From Asparagopsis taxiformis (Eukaryota; Rhodophyta; Florideophyceae; Bonnemaisoniales; Bonnemaisoniaceae), in assembly GCA_030407315.1 (NCBI GenBank), contig JALQPE010001774.1, positions 1-64,000 on the forward strand: a DNA stretch of 64,000 bases, in the 5' to 3' direction. Position numbers and translations under genes: made by a program. The notes beneath the pieces were generated by a model. It made no database searches. It worked only from the letters and a program-made list of their open reading frames with translations, and was not told where the DNA came from. This document shows, piece after piece, positions 1 to 64,000 of the stretch (the first letter of the stretch is position 1; each line of letters starts with the position of its first letter).

Positions 1-891
1 CCCTGGACACACCCAGATAGGGAATGGGTCATCTCCGTTGGCAATAAAAAGTAACCGGAAGTGATCTTGCGGTCGCGAGGAGGAACAGGGAAATCATTGT
101 GTGGGACCTGCCGAGGACACCCCTTTCCGTTATCAAAACCGTCCCCCAGTGCCGGCATGACAAGTTTTTCTCCCGGTAAACCGCACTCCTCCAGCCCTAT
201 CAGCCGGACAAGGATTCCCCCAACCACACATCCAGCAGGGCTCGCCGCGTCACAACTTGAACCGGTCGATATGCGTCTCATCGTTCTCGCATAGTCAACC
301 AGGCAGTGGCGCGTAGACGTGAAGCGAGCCCTCCCCTCATTCCGGTTCTTCTCATCTGTTTCATCGTCCCCCGTATTGACAATGGGACTCCACAGCTGCC
401 GGTTCCCAGGGTCCTTGTGCACCTGCTCCCCCTCCCATGTTCCCAAAAAGTACCGAAACAATTCCTGGTTAGGAATTTCTTCCATGAGACCCAAGTCAAA
501 TGGGAACTTGTCCGACGCATCTAGGTAGCTTACATCCGCGAAATTGTGCATCACCGTATACCCTCGCTCGTTGATTTCCGTTCGGCAATTGTGGAAGTAC
601 GCCATACCAGTGCCGGCCTCATACGAATCCTTCCAGCTTGTAGACATTCGCGCAACCTGGGCGAAGTCCAGCCTCGAGGGTAGAAACGTCGATGTAGGCT
701 CACACATCGCCTTGGCAGCCATCTTCCACGCTGCGAAGAACATCGGATAGACGTGATCGATTTCGAATAGCACACGAGCCCGATGTTCTTCCGGAATATG
801 CAGCCCCTCAAACACAGGGTCCATCGCCACTTGCTTCAAATACCTCACCTCTCTGCCCTCCTCATCGATTTCCACACTCTCCAATAACAAC
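1..891 (-). CDS. Partial ORF, possible 2OG-Fe(II) dioxygenase-like region, runs off left edge
   Basis: Reading the minus strand directly, one frame is open from about 914 to position 1 with no stop, so the gene continues outside the window. Its translation looks like a real folded protein (for example FEIDHVYPMFFAAWK and NERGYTVMHNFADVSYLD). Near the window edge it contains the string QVPHNDFP, followed about 15 residues later by GYFLLPTEMTH. A Q-x-x-H-x-D motif followed by a hydrophobic strand recalls the metal-binding HxD of double-stranded beta-helix 2-oxoglutarate/Fe(II) dioxygenases. The second His and the 2OG-binding Arg would lie outside the window, so the family call is tentative. The frame has no good start of its own. 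It joins in phase to the acidic exon at 927-1333 if a 35-nt GT-AG segment (892-926) is removed, so it is probably the C-terminal part of the ParB-like gene. Confidence 0.45.
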
Positions 892-922
892 CTGAGCTCA
901 ATCGGGGGCAGACAGCCAACCC

Positions 923-1333
923 TCACCGATGCGATGACATCCGCGGACGCTGCGCCAGATGATGCCCTTCGGCTCGGTCTTCGAAATCGTCAGGAAGAGA
1001 CGGCATACGGTCGTCGAAGAGGAGGTCGTCTTCAGAAGGAGAGTCACGAACGATGTAACCGTCTTCATCGACTTCCACTCCTTCCGGAACAGTGAATGTA
1101 ATTGTCACTTCGCGGACCCCCTTGCTTTCGACTTGGCCCTCGTCTGCACCCTGTTTGTCTTCCTCGTCCGAAGCGGTATGGACAGATTCTTGGTTGGAGG
1201 GAGTCGCACCAGCACGTTGGTTATCTTGGGGGACAATCTCAACGGCAGAATCGGGGGAACGGGCGGAGTCTTCGTCAACCTCATCACCGGAAGCAGTGGC
1301 TTGTTGTTGATCGGTGGGTTTATCAACAACGGC
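923..1333 (-). CDS. Acidic linker frame between ParB-like and dioxygenase-like parts
   Basis: A minus-strand frame is open from about 1447 to a TGA at 923. It encodes a strongly acidic, Ser/Glu/Asp-rich stretch (DEVDEDSARSPDS, then VPEGVEVDEDGYIVRDSPSEDDLLFDD). It overlaps the basic tail of the ParB-like ORF in another frame. The only start-like codon at the ParB stop is GTG, in the overlap GTGA at 1105-1108. The acidic frame joins in phase with the ParB frame if 1334-1365 (32 nt, GT to AG) is removed, and with the left-edge frame if 892-926 (35 nt) is removed. Single-base frameshifts would have the same effect. Introns this short would be unusual, because the certain introns elsewhere in the window are 118-126 nt. 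Confidence 0.4.
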   Translation of the reverse strand, partial: AVVDKPTDQQQATASGDEVDEDSARSPDSAVEIVPQDNQRAGATPSNQESVHTASDEEDKQGADEGQVESKGVREVTITFTVPEGVEVDEDGYIVRDSPSEDDLLFDDRMPSLPDDFEDRAEGHHLAQRPRMSSHR

Positions 1334-3393
1334 CTGCTCTTCTTCCCGGCGGATTGTTGTACCACAACCGGCTCTTCTTCCTCGAGGCGTGTGCTCCCCG
1401 TCGAGCGAAGTCGCTGTGAACGGCGGCGGATGCCATGCGAAGCAGGCTCATGTTCGACATTCCGCTGCTTCTTGTGAGTGAGTCTCACATTGGCAGCAGA
1501 AGGGCGGCGTTTGCGTCGAGCCTTAGTCTTCTTCTTCAATGTCGGATTGAAAAACTCTTTCAAGTTCGTTTCCAAATCCTGTAAACGCGTGGTTCTCCGT
1601 CGCATTCGAACCTCACTGCTCCGGTCGTCCCCTCTATACATTGCAATGGCATTGGTGAGATGCCATTGCAACTCCTTCGGCTGCTTAACCGACCCAATTG
1701 CCATCTCTGTGCTCAGAAATGACTTGCGCATAATACTCTTTGGGCGCCCAAACGCAGCGTACAGAGAATTTGCTATTGCAGTCACGCGACGGACGTATGT
1801 ATAAAAGTCGTTCACGTCAAAGCGTCCATCCGGACGTCCGCCATGAGCAGGGTTCAAGTACTCCGAAAGACCACGCAAGACGAAGACAAAGTTTTCTTCC
1901 AGCAACTCGCGCACTATCTTGTGGTCCAGGTGCGTTATCCCAATCTCGTTGCGGCGCTCGGAATTGTTCAGCTCACGCAACACGTCGTCGAGAACAGGAT
2001 GCTTCAGCGTTGCTATAGCCAAACGCGTCCACCGCCGAGCCGTGTTCGTCGAATTCATCATCCCCATGAACTGCGCCTCGAACAATGTTCGGATGACATC
2101 AGACTCACGCAAGTCGCCAGCGTTTTCCACGTTGTTTGCAACAGCAATCGTACGGATGAACTGCTGGATGGACGACAAGATTCGAACCAGGGAGCGCTCC
2201 GTCAGTTGCGTCCCAGTCGTATGGTTCGACTCTGCACTCTTGTGGATGATCTCATGAGGCTGGAGATCACTGTCGTCCTTGCGGCGAAGGTAGTACACAT
2301 CCAGAGGCTGAGTAACCCAGCGCAAGCGGTTTGCCTCCTGTGGCAGCTTGGTTCTGTGCATACGGGTGAGGCGCGTGAAGTCATCCGCAATGCTATGCAT
2401 AGCATTGAGACGATGCAGTCCGTCGATCACGGTCACGTTCGCATTGGCATGGAATTTGCCATTCTGGAACAGACGCGTGTCGGCGGACAAATGCGTGTTC
2501 TGCGACCTCAGCACCGTCACAGTGATACGCGAAGAGCTCACATACCCCACCGCCAACATATTGTTGCGCAGGTCCTCCACGTGGTCTTCTTTGACATCGC
2601 GAAGGGTCACGGCCGGTTCCACTAGCTGCCTCACCAACACAGTCGCTCCTTCTCCGACGTAATCCGACGTCACAAACTTGGGCACCATAATTTGCGTCCC
2701 CTGCTGCTCACGAATGCTTTCCGCCACCTCCGGTTCGTCGTCCACCTCGGTTACGTCCTGCGTAGTAGCTTCGGTGACGTTGGAGCGAGCAGGGTGCTTC
2801 GTGCCTCCACTGGAGGCTCTGGCAGAGCGAGCAGGGCGCTTCGTGCCTCCCGAAACCGGGACGGAGCGTGCTGGATGCTTCGTACCCCCCGAACCAGTGA
2901 TTTCGCCTGCTGGACCGGTACTGGGCATCCGTCCCGAGCTGGCCTGGTTCGTCGCTGCGTTGAAGTTTGACGCTGCAGCAGGGGTACGAATGTCGCTAGA
3001 GCCATCCTCCGCAGCGGGGCGCATCATCCGAGTATCCCAAGGGTAAAACGCCGCGGCGTATGCTCCACCCATCGTCTCCGGCGGTCCCTCGGCGCCATCA
3101 AACATGTACGGGAACGGGAGGTCCTTGAACTTGTCCTTAGTCGCAATGTTGCGCACGACGATATAGTCGGCCTCGTCGGTTTCCGGCAGCTTGTGGTTGT
3201 GCAGCGTGCGCGGAAGGCCAACATCGCCACCAGCAGTGCTCACCGAAGCCGTCCCAATATGCACAGCCGCACCGTCCACGTCCGCAAACAAGTCGACATC
3301 GACGCCGCGCTTGAGTCCGCGCGACTCCGCTGACGCGCTCACTTGATCGCCGCAAACCGTTGAAAACAAACTGCTGAAATGCGTATCCGCCAT
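1105..3393 (-). CDS. ParB/Srx-like domain protein (ParB part of a larger gene)
   Basis: This is an uninterrupted 762-codon ORF. I chose the ATG at 3393 (MADTHFSS) because the in-frame upstream extension has no coding character. Residues about 165-205 carry three basic repeats of the form GGTK[HR]PARS, then an acidic stretch. Residues about 250-410 resemble a ParB N-terminal/sulfiredoxin-like domain: VIDGLHRLNAM at 322-332 matches the family's Gly-x-x-Arg box, and a helical block with SAESNHTTGTQLTE follows. ParB domains bind palindromic DNA and CTP in bacteria, and related domains occur beside DNA methylases in phages; neither activity is shown here. The last roughly 85 codons are basic and may be intronic or out of frame, since the alternative acidic frame looks more natural after about 1366. 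The start lies about 290 bp left of the palindrome-bearing inverted terminus at 3681. Confidence 0.7.
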   Translation of the reverse strand: MADTHFSSLFSTVCGDQVSASAESRGLKRGVDVDLFADVDGAAVHIGTASVSTAGGDVGLPRTLHNHKLPETDEADYIVVRNIATKDKFKDLPFPYMFDGAEGPPETMGGAYAAAFYPWDTRMMRPAAEDGSSDIRTPAAASNFNAATNQASSGRMPSTGPAGEITGSGGTKHPARSVPVSGGTKRPARSARASSGGTKHPARSNVTEATTQDVTEVDDEPEVAESIREQQGTQIMVPKFVTSDYVGEGATVLVRQLVEPAVTLRDVKEDHVEDLRNNMLAVGYVSSSRITVTVLRSQNTHLSADTRLFQNGKFHANANVTVIDGLHRLNAMHSIADDFTRLTRMHRTKLPQEANRLRWVTQPLDVYYLRRKDDSDLQPHEIIHKSAESNHTTGTQLTERSLVRILSSIQQFIRTIAVANNVENAGDLRESDVIRTLFEAQFMGMMNSTNTARRWTRLAIATLKHPVLDDVLRELNNSERRNEIGITHLDHKIVRELLEENFVFVLRGLSEYLNPAHGGRPDGRFDVNDFYTYVRRVTAIANSLYAAFGRPKSIMRKSFLSTEMAIGSVKQPKELQWHLTNAIAMYRGDDRSSEVRMRRRTTRLQDLETNLKEFFNPTLKKKTKARRKRRPSAANVRLTHKKQRNVEHEPASHGIRRRSQRLRSTGSTRLEEEEPVVVQQSAGKKSRPLLINPPINNKPLLPVMRLTKTPPVPPILPLRLSPKITNVLVRLPPTKNLSIPLRTRKTNRVQTRAKSKARGSAK

Positions 3394-3742
3394 GGTTGTT
3401 GAGTTGGAAAGGAAAAGAGATGGTTGACGTTGACGTATTCGAGTGATGTGGATGGTATGTTTCACGTTAAGTTGAAGAATGGTCGTGAACGCCAATCGCT
3501 GGAAATAATAACACAATACAACCGAAATTTTGTTAGGTACACACCTATCGTGACCGCTGGAATGCAAGACAGGCAATCGAGATGTGAGTGTCCGTTCAGA
3601 ACGGGCCCGAGTCGGGCTCTCGAAACCTGACGAGGTGGCGTGAAGCAGGCAGTGTCCTTGATGTGTAATGTGTTAAAATTACAGCTGTCAAGCTAGGCGG
3701 CTTTTGGGGCGGCTGCGAGCACCCCTTTATCCGGGGAACACC

Positions 3743-3950
3743 CTGATTTGAGTTAAAATTTGGGCTATTCTCAAAAACATGCACATGTGAACATGTTTTT
3801 GAGATGGGGGTGTGCCGTACGGCACAATCGACCCGCCCAAATCGTTGATTTTTGCAAGATTTTTTGTGCCCGAAATTTTAGAATTTCTGGGCTGGCCAGC
3901 AGTGCATCTGAGATGGACATCCACCGGACGTCCATTTCAGGTTGGTCGTG
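3743..3950 (+). repeat. Palindrome repeat unit R1
   Basis: This is the first of seven related units. It has a 12-bp stem CTCAAAAACATG paired with CATGTTTTTGAG (3770-3803) around a loop containing CACATGTG. The perfect 16-bp palindrome TGTGCCGTACGGCACA follows at 3811-3826. The unit then carries a T-rich tract, a TTTTAGAATTTC block, GCTGGCCAGC and ACATCCACCGGACGTCCA. It lies upstream of the ParB-like gene. Confidence 0.85.
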
Positions 3951-4216
3951 TGCTGCCTACATCCACGCATTGCAGCAACTAAGCAGGCGGGTTCACTACT
4001 AATATAAAGTGCACGGAATATGAGTAACGTGATGGGTGAGTAGTGTTTCTGTTGAGGGAGTAACACGGAAGAAGATTTCTCCTAGCATAAGGGCTTGAAG
4101 CCTGCAATCGACCCATCTTCTGCGCCATTTAGCCTCACAGTTAGTGCTTACAGAAGCCAGTGATGAGCTCGGGGCGGCGGCCGGTTCCTGGGGCCGTTGT
4201 GGCCAAATTAGACACC

Positions 4217-4417
4217 CTGATTGAATTAAAATTTGGGCTATTCTCAAAAACATGCACATGTGAACATGTTTTGAAATGGGGGTGTGCCGTACGGCACAAA
4301 CGACCGCTGAAATCGTTGATTTTACAATTTTTTGTGCCCGAAATTTTAGAATTCCGGGCTGGCCAGCAGTGCAATCGAGCTGGACATCCACCGGACGTGC
4401 ATTTCAGGTTGGTCGTG
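4217..4417 (+). repeat. Palindrome repeat unit R2
   Basis: This unit has the same architecture as R1, with the 16-bp palindrome at 4283-4298. The hairpin arm is one T shorter and reads GAA rather than GAG. R2 to R4 also share an upstream block (AGTTAGTGCTTACAGAAGCC, then CCGTTGTGGCC), so they form a tandem array with palindrome spacing of 366 and 388 bp. Confidence 0.85.
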
Positions 4418-4580
4418 AGAGAGTGGGGTGGGACCATGATGGAACAAGACCAAGACCTGTCCTTGAGCCTGAAATTGACCCTCAGACGCCATTTAGCCTT
4501 ACAGTTAGTGCTTACAGAAGCCAGTGATCCCGCTCGGGCGGCGGTCGGTTCCTGGGGCCGTTGTGGCCAAATTAGACACC

Positions 4581-4788
4581 CTGATTTGAATTAAAATTTG
4601 GGCTATTCTCAAAAACATGCACATGTGAACATGTTTTTGAAATGGGGGTGTGCCGTACGGCACAAACGACCCGCTGAAATCGTTGATTTTTTACAATTTT
4701 TTTGTGCCCGAAATTTTAGAATTTCCGGGCTGGCCAGCAGTGCAATCGAGCTGGACATCCACCGGACGTGCATTTCAGGTTGGTCGTG
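4581..4788 (+). repeat. Palindrome repeat unit R3
   Basis: This is the third forward unit. Its 16-bp palindrome is at 4649-4664. It is almost identical to R2, including the GAGAGAGTGGGGTGGGACC tail, so the array probably expanded by recent tandem duplication. Confidence 0.85.
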
Positions 4789-4968
4789 AGAGAGTGGGGT
4801 GGGACCATGATGGAACAAGGACCAAGACCTGTCCCTGGCGTATTGAGCCTGAAATTGACCCTTTGTCAGACGCCATTTAGCCTTACAGTTAGTGCTTACA
4901 GAAGCCAGTGACAACCCCACTCGGGGCGGCGGTCGGTTCCTGGGGCCGTTGTGGCCAAATTAGACACC

Positions 4969-5176
4969 CTGATTTGAATTAAAATTTGGGCTATTCTCAA
5001 AAACATGCACATGTGAACATGTTTTTGAGATGGGGGTGTGCCGTACGGCACAATCGACCCGCTGAAATCGATGTTTTTTGCAATATTTTTTCTGCCCTGA
5101 ATTGTAGAATTTCTGGGCTGGACAGCAATGCAACTGAGCTGGACATCCACCGGGCGTCCATTTCAACTTGGTCTTG
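4969..5176 (+). repeat. Palindrome repeat unit R4
   Basis: This is the fourth forward unit, with the palindrome at 5037-5052. Its right half diverges (TTTTTTCTGCCC instead of TTTTTTGTGCCC). It ends about 215 bp beyond the stop codon of the methyltransferase-SET gene, so it could also act as that gene's 3' region. Confidence 0.85.
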
Positions 5177-5392
5177 TATTTTGCATCTGCACGCATAACA
5201 GCAACCAAGCAGTCAGGTTCACTGCTCGGACGAAGTGCACCTAGAGTGTGAACGATTGTTTTTGACAGGCGAGTACTGCCGAATAGGTTTCACCCTGGAC
5301 TAATGGTGGCTGGACATTCTGCATTATATGATATACTTCAACTCTGGAACGTAGCTTTATTTGTAGTCGAAATGAAAACATCTTTCGTGACC

Positions 5393-7180
5393 CTAATTCC
5401 ATGCTCTAAACGCTGTCCCATAATGAACGTAGAGCTCCTGCCCCGGACGGATATCGCGGATTGCACGTACTACAATGATCTTCGGATTTTCTAGGTCCTT
5501 CGCCTTGAGCTTCTTCCCCGTCGAACCGCTGCTGTAGTTCTCGACAAACTCGACGTTGGCCATCCGCCTGGTGTCTTCCGCCGGAGTGTCCTCACCTCGC
5601 AAATACCGCGGGTCGTTGATGAACTGCGCCGAACAGAACGGAGCCGGAACAATCCAAATTGGATGCTCGATGTTTTCGTCGTCCTCCGCTGTTGCATACA
5701 GCTTGATAGCATACATCAAGAATGTTTCCTTCGTTATCGCCATGTGACCCTCTCCGTACGCGAACCTCATCGACTCCTTGCTCATATCAGAGTACACAAC
5801 AGTTCCGTAGTATGCACATACTTCGTCACCAACATTAAATGTCTGTTCAGCGAAGAGCCCTCTTCCTGCATTTGGATGCTTAATCAGCGATGGTCGAACG
5901 CTCAATTTTTTCGCAACACAATCGTGTGCCCGCATCACGCGAGGGTTTTCAGTTTGCAACCAGCGGCGCAGGGAAGGTGGCCAATAATGTACCGGTTTCT
6001 CCATGTGCTCGCGCGACGCAATCGACTCTGGGCACAGCTGCCAGAGGTACTGCCGAATATATTTCGGGAACCTCTGGTACAGGGGAAGGCCAGGTGGGGG
6101 TTCGATGATCCTGCGTTCCCTCTGCGTACGCATCGTGACAGAGGGGGACGCCAAGAACTTCTCAGCACTCTGTTTCGCTTCTGTCGTGACCCTCATGTCA
6201 GTGTTGTTTGAAAGAATTACACGTGACATGACTGCACACAGCTTTGGAAGCGATCGTACCACACACAATTTGTCCATGTCACTGCCGACGAAAACACGGT
6301 GCTCAGGCAAGCTCATAGCTGCTTTTCCCGTTGCGAAAGTGCCAGAGAATGGATCGACAACAATATCACCAGGCTGTGAATGCTGGCTGATCAACTCCAT
6401 CATGAGAGCGACGCTCTTCTGCTCTGCACGAACTCTGACCGTAGCACCGGTTGTGCTCCTTGTTCGCCACACCATCTCATTCGAATCGATGGCGGGCATA
6501 TTGATGGTGACGTTGCACCACGCCGGGTACGTGCCGTCCATGTATCCGTGGTTCCTATAGGCCACCATCTCGCTTCCGGTCTTGAACGGAACACCTCGCT
6601 TCCAGAAGTGGATAGCGACCTCTGCCATGTTCATGCGTTGGTACCTCTTCCGCCCCGGCATTTGATAGAGGTGCCCAGGTAGTCGGACAAACAACAGAGG
6701 TACCTCGTCAACGAAGAAAACTGAATTCCGAACGACGTCCTCCTCCTCCTCGTCCTCCTCCTCATCCGCACTTTCTTCGCCACTGTGCTGCGATGCTTCG
6801 GAGTCCGAATTCATGGACGTAACCTCTTCTTCATCCGACCCGTCATCACTGGCAGCAGTATCGGTTGGGCCTTCTGACTGCGGTCCTTTGTACGTTTCCA
6901 AGTAATGGAACCATTCGTAGAACTGCAAAACCGAGCAGAACACGATGCCGTGGCCACCGGGGCGCAACAGCTCGTCAAACACTTCGATGCTAGCCTGCAT
7001 ATCTTCTGCAGTTAGCCTGTCGTACGAAGAGTTGGAATCGTTCCTCTTACGACGAACATTGTAGGGCGGATCAGTCAGAATGAGCTGAACGTTGCCCGTG
7101 ATGGGCACGTGTTCTCGGCTCTCGTCGGCACTGACCAAATCTTCGAAAGGGACGTCGTACACCCGGCAATACTGACTCAT
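5393..7180 (-). CDS. DNA (adenine-N6/cytosine-N4) methyltransferase fused to a SET domain
   Basis: This 595-aa protein starts at ATG 7180. Its N-terminal half is a beta-class (PF01555-like) DNA methyltransferase. Catalytic motif IV DPPY is at residues 37-40. The AdoMet motif DPFSGTFATG comes later, at 276-285, the order expected for this class. An acidic Asp/Glu insertion at about 112-148 separates the halves of the fold. From about residue 427 to 590 it resembles a SET domain: HPNAGRGLFA near 435-444, AQFIND as the counterpart of the FINHS/C box, and ELYVHYGTAF as the counterpart of the ELxxDYG box. SET domains methylate protein lysines, usually on histones. The family calls are good; substrates are unknown. 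The start overlaps the stop of the upstream ORF as ATGA (7177-7180). The reading frame is open further upstream, so a longer N-terminus is possible. Confidence 0.85.
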   Translation of the reverse strand: MSQYCRVYDVPFEDLVSADESREHVPITGNVQLILTDPPYNVRRKRNDSNSSYDRLTAEDMQASIEVFDELLRPGGHGIVFCSVLQFYEWFHYLETYKGPQSEGPTDTAASDDGSDEEEVTSMNSDSEASQHSGEESADEEEDEEEEDVVRNSVFFVDEVPLLFVRLPGHLYQMPGRKRYQRMNMAEVAIHFWKRGVPFKTGSEMVAYRNHGYMDGTYPAWCNVTINMPAIDSNEMVWRTRSTTGATVRVRAEQKSVALMMELISQHSQPGDIVVDPFSGTFATGKAAMSLPEHRVFVGSDMDKLCVVRSLPKLCAVMSRVILSNNTDMRVTTEAKQSAEKFLASPSVTMRTQRERRIIEPPPGLPLYQRFPKYIRQYLWQLCPESIASREHMEKPVHYWPPSLRRWLQTENPRVMRAHDCVAKKLSVRPSLIKHPNAGRGLFAEQTFNVGDEVCAYYGTVVYSDMSKESMRFAYGEGHMAITKETFLMYAIKLYATAEDDENIEHPIWIVPAPFCSAQFINDPRYLRGEDTPAEDTRRMANVEFVENYSSGSTGKKLKAKDLENPKIIVVRAIRDIRPGQELYVHYGTAFRAWN

Positions 7181-8589
7181 TTTCGAAAGAAAGTCCTTTG
7201 CGAGAGCCTGCCCTTCACTTTCCTGCTCTTCTGTCGCATGGGGTGACGGTGACGGGGAGACGGCCCTTGGGCAGTAAGACTGGTCCTCCCAGGTCCAAGT
7301 TGAAGCCTGGTTGTGTGTCTTGTCGACGGAACCAAACCTCTCCCTCCTGTGTTGCGACGAGTGGGAGTGTCATCAACCGGCTTGGGGACCTTTTCTGCGT
7401 CCGCGGCTTGTGGTGCCGGGCGGAGGACAGCCATAACGTCTTCGTCGAGGGTGTCAAAATACGCTGGCAGCTTGTCCGGATTTCCGCTTGAGAAGTATAT
7501 TTCCAGTGCCCCCCAGCGGTCGGACTCCGGCCAGGTGTACAGGTCCGGGTTGACGATAAGAAACTGCAACCGGTCGAAGAACTTCCTCACAAGGTCCCTA
7601 AATGCACTGTGCTGCGCACTGGTTCTTGTCTCTACTTTTCCACCATATCCATCAGGATGAGATAGGGGAGCTTTGTTGTGGTAGAGATCTAGCTTCTGCT
7701 CCATCGGTGCGAATAGACCTTCATCGAGCACGTCAAACCAATGCTCACTGCTGTCGAAAATGATGTACGGCGCCATCAACTCTTCGAAGCTGGAAAACTT
7801 TGCGGCGTAGGCCACATCGGTCCAAGCATGGTATAAAACTTGAACCACGTAACAAGCTCGATTAGTGCTTTTCCGATGGGCTGGGACGCGTGCGGCTTCG
7901 TTCCCCTCTTCGGCCGCATCTCCTATTCGGCGACGCGGCAGGTTCTTGTTGTGATTTCGGATGATAGACAACGCTTGGAAATACATCAATACCTCGAACG
8001 TTTCCGGTGGAGCAAGAACGAAGGCGCTTGGTTCCCCGCGCTGCGGCGCCTGTAGTGGCGAAGGAAGCATGTTACATCCAATAAGGAAGGTCTGCGGCAC
8101 GATCCCAGAAAGGATGCAGTGCTCAACCCATTGCCCGATACGCTCATCCTGTCTTGAAAACTCGGCAATGGGTAATGCCAGACGAACAATCTGCTTGGCT
8201 CGCTCAACGTTCATCTCTGCCATGACGATTTCGGCAACATCCGCCTCGACTCCAGCATTCTTCGAACGACCGCTGAAGGACATGCTGAGTCGACCTTGCA
8301 GCGCCACAAATTGTTCTTCCGTGCCCTGCGCAACCCAAGCGCCAAGGTCCGCGTATGTGAAACCTCCCGGCTTGTCCGTCAAGTCTGCGAAACTTGAGTG
8401 GGCGAATAAATCCAGCAAGAGGCGGAGGAAGTCTTTGCCAGCGAGAGTAGTTTCGCGGGCGGCGCGACCTACGTTTCGACGTGTACCCATGTCACTAGAA
8501 TCCTCCCAAGGGCTAGCGGGTTCGCGCAGAATTGGCACGGTTGCGTCGTCAACGATCGGATTGCTGTTGCGCCTGCGCTTATTCGTCAT
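7177..8589 (-). CDS. Unknown 470-aa protein upstream of the methyltransferase-SET gene
   Basis: I chose ATG 8589 (MTNKRRRNSN) because a basic N-terminus follows it and the upstream extension looks non-coding. I recognise no domain. The protein has a long mixed helical body with motifs such as FTYADLGAWV, WVEHCILSGIVPQTFLIGCNMLP and FDRLQFLIVNPDLYTWPESDRWG, then a low-complexity basic C-terminus after about residue 400. In that tail another minus-strand frame looks more protein-like (WFRRQDTQPGFNLDLGG, ending at a TGA at 7215). It would join in phase if a 31-nt GT-AG segment were removed, so the real C-terminus is uncertain. As written, the ORF ends in a TGA that overlaps the next gene's ATG. 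Co-orientation and overlap suggest a joint function or a shared transcript. Confidence 0.6.
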   Translation of the reverse strand: MTNKRRRNSNPIVDDATVPILREPASPWEDSSDMGTRRNVGRAARETTLAGKDFLRLLLDLFAHSSFADLTDKPGGFTYADLGAWVAQGTEEQFVALQGRLSMSFSGRSKNAGVEADVAEIVMAEMNVERAKQIVRLALPIAEFSRQDERIGQWVEHCILSGIVPQTFLIGCNMLPSPLQAPQRGEPSAFVLAPPETFEVLMYFQALSIIRNHNKNLPRRRIGDAAEEGNEAARVPAHRKSTNRACYVVQVLYHAWTDVAYAAKFSSFEELMAPYIIFDSSEHWFDVLDEGLFAPMEQKLDLYHNKAPLSHPDGYGGKVETRTSAQHSAFRDLVRKFFDRLQFLIVNPDLYTWPESDRWGALEIYFSSGNPDKLPAYFDTLDEDVMAVLRPAPQAADAEKVPKPVDDTPTRRNTGGRGLVPSTRHTTRLQLGPGRTSLTAQGPSPRHRHPMRQKSRKVKGRLSQRTFFRK

Positions 8590-8892
8590 AATGGAATGAG
8601 TGGAAAATTCGGTACAGGATGGCGACCGCTCGGCGAGACAGTCAAATTTGACGACGTATCTCGTGACGTTTGCACTCTTTCGTGAGGAACACTGGTTGAT
8701 ATCGAACGGAACAGAGTATACGGGTACACAGCACTGGAAAGGTCTTGAAACCCGTAACCGGTGTAGGTAATAAGTTGTGACGGATACGTGGTAGAGAAAA
8801 AATTTTAAAAAGATTGTGATTCCCTGCCTTTGAGTGTTGTACTGCAAGGCCGCCAGTCACATAGGTTGACACAGGTGCCTCACGCTTACCAG

Positions 8893-9104
8893 GTGAGCGA
8901 CATCCGGACGGCCACTGGACGTGGGGATGTCCGACTCAGATGCATTGCTGGCCAGCCCAGAAATTCTACAATTTCGGGCAGAAAAAATATTGCAAAAAAC
9001 ATCGATTTCGGCGGTCGATTGTGCCGTACGGCACACCCCCATCTCAAAAACATGTTCACATGTGCATGTTTTTGAGAATAGCCCAAATTTTAATTCAAAG
9101 CAGG
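8893..9104 (-). repeat. Palindrome repeat unit R5
   Basis: This single unit is in minus orientation, with the 16-bp palindrome at 9020-9035. It sits about 300 bp upstream of the start of the 470-aa gene, a promoter-like position comparable to R1 before the ParB-like gene and R7 before the ORF at 10984. Confidence 0.85.
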
Positions 9105-9370
9105 ATGCAGATATTCGTCTTCTACCATTGTCAGAACACATTCGTATAACCACATTTGGAGAACCTGAGCCCAGAGCTATCGGTTTGGCGGGAGCTAAGC
9201 CATATCTCATATAATCAGTAACTACTTCCCGCCAGCTGAGTGGTGGAACCCCTGCTATTTCTACCAACGAGACATACGGGGTGTCAACTCGGCAATCGTA
9301 TATGATTTGGGTGCTAAATTTATTCAAGAGACGAATGGGCTTCGAAAAGGAGCCCAACTACGTCTACTTG

Positions 9371-9740
9371 TGATCCATGGGTATAGGACTATTCTATTCT
9401 TCTCCAGGCTTCCACCGTAGCCGCCTCCTCCGCCTCCGTTAATGGAAAGAATATCCGAACCGCACCTCAACATGTTCTTCATGTGATCCATGGGTACTGA
9501 CATCTCACATGCTCTCCAGGCTTCCACCGTAGCCGCCTCCTCCGCCTCCGTTAATGGCAACAATATCCAAACTGGACCTCTACATGTTTTTCTTGTGATC
9601 CATGGGTACTGACATCTCACATGTTCTCCAGGCTTCCTCCAAAGCCGCCACCTCCACCTCCGTTAATGGAAAGAATACCCGAACCGCAGGCTTCCTCCAT
9701 AGCCGCCTCCACCTCCGTTAATGGCAAAAACATCTCACCG
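9371..9740. repeat. Minisatellite, about 112-118 bp period, three to four copies
   Basis: The block TGATCCATGGGTA recurs at 9371, 9484 and 9596. CTTCCACCGTAGCCGCC and GCCTCCGTTAATGG recur between these, and the last unit is shortened. Read on the minus strand, the unit gives a Gly-rich phrase (NGGGGGGYGGSLE). No long ORF keeps this phase, so I treat it as a non-coding tandem repeat. Confidence 0.75.
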
Positions 9741-10192
9741 GGCTGAAAACGGACGGACGACATTGGGTTCGTTCCGCTGCGTAGACGTTTAGAATCTTGT
9801 TAGAAAAAAGTAAACGAAAGAGAATGACATCTCATCTCTGTCGCAATATGTTCCATTTTCAAGTTCTCGGGTTCCACACCCATCAAGGCCTGGATCGAAC
9901 CCTCTTCGATGGATAGGACAAATAGTGGAAGGCTTTTAAGCCTGTGACCAAGCGGCTATTGATTGGTTGGAGGAAGGAAATTACAGAGGAAATTTAGCTG
10001 AGTACGGTGCTCGCGATAGCTGTTAGGTTAAAGTCAAATATGTGTTTCGATTATTTTTCGTACGAAAATGTCTTGCAAAAGACGATGCTTTGTCGTTCTC
10101 CTGGAGGGAGTCCGTTGCATTGCACTCAATTCGAGAGCATCGTCATGAAGGAGAGGATTCTTTCTGCTTGTTAGAATCGGTTTAGAGCACAT
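9741..10192. other. Intergenic, nothing recognised
   Basis: This AT-richer stretch lies between the minisatellite and R6. I see no ORF with coding character, no complete tRNA and no extended repeat. Confidence 0.6.
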
Positions 10193-10364
10193 AGCTAATG
10201 CATTACTGGCCAGCCCAGAAATTGTAGAATTTCGGGCAGCAAAAATATTGTAAAAAACCTTGATTTGGGCGGCCGATTGTGCCGTACGGCACACCCCCAT
10301 TTCAAAAACATGTTCACATGTGCATGTTTTTGAGAATAGCCCAAATTTTAATTCAAATCAGGGT
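10193..10364 (-). repeat. Palindrome repeat unit R6
   Basis: This is a minus-orientation unit with the palindrome at 10278-10293. It is joined to the block CGGCCCCAGGAACCGACCG, which is the reverse complement of the linker between R2, R3 and R4. The right array is therefore an inverted copy of part of the left array. Confidence 0.85.
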
Positions 10365-10541
10365 GTCTAATTTGGCCACAACGGCCCCAGGAACCGACCG
10401 CCGCCCCGAGCGGGGTCATCACTGGCTTCTGTAAGCACCAACTGTAAGGCTAAATGGCGTCTGACGAAGGGTCAATTTCAGGCTCAATACGCCAGGGACA
10501 GGTCTTGGTCCTTGTTCCATCATGGTCCCGCCCCGCTCTCT

Positions 10542-10750
10542 CACGACCAACCTGAAATGGACGTCCGGTGGATGTCCAGCTCGATTGCATTGCTGGCCAG
10601 CCCAGAAATTCTAAAATTTCGGGCACAAAAAAATATTGCAAAAAACATCGATTTGGGCGGTCGATTGTGCCGTACGGCACACCCCCATCTCAAAAACATG
10701 TTCACATGTGCATGTTTTTGAGAATAGCCCAAATTTTAATTCAAATCAGG
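10542..10750 (-). repeat. Palindrome repeat unit R7
   Basis: This is the last unit, in minus orientation, with the palindrome at 10666-10681 (388 bp from R6, the same spacing as R3 to R4). It passes directly into the inverted terminus ending at 10796 and lies about 230 bp upstream of the ORF at 10984. Confidence 0.85.
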
Positions 10751-10983
10751 ACGTCTTCCGGACATAGGGGTGCTCGCGGCCTAGCTCGACAGCTGTAATT
10801 GTACCTCATTAAATACTGTTGATGACTGCCTACCGTATACAATCTGGGCTGTTGGCGTATTATCCGGTACTTGACCTGACCTGAACGTTCATCGCAGACC
10901 GTTGTGGTTACCGACACTATACAGCAATCTTTTTTGTATCTCGTGCAACTCAATCGTTCCATCGCTTCCGGGAAAGCTTCATT

Positions 10984-13269
10984 ATGCCGCCGCGTATTGC
11001 GAAGAAAGCTCCAAAGCCTCCGGGCCTCCAGAAAACCCGGTCAGCAGCTGCTGTATCGAGTGCCCGACAATCCCGTGCGAAGAAGCGGTCTGGGCCTACC
11101 GGCAGCATTGAACCGCGGTCCGGTAGTCGCAAGACGGACCGGCGCAGATCTGGGGATCCGCAGCGAGAAAGTGAGGAAGGAGGAACGGCGCGGAGAGAGA
11201 TGGGGCTTGACCGAGGCAAGCGTGCTCGCAGGGACAGTGAACATCATGATGATGACATGATAGTGGCTCAAAACATGTTGGAATTGCGGCAGAGTGCTAT
11301 GGCAAAGGTAGTTCCTCCCGGGTTGGCAGATGCGGAGGTGCTGCAGACGGAGTCCCAGCCGGGGGCTTCCGACACACTGGAGGCTGTGACCCCCACTGCG
11401 CCAACTATGCCGAGTACATCAGCCCCAGCAGGTAATGCAGTCAGGGACCCGAGGATAGCGGCAAGGGATGTTGTTTCTGAGCAACGTTCACAGGATGCCA
11501 ACTATCATCGGCGGTCAGGTGGTACTGAGGGGAGAGAGCAGCCGGAGTGCGGGCCTCGTCACAACAGAGTGTCATTGGTGCCAAATATGCGCGTAACGCC
11601 CCCGCGACGTCAGGCTATTGGCGATGGAGGACATCATATTCCCGATAGCGTGGGAGATGGGGGGACGGTGAGGGCAGAGAGGTTGCATCCGCCGGAATCC
11701 ATCGATTTAATGGCGAGTCGCATCAATGCGCAGAAGAAGAAGATCGCGGAGCTGGAAAAAAAAGTGTTTAGCCAGGACATAGCAAACAAGGCGCTCACCA
11801 CGGAGATTGTTGCGTTGGAGGCTAAGGTGAAGACTCTGCAGGCGGAAAATGCCAGCCTTACTGCAATTGCGAGAACAGGTAGAATCAGTGATCACGGTGG
11901 CGGTAAGTCGAAAATACAGAAAGCCATTCCTGTGAAATACCTTGGAGTTCTTAGGGCGGTTGAGGAAAACCTGACAAAGTGGTGCAAGAACGAGACTATG
12001 GAGCTGGACCCTATAGCGGAACAAACGCAGAGACGTTGGACTGGACGTACCATCGAGGTAGAGCCGGTAGAAGGGGCACTTTGGAGCGAAAACGGTGTAG
12101 GATATATTGCTACCCCTCCGGGCTATATCATCAAGAATCTGCAGTGGTATACACCTTCGTACAGGGACGAGAGTGATCTGCTGAATGACTTGGTGCGACA
12201 CGTACTGCGTCAAAGTCCGTGGTGTGATGTGTTTTCCGATGAGGAGCAGCGTGTGTGCTGTCAAGAGGCTGTGGCGGGGAGCAAGGAATTGAAAGTGAAG
12301 GTGACGCAGAAACTGTCCGACGTGATGAGTGCACGGAAGCGTAATGCGAGGGACAGATTGTTCGGTTCGCTGGGGTACACGAAATTAATGTCTAGATGCA
12401 CGATGCTGACGACGCGAGCTGAGATGGACGAGCGAGAGGAACAAAAGCGCGAAGCGTCTGAGAAGCTTTTGAAACGGGAAAGTAACGGTGATTTGGATAT
12501 GGGGAGGTGGCGAACGGCACCGTTCTCAGAGCTGCGATACAGCAAAGGCTTGGTTCCTGACAGCTTCGAAATGGAAGTGAATGGTGATGCATGGTTTAAC
12601 AACCGAGTAGCTGTGAATGTGCTGGACATCTTCAGGGGTTATTCGATACGACCAGAACAAGTAATGGACATAGAGACGAGCATACTAACGCTGGCGCGCC
12701 TGGATGCTTGGCTAGTGACTACTGTGGAGTGTTTGGATGAACCGAAGGGGAAAGGAGGTGCACGGCAGAAGGAGTTTACAAGGCGGTACAGTCAATATGT
12801 GGGGGTAGCTTTTCAGCAATTAGTTGGTATGGTGGTGTACTGCATGTCTTGTCTCCAAGGCTCGCAAGCAAGGGAAGAAACGGACGTTGTCGAGAGCGAA
12901 CAGCGGACTAGTGCACAGTCACGGCATGTGTTTGCAAGCCGTACTGTGACGAGAGAGGCTGTTGAAGTGTGGCAAAGCGGAGAGGGGTCTGGAATTGTTC
13001 ATGTCGTTGATGATGTAAACCGCTGCTCATCACTTGTTCTAGTGTCCGAGGATTGGATTCAATCGCATATTACGTCAAACCTCGGTGCTGTAATGGATTG
13101 TGTGATTGCGCAAGGACTAATTGGCGCAGAACTTTTCGTCGTTGACCCATATGCTGGACACCTGACTGCAAACCTGAATGTCGAAATCAATGCCCCACAG
13201 TATGGGGGCATGGAGCGGCGCCATGCAGCCACTGCTGATAACGGTTTTGGCGTAATGGAGGATGGTTGA
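10984..13269 (+). CDS. Transposon accessory protein with coiled coil (unknown function)
   Basis: This intact 761-aa ORF begins with a basic, Pro/Arg/Lys-rich N-terminus (MPPRIAKKAPKPPGLQ), a likely nuclear-targeting or DNA-binding region. Residues about 242-295 form a coiled coil (heptad-like INAQKKKIAELEKKVFSQ and following). The C-terminal half is globular without a recognised domain. It converges on the transposase gene, with 77 bp between their stops. The same pair in the same arrangement occurs in the second element copy at the right edge, which ties the ORF to the transposon. Such second proteins often assist transposase binding, as TNPA-type proteins do in CACTA elements; that role is inference here. 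Confidence 0.75.
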   Translation: MPPRIAKKAPKPPGLQKTRSAAAVSSARQSRAKKRSGPTGSIEPRSGSRKTDRRRSGDPQRESEEGGTARREMGLDRGKRARRDSEHHDDDMIVAQNMLELRQSAMAKVVPPGLADAEVLQTESQPGASDTLEAVTPTAPTMPSTSAPAGNAVRDPRIAARDVVSEQRSQDANYHRRSGGTEGREQPECGPRHNRVSLVPNMRVTPPRRQAIGDGGHHIPDSVGDGGTVRAERLHPPESIDLMASRINAQKKKIAELEKKVFSQDIANKALTTEIVALEAKVKTLQAENASLTAIARTGRISDHGGGKSKIQKAIPVKYLGVLRAVEENLTKWCKNETMELDPIAEQTQRRWTGRTIEVEPVEGALWSENGVGYIATPPGYIIKNLQWYTPSYRDESDLLNDLVRHVLRQSPWCDVFSDEEQRVCCQEAVAGSKELKVKVTQKLSDVMSARKRNARDRLFGSLGYTKLMSRCTMLTTRAEMDEREEQKREASEKLLKRESNGDLDMGRWRTAPFSELRYSKGLVPDSFEMEVNGDAWFNNRVAVNVLDIFRGYSIRPEQVMDIETSILTLARLDAWLVTTVECLDEPKGKGGARQKEFTRRYSQYVGVAFQQLVGMVVYCMSCLQGSQAREETDVVESEQRTSAQSRHVFASRTVTREAVEVWQSGEGSGIVHVVDDVNRCSSLVLVSEDWIQSHITSNLGAVMDCVIAQGLIGAELFVVDPYAGHLTANLNVEINAPQYGGMERRHAATADNGFGVMEDG

Positions 13270-13346
13270 AATTAGTGCAGTAAATGTGACGTTGACTAGA
13301 AGGTTTATCATGTAGTACATTATCAATAGAGTGCTGCGATTTAGAT

Positions 13347-16300
13347 TTATTCTTCTTCATTATCATCTGTGAATTGGTAATCAGTGTTGGTGTAGAAGCG
13401 GTTGAGATAGAAACGGTGGTCCGACCAGTGCATTTGTTTCGTAAATGGCTTGACTGGAAAGTTACTTCGTACGATGTGCACGGTGCCAGATATAGTAGAT
13501 GCAGGAATGAGGTCAAACCAAGGACCACCTGCACTGTGGGATGCAGTGTCATTGCTGTCAACGGATCCGTTGTCCGGGTCCCATGTGGACCACTTTAAAC
13601 AAATGCACCCAAGTGATTTTTCCACAGCGGTTTTTGGGGCAAAGCAGGTCATATACTGAACGAAAGCGAGTTCTACAGGTTGAAACAGGTTTGGAGACTG
13701 CAGGCGTACCAGTGCCAGGACGCGCCCTACCCATATGGTTCTGTAGTCATCGGCAGTTCCGGAGATGACGACAAAGGAGTACTGCGATCTCTTTGCGGGG
13801 CCGAACGATGAAGTTGCAAAGACGCGCTGCTGCTTGTGCCTCGACACGTTTGTGGGGCGAAGCATGCCACTGTGCGGGTCAAAGTCGTCGGCATCTGGGA
13901 CGTACCCTCCCATGACGTAGGCGGACTTTACCACGGTGACGGAAATGTCCATGTCATGTATTGGAGGGCCTTCTGCCGTGGCGCGCAGTCTAGCGAGGGT
14001 GAGGAACGCTTGTGCAGCTGTGTCACCGAGTTGCTGGAATAGCGTTATGGTGCCAGACGGGAACGAGGAGTTGTGCAGCGGCAAAAGAGTGGCAGGATCG
14101 GGCTGTCCGTCGATATCTGCAACGAGGAGGGTTGCATCGGGCAGCAGGGAGGCAAAGTCGTGCAGTGCAACGGTGAATCCGTCGCGAACGAGTACTGCAC
14201 CGTCTGTGGGCGATATCATGCGTGCGTTTCCCAATGTGTTCGATGGGGTATGACCAGTTGGAGTGGCCAAGGAGAATTCCATGTGGCGAATAGTCTCTTC
14301 CATGGCTGTGGAGCGCCTTCGAGAGGTTTTCCTATAACTCTGTTTGAACAGAAGATGCGAGTGTTCGTAGGGGCCTGCATCAATGTGTTCCAGGGCGCCA
14401 TATCTCTGCAAGTCACCGGGAAGATGGTCTAGAAGATGGAACTTGAAAGTTTTGAGACCTGTGGTGTGGAATGGGCCGAGGGTGGAGAGCATTGATTGTT
14501 TGAAATAGGAAATGGAGTTCTGGAGGCTTTCTAGTTCGGCGGCAGTCCAGTGCTTGATGCGACCGCGTTTCATGACCCATGCGACGAGGTCAGAGTATTG
14601 CGTGCAGATGGAAGTGAGGGGGGCTGTATCTACTTCGTCACAGCATGTGTCAATGAATGCTGCGATGAAAGGGAACACCATGTCGACATGGTGATAGTCT
14701 TTGGCTGCGAGCATGCCGCGTATGCCGTCCTCCGTGAAGAGGCCGTTCAAATTGGTGCCCTTCTCACCCTTGGAGAAGTCGACATGAAGACCGGTGATGT
14801 AGTAGTCGCGTTCGATAGCGGACAGAATGCTGTTTGAGCCGGCGAGGATGGATTTTTTCACCTTCTTGAAGGTGCGAGGTGTCCCGGAATGGGAGGCAGT
14901 GGTGGTGAGGTCTGGGGAGCTGAGGCGGTGGACAATGCACTGTTTGATGAGCTTTGAGATGCCGAGGTGGAGATTGTGCAGAGGCTCGAAGGAGAAAATG
15001 TTGTAGGGGTCTAGGGGACTGTTGGTGGGTAAAAGAGCGGTCGATTCGAGGACAGAGTGTTGTTCGAGGAGGGAGAGAGCTTCGAGCGGAGCAGTTGTAT
15101 GCTCCTGAGCGCTCTCTTGGCGTGCAGAGCGTGTATCATCGAGGGAGCGGGGCTGGTGTGGCGCGCTGGATTCAAGTTGAGTGGCGGGGATGTAGCAGCG
15201 GTGGCAGGGATGTGTGGTGGTAGTGCTGTTGCGAGTGCATGAGAGCTCTTTGGCCTCTGGAAAGTCGCAGCAATAATTGGCTAGGATGGGAAAGCATTGG
15301 CGGGCAGTTGCAGTGGAGTCTGTGCAGGGGAACCCGGAAGAGAACGCGGTGGATAGGGACGAAAACACTTTTTCGAGTGCTTTATGAAGAATATCAATTT
15401 TGCGAGCGCGACTAGCAGAACTAGAGGTTGTCGGCATTTCATCACCGAACAAGGCGTTGGACGAAGGGTTAACAATGTACGGAAGATACCCGACGATGGT
15501 GAGGCCGGTACGGATGCAGTGGCGACGGAGGGGGGCGGAGAAGTTGAGCAGTGTGACGTGTATGGGGTATGCGACGATTGCGGAGCTCTTGAGGCTTGTG
15601 CTGCTCTTGTCGGAGTACACTTGGAGGAGGCCGGCAAAGGAGGAAGCGGTGGGATCATTTTCCTCTGCCCATACGACCTGTGGATCTTCCGAGAGCTGCA
15701 CGCGCTGTCTAGTAACCTGGTGCAGCGTTTTCGCGAATTCTGTGTGTAGGGGATGAGAAAATATTGCGGTGCCGTCTGGGGCGGTCTGTGGGGAGGGGTG
15801 GAAGAGAGTATTTTGGTCGTTAGCCAGTGCTAACTGCCTGCGGAGCATGTCGACTGGGTCGCGGAGGTACAGCTGTGCCGAGTACTTACCAGTTTTGTCT
15901 GGAATGATGTGGCTCTTGTAACCTTCGGTGCGGAAATGTGTTTCGACCATGGAAGCGGTAACGTGGCGACATTCTTCTACGGTGCGAACGGCGCTGTTGA
16001 ACTTTTCTAGGGAGAATGCGGGGTCTTGTAGGATGGTGATGACTTCGCTCACGCGGCCAGCGCCGGCCTTGTACTCGAGGGTTGTGAGACTGGCGGCGAG
16101 GGATTGCACGAGGAGGTCTGCGCGGGAGGGGGTTGAGGTTGGTGGCAGTGAAGCGTCACAGGGTGAGTCGCTGGAGGAAGCACGACCAGATTCTGGGTCT
16201 GGGGAGCTGGGTTGCGGGGAATCATGGTCGCCGTTTCGAGCAGGCTCATGGGTGACGGCAGGGACACGAGCGTTGTTGAAATGTTGGGGAGAGGGGTTGA

Positions 16301-16385
16301 AACGGTAGCGACACGTTCGCTCATGCAGCGCGAGCGCATAAGCATCTACGCAGTAGTAGAAGCACCCTTCATACTTGCATTCCAT
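13347..16385 (-). CDS. Plavaka/CMC-like transposase with N-terminal C2HC finger
   Basis: This intact 1012-aa ORF starts at ATG 16385. Residues 3-25 form a zinc-finger-like motif (CKYEGC ... HERTC). A Ser/Pro-rich linker follows. The core has the block VYSDKSSTSLKSS...AYPIHVTL (about 256-279), typical of Plavaka-type transposases, in which a catalytic Asp sits in a YSDKT-like string. Later come FEPLHNLHLGISKL and EHSHLLFKQSYRKTSRR, matching the downstream acidic/His block and the H...K..Y..TSRR string of the family. The enzyme should cut and move the element by DDE chemistry in the nucleus. No frameshift is seen, unlike the copy on the right. Confidence 0.8.
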   Translation of the reverse strand: MECKYEGCFYYCVDAYALALHERTCRYRFNPSPQHFNNARVPAVTHEPARNGDHDSPQPSSPDPESGRASSSDSPCDASLPPTSTPSRADLLVQSLAASLTTLEYKAGAGRVSEVITILQDPAFSLEKFNSAVRTVEECRHVTASMVETHFRTEGYKSHIIPDKTGKYSAQLYLRDPVDMLRRQLALANDQNTLFHPSPQTAPDGTAIFSHPLHTEFAKTLHQVTRQRVQLSEDPQVVWAEENDPTASSFAGLLQVYSDKSSTSLKSSAIVAYPIHVTLLNFSAPLRRHCIRTGLTIVGYLPYIVNPSSNALFGDEMPTTSSSASRARKIDILHKALEKVFSSLSTAFSSGFPCTDSTATARQCFPILANYCCDFPEAKELSCTRNSTTTTHPCHRCYIPATQLESSAPHQPRSLDDTRSARQESAQEHTTAPLEALSLLEQHSVLESTALLPTNSPLDPYNIFSFEPLHNLHLGISKLIKQCIVHRLSSPDLTTTASHSGTPRTFKKVKKSILAGSNSILSAIERDYYITGLHVDFSKGEKGTNLNGLFTEDGIRGMLAAKDYHHVDMVFPFIAAFIDTCCDEVDTAPLTSICTQYSDLVAWVMKRGRIKHWTAAELESLQNSISYFKQSMLSTLGPFHTTGLKTFKFHLLDHLPGDLQRYGALEHIDAGPYEHSHLLFKQSYRKTSRRRSTAMEETIRHMEFSLATPTGHTPSNTLGNARMISPTDGAVLVRDGFTVALHDFASLLPDATLLVADIDGQPDPATLLPLHNSSFPSGTITLFQQLGDTAAQAFLTLARLRATAEGPPIHDMDISVTVVKSAYVMGGYVPDADDFDPHSGMLRPTNVSRHKQQRVFATSSFGPAKRSQYSFVVISGTADDYRTIWVGRVLALVRLQSPNLFQPVELAFVQYMTCFAPKTAVEKSLGCICLKWSTWDPDNGSVDSNDTASHSAGGPWFDLIPASTISGTVHIVRSNFPVKPFTKQMHWSDHRFYLNRFYTNTDYQFTDDNEEE

Positions 16386-16982
16386 GTCGAGTTTTGACGC
16401 AAAAGGGAGGATTGCGAGCTGAACAGGGGAGACTGTGCCGTCCAGATGCGACCAATTTTATTTTTGTGGTGCTTTCGAGACTTGGAATGTAACGTGTTCG
16501 TAGTTTTTTGGGTAGTAGTTTTGTGCTCACTCCAGCTGACATCCCAACGGTGGAATTTAACCGAGAGTTCAATCATTTCCAACTGTTACATCACATTGCG
16601 TGCTGGCAACGTGTGCATGGAAGGACGAACGACTGCCCTGGGAGATGAATTTTCAATTAATTCATTTGTAATAATAAACTTTTTTATTTCCAAACTTCGT
16701 GGAATCTGAATGTGCTTTACAGCGGATATGCCACAGATCATGTAAGGAAAGCAAATGGATTCTCATATATATGATTATATGTTTATATTCGTTGTTCTCG
16801 ATCCGGATCTCTTTGTTCGGGGAATCAGAGACCATGGCTTGGGCCATACTCAATCTCACTGCCGGCGATGATTTCGAGTATGCACAGCAAGACTTAAGCG
16901 GACGCAGAAAGCTGTCCGGTCGACGCCGCAGGCTCCACTCCGCCCTCATCACCGACTGATCTTCTTTGACCGACTTTGCTTT
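16386..16982. other. Transposase upstream region
   Basis: This is non-coding sequence upstream of the transposase, present nearly unchanged in the inverted copy (about 58990-59586). It is AT-rich near 16640-16690 and probably holds the transposase promoter. I cannot point to a specific site. Confidence 0.5.
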
Positions 16983-17020
16983 GTACGTGCGCGAATCTTG
17001 ATCAAGATTCGCGCACGTAC
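16983..17020. repeat. 38-bp perfect palindrome
   Basis: The 19-base half GTACGTGCGCGAATCTTGA is followed directly by its exact reverse complement, with no spacer. The other transposon copy keeps it at 58952-58989 with one mismatch. A second palindrome, ACCCTCGAGGGT, lies about 20 bp further on in both copies. Confidence 0.95.
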
Positions 17021-17039
17021 CTTCGTTCCATCCTCTACC

Positions 17040-18100
17040 CTCGAGGGTATGCGTTGAGGGAAGCGTGGGTTTTGAGTCTGACTATTTCCGTTGATGCGAT
17101 ATTTTTCATGGGAAGCCTGTTGACTGATGGTGTGTATTGAGCGGAGGATGGAAGAGAGGTACGTGAAGTTTTGAAAGTATGCTGTGAGGGAAGGTTGATT
17201 TTGAGTCTGACTGTTGTGGTTGATTCCGATGTTGTGTAGATGATGCAGGAATGTTGATGACGGAAGGTAAGTTTCATTGAGTGCCAAGATGTGCTTTGCG
17301 AAGATATGGACTGCTGACTATGATTATTGTTAGTTGCAAGGTTTTTGGATCATGGTTTGTATTGTGTGTAGGATGGATGAGAGGTACATTTGCGAGTTCT
17401 CAGGGTATGTAGCGAGGGAAACGTTGGTTTTCAATCTGACTGTTGCGATTGAATCCGATGTTGCGTAGGTGATGGAGGAATAGTGATGACGGAAGGTAAG
17501 TCACATTGGGCGCCCAGACCGGTTGTGCGAAGATGCGGAATGCTGACTACTTTTCTTGGCTACACGATTACGTGATTTATGGTTTTTATTGTGTGCAGGA
17601 TGGAACAGGTAAAGTAAGTGTGCGAGTTTTGAAAGTAAGCAGCGAGGGAAGGTTGGTTTTGAGTCTGACTATTTCCGTTGATGCGATATTTTTCATTGGA
17701 AGCCTATTGAGTCATGGTGTGTATTGTGTGGAGCGAAGGTAAGTGTGCGAGTTTTGAAAGTATGCTGTGATGGAAGGTTGGTTTTGAGTCTGACTGTTGT
17801 GGTTGATTCCGATGTTGTGTAGATGATGCAGGAATGTTGATGACAGAAGGTAAGTTTTACTGAGCACCAAGACTTGTTTTGCGAAGATATGGACTGCTGA
17901 CTTTGATTATTCATTGCAAGGTTTTTGGATCATGGTTTGTATTTTGTGTAGGATGGATGATTCAGTCATCCTCTCGGAGAGGTAAGTAAGGGAGTTTCTA
18001 GGATATCTGTCGTGGTAAGCGTTGCTTTTGAGTCTGACTGTTGTGGTTGATTCTGATGTTGTGTATGTGATGCAGGAGTGGTGAAGCAGGAACGGCAGGA
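17040..18100. repeat. Imperfect subterminal repeats of the transposon
   Basis: The block GATTCCGATGTTGTGTAG followed by GATGATGCAGG recurs, with small changes, near 17223, 17452, 17803 and 18050. ATTTCCGTTGATGCGATA recurs near 17087 and 17668. The units are irregular, roughly 200-350 bp apart. Each carries GGAAGGTAAGT-like strings, but no coherent reading frame crosses them. Confidence 0.7.
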
Positions 18101-18665
18101 CTGAAGGAGAGTGAAGAAGGGATGTAGGAAGATGGGGAATGAAGCTGTGAGGTGTTTCTGGTATGTGTATATTTTGGGGCATACGATAGAAGTGAGAGTG
18201 CGTTTCAAGTGGTGTAAGATTTTGCTGACCATGTTCGTGTTTGATGTCTTGATGATTTAATGGGCTGGGGTGGTGTCGAGGAAAGCGGGGATGGTATTGG
18301 GAAGGAGCGTATTTTTTGTAATCTAGGTCGTGAGGGTTCTTGCAGTATGTGCGGATGGTGGTGCATGGCGTTCGGATGGTAGGGAGAACGCGATAGTGAG
18401 GGAGATGGGTGATCGACGATATGCTGACAGGTATTTTGTATTCTGGCTGGATACGTATTTCCTATTCTAACCGGGTATTTATTTCCTATTCTAACCGGGT
18501 ATTTATTTCCTATTCTGACCAGATATGTATTCCCTATTCTAGAGAGACGTATTGTATACGAGCAGTTTCCTAAATGAGAGAATAAAATACGGTCCGATAT
18601 GGGCCCTGAATTTACCATCCGCTGTAATTTCTTCCCTCCCGGTTTTCGCTGATATATTGTATACT

Positions 18666-19052
18666 GGATGTCAGGTCCTAGTATTCCGCCATATGTACTA
18701 GAGAAAGTGGATGTCGGGTCCTAGTATTCCGCCATATGTACTAGAGAAAGTGGATGTCGGGTCCTAGTATTCCGCCATATGTACTAGAGAAAGTGGATGT
18801 CGGGTCCTAGTATTCCGCCATATGTACTAGAGAAAGTGGATGTCGGGTCCTAGTATTCCGCCAAACGTACTAGAGAAAGTGGATGTCGGGTCCTAGTATT
18901 CCGCCATATGTACTAGAGAAAGTGGATGTCGGGTCCTAGTATTCCGCCATATGTACTAGAGAAAGTGGATGTCGGGTCCTAGTATTCCGCCATATGTACT
19001 AGAGAAAGTGGATGTCGGGCCCTAGTATTCCGCCATATGTACTAGAGAAAGT
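18666..19052. repeat. 43-bp tandem array, nine copies
   Basis: Each unit begins GGATGTCGGGTCCTAGTATT and ends TACTAGAGAAAGT. Most units are identical; one has CCAAACG for CCATATG. The array has no unique spacers, so it is not CRISPR. It lies about 130 bp from the transposon end; the inverted copy has six more diverged units. The unit end (ACTAGAGA) recurs near the terminus itself, which suggests transposase binding sites. Confidence 0.9.
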
Positions 19053-19184
19053 GGACGTCCGCATCCAAAAAATTTTTATTTTTTTTTGGACGCGGACGTT
19101 CATTTGTTCTAGTAAATCTCGGGGCCGACTAGGACCCGTACTAGAGAGACTGGACGTCCGCGTCCACTTCCGAAAACACAGACG

Positions 19185-21279
19185 CACGGCCCATGACGCG
19201 TTCGCGCGCGGCCGCGGCTTCGACGGGTCGCACAGGTATTCCTCCACTTCGGATTGGCGTACATGATGGGCGCGTCGTTCGGGTGTTGAATCCCGAACGG
19301 CGACGCGGTCACCAGGCAGATACGGCTTCTAGCCGCGCTCGTACGCGCAATACGGCGGGTAGTTCGTCAAGCCGTCACACGCGTCGAGACGATGACACGC
19401 GCGCACCTCCGTCCTGATCATCGCTCCATCCAGTTAGCACGCATTACATTCTCCTTTGAAGTAAACTTGTCTTGTTTTCATCTACGTGTCGCCCTTCCCG
19501 CCTCTCGGTCCCTTCCTTCGGTATGCGCGCTGTGGTGTGATGCTGGGGCCGGCAGGTGCTCGGCGTGCCAGATCACGAGGCACGCACGCGTCGGTGTCTC
19601 TTTGGTAAGGACGCGCGTGTCGTGGCTTAAAGCCGTATGTTCCCGCTGTCCACGTCGCCGTTCGGGGGACAACCGGACGAAGTCGTCCATCAGCGTGAGC
19701 CGATATCGGATTGCGTGTGTTGTGAGGTTTCAAACCAAGTTGGGAGGGGGATGAAGGGAGTGAGTCGGGGCGGCCGGTACGCCGAAATATAATCGTCGCA
19801 GTGCGTACGCTTCGTCGGTTCGTCGCGCGTGATCCTCTTCGCCGTTGGTTAATTGCATCGCACGTTTGCTCGCGGTCCGACCGCGAGCAAATCGCGAGTC
19901 GCGGTGCCGGTTCGTCGCTACGCGCCTTCGTTTTTCGCCTGCGCGTCGCCTCGCCTGCTACCTACGTTCGTGTCTCACTACCGCGTCCGCTGTTCCATAG
20001 CTAGAGCGAGGCGAAAGGGCATTAATCGTGGGCTCCCGCGTGGGTCGCACTTTTTCCTTTTGTAGACTAGGCCTCATTCTCCGCGCTTTTGCTGAGGGGG
20101 AGATGCGCGCGTGAGTGCCGCTATATTCTCGGTGGAGACCGGCGTACGTCCAGGCGACTGCGTCTTTCCACCAAGTTCGAGCTGCTCGCTGGAGTCTGCG
20201 CATGTTGTCGTCCAATCAAATGACGGCAGCGAGGGACGGCTTGTCACGGCGTGGGGGTCAGTCTGGCGGCGGCGCAATCCAGGTGCCCCTTCGCCAACAA
20301 TTTTCTCGTGGGATAATTTTTGCGGGACGGTCAAATTGCTATTCCGCCGGGCCAGACTGCGCACCCAATTTCAGAGCCGCTCCCCTATTTTCGCGCGAAA
20401 TCCATCGCTGGTTCCAGCGCATCGCGCATCTTCTAGAGTCGGTCAGGGGTTAGTCGGTGCCGGGCTTGCACGCAGTTTCCAGGTTGTGCGCCGAGGTACG
20501 CCGGCGGGACCCTCAGTACGTGCAATAGCGCGACTTCGGCGTGGCGGTAGGCGGTTATTGAGGGTTGCGTGACGTGAGCGACGAGTAGCTGCATAGCGAA
20601 CAAAGGGTGGTTGCGTGGCGAACGAAGAGCGGTCGAAGCGCAGGCGAAGAGTGATACGTGGTGTTTTCTGGCGATCTCGGCGCGACTTGCGCAACCGTTT
20701 CCGAACTTCGCACAGGTGGTCAGCGGGCGGCGTCTAGGGCGTAAGCGAGTGGGCTCGATTCCCGCGCATCGACGGCGTTCTGCGCGACGCGTGTTAGCAC
20801 CAGCAGTACAAAACGTTCGTTTGTGTGCTCGCGCAAGTGTTCGAATTCCAGTTAGCCTAGCCCAGTGTGGATTGCCTCCGTGCGGATAGCTGACGCGAGT
20901 AGTAACGCAACGCGCAAACGACGAATCATGTGCGGCCTGCCGGACGGGTGCGTAAGCGGCTCGCGAGCGGCGTCGCTTTGTTGCGTACGGCGTCCGTTCC
21001 AAGTCATTCAGCGGTAGAATGTCAATTGCGCAGGGCGCGGTGAAACTTCGTCTGACGTCGCGGCTGACGTTTTCGTGCGGCGTCACGTTATAGACTGAGC
21101 CGGTTCGAGAAGGCTGGGCGCCGCGGGCACACGAAGTAGGCGGCAAGGATGATGTGTCGGCGCGCTTTTTCGCATGCGCGTCGGAGAGTGCCTCGTGACC
21201 CTGGCCCGTTTTCTCCATGAGCCATGCAGGTGCCCTCCTTGGTTCGTATGCCGCTCTCGGCTCGACGGTTCTTCGCGAG
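19185..21279. other. CpG-rich non-coding stretch, probably retrotransposon 3' region
   Basis: This GC- and CpG-rich sequence lies downstream of the integrase gene. Long open frames here have Arg/Pro/Ala-rich composition and no recognisable domain, so I do not call them. I searched by eye for a 3' LTR matching sequence near 28.4-28.9 kb and found none. Confidence 0.5.
19865..19891. repeat. 27-bp inverted repeat (13-bp arms, 1-base centre)
   Basis: The arms TTTGCTCGCGGTC and GACCGCGAGCAAA flank a single C. Such a hairpin could be a regulatory or recombination site; there is no direct evidence for a role. Confidence 0.9.
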
Positions 21280-22767
21280 TCATTTGCGTGGCGGGCGATG
21301 GCGCGTCCTCTTGTCCGCTAACCGCGAACTTGAGCGACTGGGTGGCGTCGGGCGCGGTTTGGTGACGCTTGTCGCTTCCGGAGTGCGCTTCTTCGGCGGG
21401 GGCCCCCGGCGGTTGCGTGACGTAGCGCGGCCGGTCTCGATGTCGCGTCCGGCGGCGTTCGAAGCAGTTCGCTTTAGTTCCCTGCGAAAACGTGCGACAA
21501 TAGGTGCGGGTAGTGAGCCCACGGGTTCCCAGGTATCATCGCGCGGCGAATATCCTTTCCAGCGCACTCGGAAAACGGCTTCCCCAGCATCGTCAATGCC
21601 TTCGGCCATGAGTCTGTCAATCATAAATTCGCGCGTTCCGTACCCAGACTCGGGGTTAACTTTGCGCGCAGCTTCGAGGTCGCGTTCGCCGCGCTGCGTA
21701 GCGTCGTTAGCGACTTCCGTTGCGGTAGTATCTTCCTCGTCGTCTAGCGAGGCCGGCGCGGGCGTCGCGTTACGCGGTGCGACACGGATGCGGTCGGAAC
21801 TAACGGGCTCGGGCACGCCATCTATTACGATTTCGTAGGTATGGCCACGACAGCCTATTACAGGGAAAGGGCCGGAGACGGGGTAGTCCAATTTCGACGC
21901 GCGTGCTCCTTCGTCTCGCTGCGCTTGAGTCGTCGCTCCGGCGCGGGTATCCAAGTATACTTGGTCACCCACTTTGATTTCTTTGTTCACTGCGCGTACG
22001 CCGCGGTCGAAATCCCGTTTATATCGCGCTTGCGCTTTCTTCAGCGCGTTTGCTGCGCGCGCGTAGGCGTCCGATAACCTCGCTAGGAATTCCATACGAA
22101 GGAATGGCGTACTGCGAATCGTGTCCACTTGTTCCGTTCCCAGCGACACAGGGTAGCGCGTGAGCGTAAGATCGAACGGCGATGTATTCGTCGAGCGGTG
22201 TATCGCGCGGTTGTAGGCGTACGCCAGCGCATCCAAATGCTCGTCCCAGTCCTTTCGCTCTTCGTCGACGTAATGGCGCAGCGTCGCGACGATGGTACGA
22301 TTCATTCGCTGTACTTGTCCGTTCGATTGCGGGTGATACGTCGTCGTGAATATGTTTCGCGTTCCCATAAGCGCGCACGTTTCCTGAAACAGCTTCGAGC
22401 GGAACTGCGGTCCATTGTCCGAAAGTAGCGTGCGCGGCGGTCCGTAAACGAAAACCCAATCTCGGCAGAACGCTTTTGCGACGGCGAGCGCGGATACGCG
22501 TCCGAGCGCGATGAGTCGGTAGAGTTTGCTATAGCGGTCTGCGATTACGAGTACGAAGCGGCGTTGGCGTGGAGTCTCGGGCGGCGGCCCAAAGATATCG
22601 ATAGCGACGTCTTCGAGCGGGCGCGTTGCGGGAAATAGCTTCAGGGCGTTCGTGTGGCGATATTGCGTAACGCGGTTACGTGCGCACGCGTCGCACTGTC
22701 TCACTGTAGTGTAGACGTCTACGCTCATCATCGGCCAGTAGTACGCACGTCGAATTGCGTCGTACAT
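21280..22767 (-). pseudogene. Ty3-type integrase with chromodomain (damaged)
   Basis: The zinc-binding HHCC region spans the TGA at 22768-22770: the second Cys pair is CDAC and the His pair lies before the stop. The core shows AIDIFGPP and LLSDNGPQF, which hold the two catalytic Asp residues. At the usual Glu position (family string GQTERVN) this copy reads GQVQRMN, codon CAG, so the third catalytic residue is Gln. A C-terminal chromodomain is clear (FRVRWKGYSPRDDTWEPV), placing the element among chromoviruses, which target chromatin for insertion. The in-frame TGA and the E-to-Q change mean this copy is almost certainly inactive. Confidence 0.85.
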
Positions 22768-22770
22768 GCG

Positions 22771-23394
22771 TCACGCGCCCGAGTGCCCCGCGGTTACCGT
22801 GTAATGGTTCGCTCGCAAAATGCGCCCCTTAATTGCTTCGGGCACGACTATCTGCGTGGCGTTGTCGAGCGGCGCGGTCCTCATGAGTATCCCATCTGGG
22901 GACAGATGAAAACGCGATTGCGGCGCGGTTTCGACATCGCGTTTCGCGTTTTGGCAGAACTCGTCCGTCGCTTGCTCGCGAATCCACTCGTAAGTGGACA
23001 CGGGCGGTTCGATGCACGACCGAGTTGCCAGTAGGCAGTCTAGACTCGGGTAGTATTCTGCGTAGTCGCATAGTAGCGCGGCATCGGTTCGAGCGTAAGC
23101 GTCCGCGTGCGGTTCGACGATGTTCGCGGCGCCGAAGCAGGGTATCTCGTCAGGTATTTCCGTTTCGTCGCCACTTCGCGTGGCCATTCGCGAGAGCGCG
23201 TCGGCGATAACATGGCGTTTACCCTTTTTATATTCGACGTCGAACTCGAACTCGGCGAGTCGCAGCCGCCAGCGCGCGAGTCGTCCTTCCGCAGAGGTCA
23301 TGTTTAGAATCCAGCGCAGCGAATTGTGGTCCGTGCGAACCGTGAACTTCCGTCCTTCTAAATACGCGCGTAATAGTAACACTGCCCATACCAC
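22771..23394 (-). pseudogene. Ty3-type RNase H region and integrase N-terminus
   Basis: This lies in frame with the reverse transcriptase before it and the integrase after it. It contains the RNase H tether/core strings FTVRTDHNSLRWILN and KGKRHVIADALSRM. It ends at a TGA where related elements continue through the integrase zinc finger (HYTVTAGHSGA then the stop). The N-terminal part of RNase H lies between 23395 and 23511 in the same open frame, just after the other TGA. Confidence 0.8.
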
Positions 23395-23511
23395 CGCGAG
23401 GCATTCGCGTTCCGTCGTCGAATAATTTCGCTCCGCGTCGTTAAGCGTGCGCGACCAGTATCCGACTGGATGTAATATGTCGTCGTCTGCGTCTAGCTGT
23501 AGTAACGCGCA

Positions 23512-24537
23512 TCAGATTTGGCCTTGCGACGCGTCAGTGTCGAGCACGTACGGGTGCCCTTCGCGCGGTAGACGAAGGATAGGTGGAGATAGCATCGCTT
23601 GTCGCAATGACTCGAACGCGCGCGTTTGCTCGGGCGTCGGCGCGGGTAGGTTATCTCCTTGGTCCTTCTTCAGCAGCTGCGTAAGCGGCGCTGCTACGAA
23701 CGCGAATTTTTCAACGAATCGGCGGTATACGTTGCAAGTTCCCAGGAAGCTGCGCAGCTGCGTTTTCGTCGTCGGATACGTCGCATCTCGCAGCGCGTCG
23801 CACTTCGTCGTCGGTACGGATAGCTTCCCCGGCGAAATAGTATGTCCCAGATAGTCCACCGAGCGCTTGAAGAACTCGGTCTTCGCGAATTTAAGCGAAA
23901 CGCCAGCGCGTCCGAGGATTCCCAGTATCTCGTCGACGTGATGCACGTGCGCATTTACGTCGGCGGAGAAGATTATTACGTCATCCAGGTAGACAAGGAA
24001 GTGCTGCCATTTCACGTTCGCGAGCAAGATATCGAGCGCGCGCTGAAACGTCGCGGGCGCGTTCGATAGTCCGAAGGGCATACGGCGGAAGCGATACGTA
24101 CCAACATGCGACGTAAACGTAGTCTTATCGCGGTCGGCGTGCGCTACTGGGATTTGCCAGTATCCCGAATTGCAGTCCAGCGTAGTGAAAACCGTCGCGT
24201 TACCGAGCGAGTCGACGCAATCGTCCATACGCGGAATCGGGTACGCGTCCTTCACGGTGGCGGCGTTCAAGCGGCGGTAATCGATGCAGAAGCGGGATGT
24301 CCCGTCGTTCTTGGGTACGACTACGACCGGGCTCGCCCATTCCGATGTAGCGGGTTCAATTACTCCCGCGCGGAGCATCTTCTCCACTTGCGTACGGATA
24401 ATTTCGCGCGACGCGTGTCCGGTGCGGTACGGCGGTTGGTTGACGGAGGTCGCCCCCGGAACTAGTTCGATGCGGCGTTCTGTCGCGTGGATGGCTCCGA
24501 GCGTGCCATTCCACATTCGCTCGTGCTTTCGCAGCAT
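23512..24537 (-). pseudogene. Ty3-type reverse transcriptase
   Basis: Clear reverse-transcriptase blocks are present: FTTLDCNSGYWQIPV, RFRRMPFGLSNAPATF and the catalytic FLVYLDDVIIFS with the YxDD box as YLDD. It ends at a TGA inside the RNase H start (DTDASQGQI then stop), with the frame resuming directly. It overlaps the protease ORF by 76 nt in a different frame, compatible with a programmed frameshift between protease and reverse transcriptase, or with a mutation. Confidence 0.88.
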
Positions 24538-25511
24538 CTCGATAATTCGCGCGCGTGTAGGTCGTCGTCTACTCGCTCATCGCGTAGCGTCGCGCGTAGT
24601 AGATCTTCCCAATGCGGCGTCGCGTTCGCAATTCCGTCGGTTTCGCGCGTGTCCGGCGGGTTCGTCGCGTTGCGTGGCGTCGCATCGTCGGGCGGTCGGT
24701 CTTGCGGAGTCGGCTCTTCTTGTGCAACTTGTAGGCAACCTACGGGGTTGGGCACTGCGGCGCCCACCTTCATGCCTTTGGGTAATACCTGTAGGCGGGT
24801 GCCGGCGTTGTGCACATGCACACTGAAGGGGACGTTCCTTTTAACCTGCGTTTCACCATTGGCTAGACGAAGCAACTTCTGCCCGTAGAGGTCGGTCGCG
24901 GGTATCGTAATGCAGCGTCCGTGAGCGCCCGTGGTGACTTCGATAGCTCGCGTCGCGTGCGGCGGAATCGACGTGCGACGCGCAACGCGGATTGGCGCGA
25001 AATCTGTTGGTCGGGTAGTCTTGGGGGTCGGTGCGCGGCGCGGTTTCGTCGGCGTGCGTGGGAGCATCGGAACGTAGTCTCCATAGCGGGTTCGCAACGC
25101 GCGCTGCGGCCCAGTATAGATCATCCGAACCACACGGTCGATGAATTCTGCTTCCAGAATGCAAGGGACGGATAAGCGCGGCATCACCAGGAAAGTTTGA
25201 AGGTACGCGCGGGCACCTAGAAGAACGCTAAGTCGCAACGACGCGTTCGGCGCGAGGCGTCGTCCGTTCGCGTCGATAATCGCGCAGCGCAGCGTCGGCG
25301 GCGTAGCGTGGCGCTTCCAATCAGCGCCTAATACGTTCTCGCGAATGAGACTCGGGCCCGCGCCGGTATCAAGCACAGCGGTCACCGCGGTGGCCGTGCG
25401 TAGATTATATCCGACGCGAATCTCGAGTTTGTAGTTCGCGGTAGGGGTCTGAAACAGGACCACTGTTTCGGGTGGTAATGGAGGCGGTTTTTCGCGCGGC
25501 GGTTGCGTCAT
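24462..25511 (-). CDS. Ty3-type aspartic protease region
   Basis: The active-site triad is seen in VLDTGAGPSLI (Asp-Thr-Gly), followed by a hydrophobic block like the family's second strand. It is in the same frame as gag: only a TGA at 25635-25637 separates them and the frame between is open. The C-terminal part is Arg/Pro-rich. Confidence 0.75.
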   Translation of the reverse strand: MTQPPREKPPPLPPETVVLFQTPTANYKLEIRVGYNLRTATAVTAVLDTGAGPSLIRENVLGADWKRHATPPTLRCAIIDANGRRLAPNASLRLSVLLGARAYLQTFLVMPRLSVPCILEAEFIDRVVRMIYTGPQRALRTRYGDYVPMLPRTPTKPRRAPTPKTTRPTDFAPIRVARRTSIPPHATRAIEVTTGAHGRCITIPATDLYGQKLLRLANGETQVKRNVPFSVHVHNAGTRLQVLPKGMKVGAAVPNPVGCLQVAQEEPTPQDRPPDDATPRNATNPPDTRETDGIANATPHWEDLLRATLRDERVDDDLHARELSRCCESTSECGMARSEPSTRQNAASN

Positions 25512-25634
25512 CGCGCGTCGCGTGTCCGTTGAGTGGAGAGGAGTCGGCCCACCCGCTACGACTCCTCGTAGGCGTTTCCCGGGTCTTCTACGAAGCGAAC
25601 CGAGTGGGGCGTGAGCTGCTCGCCGTCGTGCGCG

Positions 25635-26306
25635 TCATCTTCGCGCGTACGTTCGCTTTCGTTCGATTTCGCGCTCGCGTGCGTCATCGTCCGCGGAAAC
25701 TTCGAAAACCTGAACGTTACGCTGCAGGTTCAGTTCTTCGGGCGTTAGGCGCGCGTGGCTATGCATCTCGTGAATCGCGGCCTGTTGATCGGATGAGAGC
25801 AGCGGGCAGCTTACTATAGGATGCCCAAACTTCCGGCATATCAGACAGCGGAACGCCGTTGTGCGAGACGTGTCGGCCGGTGCCGTCTGTCTCACGATAG
25901 GCGGTGGGTAAGTTGCGCGCGGTATGTGCGCCGTGTACAGTCCCGCGCGTTCGCGTTCTCGGTCGTCGTTATGCGCAAAGCGTCGCGAGCGGTCGGCGGG
26001 CGATGCGTCGCGAGAGCGTGGCGTGCGATAATTCGACGAAGGGGTGCCAAGCGAGGTTGGACTTCGCATGGGGCTCGGGGTCGAGAACTTCCGTTCGCGC
26101 GGAGCGTGCGGCGTCGCGGCGGAGGTTGAGACGTTTGGCGATGAGAGGCCTGATGGCGGGGTGTTCCCCACGGTCAGTGCTTGCAGCGTCGGTGTCTCGT
26201 CCTCTTCCACGTAGAGCGCAGGAGTTCGCCGTAATAGCGGTCGCGCGCTCGTCGTCGGCGTCATCGCTCGGTGCGTGTCCCCGTAGCTCTGCGCCATAGA
26301 GACTAG
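25635..26306 (-). pseudogene. C-terminal gag with CCHC zinc knuckle
   Basis: The zinc knuckle CLICRKFGHPIVSC matches C-x2-C-x4-H-x4-C and should bind the element's RNA. This is the second part of a gag gene split by the solo LTR at 26307-27114. Inserted sequence plus one target duplication totals 813 bp, a multiple of three, so the flanking gag frames still agree. Confidence 0.85.
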
Positions 26307-27114
26307 TGTGGTGCAATTTAAGTTGGTCGATGGAATCGATGCGAGCGCGCGTTTACGTTAGTCCGCAAGCATCCGTTTGAGTTAGTTTAGTAAGCGAGCG
26401 TACGCGTGGCATCTTGATTACGTGTCACGGAGCGTCAATGCGAGCGCGTGCGCGCGTACGTTGCCACGAAACCGCGAGCCGCGCCACGTGTAGCGATTTC
26501 CGCGAATTTCCCTTTATTTTCCCTTTTTGGGTTTTTTATGACGAAAGTCTTTTTCCCAAAATATTTCCCTTTTTGCGTGTGAGCGTGCGGCCGCCGCCGG
26601 CCGGCCACACAAGGACAGCCTGTCCCAAGTAAGTTAGCTATTAGTGGTCGCATGGCTTCGCACCCTACCAATAAACAGTCAGCACTTTCGCAGCTACGAG
26701 TTAAGCGTTGAGCGCGTCGCGAGGACCGATTGCGTTACGACGTGGCGTGCGGATTGCTCACGATCGCCGACGTACGTGCGCGCGCGCCGCGTTTACCGAC
26801 CGTCGAATTGCGTCGCACCGCGAGACCGCGCTTTGCGTCGCATACCGCTAGGCCAGGGATTTACGACCCCTGTGTGGATCGTGTTGAGCTCGAGTTTACT
26901 CGGTGATCTCACCCTGAGATCACGGCTTGCGCCGGCCCGCGAACCCCCGTGTTGCGATCGACCCTGCGCGTTCCGCCGTTGTACCACCCGATCGCCACCG
27001 CGACCGAGCGACGTGCGAAACGCAAGTTCACGAGCGCGTTACGGTTCAACACGCCCTGACAAGGCAAGCGATTCTAGAACTCTCTTAGTGACCGCCATCC
27101 CGGCTGGTCCTACA
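26307..27114 (-). mobile_element. Solo LTR inserted in gag, 5-bp target duplication ACTAG
   Basis: On the minus strand it begins TGTAGGACCAGCC and ends ACCACA, the TG...CA ends of an LTR. ACTAG lies immediately on both sides (26302-26306 and 27115-27119). A related LTR in the opposite orientation is at 28928-29716. No internal element sequence remains between the ends. Confidence 0.9.
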
Positions 27115-28349
27115 ACTAGCTCTCGAAAGGTGTATCGACGCGGGTCACGAGACAGCGCGTCCCGCACAAGGTGCTGCGCATAGGGTCGTAGACCATCGAC
27201 GAAAATAGAAACAAGCGTCCGCTCGCTAAACGCATCGCCGCAGCGCAGTGCGCGGCGTCGTAGTCTCGTAGCGAATTGCGTTTCGGTTTCCTTCGGGTCT
27301 TGCGTTTGTTGCGCCACGTCAGGATACGCTTGCGCGACGTCGCCTTCGCGCGCATAGGTTAGAAGGAGCCACTGAACGGCTTCCGCGTAGCACGTAATCG
27401 AATCGACGCCCGCGCGCGCTCCTCGGAACGTTCGTCCCACGTACGTTTGGAACGTGTCGCGCGCCTCGTCGGCGAGGAAATACTTGAGAATCGGCAACGC
27501 TGCGCCTTCGGATACGCCGGTGTCGTCGCATGCGCTCTTGAAATACTTCAGGAACGATAGCACGGCGATTCCGTCAGTGCCCGTGAAATTCTCTCCTTGC
27601 ATCGAGTGGCGCACCATTTTCGCGGTGTTAGCCAATTCGCTCGCAATTGTTCGGTTAAACGCGCGGTCCGTATTACGCAAGCGGTACGTGCGATACGAAA
27701 GCGCGCGCGTGAACAGCTCGTTCAACGGCTGGATTTCTACCAGCCCGGGATGCGCGGGTCCATTGTCGCTATCCGAATGCGGGTGGTCGTCGAATGACAG
27801 GTCCTGGCGCGCCAGTTCCAGCCATCCTTCGGGGTCCGCGTTGCGCACGTAGTTCGTAGGGGTCGCGCGCGCTGCGGTTCGCGTTCGGTTTTCGCGCGCA
27901 GCGACGTTCGCGCGCTCAATATTGTGCTCCTCGCGGGAGTCCATCGCAGTGACGATTAGGTTGTGGACTTGCGCCCTCATCTGAGCCGTCAATCCACGTG
28001 ATTGGCCCTTGATAGCGCGGTCCACCGCAGCTCGTACTTCAGCCTGGAGCATGCATTGGAACGTAGGGTCGTCCACTACTTGTCGAACCAAGCTCGGAAG
28101 CGTTGCGGACGGCGTAGCGTGCACGTCGGAAACGCGGAACTCGGCCTTGCGCTTCGTTGCGGCGCCGTCGTCGGACGTTTGCGCGTCGTCATCGATGCTC
28201 GCGAGCGCTTGCGTCGGTAACGGCGGCCACGGGGAAGCGGTAGGGTGAGGGATATGTGAAGCGACCAGCGCGTCGATTGTGTGCGTTTGCAACGCGTCTG
28301 GCGGCGGTTCGGTCGGCGCGTTCGATCGCTCGGGCGCGGATGGATCCAT
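27039..28349 (-). pseudogene. N-terminal gag of the Ty3 element, truncated by solo LTR
   Basis: This 436-codon frame starts MDPSAPERSNAP. The capsid-like core is ENFTGTDGIAVLSFLKYF ... ETQFATRLRRRALRCG, as in retrotransposon gag proteins. The true gag sequence ends at the target duplication near 27119; the last roughly 26 codons are read from the inserted LTR. The missing part resumes at 26306. Confidence 0.8.
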
Positions 28350-28927
28350 CGGCGCGGTTGCGTTCGATCGTCGCCTAGGGAAAAGGGAAAAAGGGATGAT
28401 GGGGAAGGAGAAAGGGGAATTCGGCGCGCGTCAAAATCTCGCGTCGGCGCGTCGAAAAATTGGCAAGTAAAAAGGGAAGCGCTTCCCGAAAATTGTCTGC
28501 GTATCGGGCGCGCGCAGTAAGGGTGATGGGGACGAGTTCGCTCGCAGGAGGGCTTCTTCCTCGCTCGGAACGCGCAAAGACGGGTCTCGATCGTCCGCGA
28601 ACCCAGTATTTTCGGCACCGCCGAACCCGCGTTAGGGTTGCGAACTAGCGCGCGCACGCGTTGCGTCTTCGATCGCGTCGTTCCGCGCTGCGAACCGTCG
28701 TAGTAGGGATAGGGTAGTCATACAAACCAGAGAGGCTATAGCACCGCTTCCGGGATAGCGATACGCGCGCACGCGTCAATCGCCCTCGCTGTCGCGCACG
28801 ACGAACGGAGAAAGGGGAAATTAGAGTAAGCGATAGGTTTTGGCGTCCCGTGTTTTCCCCAAGCGGAGTTTATGTTCTTCGCTGAGTTCACACGTCGGTT
28901 CGCGCAATTCTAGGTCGAGAGACCAGT
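28350..28927. other. Retrotransposon leader region, no LTR recognised
   Basis: Sequence 5' of gag (minus strand) is CpG-rich with purine-rich runs near 28380-28420. I could not identify a 5' LTR or a primer-binding site with confidence. Confidence 0.4.
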
Positions 28928-29716
28928 TGTAGGACCAGCCGGGGTGGCGATCGCTAAGGGAGTTCTAGAATTGCAGCCGTGTCAGGGCGAAGTGAACCGT
29001 AACGCGCTGGTTGAACTTGCGTTCGCGCGTCGCTCGGTCGCGGTGGCGAACGGGTGGTACAACGGCGGAACGCGTAGGGAAAGATCGCAACACGGGGGTT
29101 CGCGGGCCGGCGCAAGCCGTGATCTCAGGGTGAGATCACCGAGTAAACTCGAGCACAACGCGATCCACACAGGGGTCGTAAATCCCTGGCCTAGTGGCGT
29201 GCGACGCAACGCGCGCTATCGCGGTGCGACGCGGTTCGACGATCGGTTTATGAGCAGCGCGCACGCGAACGTCGGCGATCGTGAGCAACCCGCACGCAAC
29301 GTTGTAACGCAATCGGTCCTCGCGATTCGCTAAACGCTCAACTCGTAGCTGCGAAGATGCTGGCTGTTTATTGGTAAGGTGCGAAGCAGAGCAACCATTA
29401 GTAGCTAACTACCTAGGACAGGTTGTCCTTACGCGGCCGGCCGGCGGCCGCTCGCTCGCACGCAAAAGGGAAATATTTGGGAAAAAGACTTTCGTCATAA
29501 AAAACCCAAAAAGGGGAAATAAAGGGAATTCGTAGAAATCGCTACACGTGGCGCCGGGCTCGTAATCGCACGCGTTCGCTCAGGCGCGCCGTGACACGTA
29601 ATTGTATCGCCACGCGTACGCTCGCTTACTAACTAACTAAACGTGGATGCACGCAGACTCAACTCGACGCCATCGCTCCGACCCGCGCTCGCACTCGCAA
29701 CATAAATTGCATCACA
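28928..29716 (+). mobile_element. LTR of the same family, opposite orientation
   Basis: It begins TGTAGGACCAGCC and ends TTGCATCACA, and aligns along its length with the solo LTR in gag. The flanks (CCAGT on the left, AGGAG on the right) do not match, so it is probably a recombinant or the edge of a deleted element rather than a clean solo insertion. Confidence 0.8.
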
Positions 29717-30010
29717 AGGAGGACCTTGTGTAGCGGGCGTAGCTGACGCATGAAGGTTGAGATAGGAGCCGGGGAGCGGCTGAACGGCTGTCGCACGCGC
29801 TTTCACCGCCGACGGGGTATCGATTGGAGCACTCACCGCAGGTTGCAGGAAGCCAGGCTCTTGAACGTTGTCGTTGAGGTCGCCCTCCGCGGAGGGATTC
29901 GGTGGCACCATGGTACCCCACTCGCCGACCTCGGTCGCAGACAAGGATACAGGAGTGACGAGTCGCTGAGAAGTTGAAGAGAGGTCAGGCCGAAATGTGG
30001 GAGTGTTCAT
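29717..30010 (-). pseudogene. Truncated gag-like N-terminus
   Basis: The frame starting MNTPTFRPDLSSTSQR reads leftwards until the LTR boundary at 29716 cuts it. It is Ser/Pro/Ala-rich like the start of retroelement gag proteins, and in style resembles the remnant at 56262. No catalytic domain is left. The family is unknown. Confidence 0.35.
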
Positions 30011-30049
30011 GATACCTAAGCGCAGGAGCACGCAGGTTTAAGAAGGGGA

Positions 30050-30310
30050 AAATGTGGGGCTCGTCCCGTATTGTCTAGCGAAAGGGCGCCTGGAGAACAG
30101 TCGCGTGGGAGTGACGCTCGCGAGAGTGAGTGGTGTTCGGCAAAAGAATCGGCCACGAAGAGTCGCGGCGTTAGCCCATGAGCAGCGGTGAGGTGGCATA
30201 GTAATTGTCGCCCGAGGGCGAATGGGTGCGTGCCGCCTTGCATTGGCACCGGGCCAAATTGCTTGCGCTGGGCCCTTTCGTGGGATTGTAACTTTACCTG
30301 CGCCTAGTTG
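30050..30310 (+). repeat. Dispersed repeat family A, copy 1
   Basis: It contains CGTCCCGTATTG, CGCTCGCGAGAGTGAGTG, GTCGCCCGAGGGCGAATGG and CACCGGGCCAAATTG. Related copies lie at 54220-54500 and 56780-56975, the last cut by the second transposon. Confidence 0.75.
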
Positions 30311-31034
30311 CACACGTGTACACTATCCCTAGCCATTTCCTCTAATATACACGTATCAACGTAGCAGTTAACTCCAATTGGCCCCCGGGCTACATAAAGA
30401 CCCCACAAGGACCATCAACCGCTGGACCAGGACCATCGGTCCTGGACCGGCCCGGGCAGCCTCGTTGACCATTTAAGGTCACTTGGCTGGCCACTAGTCT
30501 ACAATAAAGTCAGACCGTTCCGGTTCCAAATCCTTCGACCGTGGTCGTTTACCTTACAACTAATCGACGGCGGCAATTCCTTCACAGGATACCAATCGCT
30601 CCGTTTCGGTCTCCAATTGGGGATCGCTCGCACTTGTCCCCAATTGCACGCCGAGAGACTCCTCCGGCGGGAGTGCACGTGGATTTCCGTAGGGCATTTC
30701 GTCTCCGCGGTAGTGGACCACCATCCCGTTTCTTTCCACGCCGCCAGGCGACCGGGAGTGGCCTTCCGTCCAACAGGACAAGGCTACCGGCTGGGAGCGC
30801 TGTCGGTTCGGCAACCCCAACCTGTCAACCGATCCAACGCCCGTGGGCTTCTCAATCGACCTCGACCGCAGCCGCCGGCGGTATCACAGTTTCGGAATCC
30901 GCTTTGTGGGAAACCACGCGTGGAGGAGACCAAAATTCCCCGCGGGGATCCATCGCGCTAAACGCCTAGTTAACCCTTGAGTGGGTTGAGGACGGCCACG
31001 GCCGATAGATACCTCCGGCAGGTTAGATCCAGCC
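30311..31034. other. Repeat-derived non-coding sequence
   Basis: Low-complexity GC-rich sequence lies between two dispersed repeats. Open frames near 30541-30969 lack any recognisable domain. It may be the internal remnant of a retroelement. Confidence 0.35.
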
Positions 31035-31230
31035 GTCCCGGACCCCTCTCTACCACCCGCTACCGGGTTTGGAGACAGGTGTCCGGGCCCCGAGGGATCG
31101 ATCCACCCGACACAGCCCTCGGACTACCAGGATCGCACGAGTCCTCCGCCTCTTAGAATCGGCGCTCTGACTCGTGAGTTCGAAGCCTCATTCCTATCTA
31201 CTAATCCTCCTTGGAGGTACAATCTATCTT
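31035..31230 (-). repeat. Dispersed repeat family B, copy 1
   Basis: In reverse complement it matches 53935-54140. Shared blocks include CCTCCTTGGAGGTACAATCT, the GATCGCACGAG core and a CTACC...CCGGGT/CCCGGTTGG region. It faces the opposite way in the two places. Confidence 0.7.
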
Positions 31231-31352
31231 ACAGGGCTAAGGTCCTACAGTCGTATTTTGCGTTGTACTCACTAACGGCGATTTTTTGGACCATTTGATC
31301 TATTATGATCTTCGGCGAAGGTTTGCGGGGGAGTTTTCAGGGTTTGTTCCGG

Positions 31353-31655
31353 TTAACTTGACGCGGATGCGGTAGAGCAAGAGGTGCACAATTGTTGTTC
31401 AAGGTCAGCTTGGGATTCCGTCGCCGGTATCGCCTTTTGGAGGTAGTATGATACATCTTTAGCACGTGCGAAGTGCTCGATACACAGTGTCCATGGGATG
31501 TAATTGGAATGATGGAGGGATGGGATCTCTATTGGCGGGCAACCGGATGGCGTGGTGTGTGATTGGGGTGTGGATGACAAGTCAGATGACGGAATGGTAC
31601 TTTTGGACAGTGACTTGGATAGTTGGGTACGGTGTTGGGCGGGAGAATGCGTCAC
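31353..31655 (-). pseudogene. Copia-type gag fragment
   Basis: This 100-aa frame includes PSLHHSNYIPWTLCIEHF, resembling the conserved N-terminal gag block of Ty1/copia elements (a NYxxW string followed by a helix). The rest of the polyprotein is absent here, so it is a remnant. Confidence 0.4.
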
Positions 31656-33035
31656 CGGGTGGGAGCGGTGGGATTCTTGGTAGCGTCTGGGCCGATATCC
31701 TGTGAAGATAATCGTCTTCTATGTCCTTTTTTGTCGCCGCGTTGATCGTCGGCGTGTCACTAAATATCAGTAATGTGCTATAACGCTAGAGTAATGTACA
31801 AGTTATTGGTCATAGTCATGTCAAAAGCCCCACTACTGGACCACATGACCTACCCCTCTAGGGCCACCAAATACACTGCCAATCATCTACATGGAAACCG
31901 CACCCAGACTCAAACAACACTGAATGATATTGCCATTACCGTATTGGGGCAGACTAATATGCCGCACTTGGTGTCGTCGGAACCAAGCTGGTGACAAAAT
32001 GGATATAGTTTTTGAGGGGATATGAAGGGCTTTGGCAGATGGAATCGGCCGAGATGGCTAGAATTTGTTCAACAGTGGGTACTCGAGGGGGGGAATTGCC
32101 AAGTGTGTACCAACATTTCAAGTGGCCAAAAATATTCTAATGTGCTTTTTTTGTATATGCGCAGTTCGTGATGCTGGACGTGGAGGGAATACGTCATAAG
32201 AGTCGCGCGACCAGTAAAAATTTAACTTCTCAGATGCGAAACGTCTCGATATCTAATTGGCCAGTTTCATTTCTGCTTCCGGAAACCCCTTGTCGTCAAT
32301 GTTTTCATGGATGGCTGCCAAATACGTGATAGACCTAATCATAGGGAGATACGCGTGACCTATATAATTTTGATCCCGGTGTAAGTTACTGTAGGAAGGC
32401 GGCATTAAAGTGTCGTGCTTCAAAGAACTGAAAGAAAAGCTTCATAACTTGACGAGCACTACTCGTCATTCTACACGACGATGGAAAAAAGTGCGTGTTT
32501 ACACTTCAAGGGGTACAAATATTTACCCAGTTATTATATTGCTTTTGAAGCACCTGGGGTCACGCCTTCGTGACGGGCGCACGCAATGTTGGTCACGTCG
32601 AAATGGATCTCGCCTTTATTCGACTGTCGACTTACAGTCCTGTGATGCATGTCTTATGCCATTTTCTGTTCACATACGCATCCCCCAACTTTCTCTGTAC
32701 CGCTATTAGGGGCTAGACCAAACTGTCTACGCTCGCCACATATGAAAGCGGAAATTTGCAAAAAAGGGTCTAGGTGGGAAAGGAACTGTGATGCTAAATA
32801 GTCACATCAGATATCACTCGACGTGAACTACAAAAACCTCCAATTGTGTGACACAAAATATCTATAGAGCGTGAACAAGATCCTACCCACGTATTTTGCT
32901 CGAGACGTATAAGACCCACCGTCCCGTCCTTCAAGTGGAACTACAAACTGTCGGAAATTGGTTACCCCGTTATATGTAGCTTCGTGCAGTCGAAACCACC
33001 CCTCCCAGATCCGTCCGCTGCCCTCGTTGTGTACC
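31656..33035. other. Intergenic region before the first bestrophin gene
   Basis: I see no coding frame with support. The sequence is AT-rich compared with the retroelement block to its left. The gene's promoter should lie in the last few hundred bases. Confidence 0.5.
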
Positions 33036-36000
33036 ATGGCCGACGTCATGGATTCGCCCGACCACACGGCATCCAACTCTGACGATACCAATCCTCCTGC
33101 GCTTCCGGACGACAAACACCCGACCTCCACAACCATTGACATTGAATCTCCCTCGACGACAAAGGACCCCTCCGAGCCCACCGACCGTTCCTACGCATCA
33201 TTCCCCCACGCCTCCGTTGCCCAGTTCCTCAAAGATGTGAAGCAAACCGGTAAACTCGGCTCCGGTCCCGCCGAGCCGCTACCGGCCCGAACCACTGCCG
33301 TAGCGACTGTCATTCGTACCATCCCGTGGATCATGCTCATCGCTCAGGCATTTTGGTCCTCCGGTGTGATGATGATTGCCTATGCTTTCCGCAATGACGA
33401 AGGCTTTTCGTCGCTCTCCGTTCCTTTCTGGACATCCAGCTTCCTCATCTCGTCCTCCATTGTGTATGGTGTCGGTTGGGCACTCTTCGTGCTCCTCGGT
33501 TTCTTCATTCGCGAAGCGTCCAATCGTCATCGCACCGCGCGTGCTACTTGGAATAACACTATGGCACATATGCGAATGCTCATCCGTGACTTTACACAGG
33601 TGTTTGCGGAGGGCCATTGGCATGTCAATGACCGTGATAGAATACTTGCACACATGATGGCATATCCTATCGCGCTCAAGATGATGCTTCGCGGAGAGAG
33701 AGAACGCGAGCAATTGGAGAAAATTCTCCACCCACTCGATGTGGATGATGTCATTCAATCTCAAGAAATGCATATTCATTGCACACGCGTCATAAGAGCG
33801 TATATGTCCTCATCAGAAACCGAATCCATGGCTGGTTTTCAACCTGCAACTCCCCAGTCTGCTGCAGGAGACAGTATCCAGTTCTACCAGATAGGAATCG
33901 TTGACAGCGTTGATGCCATCGCATCAAAGCTTCTTCGTATTGCCGAGTTCCAACCCGCCTTGGGCTACGTCAATCACCTTCGAATCTTTCTCTACATCTG
34001 GCTCTTCTTCCTCCCCCTTGCCTTGGTTGAGACCAGTGGATGGTGCGTCGATTTTGTCCTTCTGCGTTATCCATGCGCTGACTGAATCAATATTCCAATT
34101 GGAATGAGACATGTATTCTGACTTTCATTTCTTTCCCGTGTGTATTCCATCTGCCCGCCACTCTGTAGGTTCACTACTCTGTGGGCTGTTCTCATCACCT
34201 ATGGAATCGGTATGCTTTTCGTTGTCGCAAATGCCCTCAATGAGCCTTTCGGATTCGATCTCCAGGACATTAAACTCAATGCACTGGCCAGTGCAGCTGC
34301 ATTGCGTTTCTTGAACATGTGGTACGAAGAACGTCCACTCGTACATAACATCAAGTTCGAACACAACACTCCGTACTGGCTTGAAGGGGAATGCTCAGAC
34401 GGTAAGCAACCTCCCAAGAAGAAGGGTATCGTCGGATTTTTCAGCAGACTTCGTCTACCATCCATAAGCTTGGAGCTCATTCTGGCACTGCTGGTCTTCC
34501 TTGCCTGGGTATCCTTCATTGTGTTCCTTACTCGTGGTGTTTCAGAAGACAGGGAGGATTCCGAACCAGGGTGTCGCTGGTGGTGTCTCTATATCCCACT
34601 CAGTACATCTACTACCTCCTATGTTGGGCTTGGTGTGTTCCTTCTGATGGGATTCTGGATCAATGATGCGTATGCACGGTACTGGAATGGACTGCAACTA
34701 TGGGAAACATCCCTGAAGCCCAACATAAGCACGCTGGTCACAGAGATTGGCATCATGTGCAAGAGCGGGACGTGGCATCCGAGGGATATTGAGCGTCTCT
34801 TTTCTCATATCGTAGCAGTGGCATATGCGAGCAAGGAGAGGCTTCGTGATAGCCGTGACCTATCTGATTTGGAAGGAATCCTTGCACCAGAAGACATCCA
34901 GGCTATGTCAGAGTCCAAAGACCTTGTCGATTACTGTCTTCGTGTTGTATATTCGTATATGACTAGTTTGGACAGGCGCGACAAAGACACTCTTTTGTCC
35001 CAAAAGCGTCCGTTAGACAACTCTCTAGTTATTCTGATGGACCGTTTCAAGGGCATTGAGGATGCGATGAATGCATGCAATACCATGCGGACAGTTCCCA
35101 TTTCTCCTTCGTTTACACTCCATCTCCACATCTTCGCGGCTTTGTGGCTGGCACTGTTCCCGTTGGCCTTTGTCCAGGAGAATGGATTCCTCTCGTATCT
35201 CTACCTCCCCCCGATTGCGTACTCCGTAGTCAAGCTGCTCTCGATGGGTAATGAGCTGTCAGACCCGTTCGGCACTGACCGAAATGATATTCCTCTCGAC
35301 ATGTTCTGTGCGGAGATCAAGAACACAGTGCATGAAATATACAAGGAGACGCGCCCTGGAGCCGAGGGGTATGTGCACGCATGCAGTGGATATGGAGAAG
35401 GGTTCAAGAAGCCAGTATCCAAGCCTCAGAGATCTGATAATGGTCACACAACCCACATGACGGTGAAGCAGGCAGTGCAGAAGATTTTCTGCCATTTGCC
35501 GCCGGTACCGTTATTATCGCAGGTACTGATTACATTGTGGATTATCGGTGCAGTGTTCATTTCGTACGGTCTGTCGTTTGCATGGGATGATGAACGAAGG
35601 AACCTTAAATGCCGTGAATGGTGCAGCCCAGTAGATATCGACAATGGCATTCTGCTGGAGATTGGTTTTGCATTGTTCCTGATTCTTTCATTCCGAGCAT
35701 CGGATGCGATGGGGAGGTACGAGAACGCGGGATCGCTGATATCGAACCTTGAAAAAAATTTGAGGAGTGCTATCATGGAAACGATGAATGGATACCAAGC
35801 TGGTTCTTGGCATGAAAATGACAAGGAACGGTTGTACGCCCACTTAATTCAAATTCCGCTGCTTCTGAGGGACCAACTTCTCGGCACGAATCAATCTGAT
35901 GAGCAGCGACTACTTTCAGATGAAGACTATGCCAAATGTATCAATAGTGCAGATCCAATTCGTCGCTGCATCGCGACAGCAAATTCATACTTGCTGTCCA

Positions 36001-38974
36001 TTGACGTTCCCGGCAAGGAATCGGATTTGAACGTGATGAAGAAACAACCATTTGTCCCTGCTTCATTTATGTATACGTTGTACATCAGATGTCACAACGT
36101 TAGTCACATTGTAAGCCAATTGAGGAGCATCAAGAGGTTCCCCGTCGTGAGGAGTTATACCAGTCATCAACGACTGTTCACTATTCTCTGGTTGGTTCTC
36201 CTGCCATTTGGTATGACGGCACGCACCGGCTTCTTCACCATTCTTTGGGCACCGATGATTGCATACGGTATCCTCGCGCTGGAGTCACTTGCAACAACGC
36301 TGGTCGACCCGATCGGCGACGATGACCTCGACGTTCCTGTGGACATGATGTTCACTGAGATGGCTGAAAGGTTGGTCGAAGCCGTACGCTCTTCAAAGTG
36401 GGACTACAAGCACCACGTAATCGAGTCCATTCCAGAGGGAGATGCCCGCATCGGGTCGCAGCTTGCTGGAAAGGAGGTGGTTGACGAGTATGATCTTGCG
36501 AAATTCTCAACAGAGGAGGTTGATGCGAGTAACTTTGCCGAGAAGCCGGTGCGGCAGTTTTCTGGTCCCAAGGAGCCTATGACGAAGCCGACGTTCTTCG
36601 CTCATTTGGTGCGCAGTGTTCCATGGTGGGCGTTGGTTGCTGTGGCTGCATGGACGGCAGTGGGAGTGCTGGTGTCCTATTTGTCCCGACGAGATGCAGA
36701 AGATGTGAGATGGTGGGAGTCGAGGCTGTCGATTGATGGCATTGTTGTGACATATGTTGGATTTCCAGGTAAGAGATCACGTTGCTTGGCCTGAGCGAAT
36801 GAATGAGGGAATTGATGTGTGTGATAGTCTAACAGATGTATATTTTCTTGGTTTTGTTTTTTTATTTGTATGTTTCCATTGAGCAGCCTTTCTGTTGCTC
36901 GGATTCTTCGTTCAAGCAGCGTTCGATCGATACTCGGAAGCAGGAAATGTATGGGGAGACGACCTTCGAGCGGCTTGTCATTCACTGTCCGTGCAATGGC
37001 TGATGTTGCCCAAGGCCGGGACATGGCATGAGGGCGACAATGATCGAGTACTGGGACACATTGCGGCAGTTCCGATTGCACTGAAGATGGAGTTGCGAGA
37101 TGAGAGGAATGTGAGAGAACTGAAGGGGCTGTTATCTGAGAAGGACATTGGAAGGATAATGTGTGCTGACAGCATGTCGGATCACTGTGTAGATGTCATC
37201 CGTGCGTACTACTATTCGGGACCAAGTCGCCCTGACGGGTTTGGTACTTCTTCTCCTGTTGTCAAGGGAACTCGAACCACTATTCTTAAATTTGAGCTGC
37301 AAGCCTTGGAAGAAGCATTGCGGCGGTGCAAGTTTATCAAGTCGTTCCCGATTGCCCGTGGCTTCATGGTTCTGCTCCGAGCAATGATTGGTATCTGGTT
37401 TATCTTGGTTCCGTTTGTTCTCGCTGAATCGAATGGTATGTTGTTGTTCAATGTTGAAGTTGGCCCTGTTTGACTGTCCGAGTCTTTTCGAAGTGAAAAT
37501 GCTAACCAGATTAACCTGACGCCTATGTGTTGGCATTCAATGTTATTGTATACAGGATGGTTTGCAATTCTATGGGTTCCAATCATTGGCTATGGGCTCA
37601 TTGGGTAAGTTGGAAATGGACTGAGATGGTTTAACACCAAGATGCGAGCGGCTCACTTTGGTTGATAGATGAACTAACCTACTCGAATATGATTTTATGC
37701 ACCGTACATGAATGTGTTGCAGAATGTACTCGATTGCAGATGAAATTCAGCAGCCGTTCGGGAGGGACCTGAACGACTTCAATTTGGACAAGATGGCAGA
37801 TAGCATTGTTTCTGGTGTTCTATTCGTGCAGCAGAACTATCGTGGAGGACATGAGAGCTTAGTTGTGGAATCTGTGCAGCATTCTGGAAGAGCGTGGGAG
37901 CATTTCATGGAAGAAGATTCTGTTGCTGAAGATGTGTATTCGAGGTTGGCGGATACTGAGAAGAACATTGGATCTGTATCGCTTAGGACATCGCTTTCGA
38001 TGATTATTCATGCTGTACCTCTGTGGATGCTGGTTGGTGTTGGGATATATTCTGGGTTGTCGGTTGTGGGGGCATGGGGGCTGAGTCGACGGTGGCCATT
38101 GAACGAGTCATGTTCGCCAGCGTTCTGCGTACCGATTGCGATTGATAGCGTTGTGAAGGAGTATGTTGGATTTGCATTGTTCCTGTTGCTAGGCTTCCGT
38201 CTGTACGACAGTCACTGGCGATATGTGTCAGCGCTGGAAGCGTGGCGAGACGGTATTCTGCGAGACACACGGTTGTTCGGAAACAGGATATTCGAGTCAA
38301 TGCCACAAGGTACACTGCACAAGGGAGACTCTGAAAGAATTGCTGCGCATCTGGCAGCGTTTTCGATTGTGACGGCGGCACGTCTGCGAAGGGAGAAGTC
38401 ATGTGCTGAGATTCTGAAGGATGTGATGAGTGCAGAAGACATTGAGAGGGTGGAGCGGGTCGAGGAGAAAGGAGATTACTGTCTAGATGTAGTGCGAGGA
38501 TATTTGACTGCATATGACTTGAAGTCCCCGACATGGAAGCAGATGCCTTGCAGTGGTCTCATCCACTGGATCCTGATGTATCAACTTGGTCGCTTCAAAG
38601 ATTACGCTGCCGCATGTGAGAGGATGATCAGTATTCCGCTACCGTTTGGGTACGTACAGCACATTCGCATCTTTCTGGTGATCTGGCTGATAACGCTGCC
38701 GTTCGGACTGGTGGAAACGTCTGGATGGTGGACAACGCTGTGGGTGGTGATCATTGCGTATGGTGTGATTGGTATTGAGAGGTGGTCTACGGAGCTTGCG
38801 GACCCGTTCGGAACTGATCTGTCTGATTTGCCGCTGGGCAAGTTCCGAGTGGACACGGTGAAGAGTCTGCGAACGAATCTGAAATGGTTCTACAACGGGA
38901 ATGAGAGTGTTGTGAAACCGGAGCGAACAGCGTTTCCACTGGAAGAAATGTACGCGAAGACGATTGATGAGTAG
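33036..38974 (+). CDS. Five-domain bestrophin-like channel, copy 1 (4 introns)
   Basis: Exons are 33036-34042, 34169-36768, 36887-37435, 37556-37604 and 37723-38974. All four introns have GT-AG ends, are 118-126 nt and keep the frame, giving 1818 aa. Bestrophin (PF01062) anion channels have four membrane helices per subunit and assemble as pentamers. This chain contains five tandem domains. Each has a first helix, a second helix ending in a FxLLGFxxxxxxxRY-like string, a cytosolic helical part, a P-rich third helix and a fourth helix followed by a D/EPFGxDxxDxxL box. The boxes lie at residues about 375, 700, 1049 (DPIGDDDLD), 1413 and 1763. The N-terminal roughly 60 residues are Ser/Thr/Pro/Asp-rich and probably cytosolic. 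The start ATG has a good context (ACCATGG). An inverted paralog lies at 46330-52271. Confidence 0.88.
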
Positions 38975-40466
38975 ATTTGTAGGTTATGGAGTCTAGCATT
39001 AAATTGTGATGAGTTTTTCGATCTTGTTGCGTATGTTGGGCACATGCATAATGGTGGAGCTGGATTCTCTGACTGTCAGTGTTTCCAGGGCGACACGATC
39101 GGTGTACGTCATGTCGCGACGCTGGGGTTGATGTGTTCATCAGAGGCCTCGCGGGGCCACTGAAGACTCTGGGCGGTACGATGGTCGTGGCGATGCGTTG
39201 CTCGAAGCGGTAGCTTGAGTCACGCTTGTCGCAATATTGGATTTAGGTATACAAAATATCCTTTTCATCAGCCATGTTAGTTGGCTCGTAAACGTCATCG
39301 ATGCACTGGACTAGAGTAGGATAGATAGTGGCCTCGCACACAAGTGATGCCACCAATGTCTTGTCGACATTATTTATCAAGGAAGCGCATGGCGGCGCTT
39401 CGGACATCAATATCACATAGTTTCTGATACAGCGTATCCCTGCGGCCAGCGTGCATAACTGGTGAAATCCAAATCGCTGGTTTCCTGTTGATCGGTGCAA
39501 CTCGGCGGGCTGTAGGGTATGGAAAGTGTTCACCAGAATACTTAGAGTGGACCGGGACACAATACAGGCCCTTTACCTGATGACGACCTTGGCAATATCT
39601 AAACGATATAGAACGAGAGCACAAATTAGCAATCTAAAACGATTAGATATTTTCGTAGGCCAATCAGGGCTCGATTCTACGTTTCGGTTCCACTGACCCG
39701 TGAAAGAAAAATATGTATGGAGGTGACGTGGACACGGGGCACGGATCGCGCGAGATCGACGCATGTACTGGCGTGACAAGAAAAGAGTCCCAACTCGAGC
39801 GTTGCAGCGCTCGAATGTCCTCCATAAGCATTGTATCGAATGATTCGCCGATTGATTTCGTTTGCTGGATGCAGCGCTGCTACAGCGATGCGCCAGACTG
39901 GCCGCAGTCGTTTCATAAGCGCTGGCTCAAAGTTGCGGATGCACACGAGATCATGACGCAACGGTCAATGCCCACGACGGAAAATGTTATAAATTGTACC
40001 GTGGAGCCGCTGGTGCACAACGTACTTACGCGCATCCACTACAATTTTCATAAAAGCGTTGCGAGAAATTCCGCACCTGGAAACGCACGCGTGTTGAAAG
40101 TGCATCTACTCGACCGTAGCCTCTTTTGTCCACTATGAGTACTCAACTTGAATTGCATCGCGTTGAATCGCTTCAGGTCATTCGACCATATTTCATATTA
40201 TAGGTACGTCGTGTATTTTCTTTCTGGCGGCACCAGTCCAGTTGCGTCACTTATCCGAACCGTTCGGCTAATGGACCAGCTCTTTGCTTTAGGTCCAGAA
40301 TACTAAATTAAATTGGTCTCCTCATGTTAGAAATCTCAATCTGGGAAACAATCGTCCAACTTAATGCCCGACAAGTACCAACATTCCATTTCCAGTTGAC
40401 AATCAGATGACCTAACCCAAACCTGTTTAAACACTTTCATCAGCAAGACTACAGTACTCCAAAAAA
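38975..40466. other. Intergenic region
   Basis: Homology to the inverted paralog stops at the bestrophin stop codon. A plus-strand frame at 39713-40138 and a minus-strand frame at 39243-39560 show no recognisable domain and weak coding character, so I do not call them. Confidence 0.5.
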
Positions 40467-40676
40467 ATGGCTAGAGATTCCGATGGTGATCAACACACGA
40501 GTCATTACCCATTTCAGACTCCATCGCCTCTCCACAGCGATTCTGCACAAGCGATGCTCCCCGCACCGTTTAGCCCGTGTTGCGCCCAAGCCACAATGTT
40601 TCTTCAGCCGCCATCCCCAACCGACACTCCAGTCTGTGCTCTCCGCGCAGAACATCCGCGCTCGCATCCCAACTGA
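40467..40676 (+). other. Upstream ORF in frame with the Sel1 gene
   Basis: This 69-codon frame starts at ATG 40467 and ends at a TGA (40674-40676). The frame then stays open through the Sel1-repeat ORF starting 43 bases later. It may be a regulatory upstream ORF, a mutated N-terminus of the Sel1 protein or chance. It has Ser/Pro-rich composition. Confidence 0.35.
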
Positions 40677-40718
40677 AGCGAGCAGAAAGAATCGAGCTCT
40701 AACCGCGCGTGCAGAGCG

Positions 40719-43700
40719 ATGTATTCGTTTGCCCGCAGACTAGCCGGCGTTTACGAAGACGCAGACTTTTGCGTTGAACGCAACACGTCCGCTGCCGCGC
40801 TGCTACTGCAGATATGCATCGACGAACAGCGCCACACCGGCGCCATGTACGATTATGCAGAGCTGATTTTCAATGAAATTACCGCCGCCGATGCCTCCGA
40901 TAACGTCCCCACCTTCAAACCTTTCGACCCTTTCAATCCGCTCCTTCCGCCCAAACCCGCTCTCGCACTCAACCTGTACCAGGCCAGCGCGATTGAAGGC
41001 GGAAACCTAAACGCTATGGTGAATGTTGCGAGAATCTTGTCGGACGGCAACTTGGATGAAACGTCTTTCGATATTTCCGCTGCCGTTCGTTGGTACGAAA
41101 TGTATCTCCAACGCTGCGATGATCTGGAAGCTGGATGCGAGCTTGCTGACATTCTTTCTTCTCGAGCACCATATGTTTGCACTGATTTACCGCACGCGAT
41201 CTGCTTGTATGAGAGAAGACTACAAAATGGTCATATACTGGGTGAAGCGCGCTTTTTTGTCATCAAGCTTGCAGAACTGCTCATCATGAACATACATGGT
41301 GTGCAGAAAGATGTACCACGGGCTGTGGGTCTGTGTGAGTTATTCGCTCACCTTTGTTCCGGATCCGGTATTGAGAAACTACGCGAGCTTGCGAACAAGG
41401 TGGCGCGTGGTACAACGATAATATCAAAAGACGTGCCACTTGCGATGAACTTGTTTCAGATATGCATTGATCCAAATCTCCTCTATCCTCCCGATGCAGA
41501 GGCTGTTGCTTCCCTCGTGCAAATTCTTCTCACAGAGGATATGCGCACGATGGATCACGTCAATCGCGCACTACAACTGTGTGATAAGTTTCTCGGTAGC
41601 GCACATTGTGGCTTGGTACTTGGATATCGCCTTGTTGACATTGCCAGGCAACTTTCGCATGGTCCACCAATCATTGTAAAAGGCATTCCGCTTTCCATTC
41701 GTCTGCTGAAAATGTGCATGGCAAGCTCAAGGCATACCTGTGCTACTTTTGCTCTCATTGAACTTCTCATAGAAGGTATTCCCGGCTTCGAGAGGGACAC
41801 CGCTTATGCGCTCGAGATATGCACAGATGCAATCGAGGAAATGTCAGAGAACTATTTGATCGAACGATTGGTTCCCCTCTGTAGAGAGATTTTTGACGAT
41901 CCATCCAACCGGGGAAAGAATGCATTATTTGCCTCAGAAGTGCTCACGCTATGTGTCAGCCTTACATACGATATGGATGCTGCTATTTTGCTAACCCAAG
42001 TCCTGGGCACTGGAGCGCCGGGAATCGAAGGAAACGAAGATCGAGCACTACAAATGTGCAGAGAAGTCATTAGGAAGGTGTGTGCCAAAAAATTTGTTTC
42101 CAAGATAGTGAAACTTGCGGGTGAAGTCTTCAGAGGTACTGCAAGGCTACTAAAGGATGCAAAATTTGCTATGAGATTGCTTGAGATGTGCATCGAAATT
42201 ACGGGCGATTCAAATGCAACTATTCTTCTCATTGAAATGCTTATCTATGGCGGTCCCGGTTTCAACAAAAACCCAAGGCGAGCACTGCAGTTGTGCAAGA
42301 ACCATATGGAAACAGAAACGTATGAGGATCACTTTATCCATAGGCTAGTTATTCTTGTCCAAAAGATATCGTTTGGTGCATCAAACATTCCAGAAGGTGC
42401 GCCTCTTGCTCTACGCTTACTGGAAATATGTCTTGCAAAATGCACAAGTATGAAAGTTTCTCTCGCTCTCATAGAACTGCTTGTTTCTGGCGCGTTGGGA
42501 GTTGGTCGAAACACCCGCCGGGCTATACAAGTATTTGAGCGCGTCCTGGAAGCCAAGCCGGACTTTAATGATATCTCAATAGTTGCAAACGAAATAATGA
42601 GAGGGTCATCAAGAATTATGCGAGACGCACCGCTTGGAGTATATCTTTTGGAGATGTACATCAAAGAAGGTTCCGACCCGGCAGCTAAGCTGGCCCTTGC
42701 GGATATTTTGATAACTTCTGCACCTGGAATAGAACGGGATACTAGTCGAGCCGTACAGCTTTGCATGGAATACATCAAGGAGTCAGGGAGTAATACAGGT
42801 GTAGGGCGTCTGGCTCGAAAGCTTGCTTGGAGTGAATGTGGAAATGTGAGAGACATGAAGCTTGCCTTGAGCCTCTGCGAAAAGTGTGAAAATGCAGACA
42901 GTGGGAATGATGGTATTCTTGTTCTTGTTGAAATTCTGTTGTCTGGGGCAGCGGGAAGTGAAAGGAACATCCCTCGTGCTATATGCTTGTGCAGGAAGTA
43001 TCTTATGGAATCGGACGGAACAGATGGCGTTGGTGATGTGAAAGATATTGCAAACAAGGTAGCTCGTGGATCTGGTGTTGTGAGGGACACATCACTTGCC
43101 ATACGATTATATGAATTATGTATTGAACGACAGAACGAAAAGGGTTGTTTTTCTCCATCAAATGGATTAATGCCGCTTGTTGAAATGCTCACCACTGGTT
43201 CATGTGGAGTGGAGAGGGATGTGCATCTCGCCTTACAACTTTGTGAGAAGTACACAAAGACTTGGCAGTGGTATGAAGTTGTGAAACTTGCGGAGGATTT
43301 CACTTTTGGTGCGAATGATGTGGTTCAAGACGTGCCAATTGCAATGAAGATATGGGATGTTTGTATCAGATGCGCAAAGAATCCAGACTACAAAATCCAT
43401 CTGGCAGAGATTCTTCTAATTGATGGGATGGGAATCCTACAAGATATTGGTAGAGCCATGGAATTATGTGAACAGTTCCTCATCGAGTGCATAATGACGA
43501 AAACGCCCATCACTGAGGTCCTAGAGCTAGCAAGGAGAGTGTGGGGAATGCGAAGTGTAATGACTGAAGGGGCTTTGATAGCAAAAAGCATCTGTGAGAT
43601 GTGTATCAAATTTTACTATGATGAAAATGCGATGGTGCTTTTGGCGGAGATGTTCGCGTGTGGGTCGGATGGGATTGAGAGAAGTGTTGAAAGCGTTGTT

Positions 43701-43988
43701 CAATTGTGCGAGCAACATCTCGTGGAGTGTTCTAATTGCAGAGGTGTTGAAAATGTTGCCGAGAAGATTGCGAAAGGCTTAGCAGGAATTGCAGTGGATT
43801 TACCGCTTGCCGTACGGTTGTATGATATGTGCGTGAAGAGGGGCAGCTCTCGCGCGATGTTCTATCTATCTGGTTTACTGAAGCGTGGTTGTGAAGGTGT
43901 TGAGGTTGATGAAGAACGATCGTTAGCTCTTTATAAGCGGGCGATAGAGGGGGGTTTCGATGGAGAATGGGTAAATGAAGGTGGATGA
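40719..43988 (+). CDS. Large Sel1-like repeat protein
   Basis: This uninterrupted 1089-aa ORF uses the first Met after the in-frame TGA. It is built almost wholly of degenerate Sel1-like/TPR-like helical repeats. The recurring pattern is Ala-x-x-Leu-x-Glu-x-Cys-Ile, a helix LAEILLxG, then GIERD followed by RAxQLCE; examples are near residues 320-360, 470-500, 620-720 and 900-930. The last copy is the most canonical (AVRLYDMCVKRGSSRAMFYLSGLLKRGCEGV). Such repeats form solenoid scaffolds for protein-protein binding, for example in ER-associated degradation and signalling. No enzymatic domain, signal peptide or membrane helix is evident, so the partner is unknown. Confidence 0.85.
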   Translation: MYSFARRLAGVYEDADFCVERNTSAAALLLQICIDEQRHTGAMYDYAELIFNEITAADASDNVPTFKPFDPFNPLLPPKPALALNLYQASAIEGGNLNAMVNVARILSDGNLDETSFDISAAVRWYEMYLQRCDDLEAGCELADILSSRAPYVCTDLPHAICLYERRLQNGHILGEARFFVIKLAELLIMNIHGVQKDVPRAVGLCELFAHLCSGSGIEKLRELANKVARGTTIISKDVPLAMNLFQICIDPNLLYPPDAEAVASLVQILLTEDMRTMDHVNRALQLCDKFLGSAHCGLVLGYRLVDIARQLSHGPPIIVKGIPLSIRLLKMCMASSRHTCATFALIELLIEGIPGFERDTAYALEICTDAIEEMSENYLIERLVPLCREIFDDPSNRGKNALFASEVLTLCVSLTYDMDAAILLTQVLGTGAPGIEGNEDRALQMCREVIRKVCAKKFVSKIVKLAGEVFRGTARLLKDAKFAMRLLEMCIEITGDSNATILLIEMLIYGGPGFNKNPRRALQLCKNHMETETYEDHFIHRLVILVQKISFGASNIPEGAPLALRLLEICLAKCTSMKVSLALIELLVSGALGVGRNTRRAIQVFERVLEAKPDFNDISIVANEIMRGSSRIMRDAPLGVYLLEMYIKEGSDPAAKLALADILITSAPGIERDTSRAVQLCMEYIKESGSNTGVGRLARKLAWSECGNVRDMKLALSLCEKCENADSGNDGILVLVEILLSGAAGSERNIPRAICLCRKYLMESDGTDGVGDVKDIANKVARGSGVVRDTSLAIRLYELCIERQNEKGCFSPSNGLMPLVEMLTTGSCGVERDVHLALQLCEKYTKTWQWYEVVKLAEDFTFGANDVVQDVPIAMKIWDVCIRCAKNPDYKIHLAEILLIDGMGILQDIGRAMELCEQFLIECIMTKTPITEVLELARRVWGMRSVMTEGALIAKSICEMCIKFYYDENAMVLLAEMFACGSDGIERSVESVVQLCEQHLVECSNCRGVENVAEKIAKGLAGIAVDLPLAVRLYDMCVKRGSSRAMFYLSGLLKRGCEGVEVDEERSLALYKRAIEGGFDGEWVNEGG

Positions 43989-44525
43989 AATAGGAGGTGA
44001 AGTGGCCGAGCTAAACTCGATTCTACGCGTACCTGGGTGAAGCTTGGAAGGGAGTAGCAGGTTTTGTTGTACTACAGTGATTGACCATTGATCTTACTGT
44101 GAAGATGAAAAAAGGAATGATTGATCTCTTTTGATATGTGATGGTGAAGTCATCTATCCAGATTGATGGAACAATAAAGGTCATGTTGAAGCAAATATTG
44201 CATCTCCTGCATTAGAAGGGCGTAAAACAAGTCACTGCCCAGGGCTGCTTTGGAATTCAAGATCTGTTTTCATGATGGCCTTATGGCCTTAGGACGAGAG
44301 CACGCTCTCATCGAGAAATAGCAAATCGGCTGGTATGCGGCAATGCTCTGCTCTTCTCTTCTCGTATCAAGACTCAAACTCTCAAGCTACTAAATGTTTC
44401 CTTTTCTATTCTTGGCTTGGAGTGTGGTAACTAGAGCAATGCGAGGTACTTACGTGTACTTGGGGATTACGATGTGGCGAGTAGTGGTGACTCAAAAAAG
44501 GCAAGGCGGAATATGGAAAAATAAG
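43989..44525. other. Intergenic region
   Basis: This is the 3' flank of the Sel1 gene and of the tRNA. I see nothing beyond AT-rich sequence. Confidence 0.5.
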
Positions 44526-44615
44526 AGGGTCCGGCGTGAGTCGAACACGCGACCTATCGATCTGCAGTCGATTGCTCTCTAGTGAATTCTCTGACAACCA
44601 CTGAGCTACGAACCC
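44526..44615 (-). tRNA. tRNA-Cys (GCA) with an 18-nt insertion in the D-loop
   Basis: Read on the minus strand, the acceptor stem is GGGTTCG pairing with CGGACCC (one T-G pair), with discriminator T. The D-stem is GCTC/GAGC. The anticodon stem is ATCGA/TCGAT around loop CTGCAGA (anticodon GCA). The variable loop is AGGTC. The T-stem is GCGTG/CACGC with loop TTCGACT. The D-loop reads AGTGGT, then about 18 extra bases (TGTCAGAGAATTCACTAG), then A. Removing them gives a standard 72-nt tRNA-Cys very like the usual eukaryotic form. Confidence 0.9.
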
Positions 44616-44960
44616 TTGCTGGTTATACGTGCGAGCAGAGAATTTTTATATTACGAACCTTGTTGAATTTACTGAATAAAAAAGCCAAAGCGCTACAAGC
44701 GTGAAAATTGTTTTCCAATTGAAAGGTTTCTGAGTATCCGATAACAAAACGCTCATAGTGCATTTAATGGTGATATAAGTTTGAAACGCTGTAGTGGATA
44801 AGAATAGCGAACCAGAGTAGTGACGAAAAGCACTCATTTCGTTGTCACCTTTGTGACGTTAATTACAGCAAGCAAGATGCAAAACACTTTCTTAATGAAA
44901 TACAAACAACAAACATCCGACAAAAGAGAGCGCGGGGCAGACAGTGTCCTCCTCCAATGG

Positions 44961-45887
44961 CTAATCATCATTGAAAGAGTCTTCAATACGTTGCTGCAAC
45001 CAAATATCACGCTTCAATGTGCGGAACCTATCCCATTGAACAAATCCAGCATGTAGTACACTGGCCCATCTATCCGTAGTCGGTCTCGCCAGTCTGCATT
45101 CCCAGCGATCATTCCGATACTCAATCAACGCATCGTAAAACGCGCCCGAAACGGTATCAACAGCCACCCCAACACCGCGTTGCACACAAAAGATCAATTT
45201 GGAGTTCCAAAACGAGTACACATCATCATTAACCAGAACCCAACCGGCAGCACTACCGGTGACACCTGGGGGTGCATCATCAATCTGAACGAGCTGCCGC
45301 ACCGCGCGCGAAACGCTCGCGACCGGCACAACGTCCTCCAATTGCTGCAAACAGGGCTGTTCCAGCGGCACGTGCTGGCAAGGGACGCGAGGGAAGCGGG
45401 TGGCCTCGCGCATCCAGCACATCTCCACCTTGCGAACGTCGTTTTCAAACGAGGCGAAACCGGCATCGTAATCGGAGGCGAGATTCACAATGGCCCAATA
45501 TTGCTCGGCTCGTCGCAGCGGCATCGCGGCGGTGATGTAGGCCATGCACGGGTCGGGTAGCGGGGTGCACGACGGAAATGCGAGCACTGTTGCGCCGGCG
45601 CGCACGACGACACGCGTCTTGGACAGCGTCAGATCGCGCAGCACGCTGAGTGCTGCCTGGCGCACGTTGTGCACGCAGGGGAAGGAGTGCACGTAGGGGG
45701 AGGCGAGCACGCGGGAGGTCACATCGTACGAGTGACGTGTGCGACTGCGCATGCGTGTGGGATGCGCTTTGTGGTGCAGTTGATGCACTAGATTGGGCAG
45801 GTTGATCGATAGCCAGTGCGATATCGAACGATGCAGCTCGTCGGAGAGCGGGCGTTTGGTCGGTCGAGGTGGTAGCTGTATCGTCAT
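44961..45887 (-). CDS. Unknown 308-aa protein
   Basis: This intact single-exon ORF starts MTIQLPPRPTKRPLSDELHR and ends SFNDD. Its body looks like a folded protein (YITAAMPLRRAEQYWAIVNLASDYDAGFASF; VNDDVYSFWNSKLIFCVQRGVGVAVDTVSGAFYDALIEY). I recognise no family. There is no clear signal peptide or membrane helix. It lies between the tRNA and the second bestrophin gene and is not present in the other arm. Confidence 0.6.
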   Translation of the reverse strand: MTIQLPPRPTKRPLSDELHRSISHWLSINLPNLVHQLHHKAHPTRMRSRTRHSYDVTSRVLASPYVHSFPCVHNVRQAALSVLRDLTLSKTRVVVRAGATVLAFPSCTPLPDPCMAYITAAMPLRRAEQYWAIVNLASDYDAGFASFENDVRKVEMCWMREATRFPRVPCQHVPLEQPCLQQLEDVVPVASVSRAVRQLVQIDDAPPGVTGSAAGWVLVNDDVYSFWNSKLIFCVQRGVGVAVDTVSGAFYDALIEYRNDRWECRLARPTTDRWASVLHAGFVQWDRFRTLKRDIWLQQRIEDSFNDD

Positions 45888-46329
45888 GGTCTCGACTTGT
45901 CATGTCGCGTTCGCTCATTCACATGGTTGTGTGCGTGGAATGCGGCATGTTGGGTTATTGTTATAGTTGATGTTGGCTGCGTGTGGCGGAAGAGTCGTCG
46001 TGGACAACGCACGGCCAAATGGTCTGGGTGATTGGCATCAATATATGTTTTTAAATGAAATAAATTGGAAACGGAATGAATTGAAGATCTGTGCATCTTC
46101 CACGTATGATTGCCAGTGTCATTTGCTGGAAAAACCGCCGTGGGACGATGTACAACGACGCTTTACTGCCCCGCACCAGTGATACGTAGTGCCCGTTTGA
46201 CTTTAGCGGTAAACTACAATTCACTTGCAGAACGTTACCAAACAACTCTACTCGATCCTTTCATGCCGCTGTAATGTGCCGTTTCCTACATATCCTCATG
46301 GCAAACTATTATTTCAATTTCGACAGTCC
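45888..46329. other. Intergenic region
   Basis: This separates the 308-aa gene's start from the stop codon of bestrophin copy 2. Nothing is recognised, and it does not align with the 3' flank of copy 1. Confidence 0.5.
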
Positions 46330-49300
46330 CTATTCGTCAATCGTCTTCGCGTACATTTCTTCCAGCGGAAACGCTGTTCGCTCCGGTTTCACAACACTCT
46401 CGTTCCCGTTGTAGAACCATTTCAGATTCGTTCGCAGACTCTTCACCGTGTCCACTCGGAACTTGCCCAGCGGCAAATCAGACAGATCAGTTCCGAACGG
46501 GTCCGCAAGCTCCGTAGACCACCTCTCAATACCAATCACTCCATACGCAATGATCACCACCCATAGCGTTGTCCACCATCCAGACGTTTCCACCAGTCCA
46601 AACGGCAGCGTTATCAGCCAGATCACCAGAAAGATGCGAATGTGCTGTACGTACCCAAACGGTAGCGGAATACTGATCATCCTCTCACATGCTGCAGCAT
46701 GGTTCTTAAACGGTGCGAGATAGAAGATTATCATCCAGAGTATCAGTCCACTGCAAGGCGTCTGCTTCCACGTCGGGGACTTCAAGTCATATGCAGTCAA
46801 ATATCCTCGCACTACATCTAGACAGTAATCTCCTTTCTCCTCGACCCGCTCCACCCTCTCAATGTCTTCTACACTCATCACATCCTTCAGAATCTCAGCA
46901 CATGACTTCTCCCTTCGCAGACGGGCCGCCGTCACAATCGAAAACGCTGCCAGATGCGCAGCAATTCTTTCAGAGTCTCCCTTGTGCAGTGTACCTTGTG
47001 GCATTGACTCGAATATCCTGTTTCCGAACAGCCTCGTGTTCTGCAGAATACCGTCTCGCCACGCTTCCAGCGCTGACACATATCGCCAGTGACTGTCGTA
47101 CAGACGGAAGCCTAGCAACAGGAACAATGCAAATCCAACATACTCCTTCACAACGCTATCAATCGCAATCGGTACGCAGAACGCTGGCGAACATGACTCG
47201 TTCAATGGCCACTGTCGACTCAGCCCCCATGCCGCCACAACCGACAACCCAGAATATATCCCAACACCAACCAACATCCACAGAGGTACAGCATGAATAA
47301 TCATCGAAAGCGATGTCCTAAGCGATACAGATCCAATGTTCTTCTCAGTATCCGCCAACCTCGAATACACATCTTCAGCAACAGAATCTTCTTCCATGAA
47401 ATGCTCCCACGCTCTTCCAGAATGCTGCACAGATTCCACAACTAAGCTCTCATGTCCTCCACGATAGTTCTGCTGCACGAATAGAACACCAGAAACAATG
47501 CTATCTGCCATCTTGTCCAAATTGAAGTCGTTCAGGTCCCTCCCGAACGGCTGCTGAATTTCATCTGCAATCGAGTACATTCTGCAACACATTCATGTAC
47601 AGTGCATAAAATCATATTCGAGTAGGTTAGTTCATCTATCAACCAAAGTGAGCCGCTCACATCTTGGTGTTAAACCATCTCAGTCCATTTCCAACTTACC
47701 CAATGAGCCCATAGCCAATGATTGGAACCCATAGAATTGCAAACCATCCTGTATACAATAACATTGAATGCCAACACATAGGCGTCAGGTTAATCTGGTT
47801 AGCATTTCCACTTCGGAAAGACTCGGACAGTCAAACAGGGCCAACTTCAACATTGAAAAACAACATACCATTCGATTCAGCGAGAACAAACGGAACCAAG
47901 ATAAACCAGATACCAATCATTGCTCGGAGCAGAACCATGAAGCCACGGGCAATCGGGAACGATTTGATAAACTTGCACCGCCGCAATGCTTCCTGCAGGT
48001 TCTCAACTTCGTATTTAATTTGCGTCGTCCGAGAGCCTTTGATCACAGGCGAAGAAGTACCAAATTCATCAGGGCGACTCAATCCGGAGAAATAGTATGC
48101 GCGGATGACATCTACACAGTGATCCGACATGCTGTCAGCACACATTATCCTTCCAATGTCCTTCTCAGATAACAGCCCCTTCAGTTCTCTCACATTCCTC
48201 TCGTCTCGCAACTCCATCTTCAGTGCAATCGGAACTGCCGCAATGTGTCCCAGTACTCGATCATTGTCGCCCTCATGCCATGTCCCGGCCTTGGCTAACA
48301 TCAGCCATTGCACGGACAGTGAATGACAAGCCGCTCGAAGGTCGTCTCCCCATACATTTCCTGCTTCCGAGTATCGGTCGAACGCTGCTTGAACGAAGAA
48401 TCCGAGCAACAGAAAGGCTGCTCAATGGAAACATACAAATAAAAAAACAAAACCAAGAAAATATACATCTGTTAGACTATCACACACATCAATTCCCTCA
48501 TTCATTCGCTCAGGCCAAGCAACGTGATCTCTTACCTGGAAATCCAACATATGTCACAACAATGCCATCAATCGACAGCCTCGACTCCCACCATCTCACA
48601 TCTTCTGCATCTCGTCGGGACAAATAGGACACCAGCACTCCCACTGCCGTCCATGCAGCCACAGCAACCAACGCCCACCATGGAACACTGCGCACCAAAT
48701 GAGCGAAGAACGTCGGCTTCGTCATAGGCTCCTTGGGACCAGAAAACTGCGGCACCGGCTTCTCGGCAAAGTTACTCGCATCAACCTCCTCTGTTGAGAA
48801 TTTCGCAAGATCATACTCGTCAACCACCTCCTTTCCAGCAAGCTGCGACCCGATGCGGGCATCTCCCTCTGGAATGGACTCGATTACGTGGTGCTTGTAG
48901 TCCCACTTTGAAGAGCGTACGGCTTCGACCAACCTTTCAGCCATCTCAGTGAACATCATGTCCACAGGAACGTCGAGGTCATCGTCGCCGATCGGGTCGA
49001 CCAGCGTTGTTGCAAGTGACTCCAGCGCGAGGATACCGTATGCAATCATCGGTGCCCAAAGAATGGTGAAGAAGCCGGTGCGTGCCGTCATGCCAAACGG
49101 CAGGAGAACCAACCAGAGAATAGTGAACAGTCGTTGATGACTGGTATAACTCCTCACGACGGGGAACCTCTTGATGCTCCTCAATTGGCTCACAATGTTA
49201 TTAACCTTGGCAAATCTTATATATAACGTGAACATGAACGATCCTGGGATAAATGATTGTTTCTTCATCAAGTTCAAGCCGGATTCTTTGCCGGGAACGT

Positions 49301-52271
49301 CAATGGACAGCAAGTATGTATCTGCTGTTGCGATGCAGCGACGAATTGGATCTGCACTATTGATACATTTGGCGTAGTCTTCATCTGAAAGTAGTCGCTG
49401 CTCATCAGATTGATTTGTGCCGAGAAGTTGGTCTCTCAGAAGCAGCGGAATTTGAATTAAGTGGGCGTACAACCGTTCCTTGTCATTTTCATGCCAAGAA
49501 CCAGCTCGGTATCCGTTCATCGTTTCCATGATGATGGCCCTCAGCTCCTTTTCAAGGTTCGATATCAGCGATCCCGCGTTCTCGTACCTCCCCATCGCAT
49601 CCGATGCTCGGAATGAAAGAATCAGGAACAATGCAAAACCAATCTCCAGCAGAATGCCATTGTCGATATCTACTGGGCTGCACCATTCACGGCATTTAAG
49701 GTTCCTTCGTTCATCATCCCATGCAAACGACAGACCGTACGAAATGAACACTGCACCGATAATCCACAATGTAATCAGTACCTGCGATAATAACGGTACC
49801 GGCGGCAAATGGCAGAAAATCTTCTGCACTGCCTGCTTCACCGTCATGTGGGTTGTGTGACCATTATCAGATCTCTGAGGCTTGGATACTGGCTTCTTGA
49901 ACCCTTCTCCATATCCACTGCATGCGTGCACATACCCCTCGGCTCCAGGGCGCGTCTCCTTGTATATTTCATGCACTGTGTTCTTGATCTCCGCACAGAA
50001 CATGTCGAGAGGAATGTCATTTCGGTCAGTGCCGAACGGGTCTGACAGCTCATTACCCATCGAGAGCAGCTTGACTACGGAGTACGCAATCGGGGGGAGG
50101 TAGAGATACGAGAGGAATCCATTCTCCTGGACAAAGGCCAACGGGAACAGTGCCAGCCACAATGCCGCGAAGATGTGGAGATGGAGTGTAAACGAAGGAG
50201 AAATGGGAACTGTCCGCATGGTATTGCATGCATTCATCGAATTCTCAATACCCTTGAAACGTTCCATAAAAATGACAAGAGCGTTACCCACAGGGCGCGT
50301 TTGGGATAAAACGGTGTCTTTGTCACGCCTGTCCAAACTTGCAAAGTATGAATATACAACACGAAGACAGTAATCGACAAGGTCTTTGGACTCTGACATA
50401 GCCTGGATGTCTTCTGGTGCAAGGATTCCTTCCAAATCAGACAGGTCACGGCTATCACGAAGCCTCTCCTTACTCGCATATGCCACTGCTACGATATGAG
50501 AAAAGAGACGCTCAATATCCCTCGGATGCCACGTCCCGCTCTTGCACATGATGCCAATCTCTGTGACTAGCGTGCTTATGTTGGGCTTCAGGGATGTTTC
50601 CCATAGTTGCAGTCCATTCCAGTACCGTGCATACGCATCATTGATCCAGAATCCCATCAGAAGGAACACACCAAGACCAACGAAAGAGGTCGTAGATCTG
50701 CTGAGTGGGATATAGAGACACCACCAGCGACACCCTGGTTCGGAATCCTCCCTGTCTTCCGAAACACCACGAGTAAGGAACACAATGAAGGATACCCAGG
50801 CAAGGAAGACCAGCAGTGCTAGAATGAGCCCTAAGCTTATGGATGGTAGACGAAGTCTGCTGAAAAATCCGACGATACCCTTCTTCTTGGGAGGTTGCTT
50901 ACCGTCTGAGCATTCCCCTTCAAGCCAGTACGGAGTGTTGTGTTCGAACTTGATGTTATGTACGAGTGGACGTTCTTCGTACCACATGTTCAAGAAACGC
51001 AATGCAGCTGCACTGGCCAGTGCATTGAGTTTAATGTCCTGGAGATCGAATCCGAAAGGCTCATTGAGGGCATTTGCGACAACGAAAAGCATACCGATTC
51101 CATAGGTGATGAGAACAGCCCACAGAGTAGTGAACCTACAGAGTGGCGGGCAGATGGAATACACACGGGAAAGAAATGAAAGTCAGAATACGTGTCTCAT
51201 TCCAATTGGAATATTGATTCAGTCAGCGCATGGATAACGCAGAAGGACAAAATCGACGCACCATCCACTGGTCTCAACCAAGGCAAGGGGGAGGAAGAAG
51301 AGCCAGATGTAGAGAAAGATTCGAAGGTGATTGACGTAGCCCAAGGCGGGTTGGAACTCGGCAATACGAAGAAGCTTTGATGCGATGGCATCAACATTGT
51401 CAATGATTGATATCTGATAGAACTGGATGGAAAGTGCTGTTGGAGACTGAGGAGTTGCAGGTTGAAAACCAGCCATAGACGTAGTTTCTGATGAGGACAT
51501 ATACGCTCTTATGACGCGCGTGCAATGAATATGCATTTCTTGAGATTGAATGACGTCGTCCACATCGAGTGGGTGGAGAATTTTCTCCAGTTGCTCGCGT
51601 TCTCTCTCTCCGCGAAGCATCATCTTGAGCGCGATAGGATATGCCATCATGTGTGCAAGTATTCTATCACGGTCATTAACATGCCAATGGCCCTCCGCAA
51701 ACACCTGTGTAAAGTCACGGATGAGCATTCGCATATGTGCCATAGTGTTATTCCAAGTAGCACGCGCGGTGCGATGACGATTGGACGCTTCGCGAATGAA
51801 GAAACCGAGGAGCACGAAGAGTGCCCAACCGACACCATACGCGATGGAGGACGAGATGAGGAAGCTGGACGTCCAGAAAGGAACGGAGAGCGATGAAAAG
51901 CCTTCGTCATTGCGGAAAGCATAGGCAATCATCATCACACCGGAGGACCAAAATGCCTGAGCGATGAGCATGATCCACGGGATGGTACGAATGACAGTCG
52001 CTACGGCAGTGGTTTGAGCCGGTAGCGGCTCGGCGGGACCGGAGCCGAGTTTACCGGTTTGCTTCACATCTTTGAGGAACTGGGCAACGGAGGCGTGGGG
52101 GAATGATGCGTAGGAACGGTCGGTGGGCTCGGAGGGGTCCTTTGTCGTCGAGGGAGATTCAATGTCAACGGTTGTGGAGGTCGGGTGTTTGTCGTCCGGA
52201 AGCGCCGAGGATGACGACGGGGACGGTGACGGGTGTGTGTCATCCGTACTGGATGGATCCGTAGTGCCCAT
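46330..52271 (-). CDS. Five-domain bestrophin-like channel, copy 2, inverted (4 introns)
   Basis: Exons on the minus strand are 52271-51262, 51135-48536, 48417-47869, 47748-47700 and 47581-46330, giving 1819 aa. Every intron has the same length and position as in copy 1; from 34085 to 38974 the two genes align without a net length change. The N-terminal roughly 25 residues differ (MGTTDPSSTDDTHPSPSP). The five bestrophin domains are the same in order and in their PFGxD-type boxes. Differences are concentrated in one window per domain at about 51389-51484, 50229-50349, 49189-49329, 47979-48099 and 46689-46764. The protein is expected to be an anion channel in a membrane not identifiable from sequence. 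No disabling change is seen. Confidence 0.88.
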
Positions 52272-53934
52272 TGTGGAGCAGTGGGGGTTCGACGAGGTTG
52301 GTGGGGTTGGTTGGATTTGTGTAGATATTTATGTACGTGTGATATATGTTGCGGCGAGAAGAATACACCGAGAGTGTTGATCTGCGGATACTTTGCGCGA
52401 GAGAATGTCGAGATGTGACGGTGGACATGGACGGAATGGGGATGCAATAGTGATAAAGGGCTCTGAATGACTGTATGACGGTTTTTTTTCTCTGCGCATA
52501 CCGTGTTTCAAATCATTGGAAAGGAAACGGAACTATGGGCGTCTGGGCCCCGATCGGGAAAACACACACGTTGAACTGTACAGTACCGCGTAGCGCTCTC
52601 AGAACGTGCCGGGAGATCACGTCAAGACTAAATCGGCTTCCAGGACCGAAAATGGAGCATGCCAAATATCCATGCTGATCCATAATACCCTGTTGAGCAA
52701 TTTGATTAACATCCGAAACATTTATGCTGCAACTTGTAAACTTGGCATCGCAGTGGTCGCTGGAATGAGCAAAACTGTGAACACAAATCTTGGCCTTTCG
52801 TGCTCGCCTCCGAATCGGATGTTAACTGACCTGTCTCTGCAATCTACCACAGTGGAGGCCGGTTATTGGTTAACGACTGCAAAATTAAATTCACGTCTGT
52901 CAAAATATCCCCCCTACTATTTGCCTCTGGGGTAAGTAGAATGATTTCCCGCATGCGGCATTCAATTCACATACTGTACTTCTTTAACCATTAATTGTCA
53001 TCCTTAAATGATGATAAATGAATCTGTCCCACACTACAAATAAAGCCGTTTCGTACTGTAGTGCGTTATCATGAACCGCCTCCCCTTTTTCTCCGCATCA
53101 GCGCATTTGTTGACCCAAGACTCATATTTTCTAAAATTAAGCTGTCTCCTGTAATCTCGCTGGCCTACGGTTCAAATTTAAAACGTGACATAGCAATTTT
53201 GGTTCTTCCTTCCAATCAGGGTAGGTCCGTATATTAAGTGTCTACCCAATAAGGGAACGTTGCGTTTCATAATTTAGCCACCAAAGTAGGGGCCAACGAG
53301 AGACTGTCGTAGAGAATCTGTTTATTATGTTCTACTCAAATACTCGAGTTTTTTTGGAAAAAAATGAAATTGTTTCGTCTGCCAAAGTCGATGCAACGTG
53401 GCCAGTTGTTACCCAAAATGCGGGTATGTTGTCTCAGAGCCTTTCTATTGGTTTCGCACGAAAGCTTGAACGAACAAGCACAGCCCTGAACGTTCATAAT
53501 TTCGGATGTTTTGCCGACTCTCGGCAATAATGATCTTAAAACATTTACCAACTGTGACGTACGTGAACGCAAGACGGAAGCCTCTTCGAGCTTATCGAGC
53601 GGCCGAGTACCGGATGTTCTGGCTGTGGTGATGTCAGTAGCCTTGGAAACCAAAGGGCAGGAACCTAGTGCCGACGTAGGGTACTGAAAAATAGCTCTCC
53701 TACGGTGCTGAAGAGGGGTGAAAGTGAAAACGTAGAATAATGCAAATCGAAGATATGAGTCAATACCATGCGTAGCTACTGTGGCGAGTATGCTGCTTCA
53801 GTACCAAAAAACAGGTTCTGGATGATGGGACTAATTTTTTCCCGCATACTCCACAAGGCAGTAATGTGTGGACGTGAAGTGAGTATACCCCTTGTCCCTG
53901 TAGTGCTTGTTGGTGTTTTCATAAACTGTGGGAC
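52272..53934. other. Intergenic region
   Basis: This 5' flank of bestrophin copy 2 shows no resemblance to the 5' flank of copy 1. Several short frames are present but none is supported. Confidence 0.5.
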
Positions 53935-54140
53935 CTTAGCGCTGTTGAAGAGATTGTACCTCCAAGGAGGGTAAGCAGATAGGGATAGGGCTTCTAACTT
54001 CCGAATGAGAGCGCTGATTAAATCAGGCTGACAGTCTCGTGCGATCCGGGGTGCGCGAGGGCTGCGTAGAGGAGATCAATCCATCGGAGTCCGGAAAAAT
54101 GTCTCCCAACCGGGTAGCAGATAGTAGAGCGGGTCGGGGC
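53935..54140 (+). repeat. Dispersed repeat family B, copy 2
   Basis: This is the reverse-complement counterpart of 31035-31230, starting near TTGTACCTCCAAGGAGGG and including GTGCGATCCGG and the CCCAACCGGGTAGCAG block. Confidence 0.7.
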
Positions 54141-54219
54141 GGCTTTAAGAAACCTGTACCGGGGTCGAAAAAATTTTGCCGTCCTCAACCTGCGTACGGG
54201 CTAACTTGGACGCTTTTGT

Positions 54220-54500
54220 GTCGATACTACGGGACTCGTACCGTATTGCGTAGCGAAGGGGTGCGAAGAGGTGCCTACTAGGGGGTTGGAAAGAGAGTCA
54301 AGGAAGGGTCGCCTAAGCGGTACGCTCGCGAGCGTGGGTGGGCGTTCAGTAGAAGAATCAGCCTCGAAGAGCCACCTCTCTAACCTGCTCGCAGGGGTGA
54401 AGTGGCAGAGGAATTTTCACCTAAGGGAGAACGGGCGCGTGATGCCTTGAATTGGAACCGGGCCAGATTGATTGTGCTGGGCCCTTCCGCGGGACTGCAA
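54220..54500 (+). repeat. Dispersed repeat family A, copy 2
   Basis: This is related to 30050-30310 in the same orientation (GTACCGTATTGCGTAGCG, CGCTCGCGAGCGTGGGTG, GAACCGGGCCAGATTG). It ends just before an LTR-like element. Confidence 0.75.
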
Positions 54501-54515
54501 CGTGTATTAGCGTAG

Positions 54516-55189
54516 TGTGGAATGTAGTTCGTATAGAAGCTAGCTGGTACGAGCTATGGACACGCTTTCCTACGGACGAAGTAAACACACAGTGACAAAA
54601 GCTGGCGTTTGCCTGTATTAGTAGCTAGGGAGAAAGGTAGAGAGGGTAGCAGGCAGACATGAGCACCACGAAGAAACGTTCCACGAGATGGTTAAGTCCG
54701 TAAAAAGAGGGTGGCACGTCACCGGAGGCGCTCTAGATCAAGCCCGTTAGCAATACAAGCCATCAGCCTAACGTTTGGCAGTGGTTAGAGAGTGGAAAGC
54801 TCAATGGAAAGGAAAGACAATTTAGGCGTAACGTAAAACGTAAACTTAAAGTCAGTCGTAGACTAGAGCTGTTGCTCTTTCGATGCTTGTCCCTTTTCCC
54901 TCCCTCCTAGCACGAAACCAATACCTATTTAGCCATGATGGCGTGTAATTACAGTGTAATCAATACTCTTAACGTCCCCGAATGGGAAAGGACCTTGTGG
55001 GTCGCGCGTGTGGACCCGTTGGTCCGTTGGCCGCGAGCAATTCTGTTTGTTGCACACCTGTGACAGTTGCGCGCGCGCACGCCCCAGCAATGCTCGTACA
55101 TTGCTTTTATTGCTCGTGTCTGCCGAAATTCGAATTTCGCAGAAAGTCGTAAATAATTGCAATTGCGAAATTGCCACGTATACTACTCA
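54516..55189 (+). mobile_element. LTR-like sequence, 674 bp
   Basis: It begins TGTGGAATGTAG and ends TACTACTCA, with TG...CA ends. It aligns in reverse complement with 55485-56160, sharing GGTACGAGCTA near the start and the block around AAGGACCTTGTGGGTCGC. No matching 5-bp flanks were found. Confidence 0.7.
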
Positions 55190-55484
55190 GCCCCACCCAC
55201 ACCCGTAGACGTCTCGGCCACGCGAGAACCGACAGGTTGCTCCTGAGACACTTGGGTTTGCGTCCTATTCGGGTACAATTGCGGACGTGGCATTTGTCCC
55301 GAAAATCTCGTTTAAACGAACGTGGCCCGGCGGGCTGATCGGCTGGCCGCGGTGTCGGAGCGCGAGGGCTCCCGCAGCCTCAAAATTATCGGGGCCCGCC
55401 CGTTGGCATCGTTCTACAATGCCTCGCGTAGGCGTCTCCTGCAATCGAATGCAGTTTTTTAGTTCCACCACGGGAGTGTGTTTC
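55190..55484. other. 295-bp spacer between inverted LTR-like copies
   Basis: This is CpG-rich sequence with no ORF of note. It may be leftover internal retroelement sequence or the centre of a foldback element. Confidence 0.5.
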
Positions 55485-56160
55485 TGATTGTAATATACGT
55501 GGCCAATTCAAAAATGGCAAATATTTACGACTTCCGCGGAATTCGAATTTCGGCGGACACGACCGGCGACAGCAATGTACGAGCATTGCTGGCGCATGCG
55601 CGCGCGCAACCGGCACACGTGTGCAGCGAACGAACTGGCACGCGGCCAACGGACCAACGGGTCCACACACGCGACCCACAAGGTCCTTTCCCATTCGGGG
55701 ACGTTACGAACAGTGTTTACACTGTAATGAGATACCATCGTGGCTAAATAGGTATTGGTGTCGTGCCATGAGGGAAAGGGGACAAGCAACGATCGGGCAA
55801 CGTGCTCTAGTCTACGACTGACTCTCTACGTTTTACGTTTACGCCTAACGAAGCTTCGTCTCCGTCGAGCTGCGCACTCCGTACCCATCGCCAGACGTGA
55901 GGCTGATCGCGTGTAGTGCCTACGGGCTTGGTTGAGAGCGCCTCCGGTGACGTGCCACCTCGTTCAGCGGACGTAATCCTCGCTTGGATTGTTGCGTCGT
56001 GACGCTCGTGTCTACTCGCTAACCTACTCTACTCTACCCTATCCTTTTCCTTGCTACCAAAATACAGTCAAACACCAGCGGGTGGCACTGTTCGTTCGTT
56101 TCGTTTACAGGACAGCGTGTCCACTAGCTCGTACCAACTACTCTAGAACTACCTACCACA
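55485..56160 (-). mobile_element. LTR-like sequence, inverted copy, 676 bp
   Basis: On the minus strand it begins TGTGGTAGGTAGTTC and ends TTACAATCA. Together with 54516-55189 it makes a 1.6-kb structure with two inverted arms. Outer flanks do not match. Confidence 0.7.
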
Positions 56161-56261
56161 CTGGTCTTCTGACCTAGAAGTTGCTACGAGCAAAACGAAA
56201 ACCAACGAGGTTAAGTTTTTTTTACGTTACAAATAGCTACGAGCTAAGAGACTAACAGTCT

Positions 56262-56861
56262 ATGAATTACGCTGTGTCGAACTCCAGCACGTCGCCCAGG
56301 CAACTGTTGCCAACGTCAGCGGACGCCGAAGCCGACGTGGCCTTGTCAGCAGAAGCGATCTTCGCGACCGATCGATCTATCTCAACGGATATCGAGGCGA
56401 TCGGTCGACTACCACGCACGGTAACTCCGTTTGAGTCCTTGAGTATGGACCCCGCAACGCGCGGTCAGCCCGATGAAGGGAACGTGACTCCCACGGCACT
56501 GCGTGTAGTGTACGAAGACCTTCGAGGTCACATCGAAAGGGCGAGCGACGCAGCTATCGACGAAGCCGTAGGGTAGAGACTCGGAGTCTCGGAGCGCGAA
56601 GCTTCTTCGCTACGTGAACGCACGACTACCCTCGAACGGGAAAACGAAGACTTACGAAACCGCCTCTCCAACGTGGAGGGAAGAATCGACTCGTTTGTCC
56701 CAGTATTCTACGATGTCCTCGCTGGACGTTCCGCTCCTCCGAGCGGAAGCGTTCCAAATTACGAAGAAGGCTCGTTTGGGACCCGTCCCGTATTGCGCTG
56801 CGAGCGGTCGCGGGAGGATAATTCCAGGCGTCCGGAAAGGGCGCCAGGAGGGGTCGCTTAA
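56262..56861 (+). pseudogene. Gag-like remnant with coiled coil, interrupted by TAG
   Basis: A frame from ATG 56262 (MNYAVSNSSTSPRQ) meets TAG at 56574-56576, then continues open to 56861. The second part is a heptad-like coiled coil (LRERTTTLERENEDLRNRL and NVEGRIDSF). Such coiled coils are common in the N-terminal gag of Ty3 elements. No other element domain follows, and the frame runs into dispersed repeat A. Confidence 0.4.
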
Positions 56862-56975
56862 GCGGTACGCTCGCGAGTGTGAGTGGGCGTTCGGTAAGGA
56901 ATCAGCCACGAAGAGGCGCGTTGCTAATCGCTAGCCGCGGTGACGTGGCAGAGGAATTGTCGCCCAAGGGCGAAT
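56780..56975 (+). repeat. Dispersed repeat family A, copy 3, truncated
   Basis: It matches the family up to GTCGCCCAAGGGCGAAT and is then replaced by the transposon terminus at 56976, which fixes that terminus to within a few bases. Confidence 0.75.
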
Positions 56976-57104
56976 CGTCTGTGTTTTCGGAAGTGGACGC
57001 GGACGTCCAGTCTCTCTAGTACGGGTCCTAGTCGGCCCCGAGATTTACTAGAACAAATGAACGTCCGCGTCCAAAAAAAAATAAAAATTTTTTGGATGCG
57101 GACG

Positions 57105-57370
57105 TCCACTTTCTCTAGTACGTTCGGCGGAATCCTAGGGCCCGACATCCACTTTCTCTAGTACATTCGGCGGAATCCTAAGGCCCGACATCCACTGTCT
57201 CTAGTACATACAGCGGGATCCTAGGACCCGACATTCACTTTCTCTAGTACATACAGCGGGATCCTAGGACCCGACATCCACTTTCTCTAGTACATATGGC
57301 GGAATACTAGGACCCGACATCCACTTTCTCTAGTACATACAGCGGGATCCTAGGACCCGACATCCAGTAT
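57105..57370. repeat. 43-bp tandem array, six copies
   Basis: These are the reverse complement of the units at 18666-19052 but more diverged. Several have ACAGCGGGATCC where the left array has ATATGGCGGAATAC. Unit number therefore differs between the two transposon copies (nine against six). Confidence 0.85.
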
Positions 57371-58951
57371 ACAATATATTAGCGAAAACCGGGAGGGAAG
57401 AAATTACAGAGGATGGTAAATTCAGGGCCCATATCGGACCGTATTTTATTCTGTCATTTACGAAACTGCTGGTATACAATACGTCTCTCTAGAATAGGAA
57501 ATACATATCTGGTCAGAATAGGAAATAAATACCCGGTTCGAATAGGAAATACGTATCCAGCCAGAATACAAAATTCCTGTCAGCAAATCTTCGATCACCC
57601 ATCTCCCTCACTATCGCGTTCTCCCTACCATCCGAACGCCATGCACCACCATCCGCACATACTTCAATAACCCTCACGACCTTGATTACAAAAAATCCGC
57701 TCCTTCCCAATACCATCCCCGCTTTCCTCGACACCACCCCAGCCCATTAAATCATCAAGACATCAAACACGAACATGGTCAGCAAAATCTTACACCACTT
57801 GAAACCCACTCTCACTTCTATCGTATGCCCGAAAATATACACATACCAGAAACACCTCACAGCTTCATTCCCCATCTTCCTAGATCCCTTCTTCACTCTC
57901 CTGGAGTCCTGCCGTTCCTGTTTCACCACTCCTGCATCACATACAAAACATCAACCTCAACAGTCAGATTCAAAAGCAACGCTTACCACGACAGATATCC
58001 TAGAAACTCCCTTACCTCTCATCCATCCTACACACAGTACAAACCATGATGCAAAAACCTTGCAATGAATAATCATAGTCAGCAGTCCATATCTTCGCAA
58101 AACACATCCTGGCGCTCAATGAAACTTACCTTCCGTCATCACCATTCCTGCATCACCTACACAATATCGGAATCAACCACAACAGTCATACCCAAAACCA
58201 ACCTTCCCTCGCTGCTTACTTTCAAAACTCGCACACTTACCTTCGCTCCACACAATACACACCATGAGTCAACAGGCTTCCAATGAAAAATATCTCATCA
58301 ACGGAAATAGTCAGACTCAAAACCAACCTTCCCTCGCTGCTTTCAAAACTCGCACACTTACCTTACCCGTTCCATCCTGCACACAATAAAAACCATAAGT
58401 CACGTAATCGTGTAGCCAAGAAAAGTAGTCAGCATTCCGCATCTTCGCACAACCGGACTGGGCGCCCAATGTGACTTACCTTCCGTCATCACTATTCCTC
58501 CATCACCTACGCAACATCGGAATCAATCGCAACAGTCAGATTGAAAACCAACGTTTCCCTCGCTACATACCCTGAGAACTCGCAAATGTACCTCTCATCT
58601 ATCCTACACACAATACAAACCATGATGCAAAAACCTTGCAATGAATAATCATAGTCAGAAGTCCATATCTTCGCAAAACAAGTCTTGGCGCTCAATGAAA
58701 CTTACCTTCCGTCATCAACATTCCTGCATCATCTACACAACATCGGAATCAACTACAACAGTCAGACTCAAAACCAACCTTCCCTCGCACCATACTTTCA
58801 AAACTTCACGTACCTCTCTTCCATCCTCCGCTCAATACACACCATGAGTCAACAGGCTTCCAATGAAAAATATCGCATCAACGGAAATAGTCAGACTCAA
58901 AACCCACGCTTCCCTCAATGCATACCCTCGAGGGTAGAGGATGGAACGAAG

Positions 58952-58989
58952 GTACGTGCGAGAATCTTGATCAAGATTCGCGCACGTAC
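58952..58989. repeat. 38-bp palindrome, one mismatch
   Basis: The first half reads GTACGTGCGAGAATCTTGA and the second TCAAGATTCGCGCACGTAC, so one C-to-A change breaks the perfect symmetry seen at 16983-17020. Confidence 0.9.
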
Positions 58990-59586
58990 AAGGCAAAGGC
59001 GGTCAAAGAATATCAGTCGGTGATGAGGGCGGAGTGGAGCCTGCGGCGTCGACCGGACAGCTTTCAGCGTCCGCTTAAGTCTTGCTGTGCATACTCGAAA
59101 CCATCGCCGGCAGTGAGATTGAGTATGGCCCAAGCCATGGTCTCTGAATCCCCGAACAATGAGATCCGGGTCGAGAACAACGAATATAAACATATAATCA
59201 TATATATGAGAATCCATTTGCTTTCCTTACATGATCCGTGGCATATCCGCTGTAAAGCACATTCAGATTCCACGAAGTTCGGAAATAAAAAAGTTTATTA
59301 TTACAAATGAATTAATTGAAAATTCATCTCCCAGGGCGGTCGTTCGTCCTTCCATGCACACGTTGTCAGCACGCAATGTGATGTAACAGTTGGAAATGAT
59401 TGAACTCTCGGTTAAATTCCACCGTTGGGATGTCAGCTGGAGTGAGCACAAAACTACTACCCACAAAACTACGAACACGTTACATTCCAAGTCTCGAAAG
59501 CACCACAAAAATAAAATTGGTCGCATCTGGACGGCACAGTCTCCCCTGTTCAGCTCGCAATCCTCCCTTTTGCGTCAAAACTCGAT

Positions 59587-62500
59587 ATGGAATGCAAGTA
59601 TGAAGGGTGCTTCTACTACTGCGTAGATGCTTATGCGCTCGCGCTGCATGAGCGAACGTGTCGCTACCGTTTCAACCCCTCTCCCCAACATTTCAACAAC
59701 GCTCGTGTCCCTGCCGTCACCCATGAGCCTGCTCGAAACGGCGACCATGATTCCCCGCAACCCAGCTCCCCAGACCCAGAATCTGGTCGTGCTTCCTCCA
59801 GCGACTCACCCTGTGACGCTCCACTGCCACCAACCTCAACCCCCTCCCGCGCAGACCTCCTCGTGCAATCCCTCGCCGCCAGTCTCACAACCCTCGAGTA
59901 CAAGGCCGGCGCTGGCCGCGTGAGCGAAGTCATCACCATCCTACAAGACCCCGCATTCTCCCTAGAAAAGTTCAACAGCGCCGTTCGCACCGTAGAAGAA
60001 TGTCGCCACGTTACTGCTTCCATGGTCGAAACACATTTCCGCACCGAAGGTTACAAGAGCCACATCATTCCAGACAAAACTGGTAAGTACTCGGCACAGC
60101 TGTACCTCCGCGACCCAGTCGACATGCTCCGCAGGCAGTTAGCACTGGCTAACGACCAAAATACTCTCTTCCACCCCTCCCCACAGACCGCCCCAGACGG
60201 CACCGCAATATTTTCTCATCCCCTACACACAGAATTCGCGAAAACGCTGCACCAGGTTACTAGACAGCGCGTGCAGCTCTCGGAAGATCCACAGGTCGTA
60301 TGGGCAGAGGAAACTGATCCCACCGCTTCCTCCTTTGCCGGCCTCCTCCAAGTGTACTCCGACAAGAGCAGCACAAGCCTCAAGAGCTCCGCAATCGTCG
60401 CATACCCCATACACGTCACACTGCTCAACTTCTCCGCCCCCTCCGTCGCCACTGCATCCGTACCGGCCTCACCATCGTCGGGTATCTTCCGTACATTGTT
60501 AACCCTTCGTCCAACGCCTTGTTCGGTGATGAAATGCCGACAACCTCTAGTTCTGCTAGTCGCGCTCGCAAAATTGATATTCTTCATAAAGCACTCGAAA
60601 AAGTGTTTTCGTCCCTATCCACCGCGTTCTCTTCCGGGTTCCCCTGCACAGACTCCACTGCAACTGCCCGCCAATGCTTTCCCATCCTAGCCAATTATTG
60701 CTGCGACTTTCCAGAGGCCAAAGAGCTGTCATGCACTCGCAACAGCACTACCACCACACATCCCTGCCACCGCTGCTACATCCCCGCCACTCAACTTGAA
60801 TCCAGCGCGCCACACCAGCCCCGCTCCCTCGATGATACACGCTCTGCACGCCAAGAGAGCGCTCAGGAGCATACAACTGCTCCGCTCGAAGCTCTCTCCC
60901 TCCTCGAACAACACTCTGTCCTCGAATCGACCGCTCTTTTACCCACCAACAGTCCCCTAGACCCCTACAACATTTTCTCCTTCGAGCCTCTGCACAATCT
61001 CCACCTCGGCATCTCAAAGCTCATCAAACAGTGCATTTTCCACCGCCTCAGCTCCCCAGACCTCACCACCACCACTGCCTCCCATTCCGGGACACCTCGC
61101 ACCTTCAAGAAGGTGAAAAAATCCATCCTCGTCGGCTCAAACAGCATTCTGTCCGCTATCGAACGCGACTACTACATCACCGGTCTTCATGTCGACTTCT
61201 CCAAGGGTGAGAAGGGCACCAATTTGAACGGCCTCTTCACGGAGGACGGCATACGCGGCATGCTCGCAGCCAAAGACTATCACCATGTCGACATGGTGTT
61301 CCCTTTCATCGCAGCATTCATTGACACATGCTGTGACGAAGTAGAGACAGCCCCCCTCACTTCCATCTGCACGCAATACCCTGACCTCGTCGCATGGGTC
61401 ATGAAACGCGGTCGCATCAAGCACTGGACTGCCGCCGAACTAGAAAGCCTCCAGAACTCCATTTCCTATTTCAAACAATCAATGCTCTCCACCCTCGGCC
61501 CATTCCACACCACAGGTCTCAAAACTTTCAAGTTCCATCTTCTTGACCATCTTCCCGGTGACTTGCAGAGATATGGCGCCCTGGAACACATTGATGCAGG
61601 CCCCTACGAACACTCGCATCTTCTGTTCAAACAGAGTTATAGGAAAACCTCTCGAAGGCGCTCCACAGCCATGGAAGAGACTATTCGCCACATGGAATTC
61701 TCCTTGGCCACTCCAACTGGTCACACCCCATCCAACACATTGGGAAGCCCACGCATGATATCGCCCACAGACGGTGCAGTACTCGTTCGCGACGGATTCA
61801 CCGTTGCACTGCACGACTTTGCCTCCCTGCTGCCCGATGCAACACTCCTCGTTGCAGATATCGACGGACAGCCCGATCCTGCCACTCTTTTGCCTCTGCA
61901 CAACTCCTCGTTCCCGTCTGGCACCATAACGCTATTCCAGCAACTCGGTGACACAGCTGCACAAGCGTTCCTCACCCTCGCTAGACTGCGCGCCACGGCA
62001 GAAGGCCCTCCAATACATGACATGGACATTTCCGTCACCGCGGTAAAGTCCGCCTACGTCATGGGAGGGTACGTCCCAGATGCCGACGACTTTGACCCGC
62101 ACAGTGGCATGCTTCGCCCCACAAACGTGTCGAGGCACAAGCAGCAGCGCGTCTTTGCAACTTCATCATTCGGCCCCGCAAAGAGATCGCAGTACTCCTT
62201 TGTCGTCATCTCCGGAACTGCCGATGACTACAGAACCATATGGGTAGGGCGCGTCCTGGCACTGGTACGCCTGCAGTCTCCAAACCTGTTTCAACCTGTA
62301 GAACTCGCTTTCGTTCAGTATATGACCTGCTTTGCCCCAAAAACCGCTGTGGAAAAATCACTTGGGTGCATTTGTTTAAAGTGGTCCACATGGGACCCGG
62401 ACAACGGATCCGTTGACAGCAATGACACTGCATCCCACAGTGCAGGTGGTCCTTGGTTTGACCTCATTCCTGCATCTACTATATCTGGCACCGTGCACAT

Positions 62501-62627
62501 CGTACGAAGTAACTTTCCAGTCAAGCCATTTACGAAACAAATGCACTGGTCGGACCACCGTTTCTATCTCAACCGCTTCTACACCAACACTGATTACCAG
62601 TTCACAGATGATAATGAAGAAGAATAA
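59587..62627 (+). pseudogene. Transposase of the second transposon copy, frameshifted
   Basis: It is almost identical to the ORF at 13347-16385. A run of six C in the intact copy is five C here (about 60437-60441), shifting the frame after residue about 285. The first frame then stops at 60690, while the correct frame resumes and is open to 62627. Other differences are scattered substitutions. Confidence 0.88.
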
Positions 62628-62704
62628 ATCTAAATCGCAGCACTCTATTGATAATGTACTACATGATAAGCCTTCTAGTCAACGTCACATTTACTGCACT
62701 AATT

Positions 62705-64000
62705 TCAACCATCCTCCATTACGCCAAAACCGTTATCAGCAGTGGCTGCATGGCGCCGCTCCATGCCCCCATACTGTGGGGCATTGATTTCGACATTCAG
62801 GTTTGCACTCAGGTGTCCAGCATATGGGTCAACGACGAAAAGTTCTGCGCCAATTAGTCCTTGCGCAATCACACAATCCATTACAGCACCGAGGTTTGAC
62901 GTAATATGCGATTGAATCCAATCCTCGGACACTAGAAAAGTGATGAGCAGCGGTTTACATCATCAACGACATGAACAATTCCAGACCCCTCTCCGCTTTG
63001 CCACAATTCAACAGCCTCTCTCGTCACAGTACGGCTTGCAAACACATGCCGTGACTGTGCACTAGTCCGCTGTTCGCTCTCGACAACGTCCGTTTCTTCC
63101 CTTGCTTGCGAGCCTTGGAGACAAGACATGCAGTACACCACCATACCAACTAATTGCTGAAAAGCTACCCCCACATATTGACTGTACCGCCTTGTAAACT
63201 CCTTCTGCCGTGCACCTCCTTTCCCCTTCGGTTCATCCAAACACTCCACAGTAGTCACTAGCCAAGCATCCAGGCGCGCCAGCGTTAGTATGCTCGTCTC
63301 TATGTCCATTACTTGTTCTGGTCGTATCGAATAACCCCTGAAGATGTCCAGCACATTCACAGCTACTCGGTTGTTAAACCATGCATCACCATTCACTTCC
63401 ATTTCGAAGCTGTCAGGAACCATGCCTTTGCTGTATCGCAGCTCTGAGAACGGTGCCGTTCGCCACCTCCCCATATCCAAATCACCGTTTCTTTCCCGTT
63501 TCAAAAGCTTCTCAGACGCTTCGCGCTTTTGATCCTCTCGCTCGTCCATCTCAGCTCGCGTCGTCAGCATCGTGCATCTAGACATTAATTTCGTGTACCC
63601 CAGCGAACCGAACAATCTGTCCCTCGCATTACGCTTCCGTGCACTCATCACGTCGGACAGTTTCTGCGTCACCTTCACTTTCAATTCCTTGCTCCCCGCC
63701 ACAGCCTCTTGACAGCACACACGCTGCTCCTCATCGGAAAACACATCACACCACGGACTTTGACGCAGTACGTGTCGCACCAAGTCATTCAGCAGATCAC
63801 TCTCGTCCCTGTACGAAGGTGTATACCACTGCAGATTCTTGATGATATAGCCCGGAGGGGTAGCAATATATCCTACACCGTTTTCGCTCCAAAGTGTCCC
63901 TTCTACCGGCTCTACCTCGATGGTACGTCCAGTCCAACGTCTCTGCGTTTGTTCCGCCATAGGGTCCAGCTCCATAGTCTCGTTTTTGCACCACTTTGTC
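62705..64000 (-). pseudogene. Accessory ORF of the second transposon copy, partial and frameshifted
   Basis: This matches the ORF at 10984-13269 from codon about 330 to its end, and upstream sequence lies beyond the window. One G is missing near 62936 (CACTTTTCTAG against CACTTGTTCTAG). The frame therefore stops after NRCSSLF, and the last roughly 75 codons are in another frame. Confidence 0.85.

Follow-up and report, generated by a model that had tools for sequence, protein, structure and literature searches.

Five bestrophin units in one predicted protein of Asparagopsis taxiformis: a putative single-chain pentameric channel

Organization of the Five-Unit Gene

Splicing of positions 33036–34042, 34169–36768, 36887–37435, 37556–37604 and 37723–38974, on the forward strand of the window (that is, the whole 64-kb stretch of DNA analyzed), yields a single frame of 1818 aa, here copy A. 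Its spliced translation and HMM matches assign to exon 1 (33036–34042) an N-terminal tail and most of the first unit, U1 (HMM match at 33300–34046); to exon 2 (34169–36768) the end of U1, the whole of U2 and U3 and the start of U4; to exon 3 (36887–37435) the middle of U4; to exon 4 (37556–37604) 49 bp of U4, with a small HMM match; and to exon 5 (37723–38974) the end of U4, the whole of U5 and the stop codon. The four introns, of 126, 118, 120 and 118 bp, are all bounded by GT..AG. Intron 1 (34043–34168) falls within U1, at an SGW motif, and has identical borders in a second gene of the window (copy B, see below), which also contains intron 2 (36769–36886, within the second helix of U4), intron 3 (37436–37555) and intron 4 (37605–37722). 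Splicing was checked in full for both copies.

The sole family listed by Pfam for the 1818-aa protein was PF25539 (Bestrophin_2), of which hmmscan found five stretches scoring 585.7 bits together. Each unit alone scored well above the gathering cut-off of 27 bits, with 103.7 bits for U1 (33300–34316, in two exons), 136.6 for U2 (34485–35375), 92.8 for U3 (35487–36389), 129.6 for U4 (36585–37864, in four exons) and 144.1 for U5 (38009–38914), all on the forward strand. The first-pass annotation had described five bestrophin units in one spliced ORF, and this description holds; the family that it had named for counting them, PF01062 (classic Bestrophin), does not, because it remained below threshold in this protein (a single unit listed, with 11.1 bits against a cut-off of 24.2), so that the count of five is obtained with PF25539 and not with PF01062. 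A PF01062 search gave no match in the A. taxiformis genome, and none in the control genomes either, so that this negative carries no weight.

Boxes of the type P(F/I)G..D start at residues 362, 702, 1050, 1413 and 1763; the last four lie at or close to those read previously (about 700, 1049, 1413 and 1763), whereas the first had been placed at about 375. The helix-2 neck is hydrophobic in the five units, with the triplets W-V-F, L-L-F, F-L-F, F-L-F and F-L-F from U1 to U5, and phenylalanine always occupies the inner position. The units are not near copies of one another, U1 to U4 being merely 25–30% identical to U5.

A Second Intact Copy and Paralogs in the Genome

Copy B (46330–52271, reverse strand) is a second intact five-unit gene, inverted relative to copy A within the same window; it encodes 1819 aa, has the same four introns with the same borders, and its product is 95.4% identical to that of copy A. 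The two genes lie in an inverted duplication (33091–38974 and 52212–46330) whose arms are 96.4% identical. The dN/dS values between copies A and B, obtained with a counting method in our own script, were 0.23 for U1 (exon-1 part), 0.16 for U2, 0.25 for U3, 0.17 for U4 (exon-3 part) and 0.22 for U5; comparisons outside this pair were near or past saturation. Values of 0.16–0.25 point to purifying selection on each of the five units since copies A and B separated. They also bear on the idea that the chain retained the bestrophin fold and lost its channel function, acting instead as a scaffold or sensor. Such a change of role would agree with neck residues that differ from unit to unit, for example W148 of U1 or the frequent threonine at the middle neck position of U4 from relatives (among 39 units, 16 with T and 6 with A); however, the low dN/dS of every unit, together with the hydrophobic neck and inner phenylalanine of all five window units, makes it very improbable.

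The five-unit family is multicopy in this genome (141-Mb assembly, 3156 contigs), in which nine strong phycobiliprotein matches on a single contig, like the nearest named homologs, are as expected for a red alga. Ten loci contain the five units once each in the order U1 to U5. Two of them have broken frames, with several stops in contig C649 and one in the U5 of C2664, and were considered for unit order only, and loci in C193 (at a contig end), C2798 and C2169 (both partly read) were left out of the ten. Some of the loci are probably alleles, as judged from their equal scores. In contig C1040, one open frame of 1562 codons runs from the tail of U1 through U5. This locus (11911–17131) lacks introns 2–4 and keeps a frame gap at the site of intron 1, a pattern that we read from the sequence as intron loss with preservation of the frame. 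The unit matches of the C2798 locus (40318–61912) are scattered over about 21 kb, as if it had been interrupted by inserted sequence. Broken fragments with unchanged unit order occur in C2452 and C2727, and a partial U2-like match in C2259. Additionally, six contigs (C967, C1718, C1719, C1727, C1728 and C2296) share an equal 45.1-bit match to U5 with two stops each; these would correspond to a repeated, and perhaps mobile, fragment of a broken bestrophin unit.

Homologs in Other Species

A search for full-length homologs, admitting proteins of roughly 1000–3180 aa, retrieved 41 proteins of 1167–1863 aa, already deposited and mostly without names. They include BWQ96_08484 from Gracilariopsis chorda (44% identity), a Gracilaria domingensis protein annotated as 'Bestrophin/UPF0187' and four proteins from Agarophyton chilense. 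None of these 41 homologs has more than five units, the six unit matches of P0003 being due to a U5 match split in two. An iterated search, with 7991 candidates scored, returned at least six proteins, five of them new (P0076–P0080); all five span U1 to U4, and their U4 matches stop at model position 246–248, at or near the site of intron 3. When the 41 homologs, these five and the window protein (47 proteins, all longer than 1000 aa) were ordered by means of unit models, 36 contained U1-U2-U3-U4-U5, nine U1 to U4 and two U2 to U5, and the order never varied. Five-domain homologs, for which the first-pass annotation had proposed to search, thus exist in other species. Many of the 36 five-unit proteins carry only the tail of U1 because they begin near the site of intron 1, with U1 matches starting at model position 254–270.

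A profile search with single units scored 7996 candidates, those sharing most words, and recovered at least 34 proteins. Among the matches listed, 16 of the 34 (P0042–P0055, P0065 and P0067) comprise the end of U4 plus U5, 14 (P0056–P0064 and P0068–P0072) contain U5 alone, one of them a 420-aa protein from Agarophyton, and one (P0066) is a piece of U3. The U5-alone proteins might represent either final exons or genes with a single unit, and in the latter case would be an exception to the rule of five; one, GFKZ01002204.1 (P0056), carries what we take to be a transcript accession and spans U5 only. The other three (P0073–P0075), one from Trebouxia, are distant single-domain relatives with 84–87 bits to the U5 model and were used as the outgroup.

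These homologs are also informative about a possible artefact of gene modeling or assembly, by which separate bestrophin genes would have been fused. The window does carry large inverted duplications, which count in its favor; nevertheless, this explanation is strongly contradicted by the single 1562-codon frame of C1040, by P0005 and P0007, two database predictions that each hold all five units in one protein, and by the independent annotations in G. chorda and G. domingensis, and we find it scarcely credible. Because of the C1040 frame and of the predictions for P0005 and P0007, doubts about splicing are largely removed at the frame level, and the window gene can be read as coding for one chain. 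Likewise, the family scores, the intact copy B, the dN/dS values and the presence of homologs in other species exclude chance as the source of the five-unit arrangement first noticed in the window.

Position-Specific Evolution of the Units

A quick tree was built with 170 units, that is, the five from the window and 165 others, leaving out unit matches shorter than 230 model positions. Each of the 165 was nearest to the window unit of the same position, and the tree resolved five clades for U1 to U5 with supports of 99, 99, 100, 100 and 100 and with 12, 40, 42, 39 and 37 members, respectively. A more careful tree, with 56 rows comprising the units of 12 of 42 proteins, chosen by us, and three outgroup rows, again produced five clades with bootstrap values of 96–100. 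In this tree U5 branched first and U3 next, followed by U1 with U4 plus U2; the last two forks were weak, and the outgroup was long-branched. From the position-specific clades in both trees, the duplications that gave rise to the units are most likely older than the divergence of the species sampled; since then, we saw no gain or overwriting of units among those sampled. Besides, each unit has 4–6 columns, out of 276 shared ones, that are at least 90% conserved at its own position and at most 10% elsewhere, for instance W148 in U1 and W499 in U2. Both the clades and the invariant order agree with the fixed subunit order and the five non-identical positions envisaged at first. The branching order U5, U3, U1, and U2 with U4, with its last two forks weak, would provide a series for the passage from a homomer to an asymmetric single chain.

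Predicted Structure and Assembly of the Chain

The homolog P0039 was folded in place of the full 1818-aa chain, and structure alignments A1 and A2 used 39 rows each (A1 without P0027 and P0040; A2 without P0004, P0027 and P0040). The units folded, with U4 and U5 left out, adopted the four-helix transmembrane fold of bestrophins, and neighboring units of one chain were placed with pTM values of 0.84 and 0.80. Judged by pTM alone, the models confidently predict that consecutive units pack together. With its four transmembrane helices, a bestrophin unit starts and ends on one and the same membrane face. The linkers between unit models in the 47 ordered proteins have medians of 45–64 residues (about 40–65 in the window protein); given both features, head-to-tail joining of units would be sterically easy.

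Linkers of this length may also reach other chains, and several chains could then co-assemble into rings mixing units of different origin, as domain-swapped or higher assemblies. We regard such mixing as unlikely: it would not require five units in all ten full loci of the genome nor an invariant order in 47 proteins, it gives no reason for the constant number five, and the pTM values above were obtained for neighbors within the same chain. A second alternative is a polyprotein, cut into five single-domain subunits that would form a heteropentamer. Some algal polyproteins do yield separate subunits by cutting, and linker length varies between species (53–134, 37–99, 56–78 and 38–102 residues for the four linkers). 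We also count in its favor a dinoflagellate polyprotein that appears in the reference list of PMC11453091. Nevertheless, the four window linkers share no common motif that would serve one protease (best linker-to-linker BLAST E value, 2.2), the units have diverged well beyond near copies, and consecutive units are predicted to pack together, so that we consider cleavage quite improbable.

We therefore return to the reading in which one chain makes one channel, as the first-pass annotation had suggested; the number of units, their order, the clades, the necks and the modeled packing of neighbors all fit it. Five unlike PF25539-type units, linked in order from U1 to U5, would fold round one pore, each lending one segment of its second helix to the hydrophobic neck, and a single polypeptide would take the place of the five subunits that assemble in ordinary bestrophins. 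The fixed order would allow the five positions to diverge, as in their different neck triplets, and the resulting pore would be asymmetric and might serve anions, chloride or bicarbonate for example. A bestrophin channel made naturally from one chain is, in our view, the probable product of the window gene; that the ring closes by contact of U5 with U1, that each chain makes one channel, that it conducts, and which ion it would carry are what we infer. The frequent T or A at the middle neck position of U4 in relatives, the U5-alone proteins and the scattered C2798 locus weigh against this reading. If the ring closes, the order and identity of the subunits would be genetically fixed, and the role of each position in gating and selectivity could be probed by mutating one position at a time, an approach that is not available in a homopentamer.

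Comparison with Known Channels

In the four-repeat voltage-gated Na+ and Ca2+ channels, internal repeats of one chain replace separate subunits. The window protein would share with them the one-chain principle, with positions free to specialize, although they are four-fold and have an unrelated fold, while it would be five-fold. To our knowledge, no pentameric channel consisting of a single chain is known from nature. It is likely, in our opinion, that this protein is the five-fold counterpart of the four-repeat channels: a single-chain channel whose five non-equivalent positions were ordered in an ancestor of the red algae sampled and have been kept since.

Bestrophin channels have one domain per chain and five chains, whereas here five domains occur in one chain. 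KpBest from Klebsiella pneumoniae (PDB 4WD7, 4WD8 and mutants), in contrast to the five unequal units of the window protein, has single-domain chains; it is described as a pentamer of chains with one domain each (PMC6591409) and as a Na+ channel with the neck I-I-F (PMC8496536). The plant thylakoid chloride channel VCCN1 (PDB 7EK1–7EK3) also has one domain per chain and bears an N-terminal extension, while inspection by eye of the N-terminus of the window protein revealed no obvious transit peptide. Bestrhodopsin (PDB 7PL9) is likewise a fusion protein containing a bestrophin domain, which matches U2 by sequence (E value, 3.9e-13). It differs in its rhodopsin domains, none of which was detected in the Pfam listing of the 1818-aa protein; in PMC12291454, it is described as having one or two rhodopsins and one bestrophin per chain and assembling as a pentamer. 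Among the matches listed from titles and abstracts of open-access PMC papers, none dealt with chains containing several bestrophin domains, and within this literature the initial remark that no described example was known stands. Hence, we rate the domain family as known and the architecture as new.

Other Features of the Window

A 1089-aa Sel1-repeat protein is encoded in one open frame (40719–43985, forward strand) between the two convergent bestrophin genes. A second inverted duplication (11973–18930 and 64000–57101; 97.1% identity) bears ORFs for Plavaka transposases, and an ORF on the reverse strand (21283–22767) codes for an integrase with a chromodomain, presumably of the Ty3-type retroelement kind. 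Lastly, a 595-aa ORF (5396–7180, reverse strand) contains an odd fusion, in which a DNA methylase domain (N6_N4_Mtase) is joined to a SET domain; their scores, 59.3 and 31 bits respectively, exceed the cut-offs.
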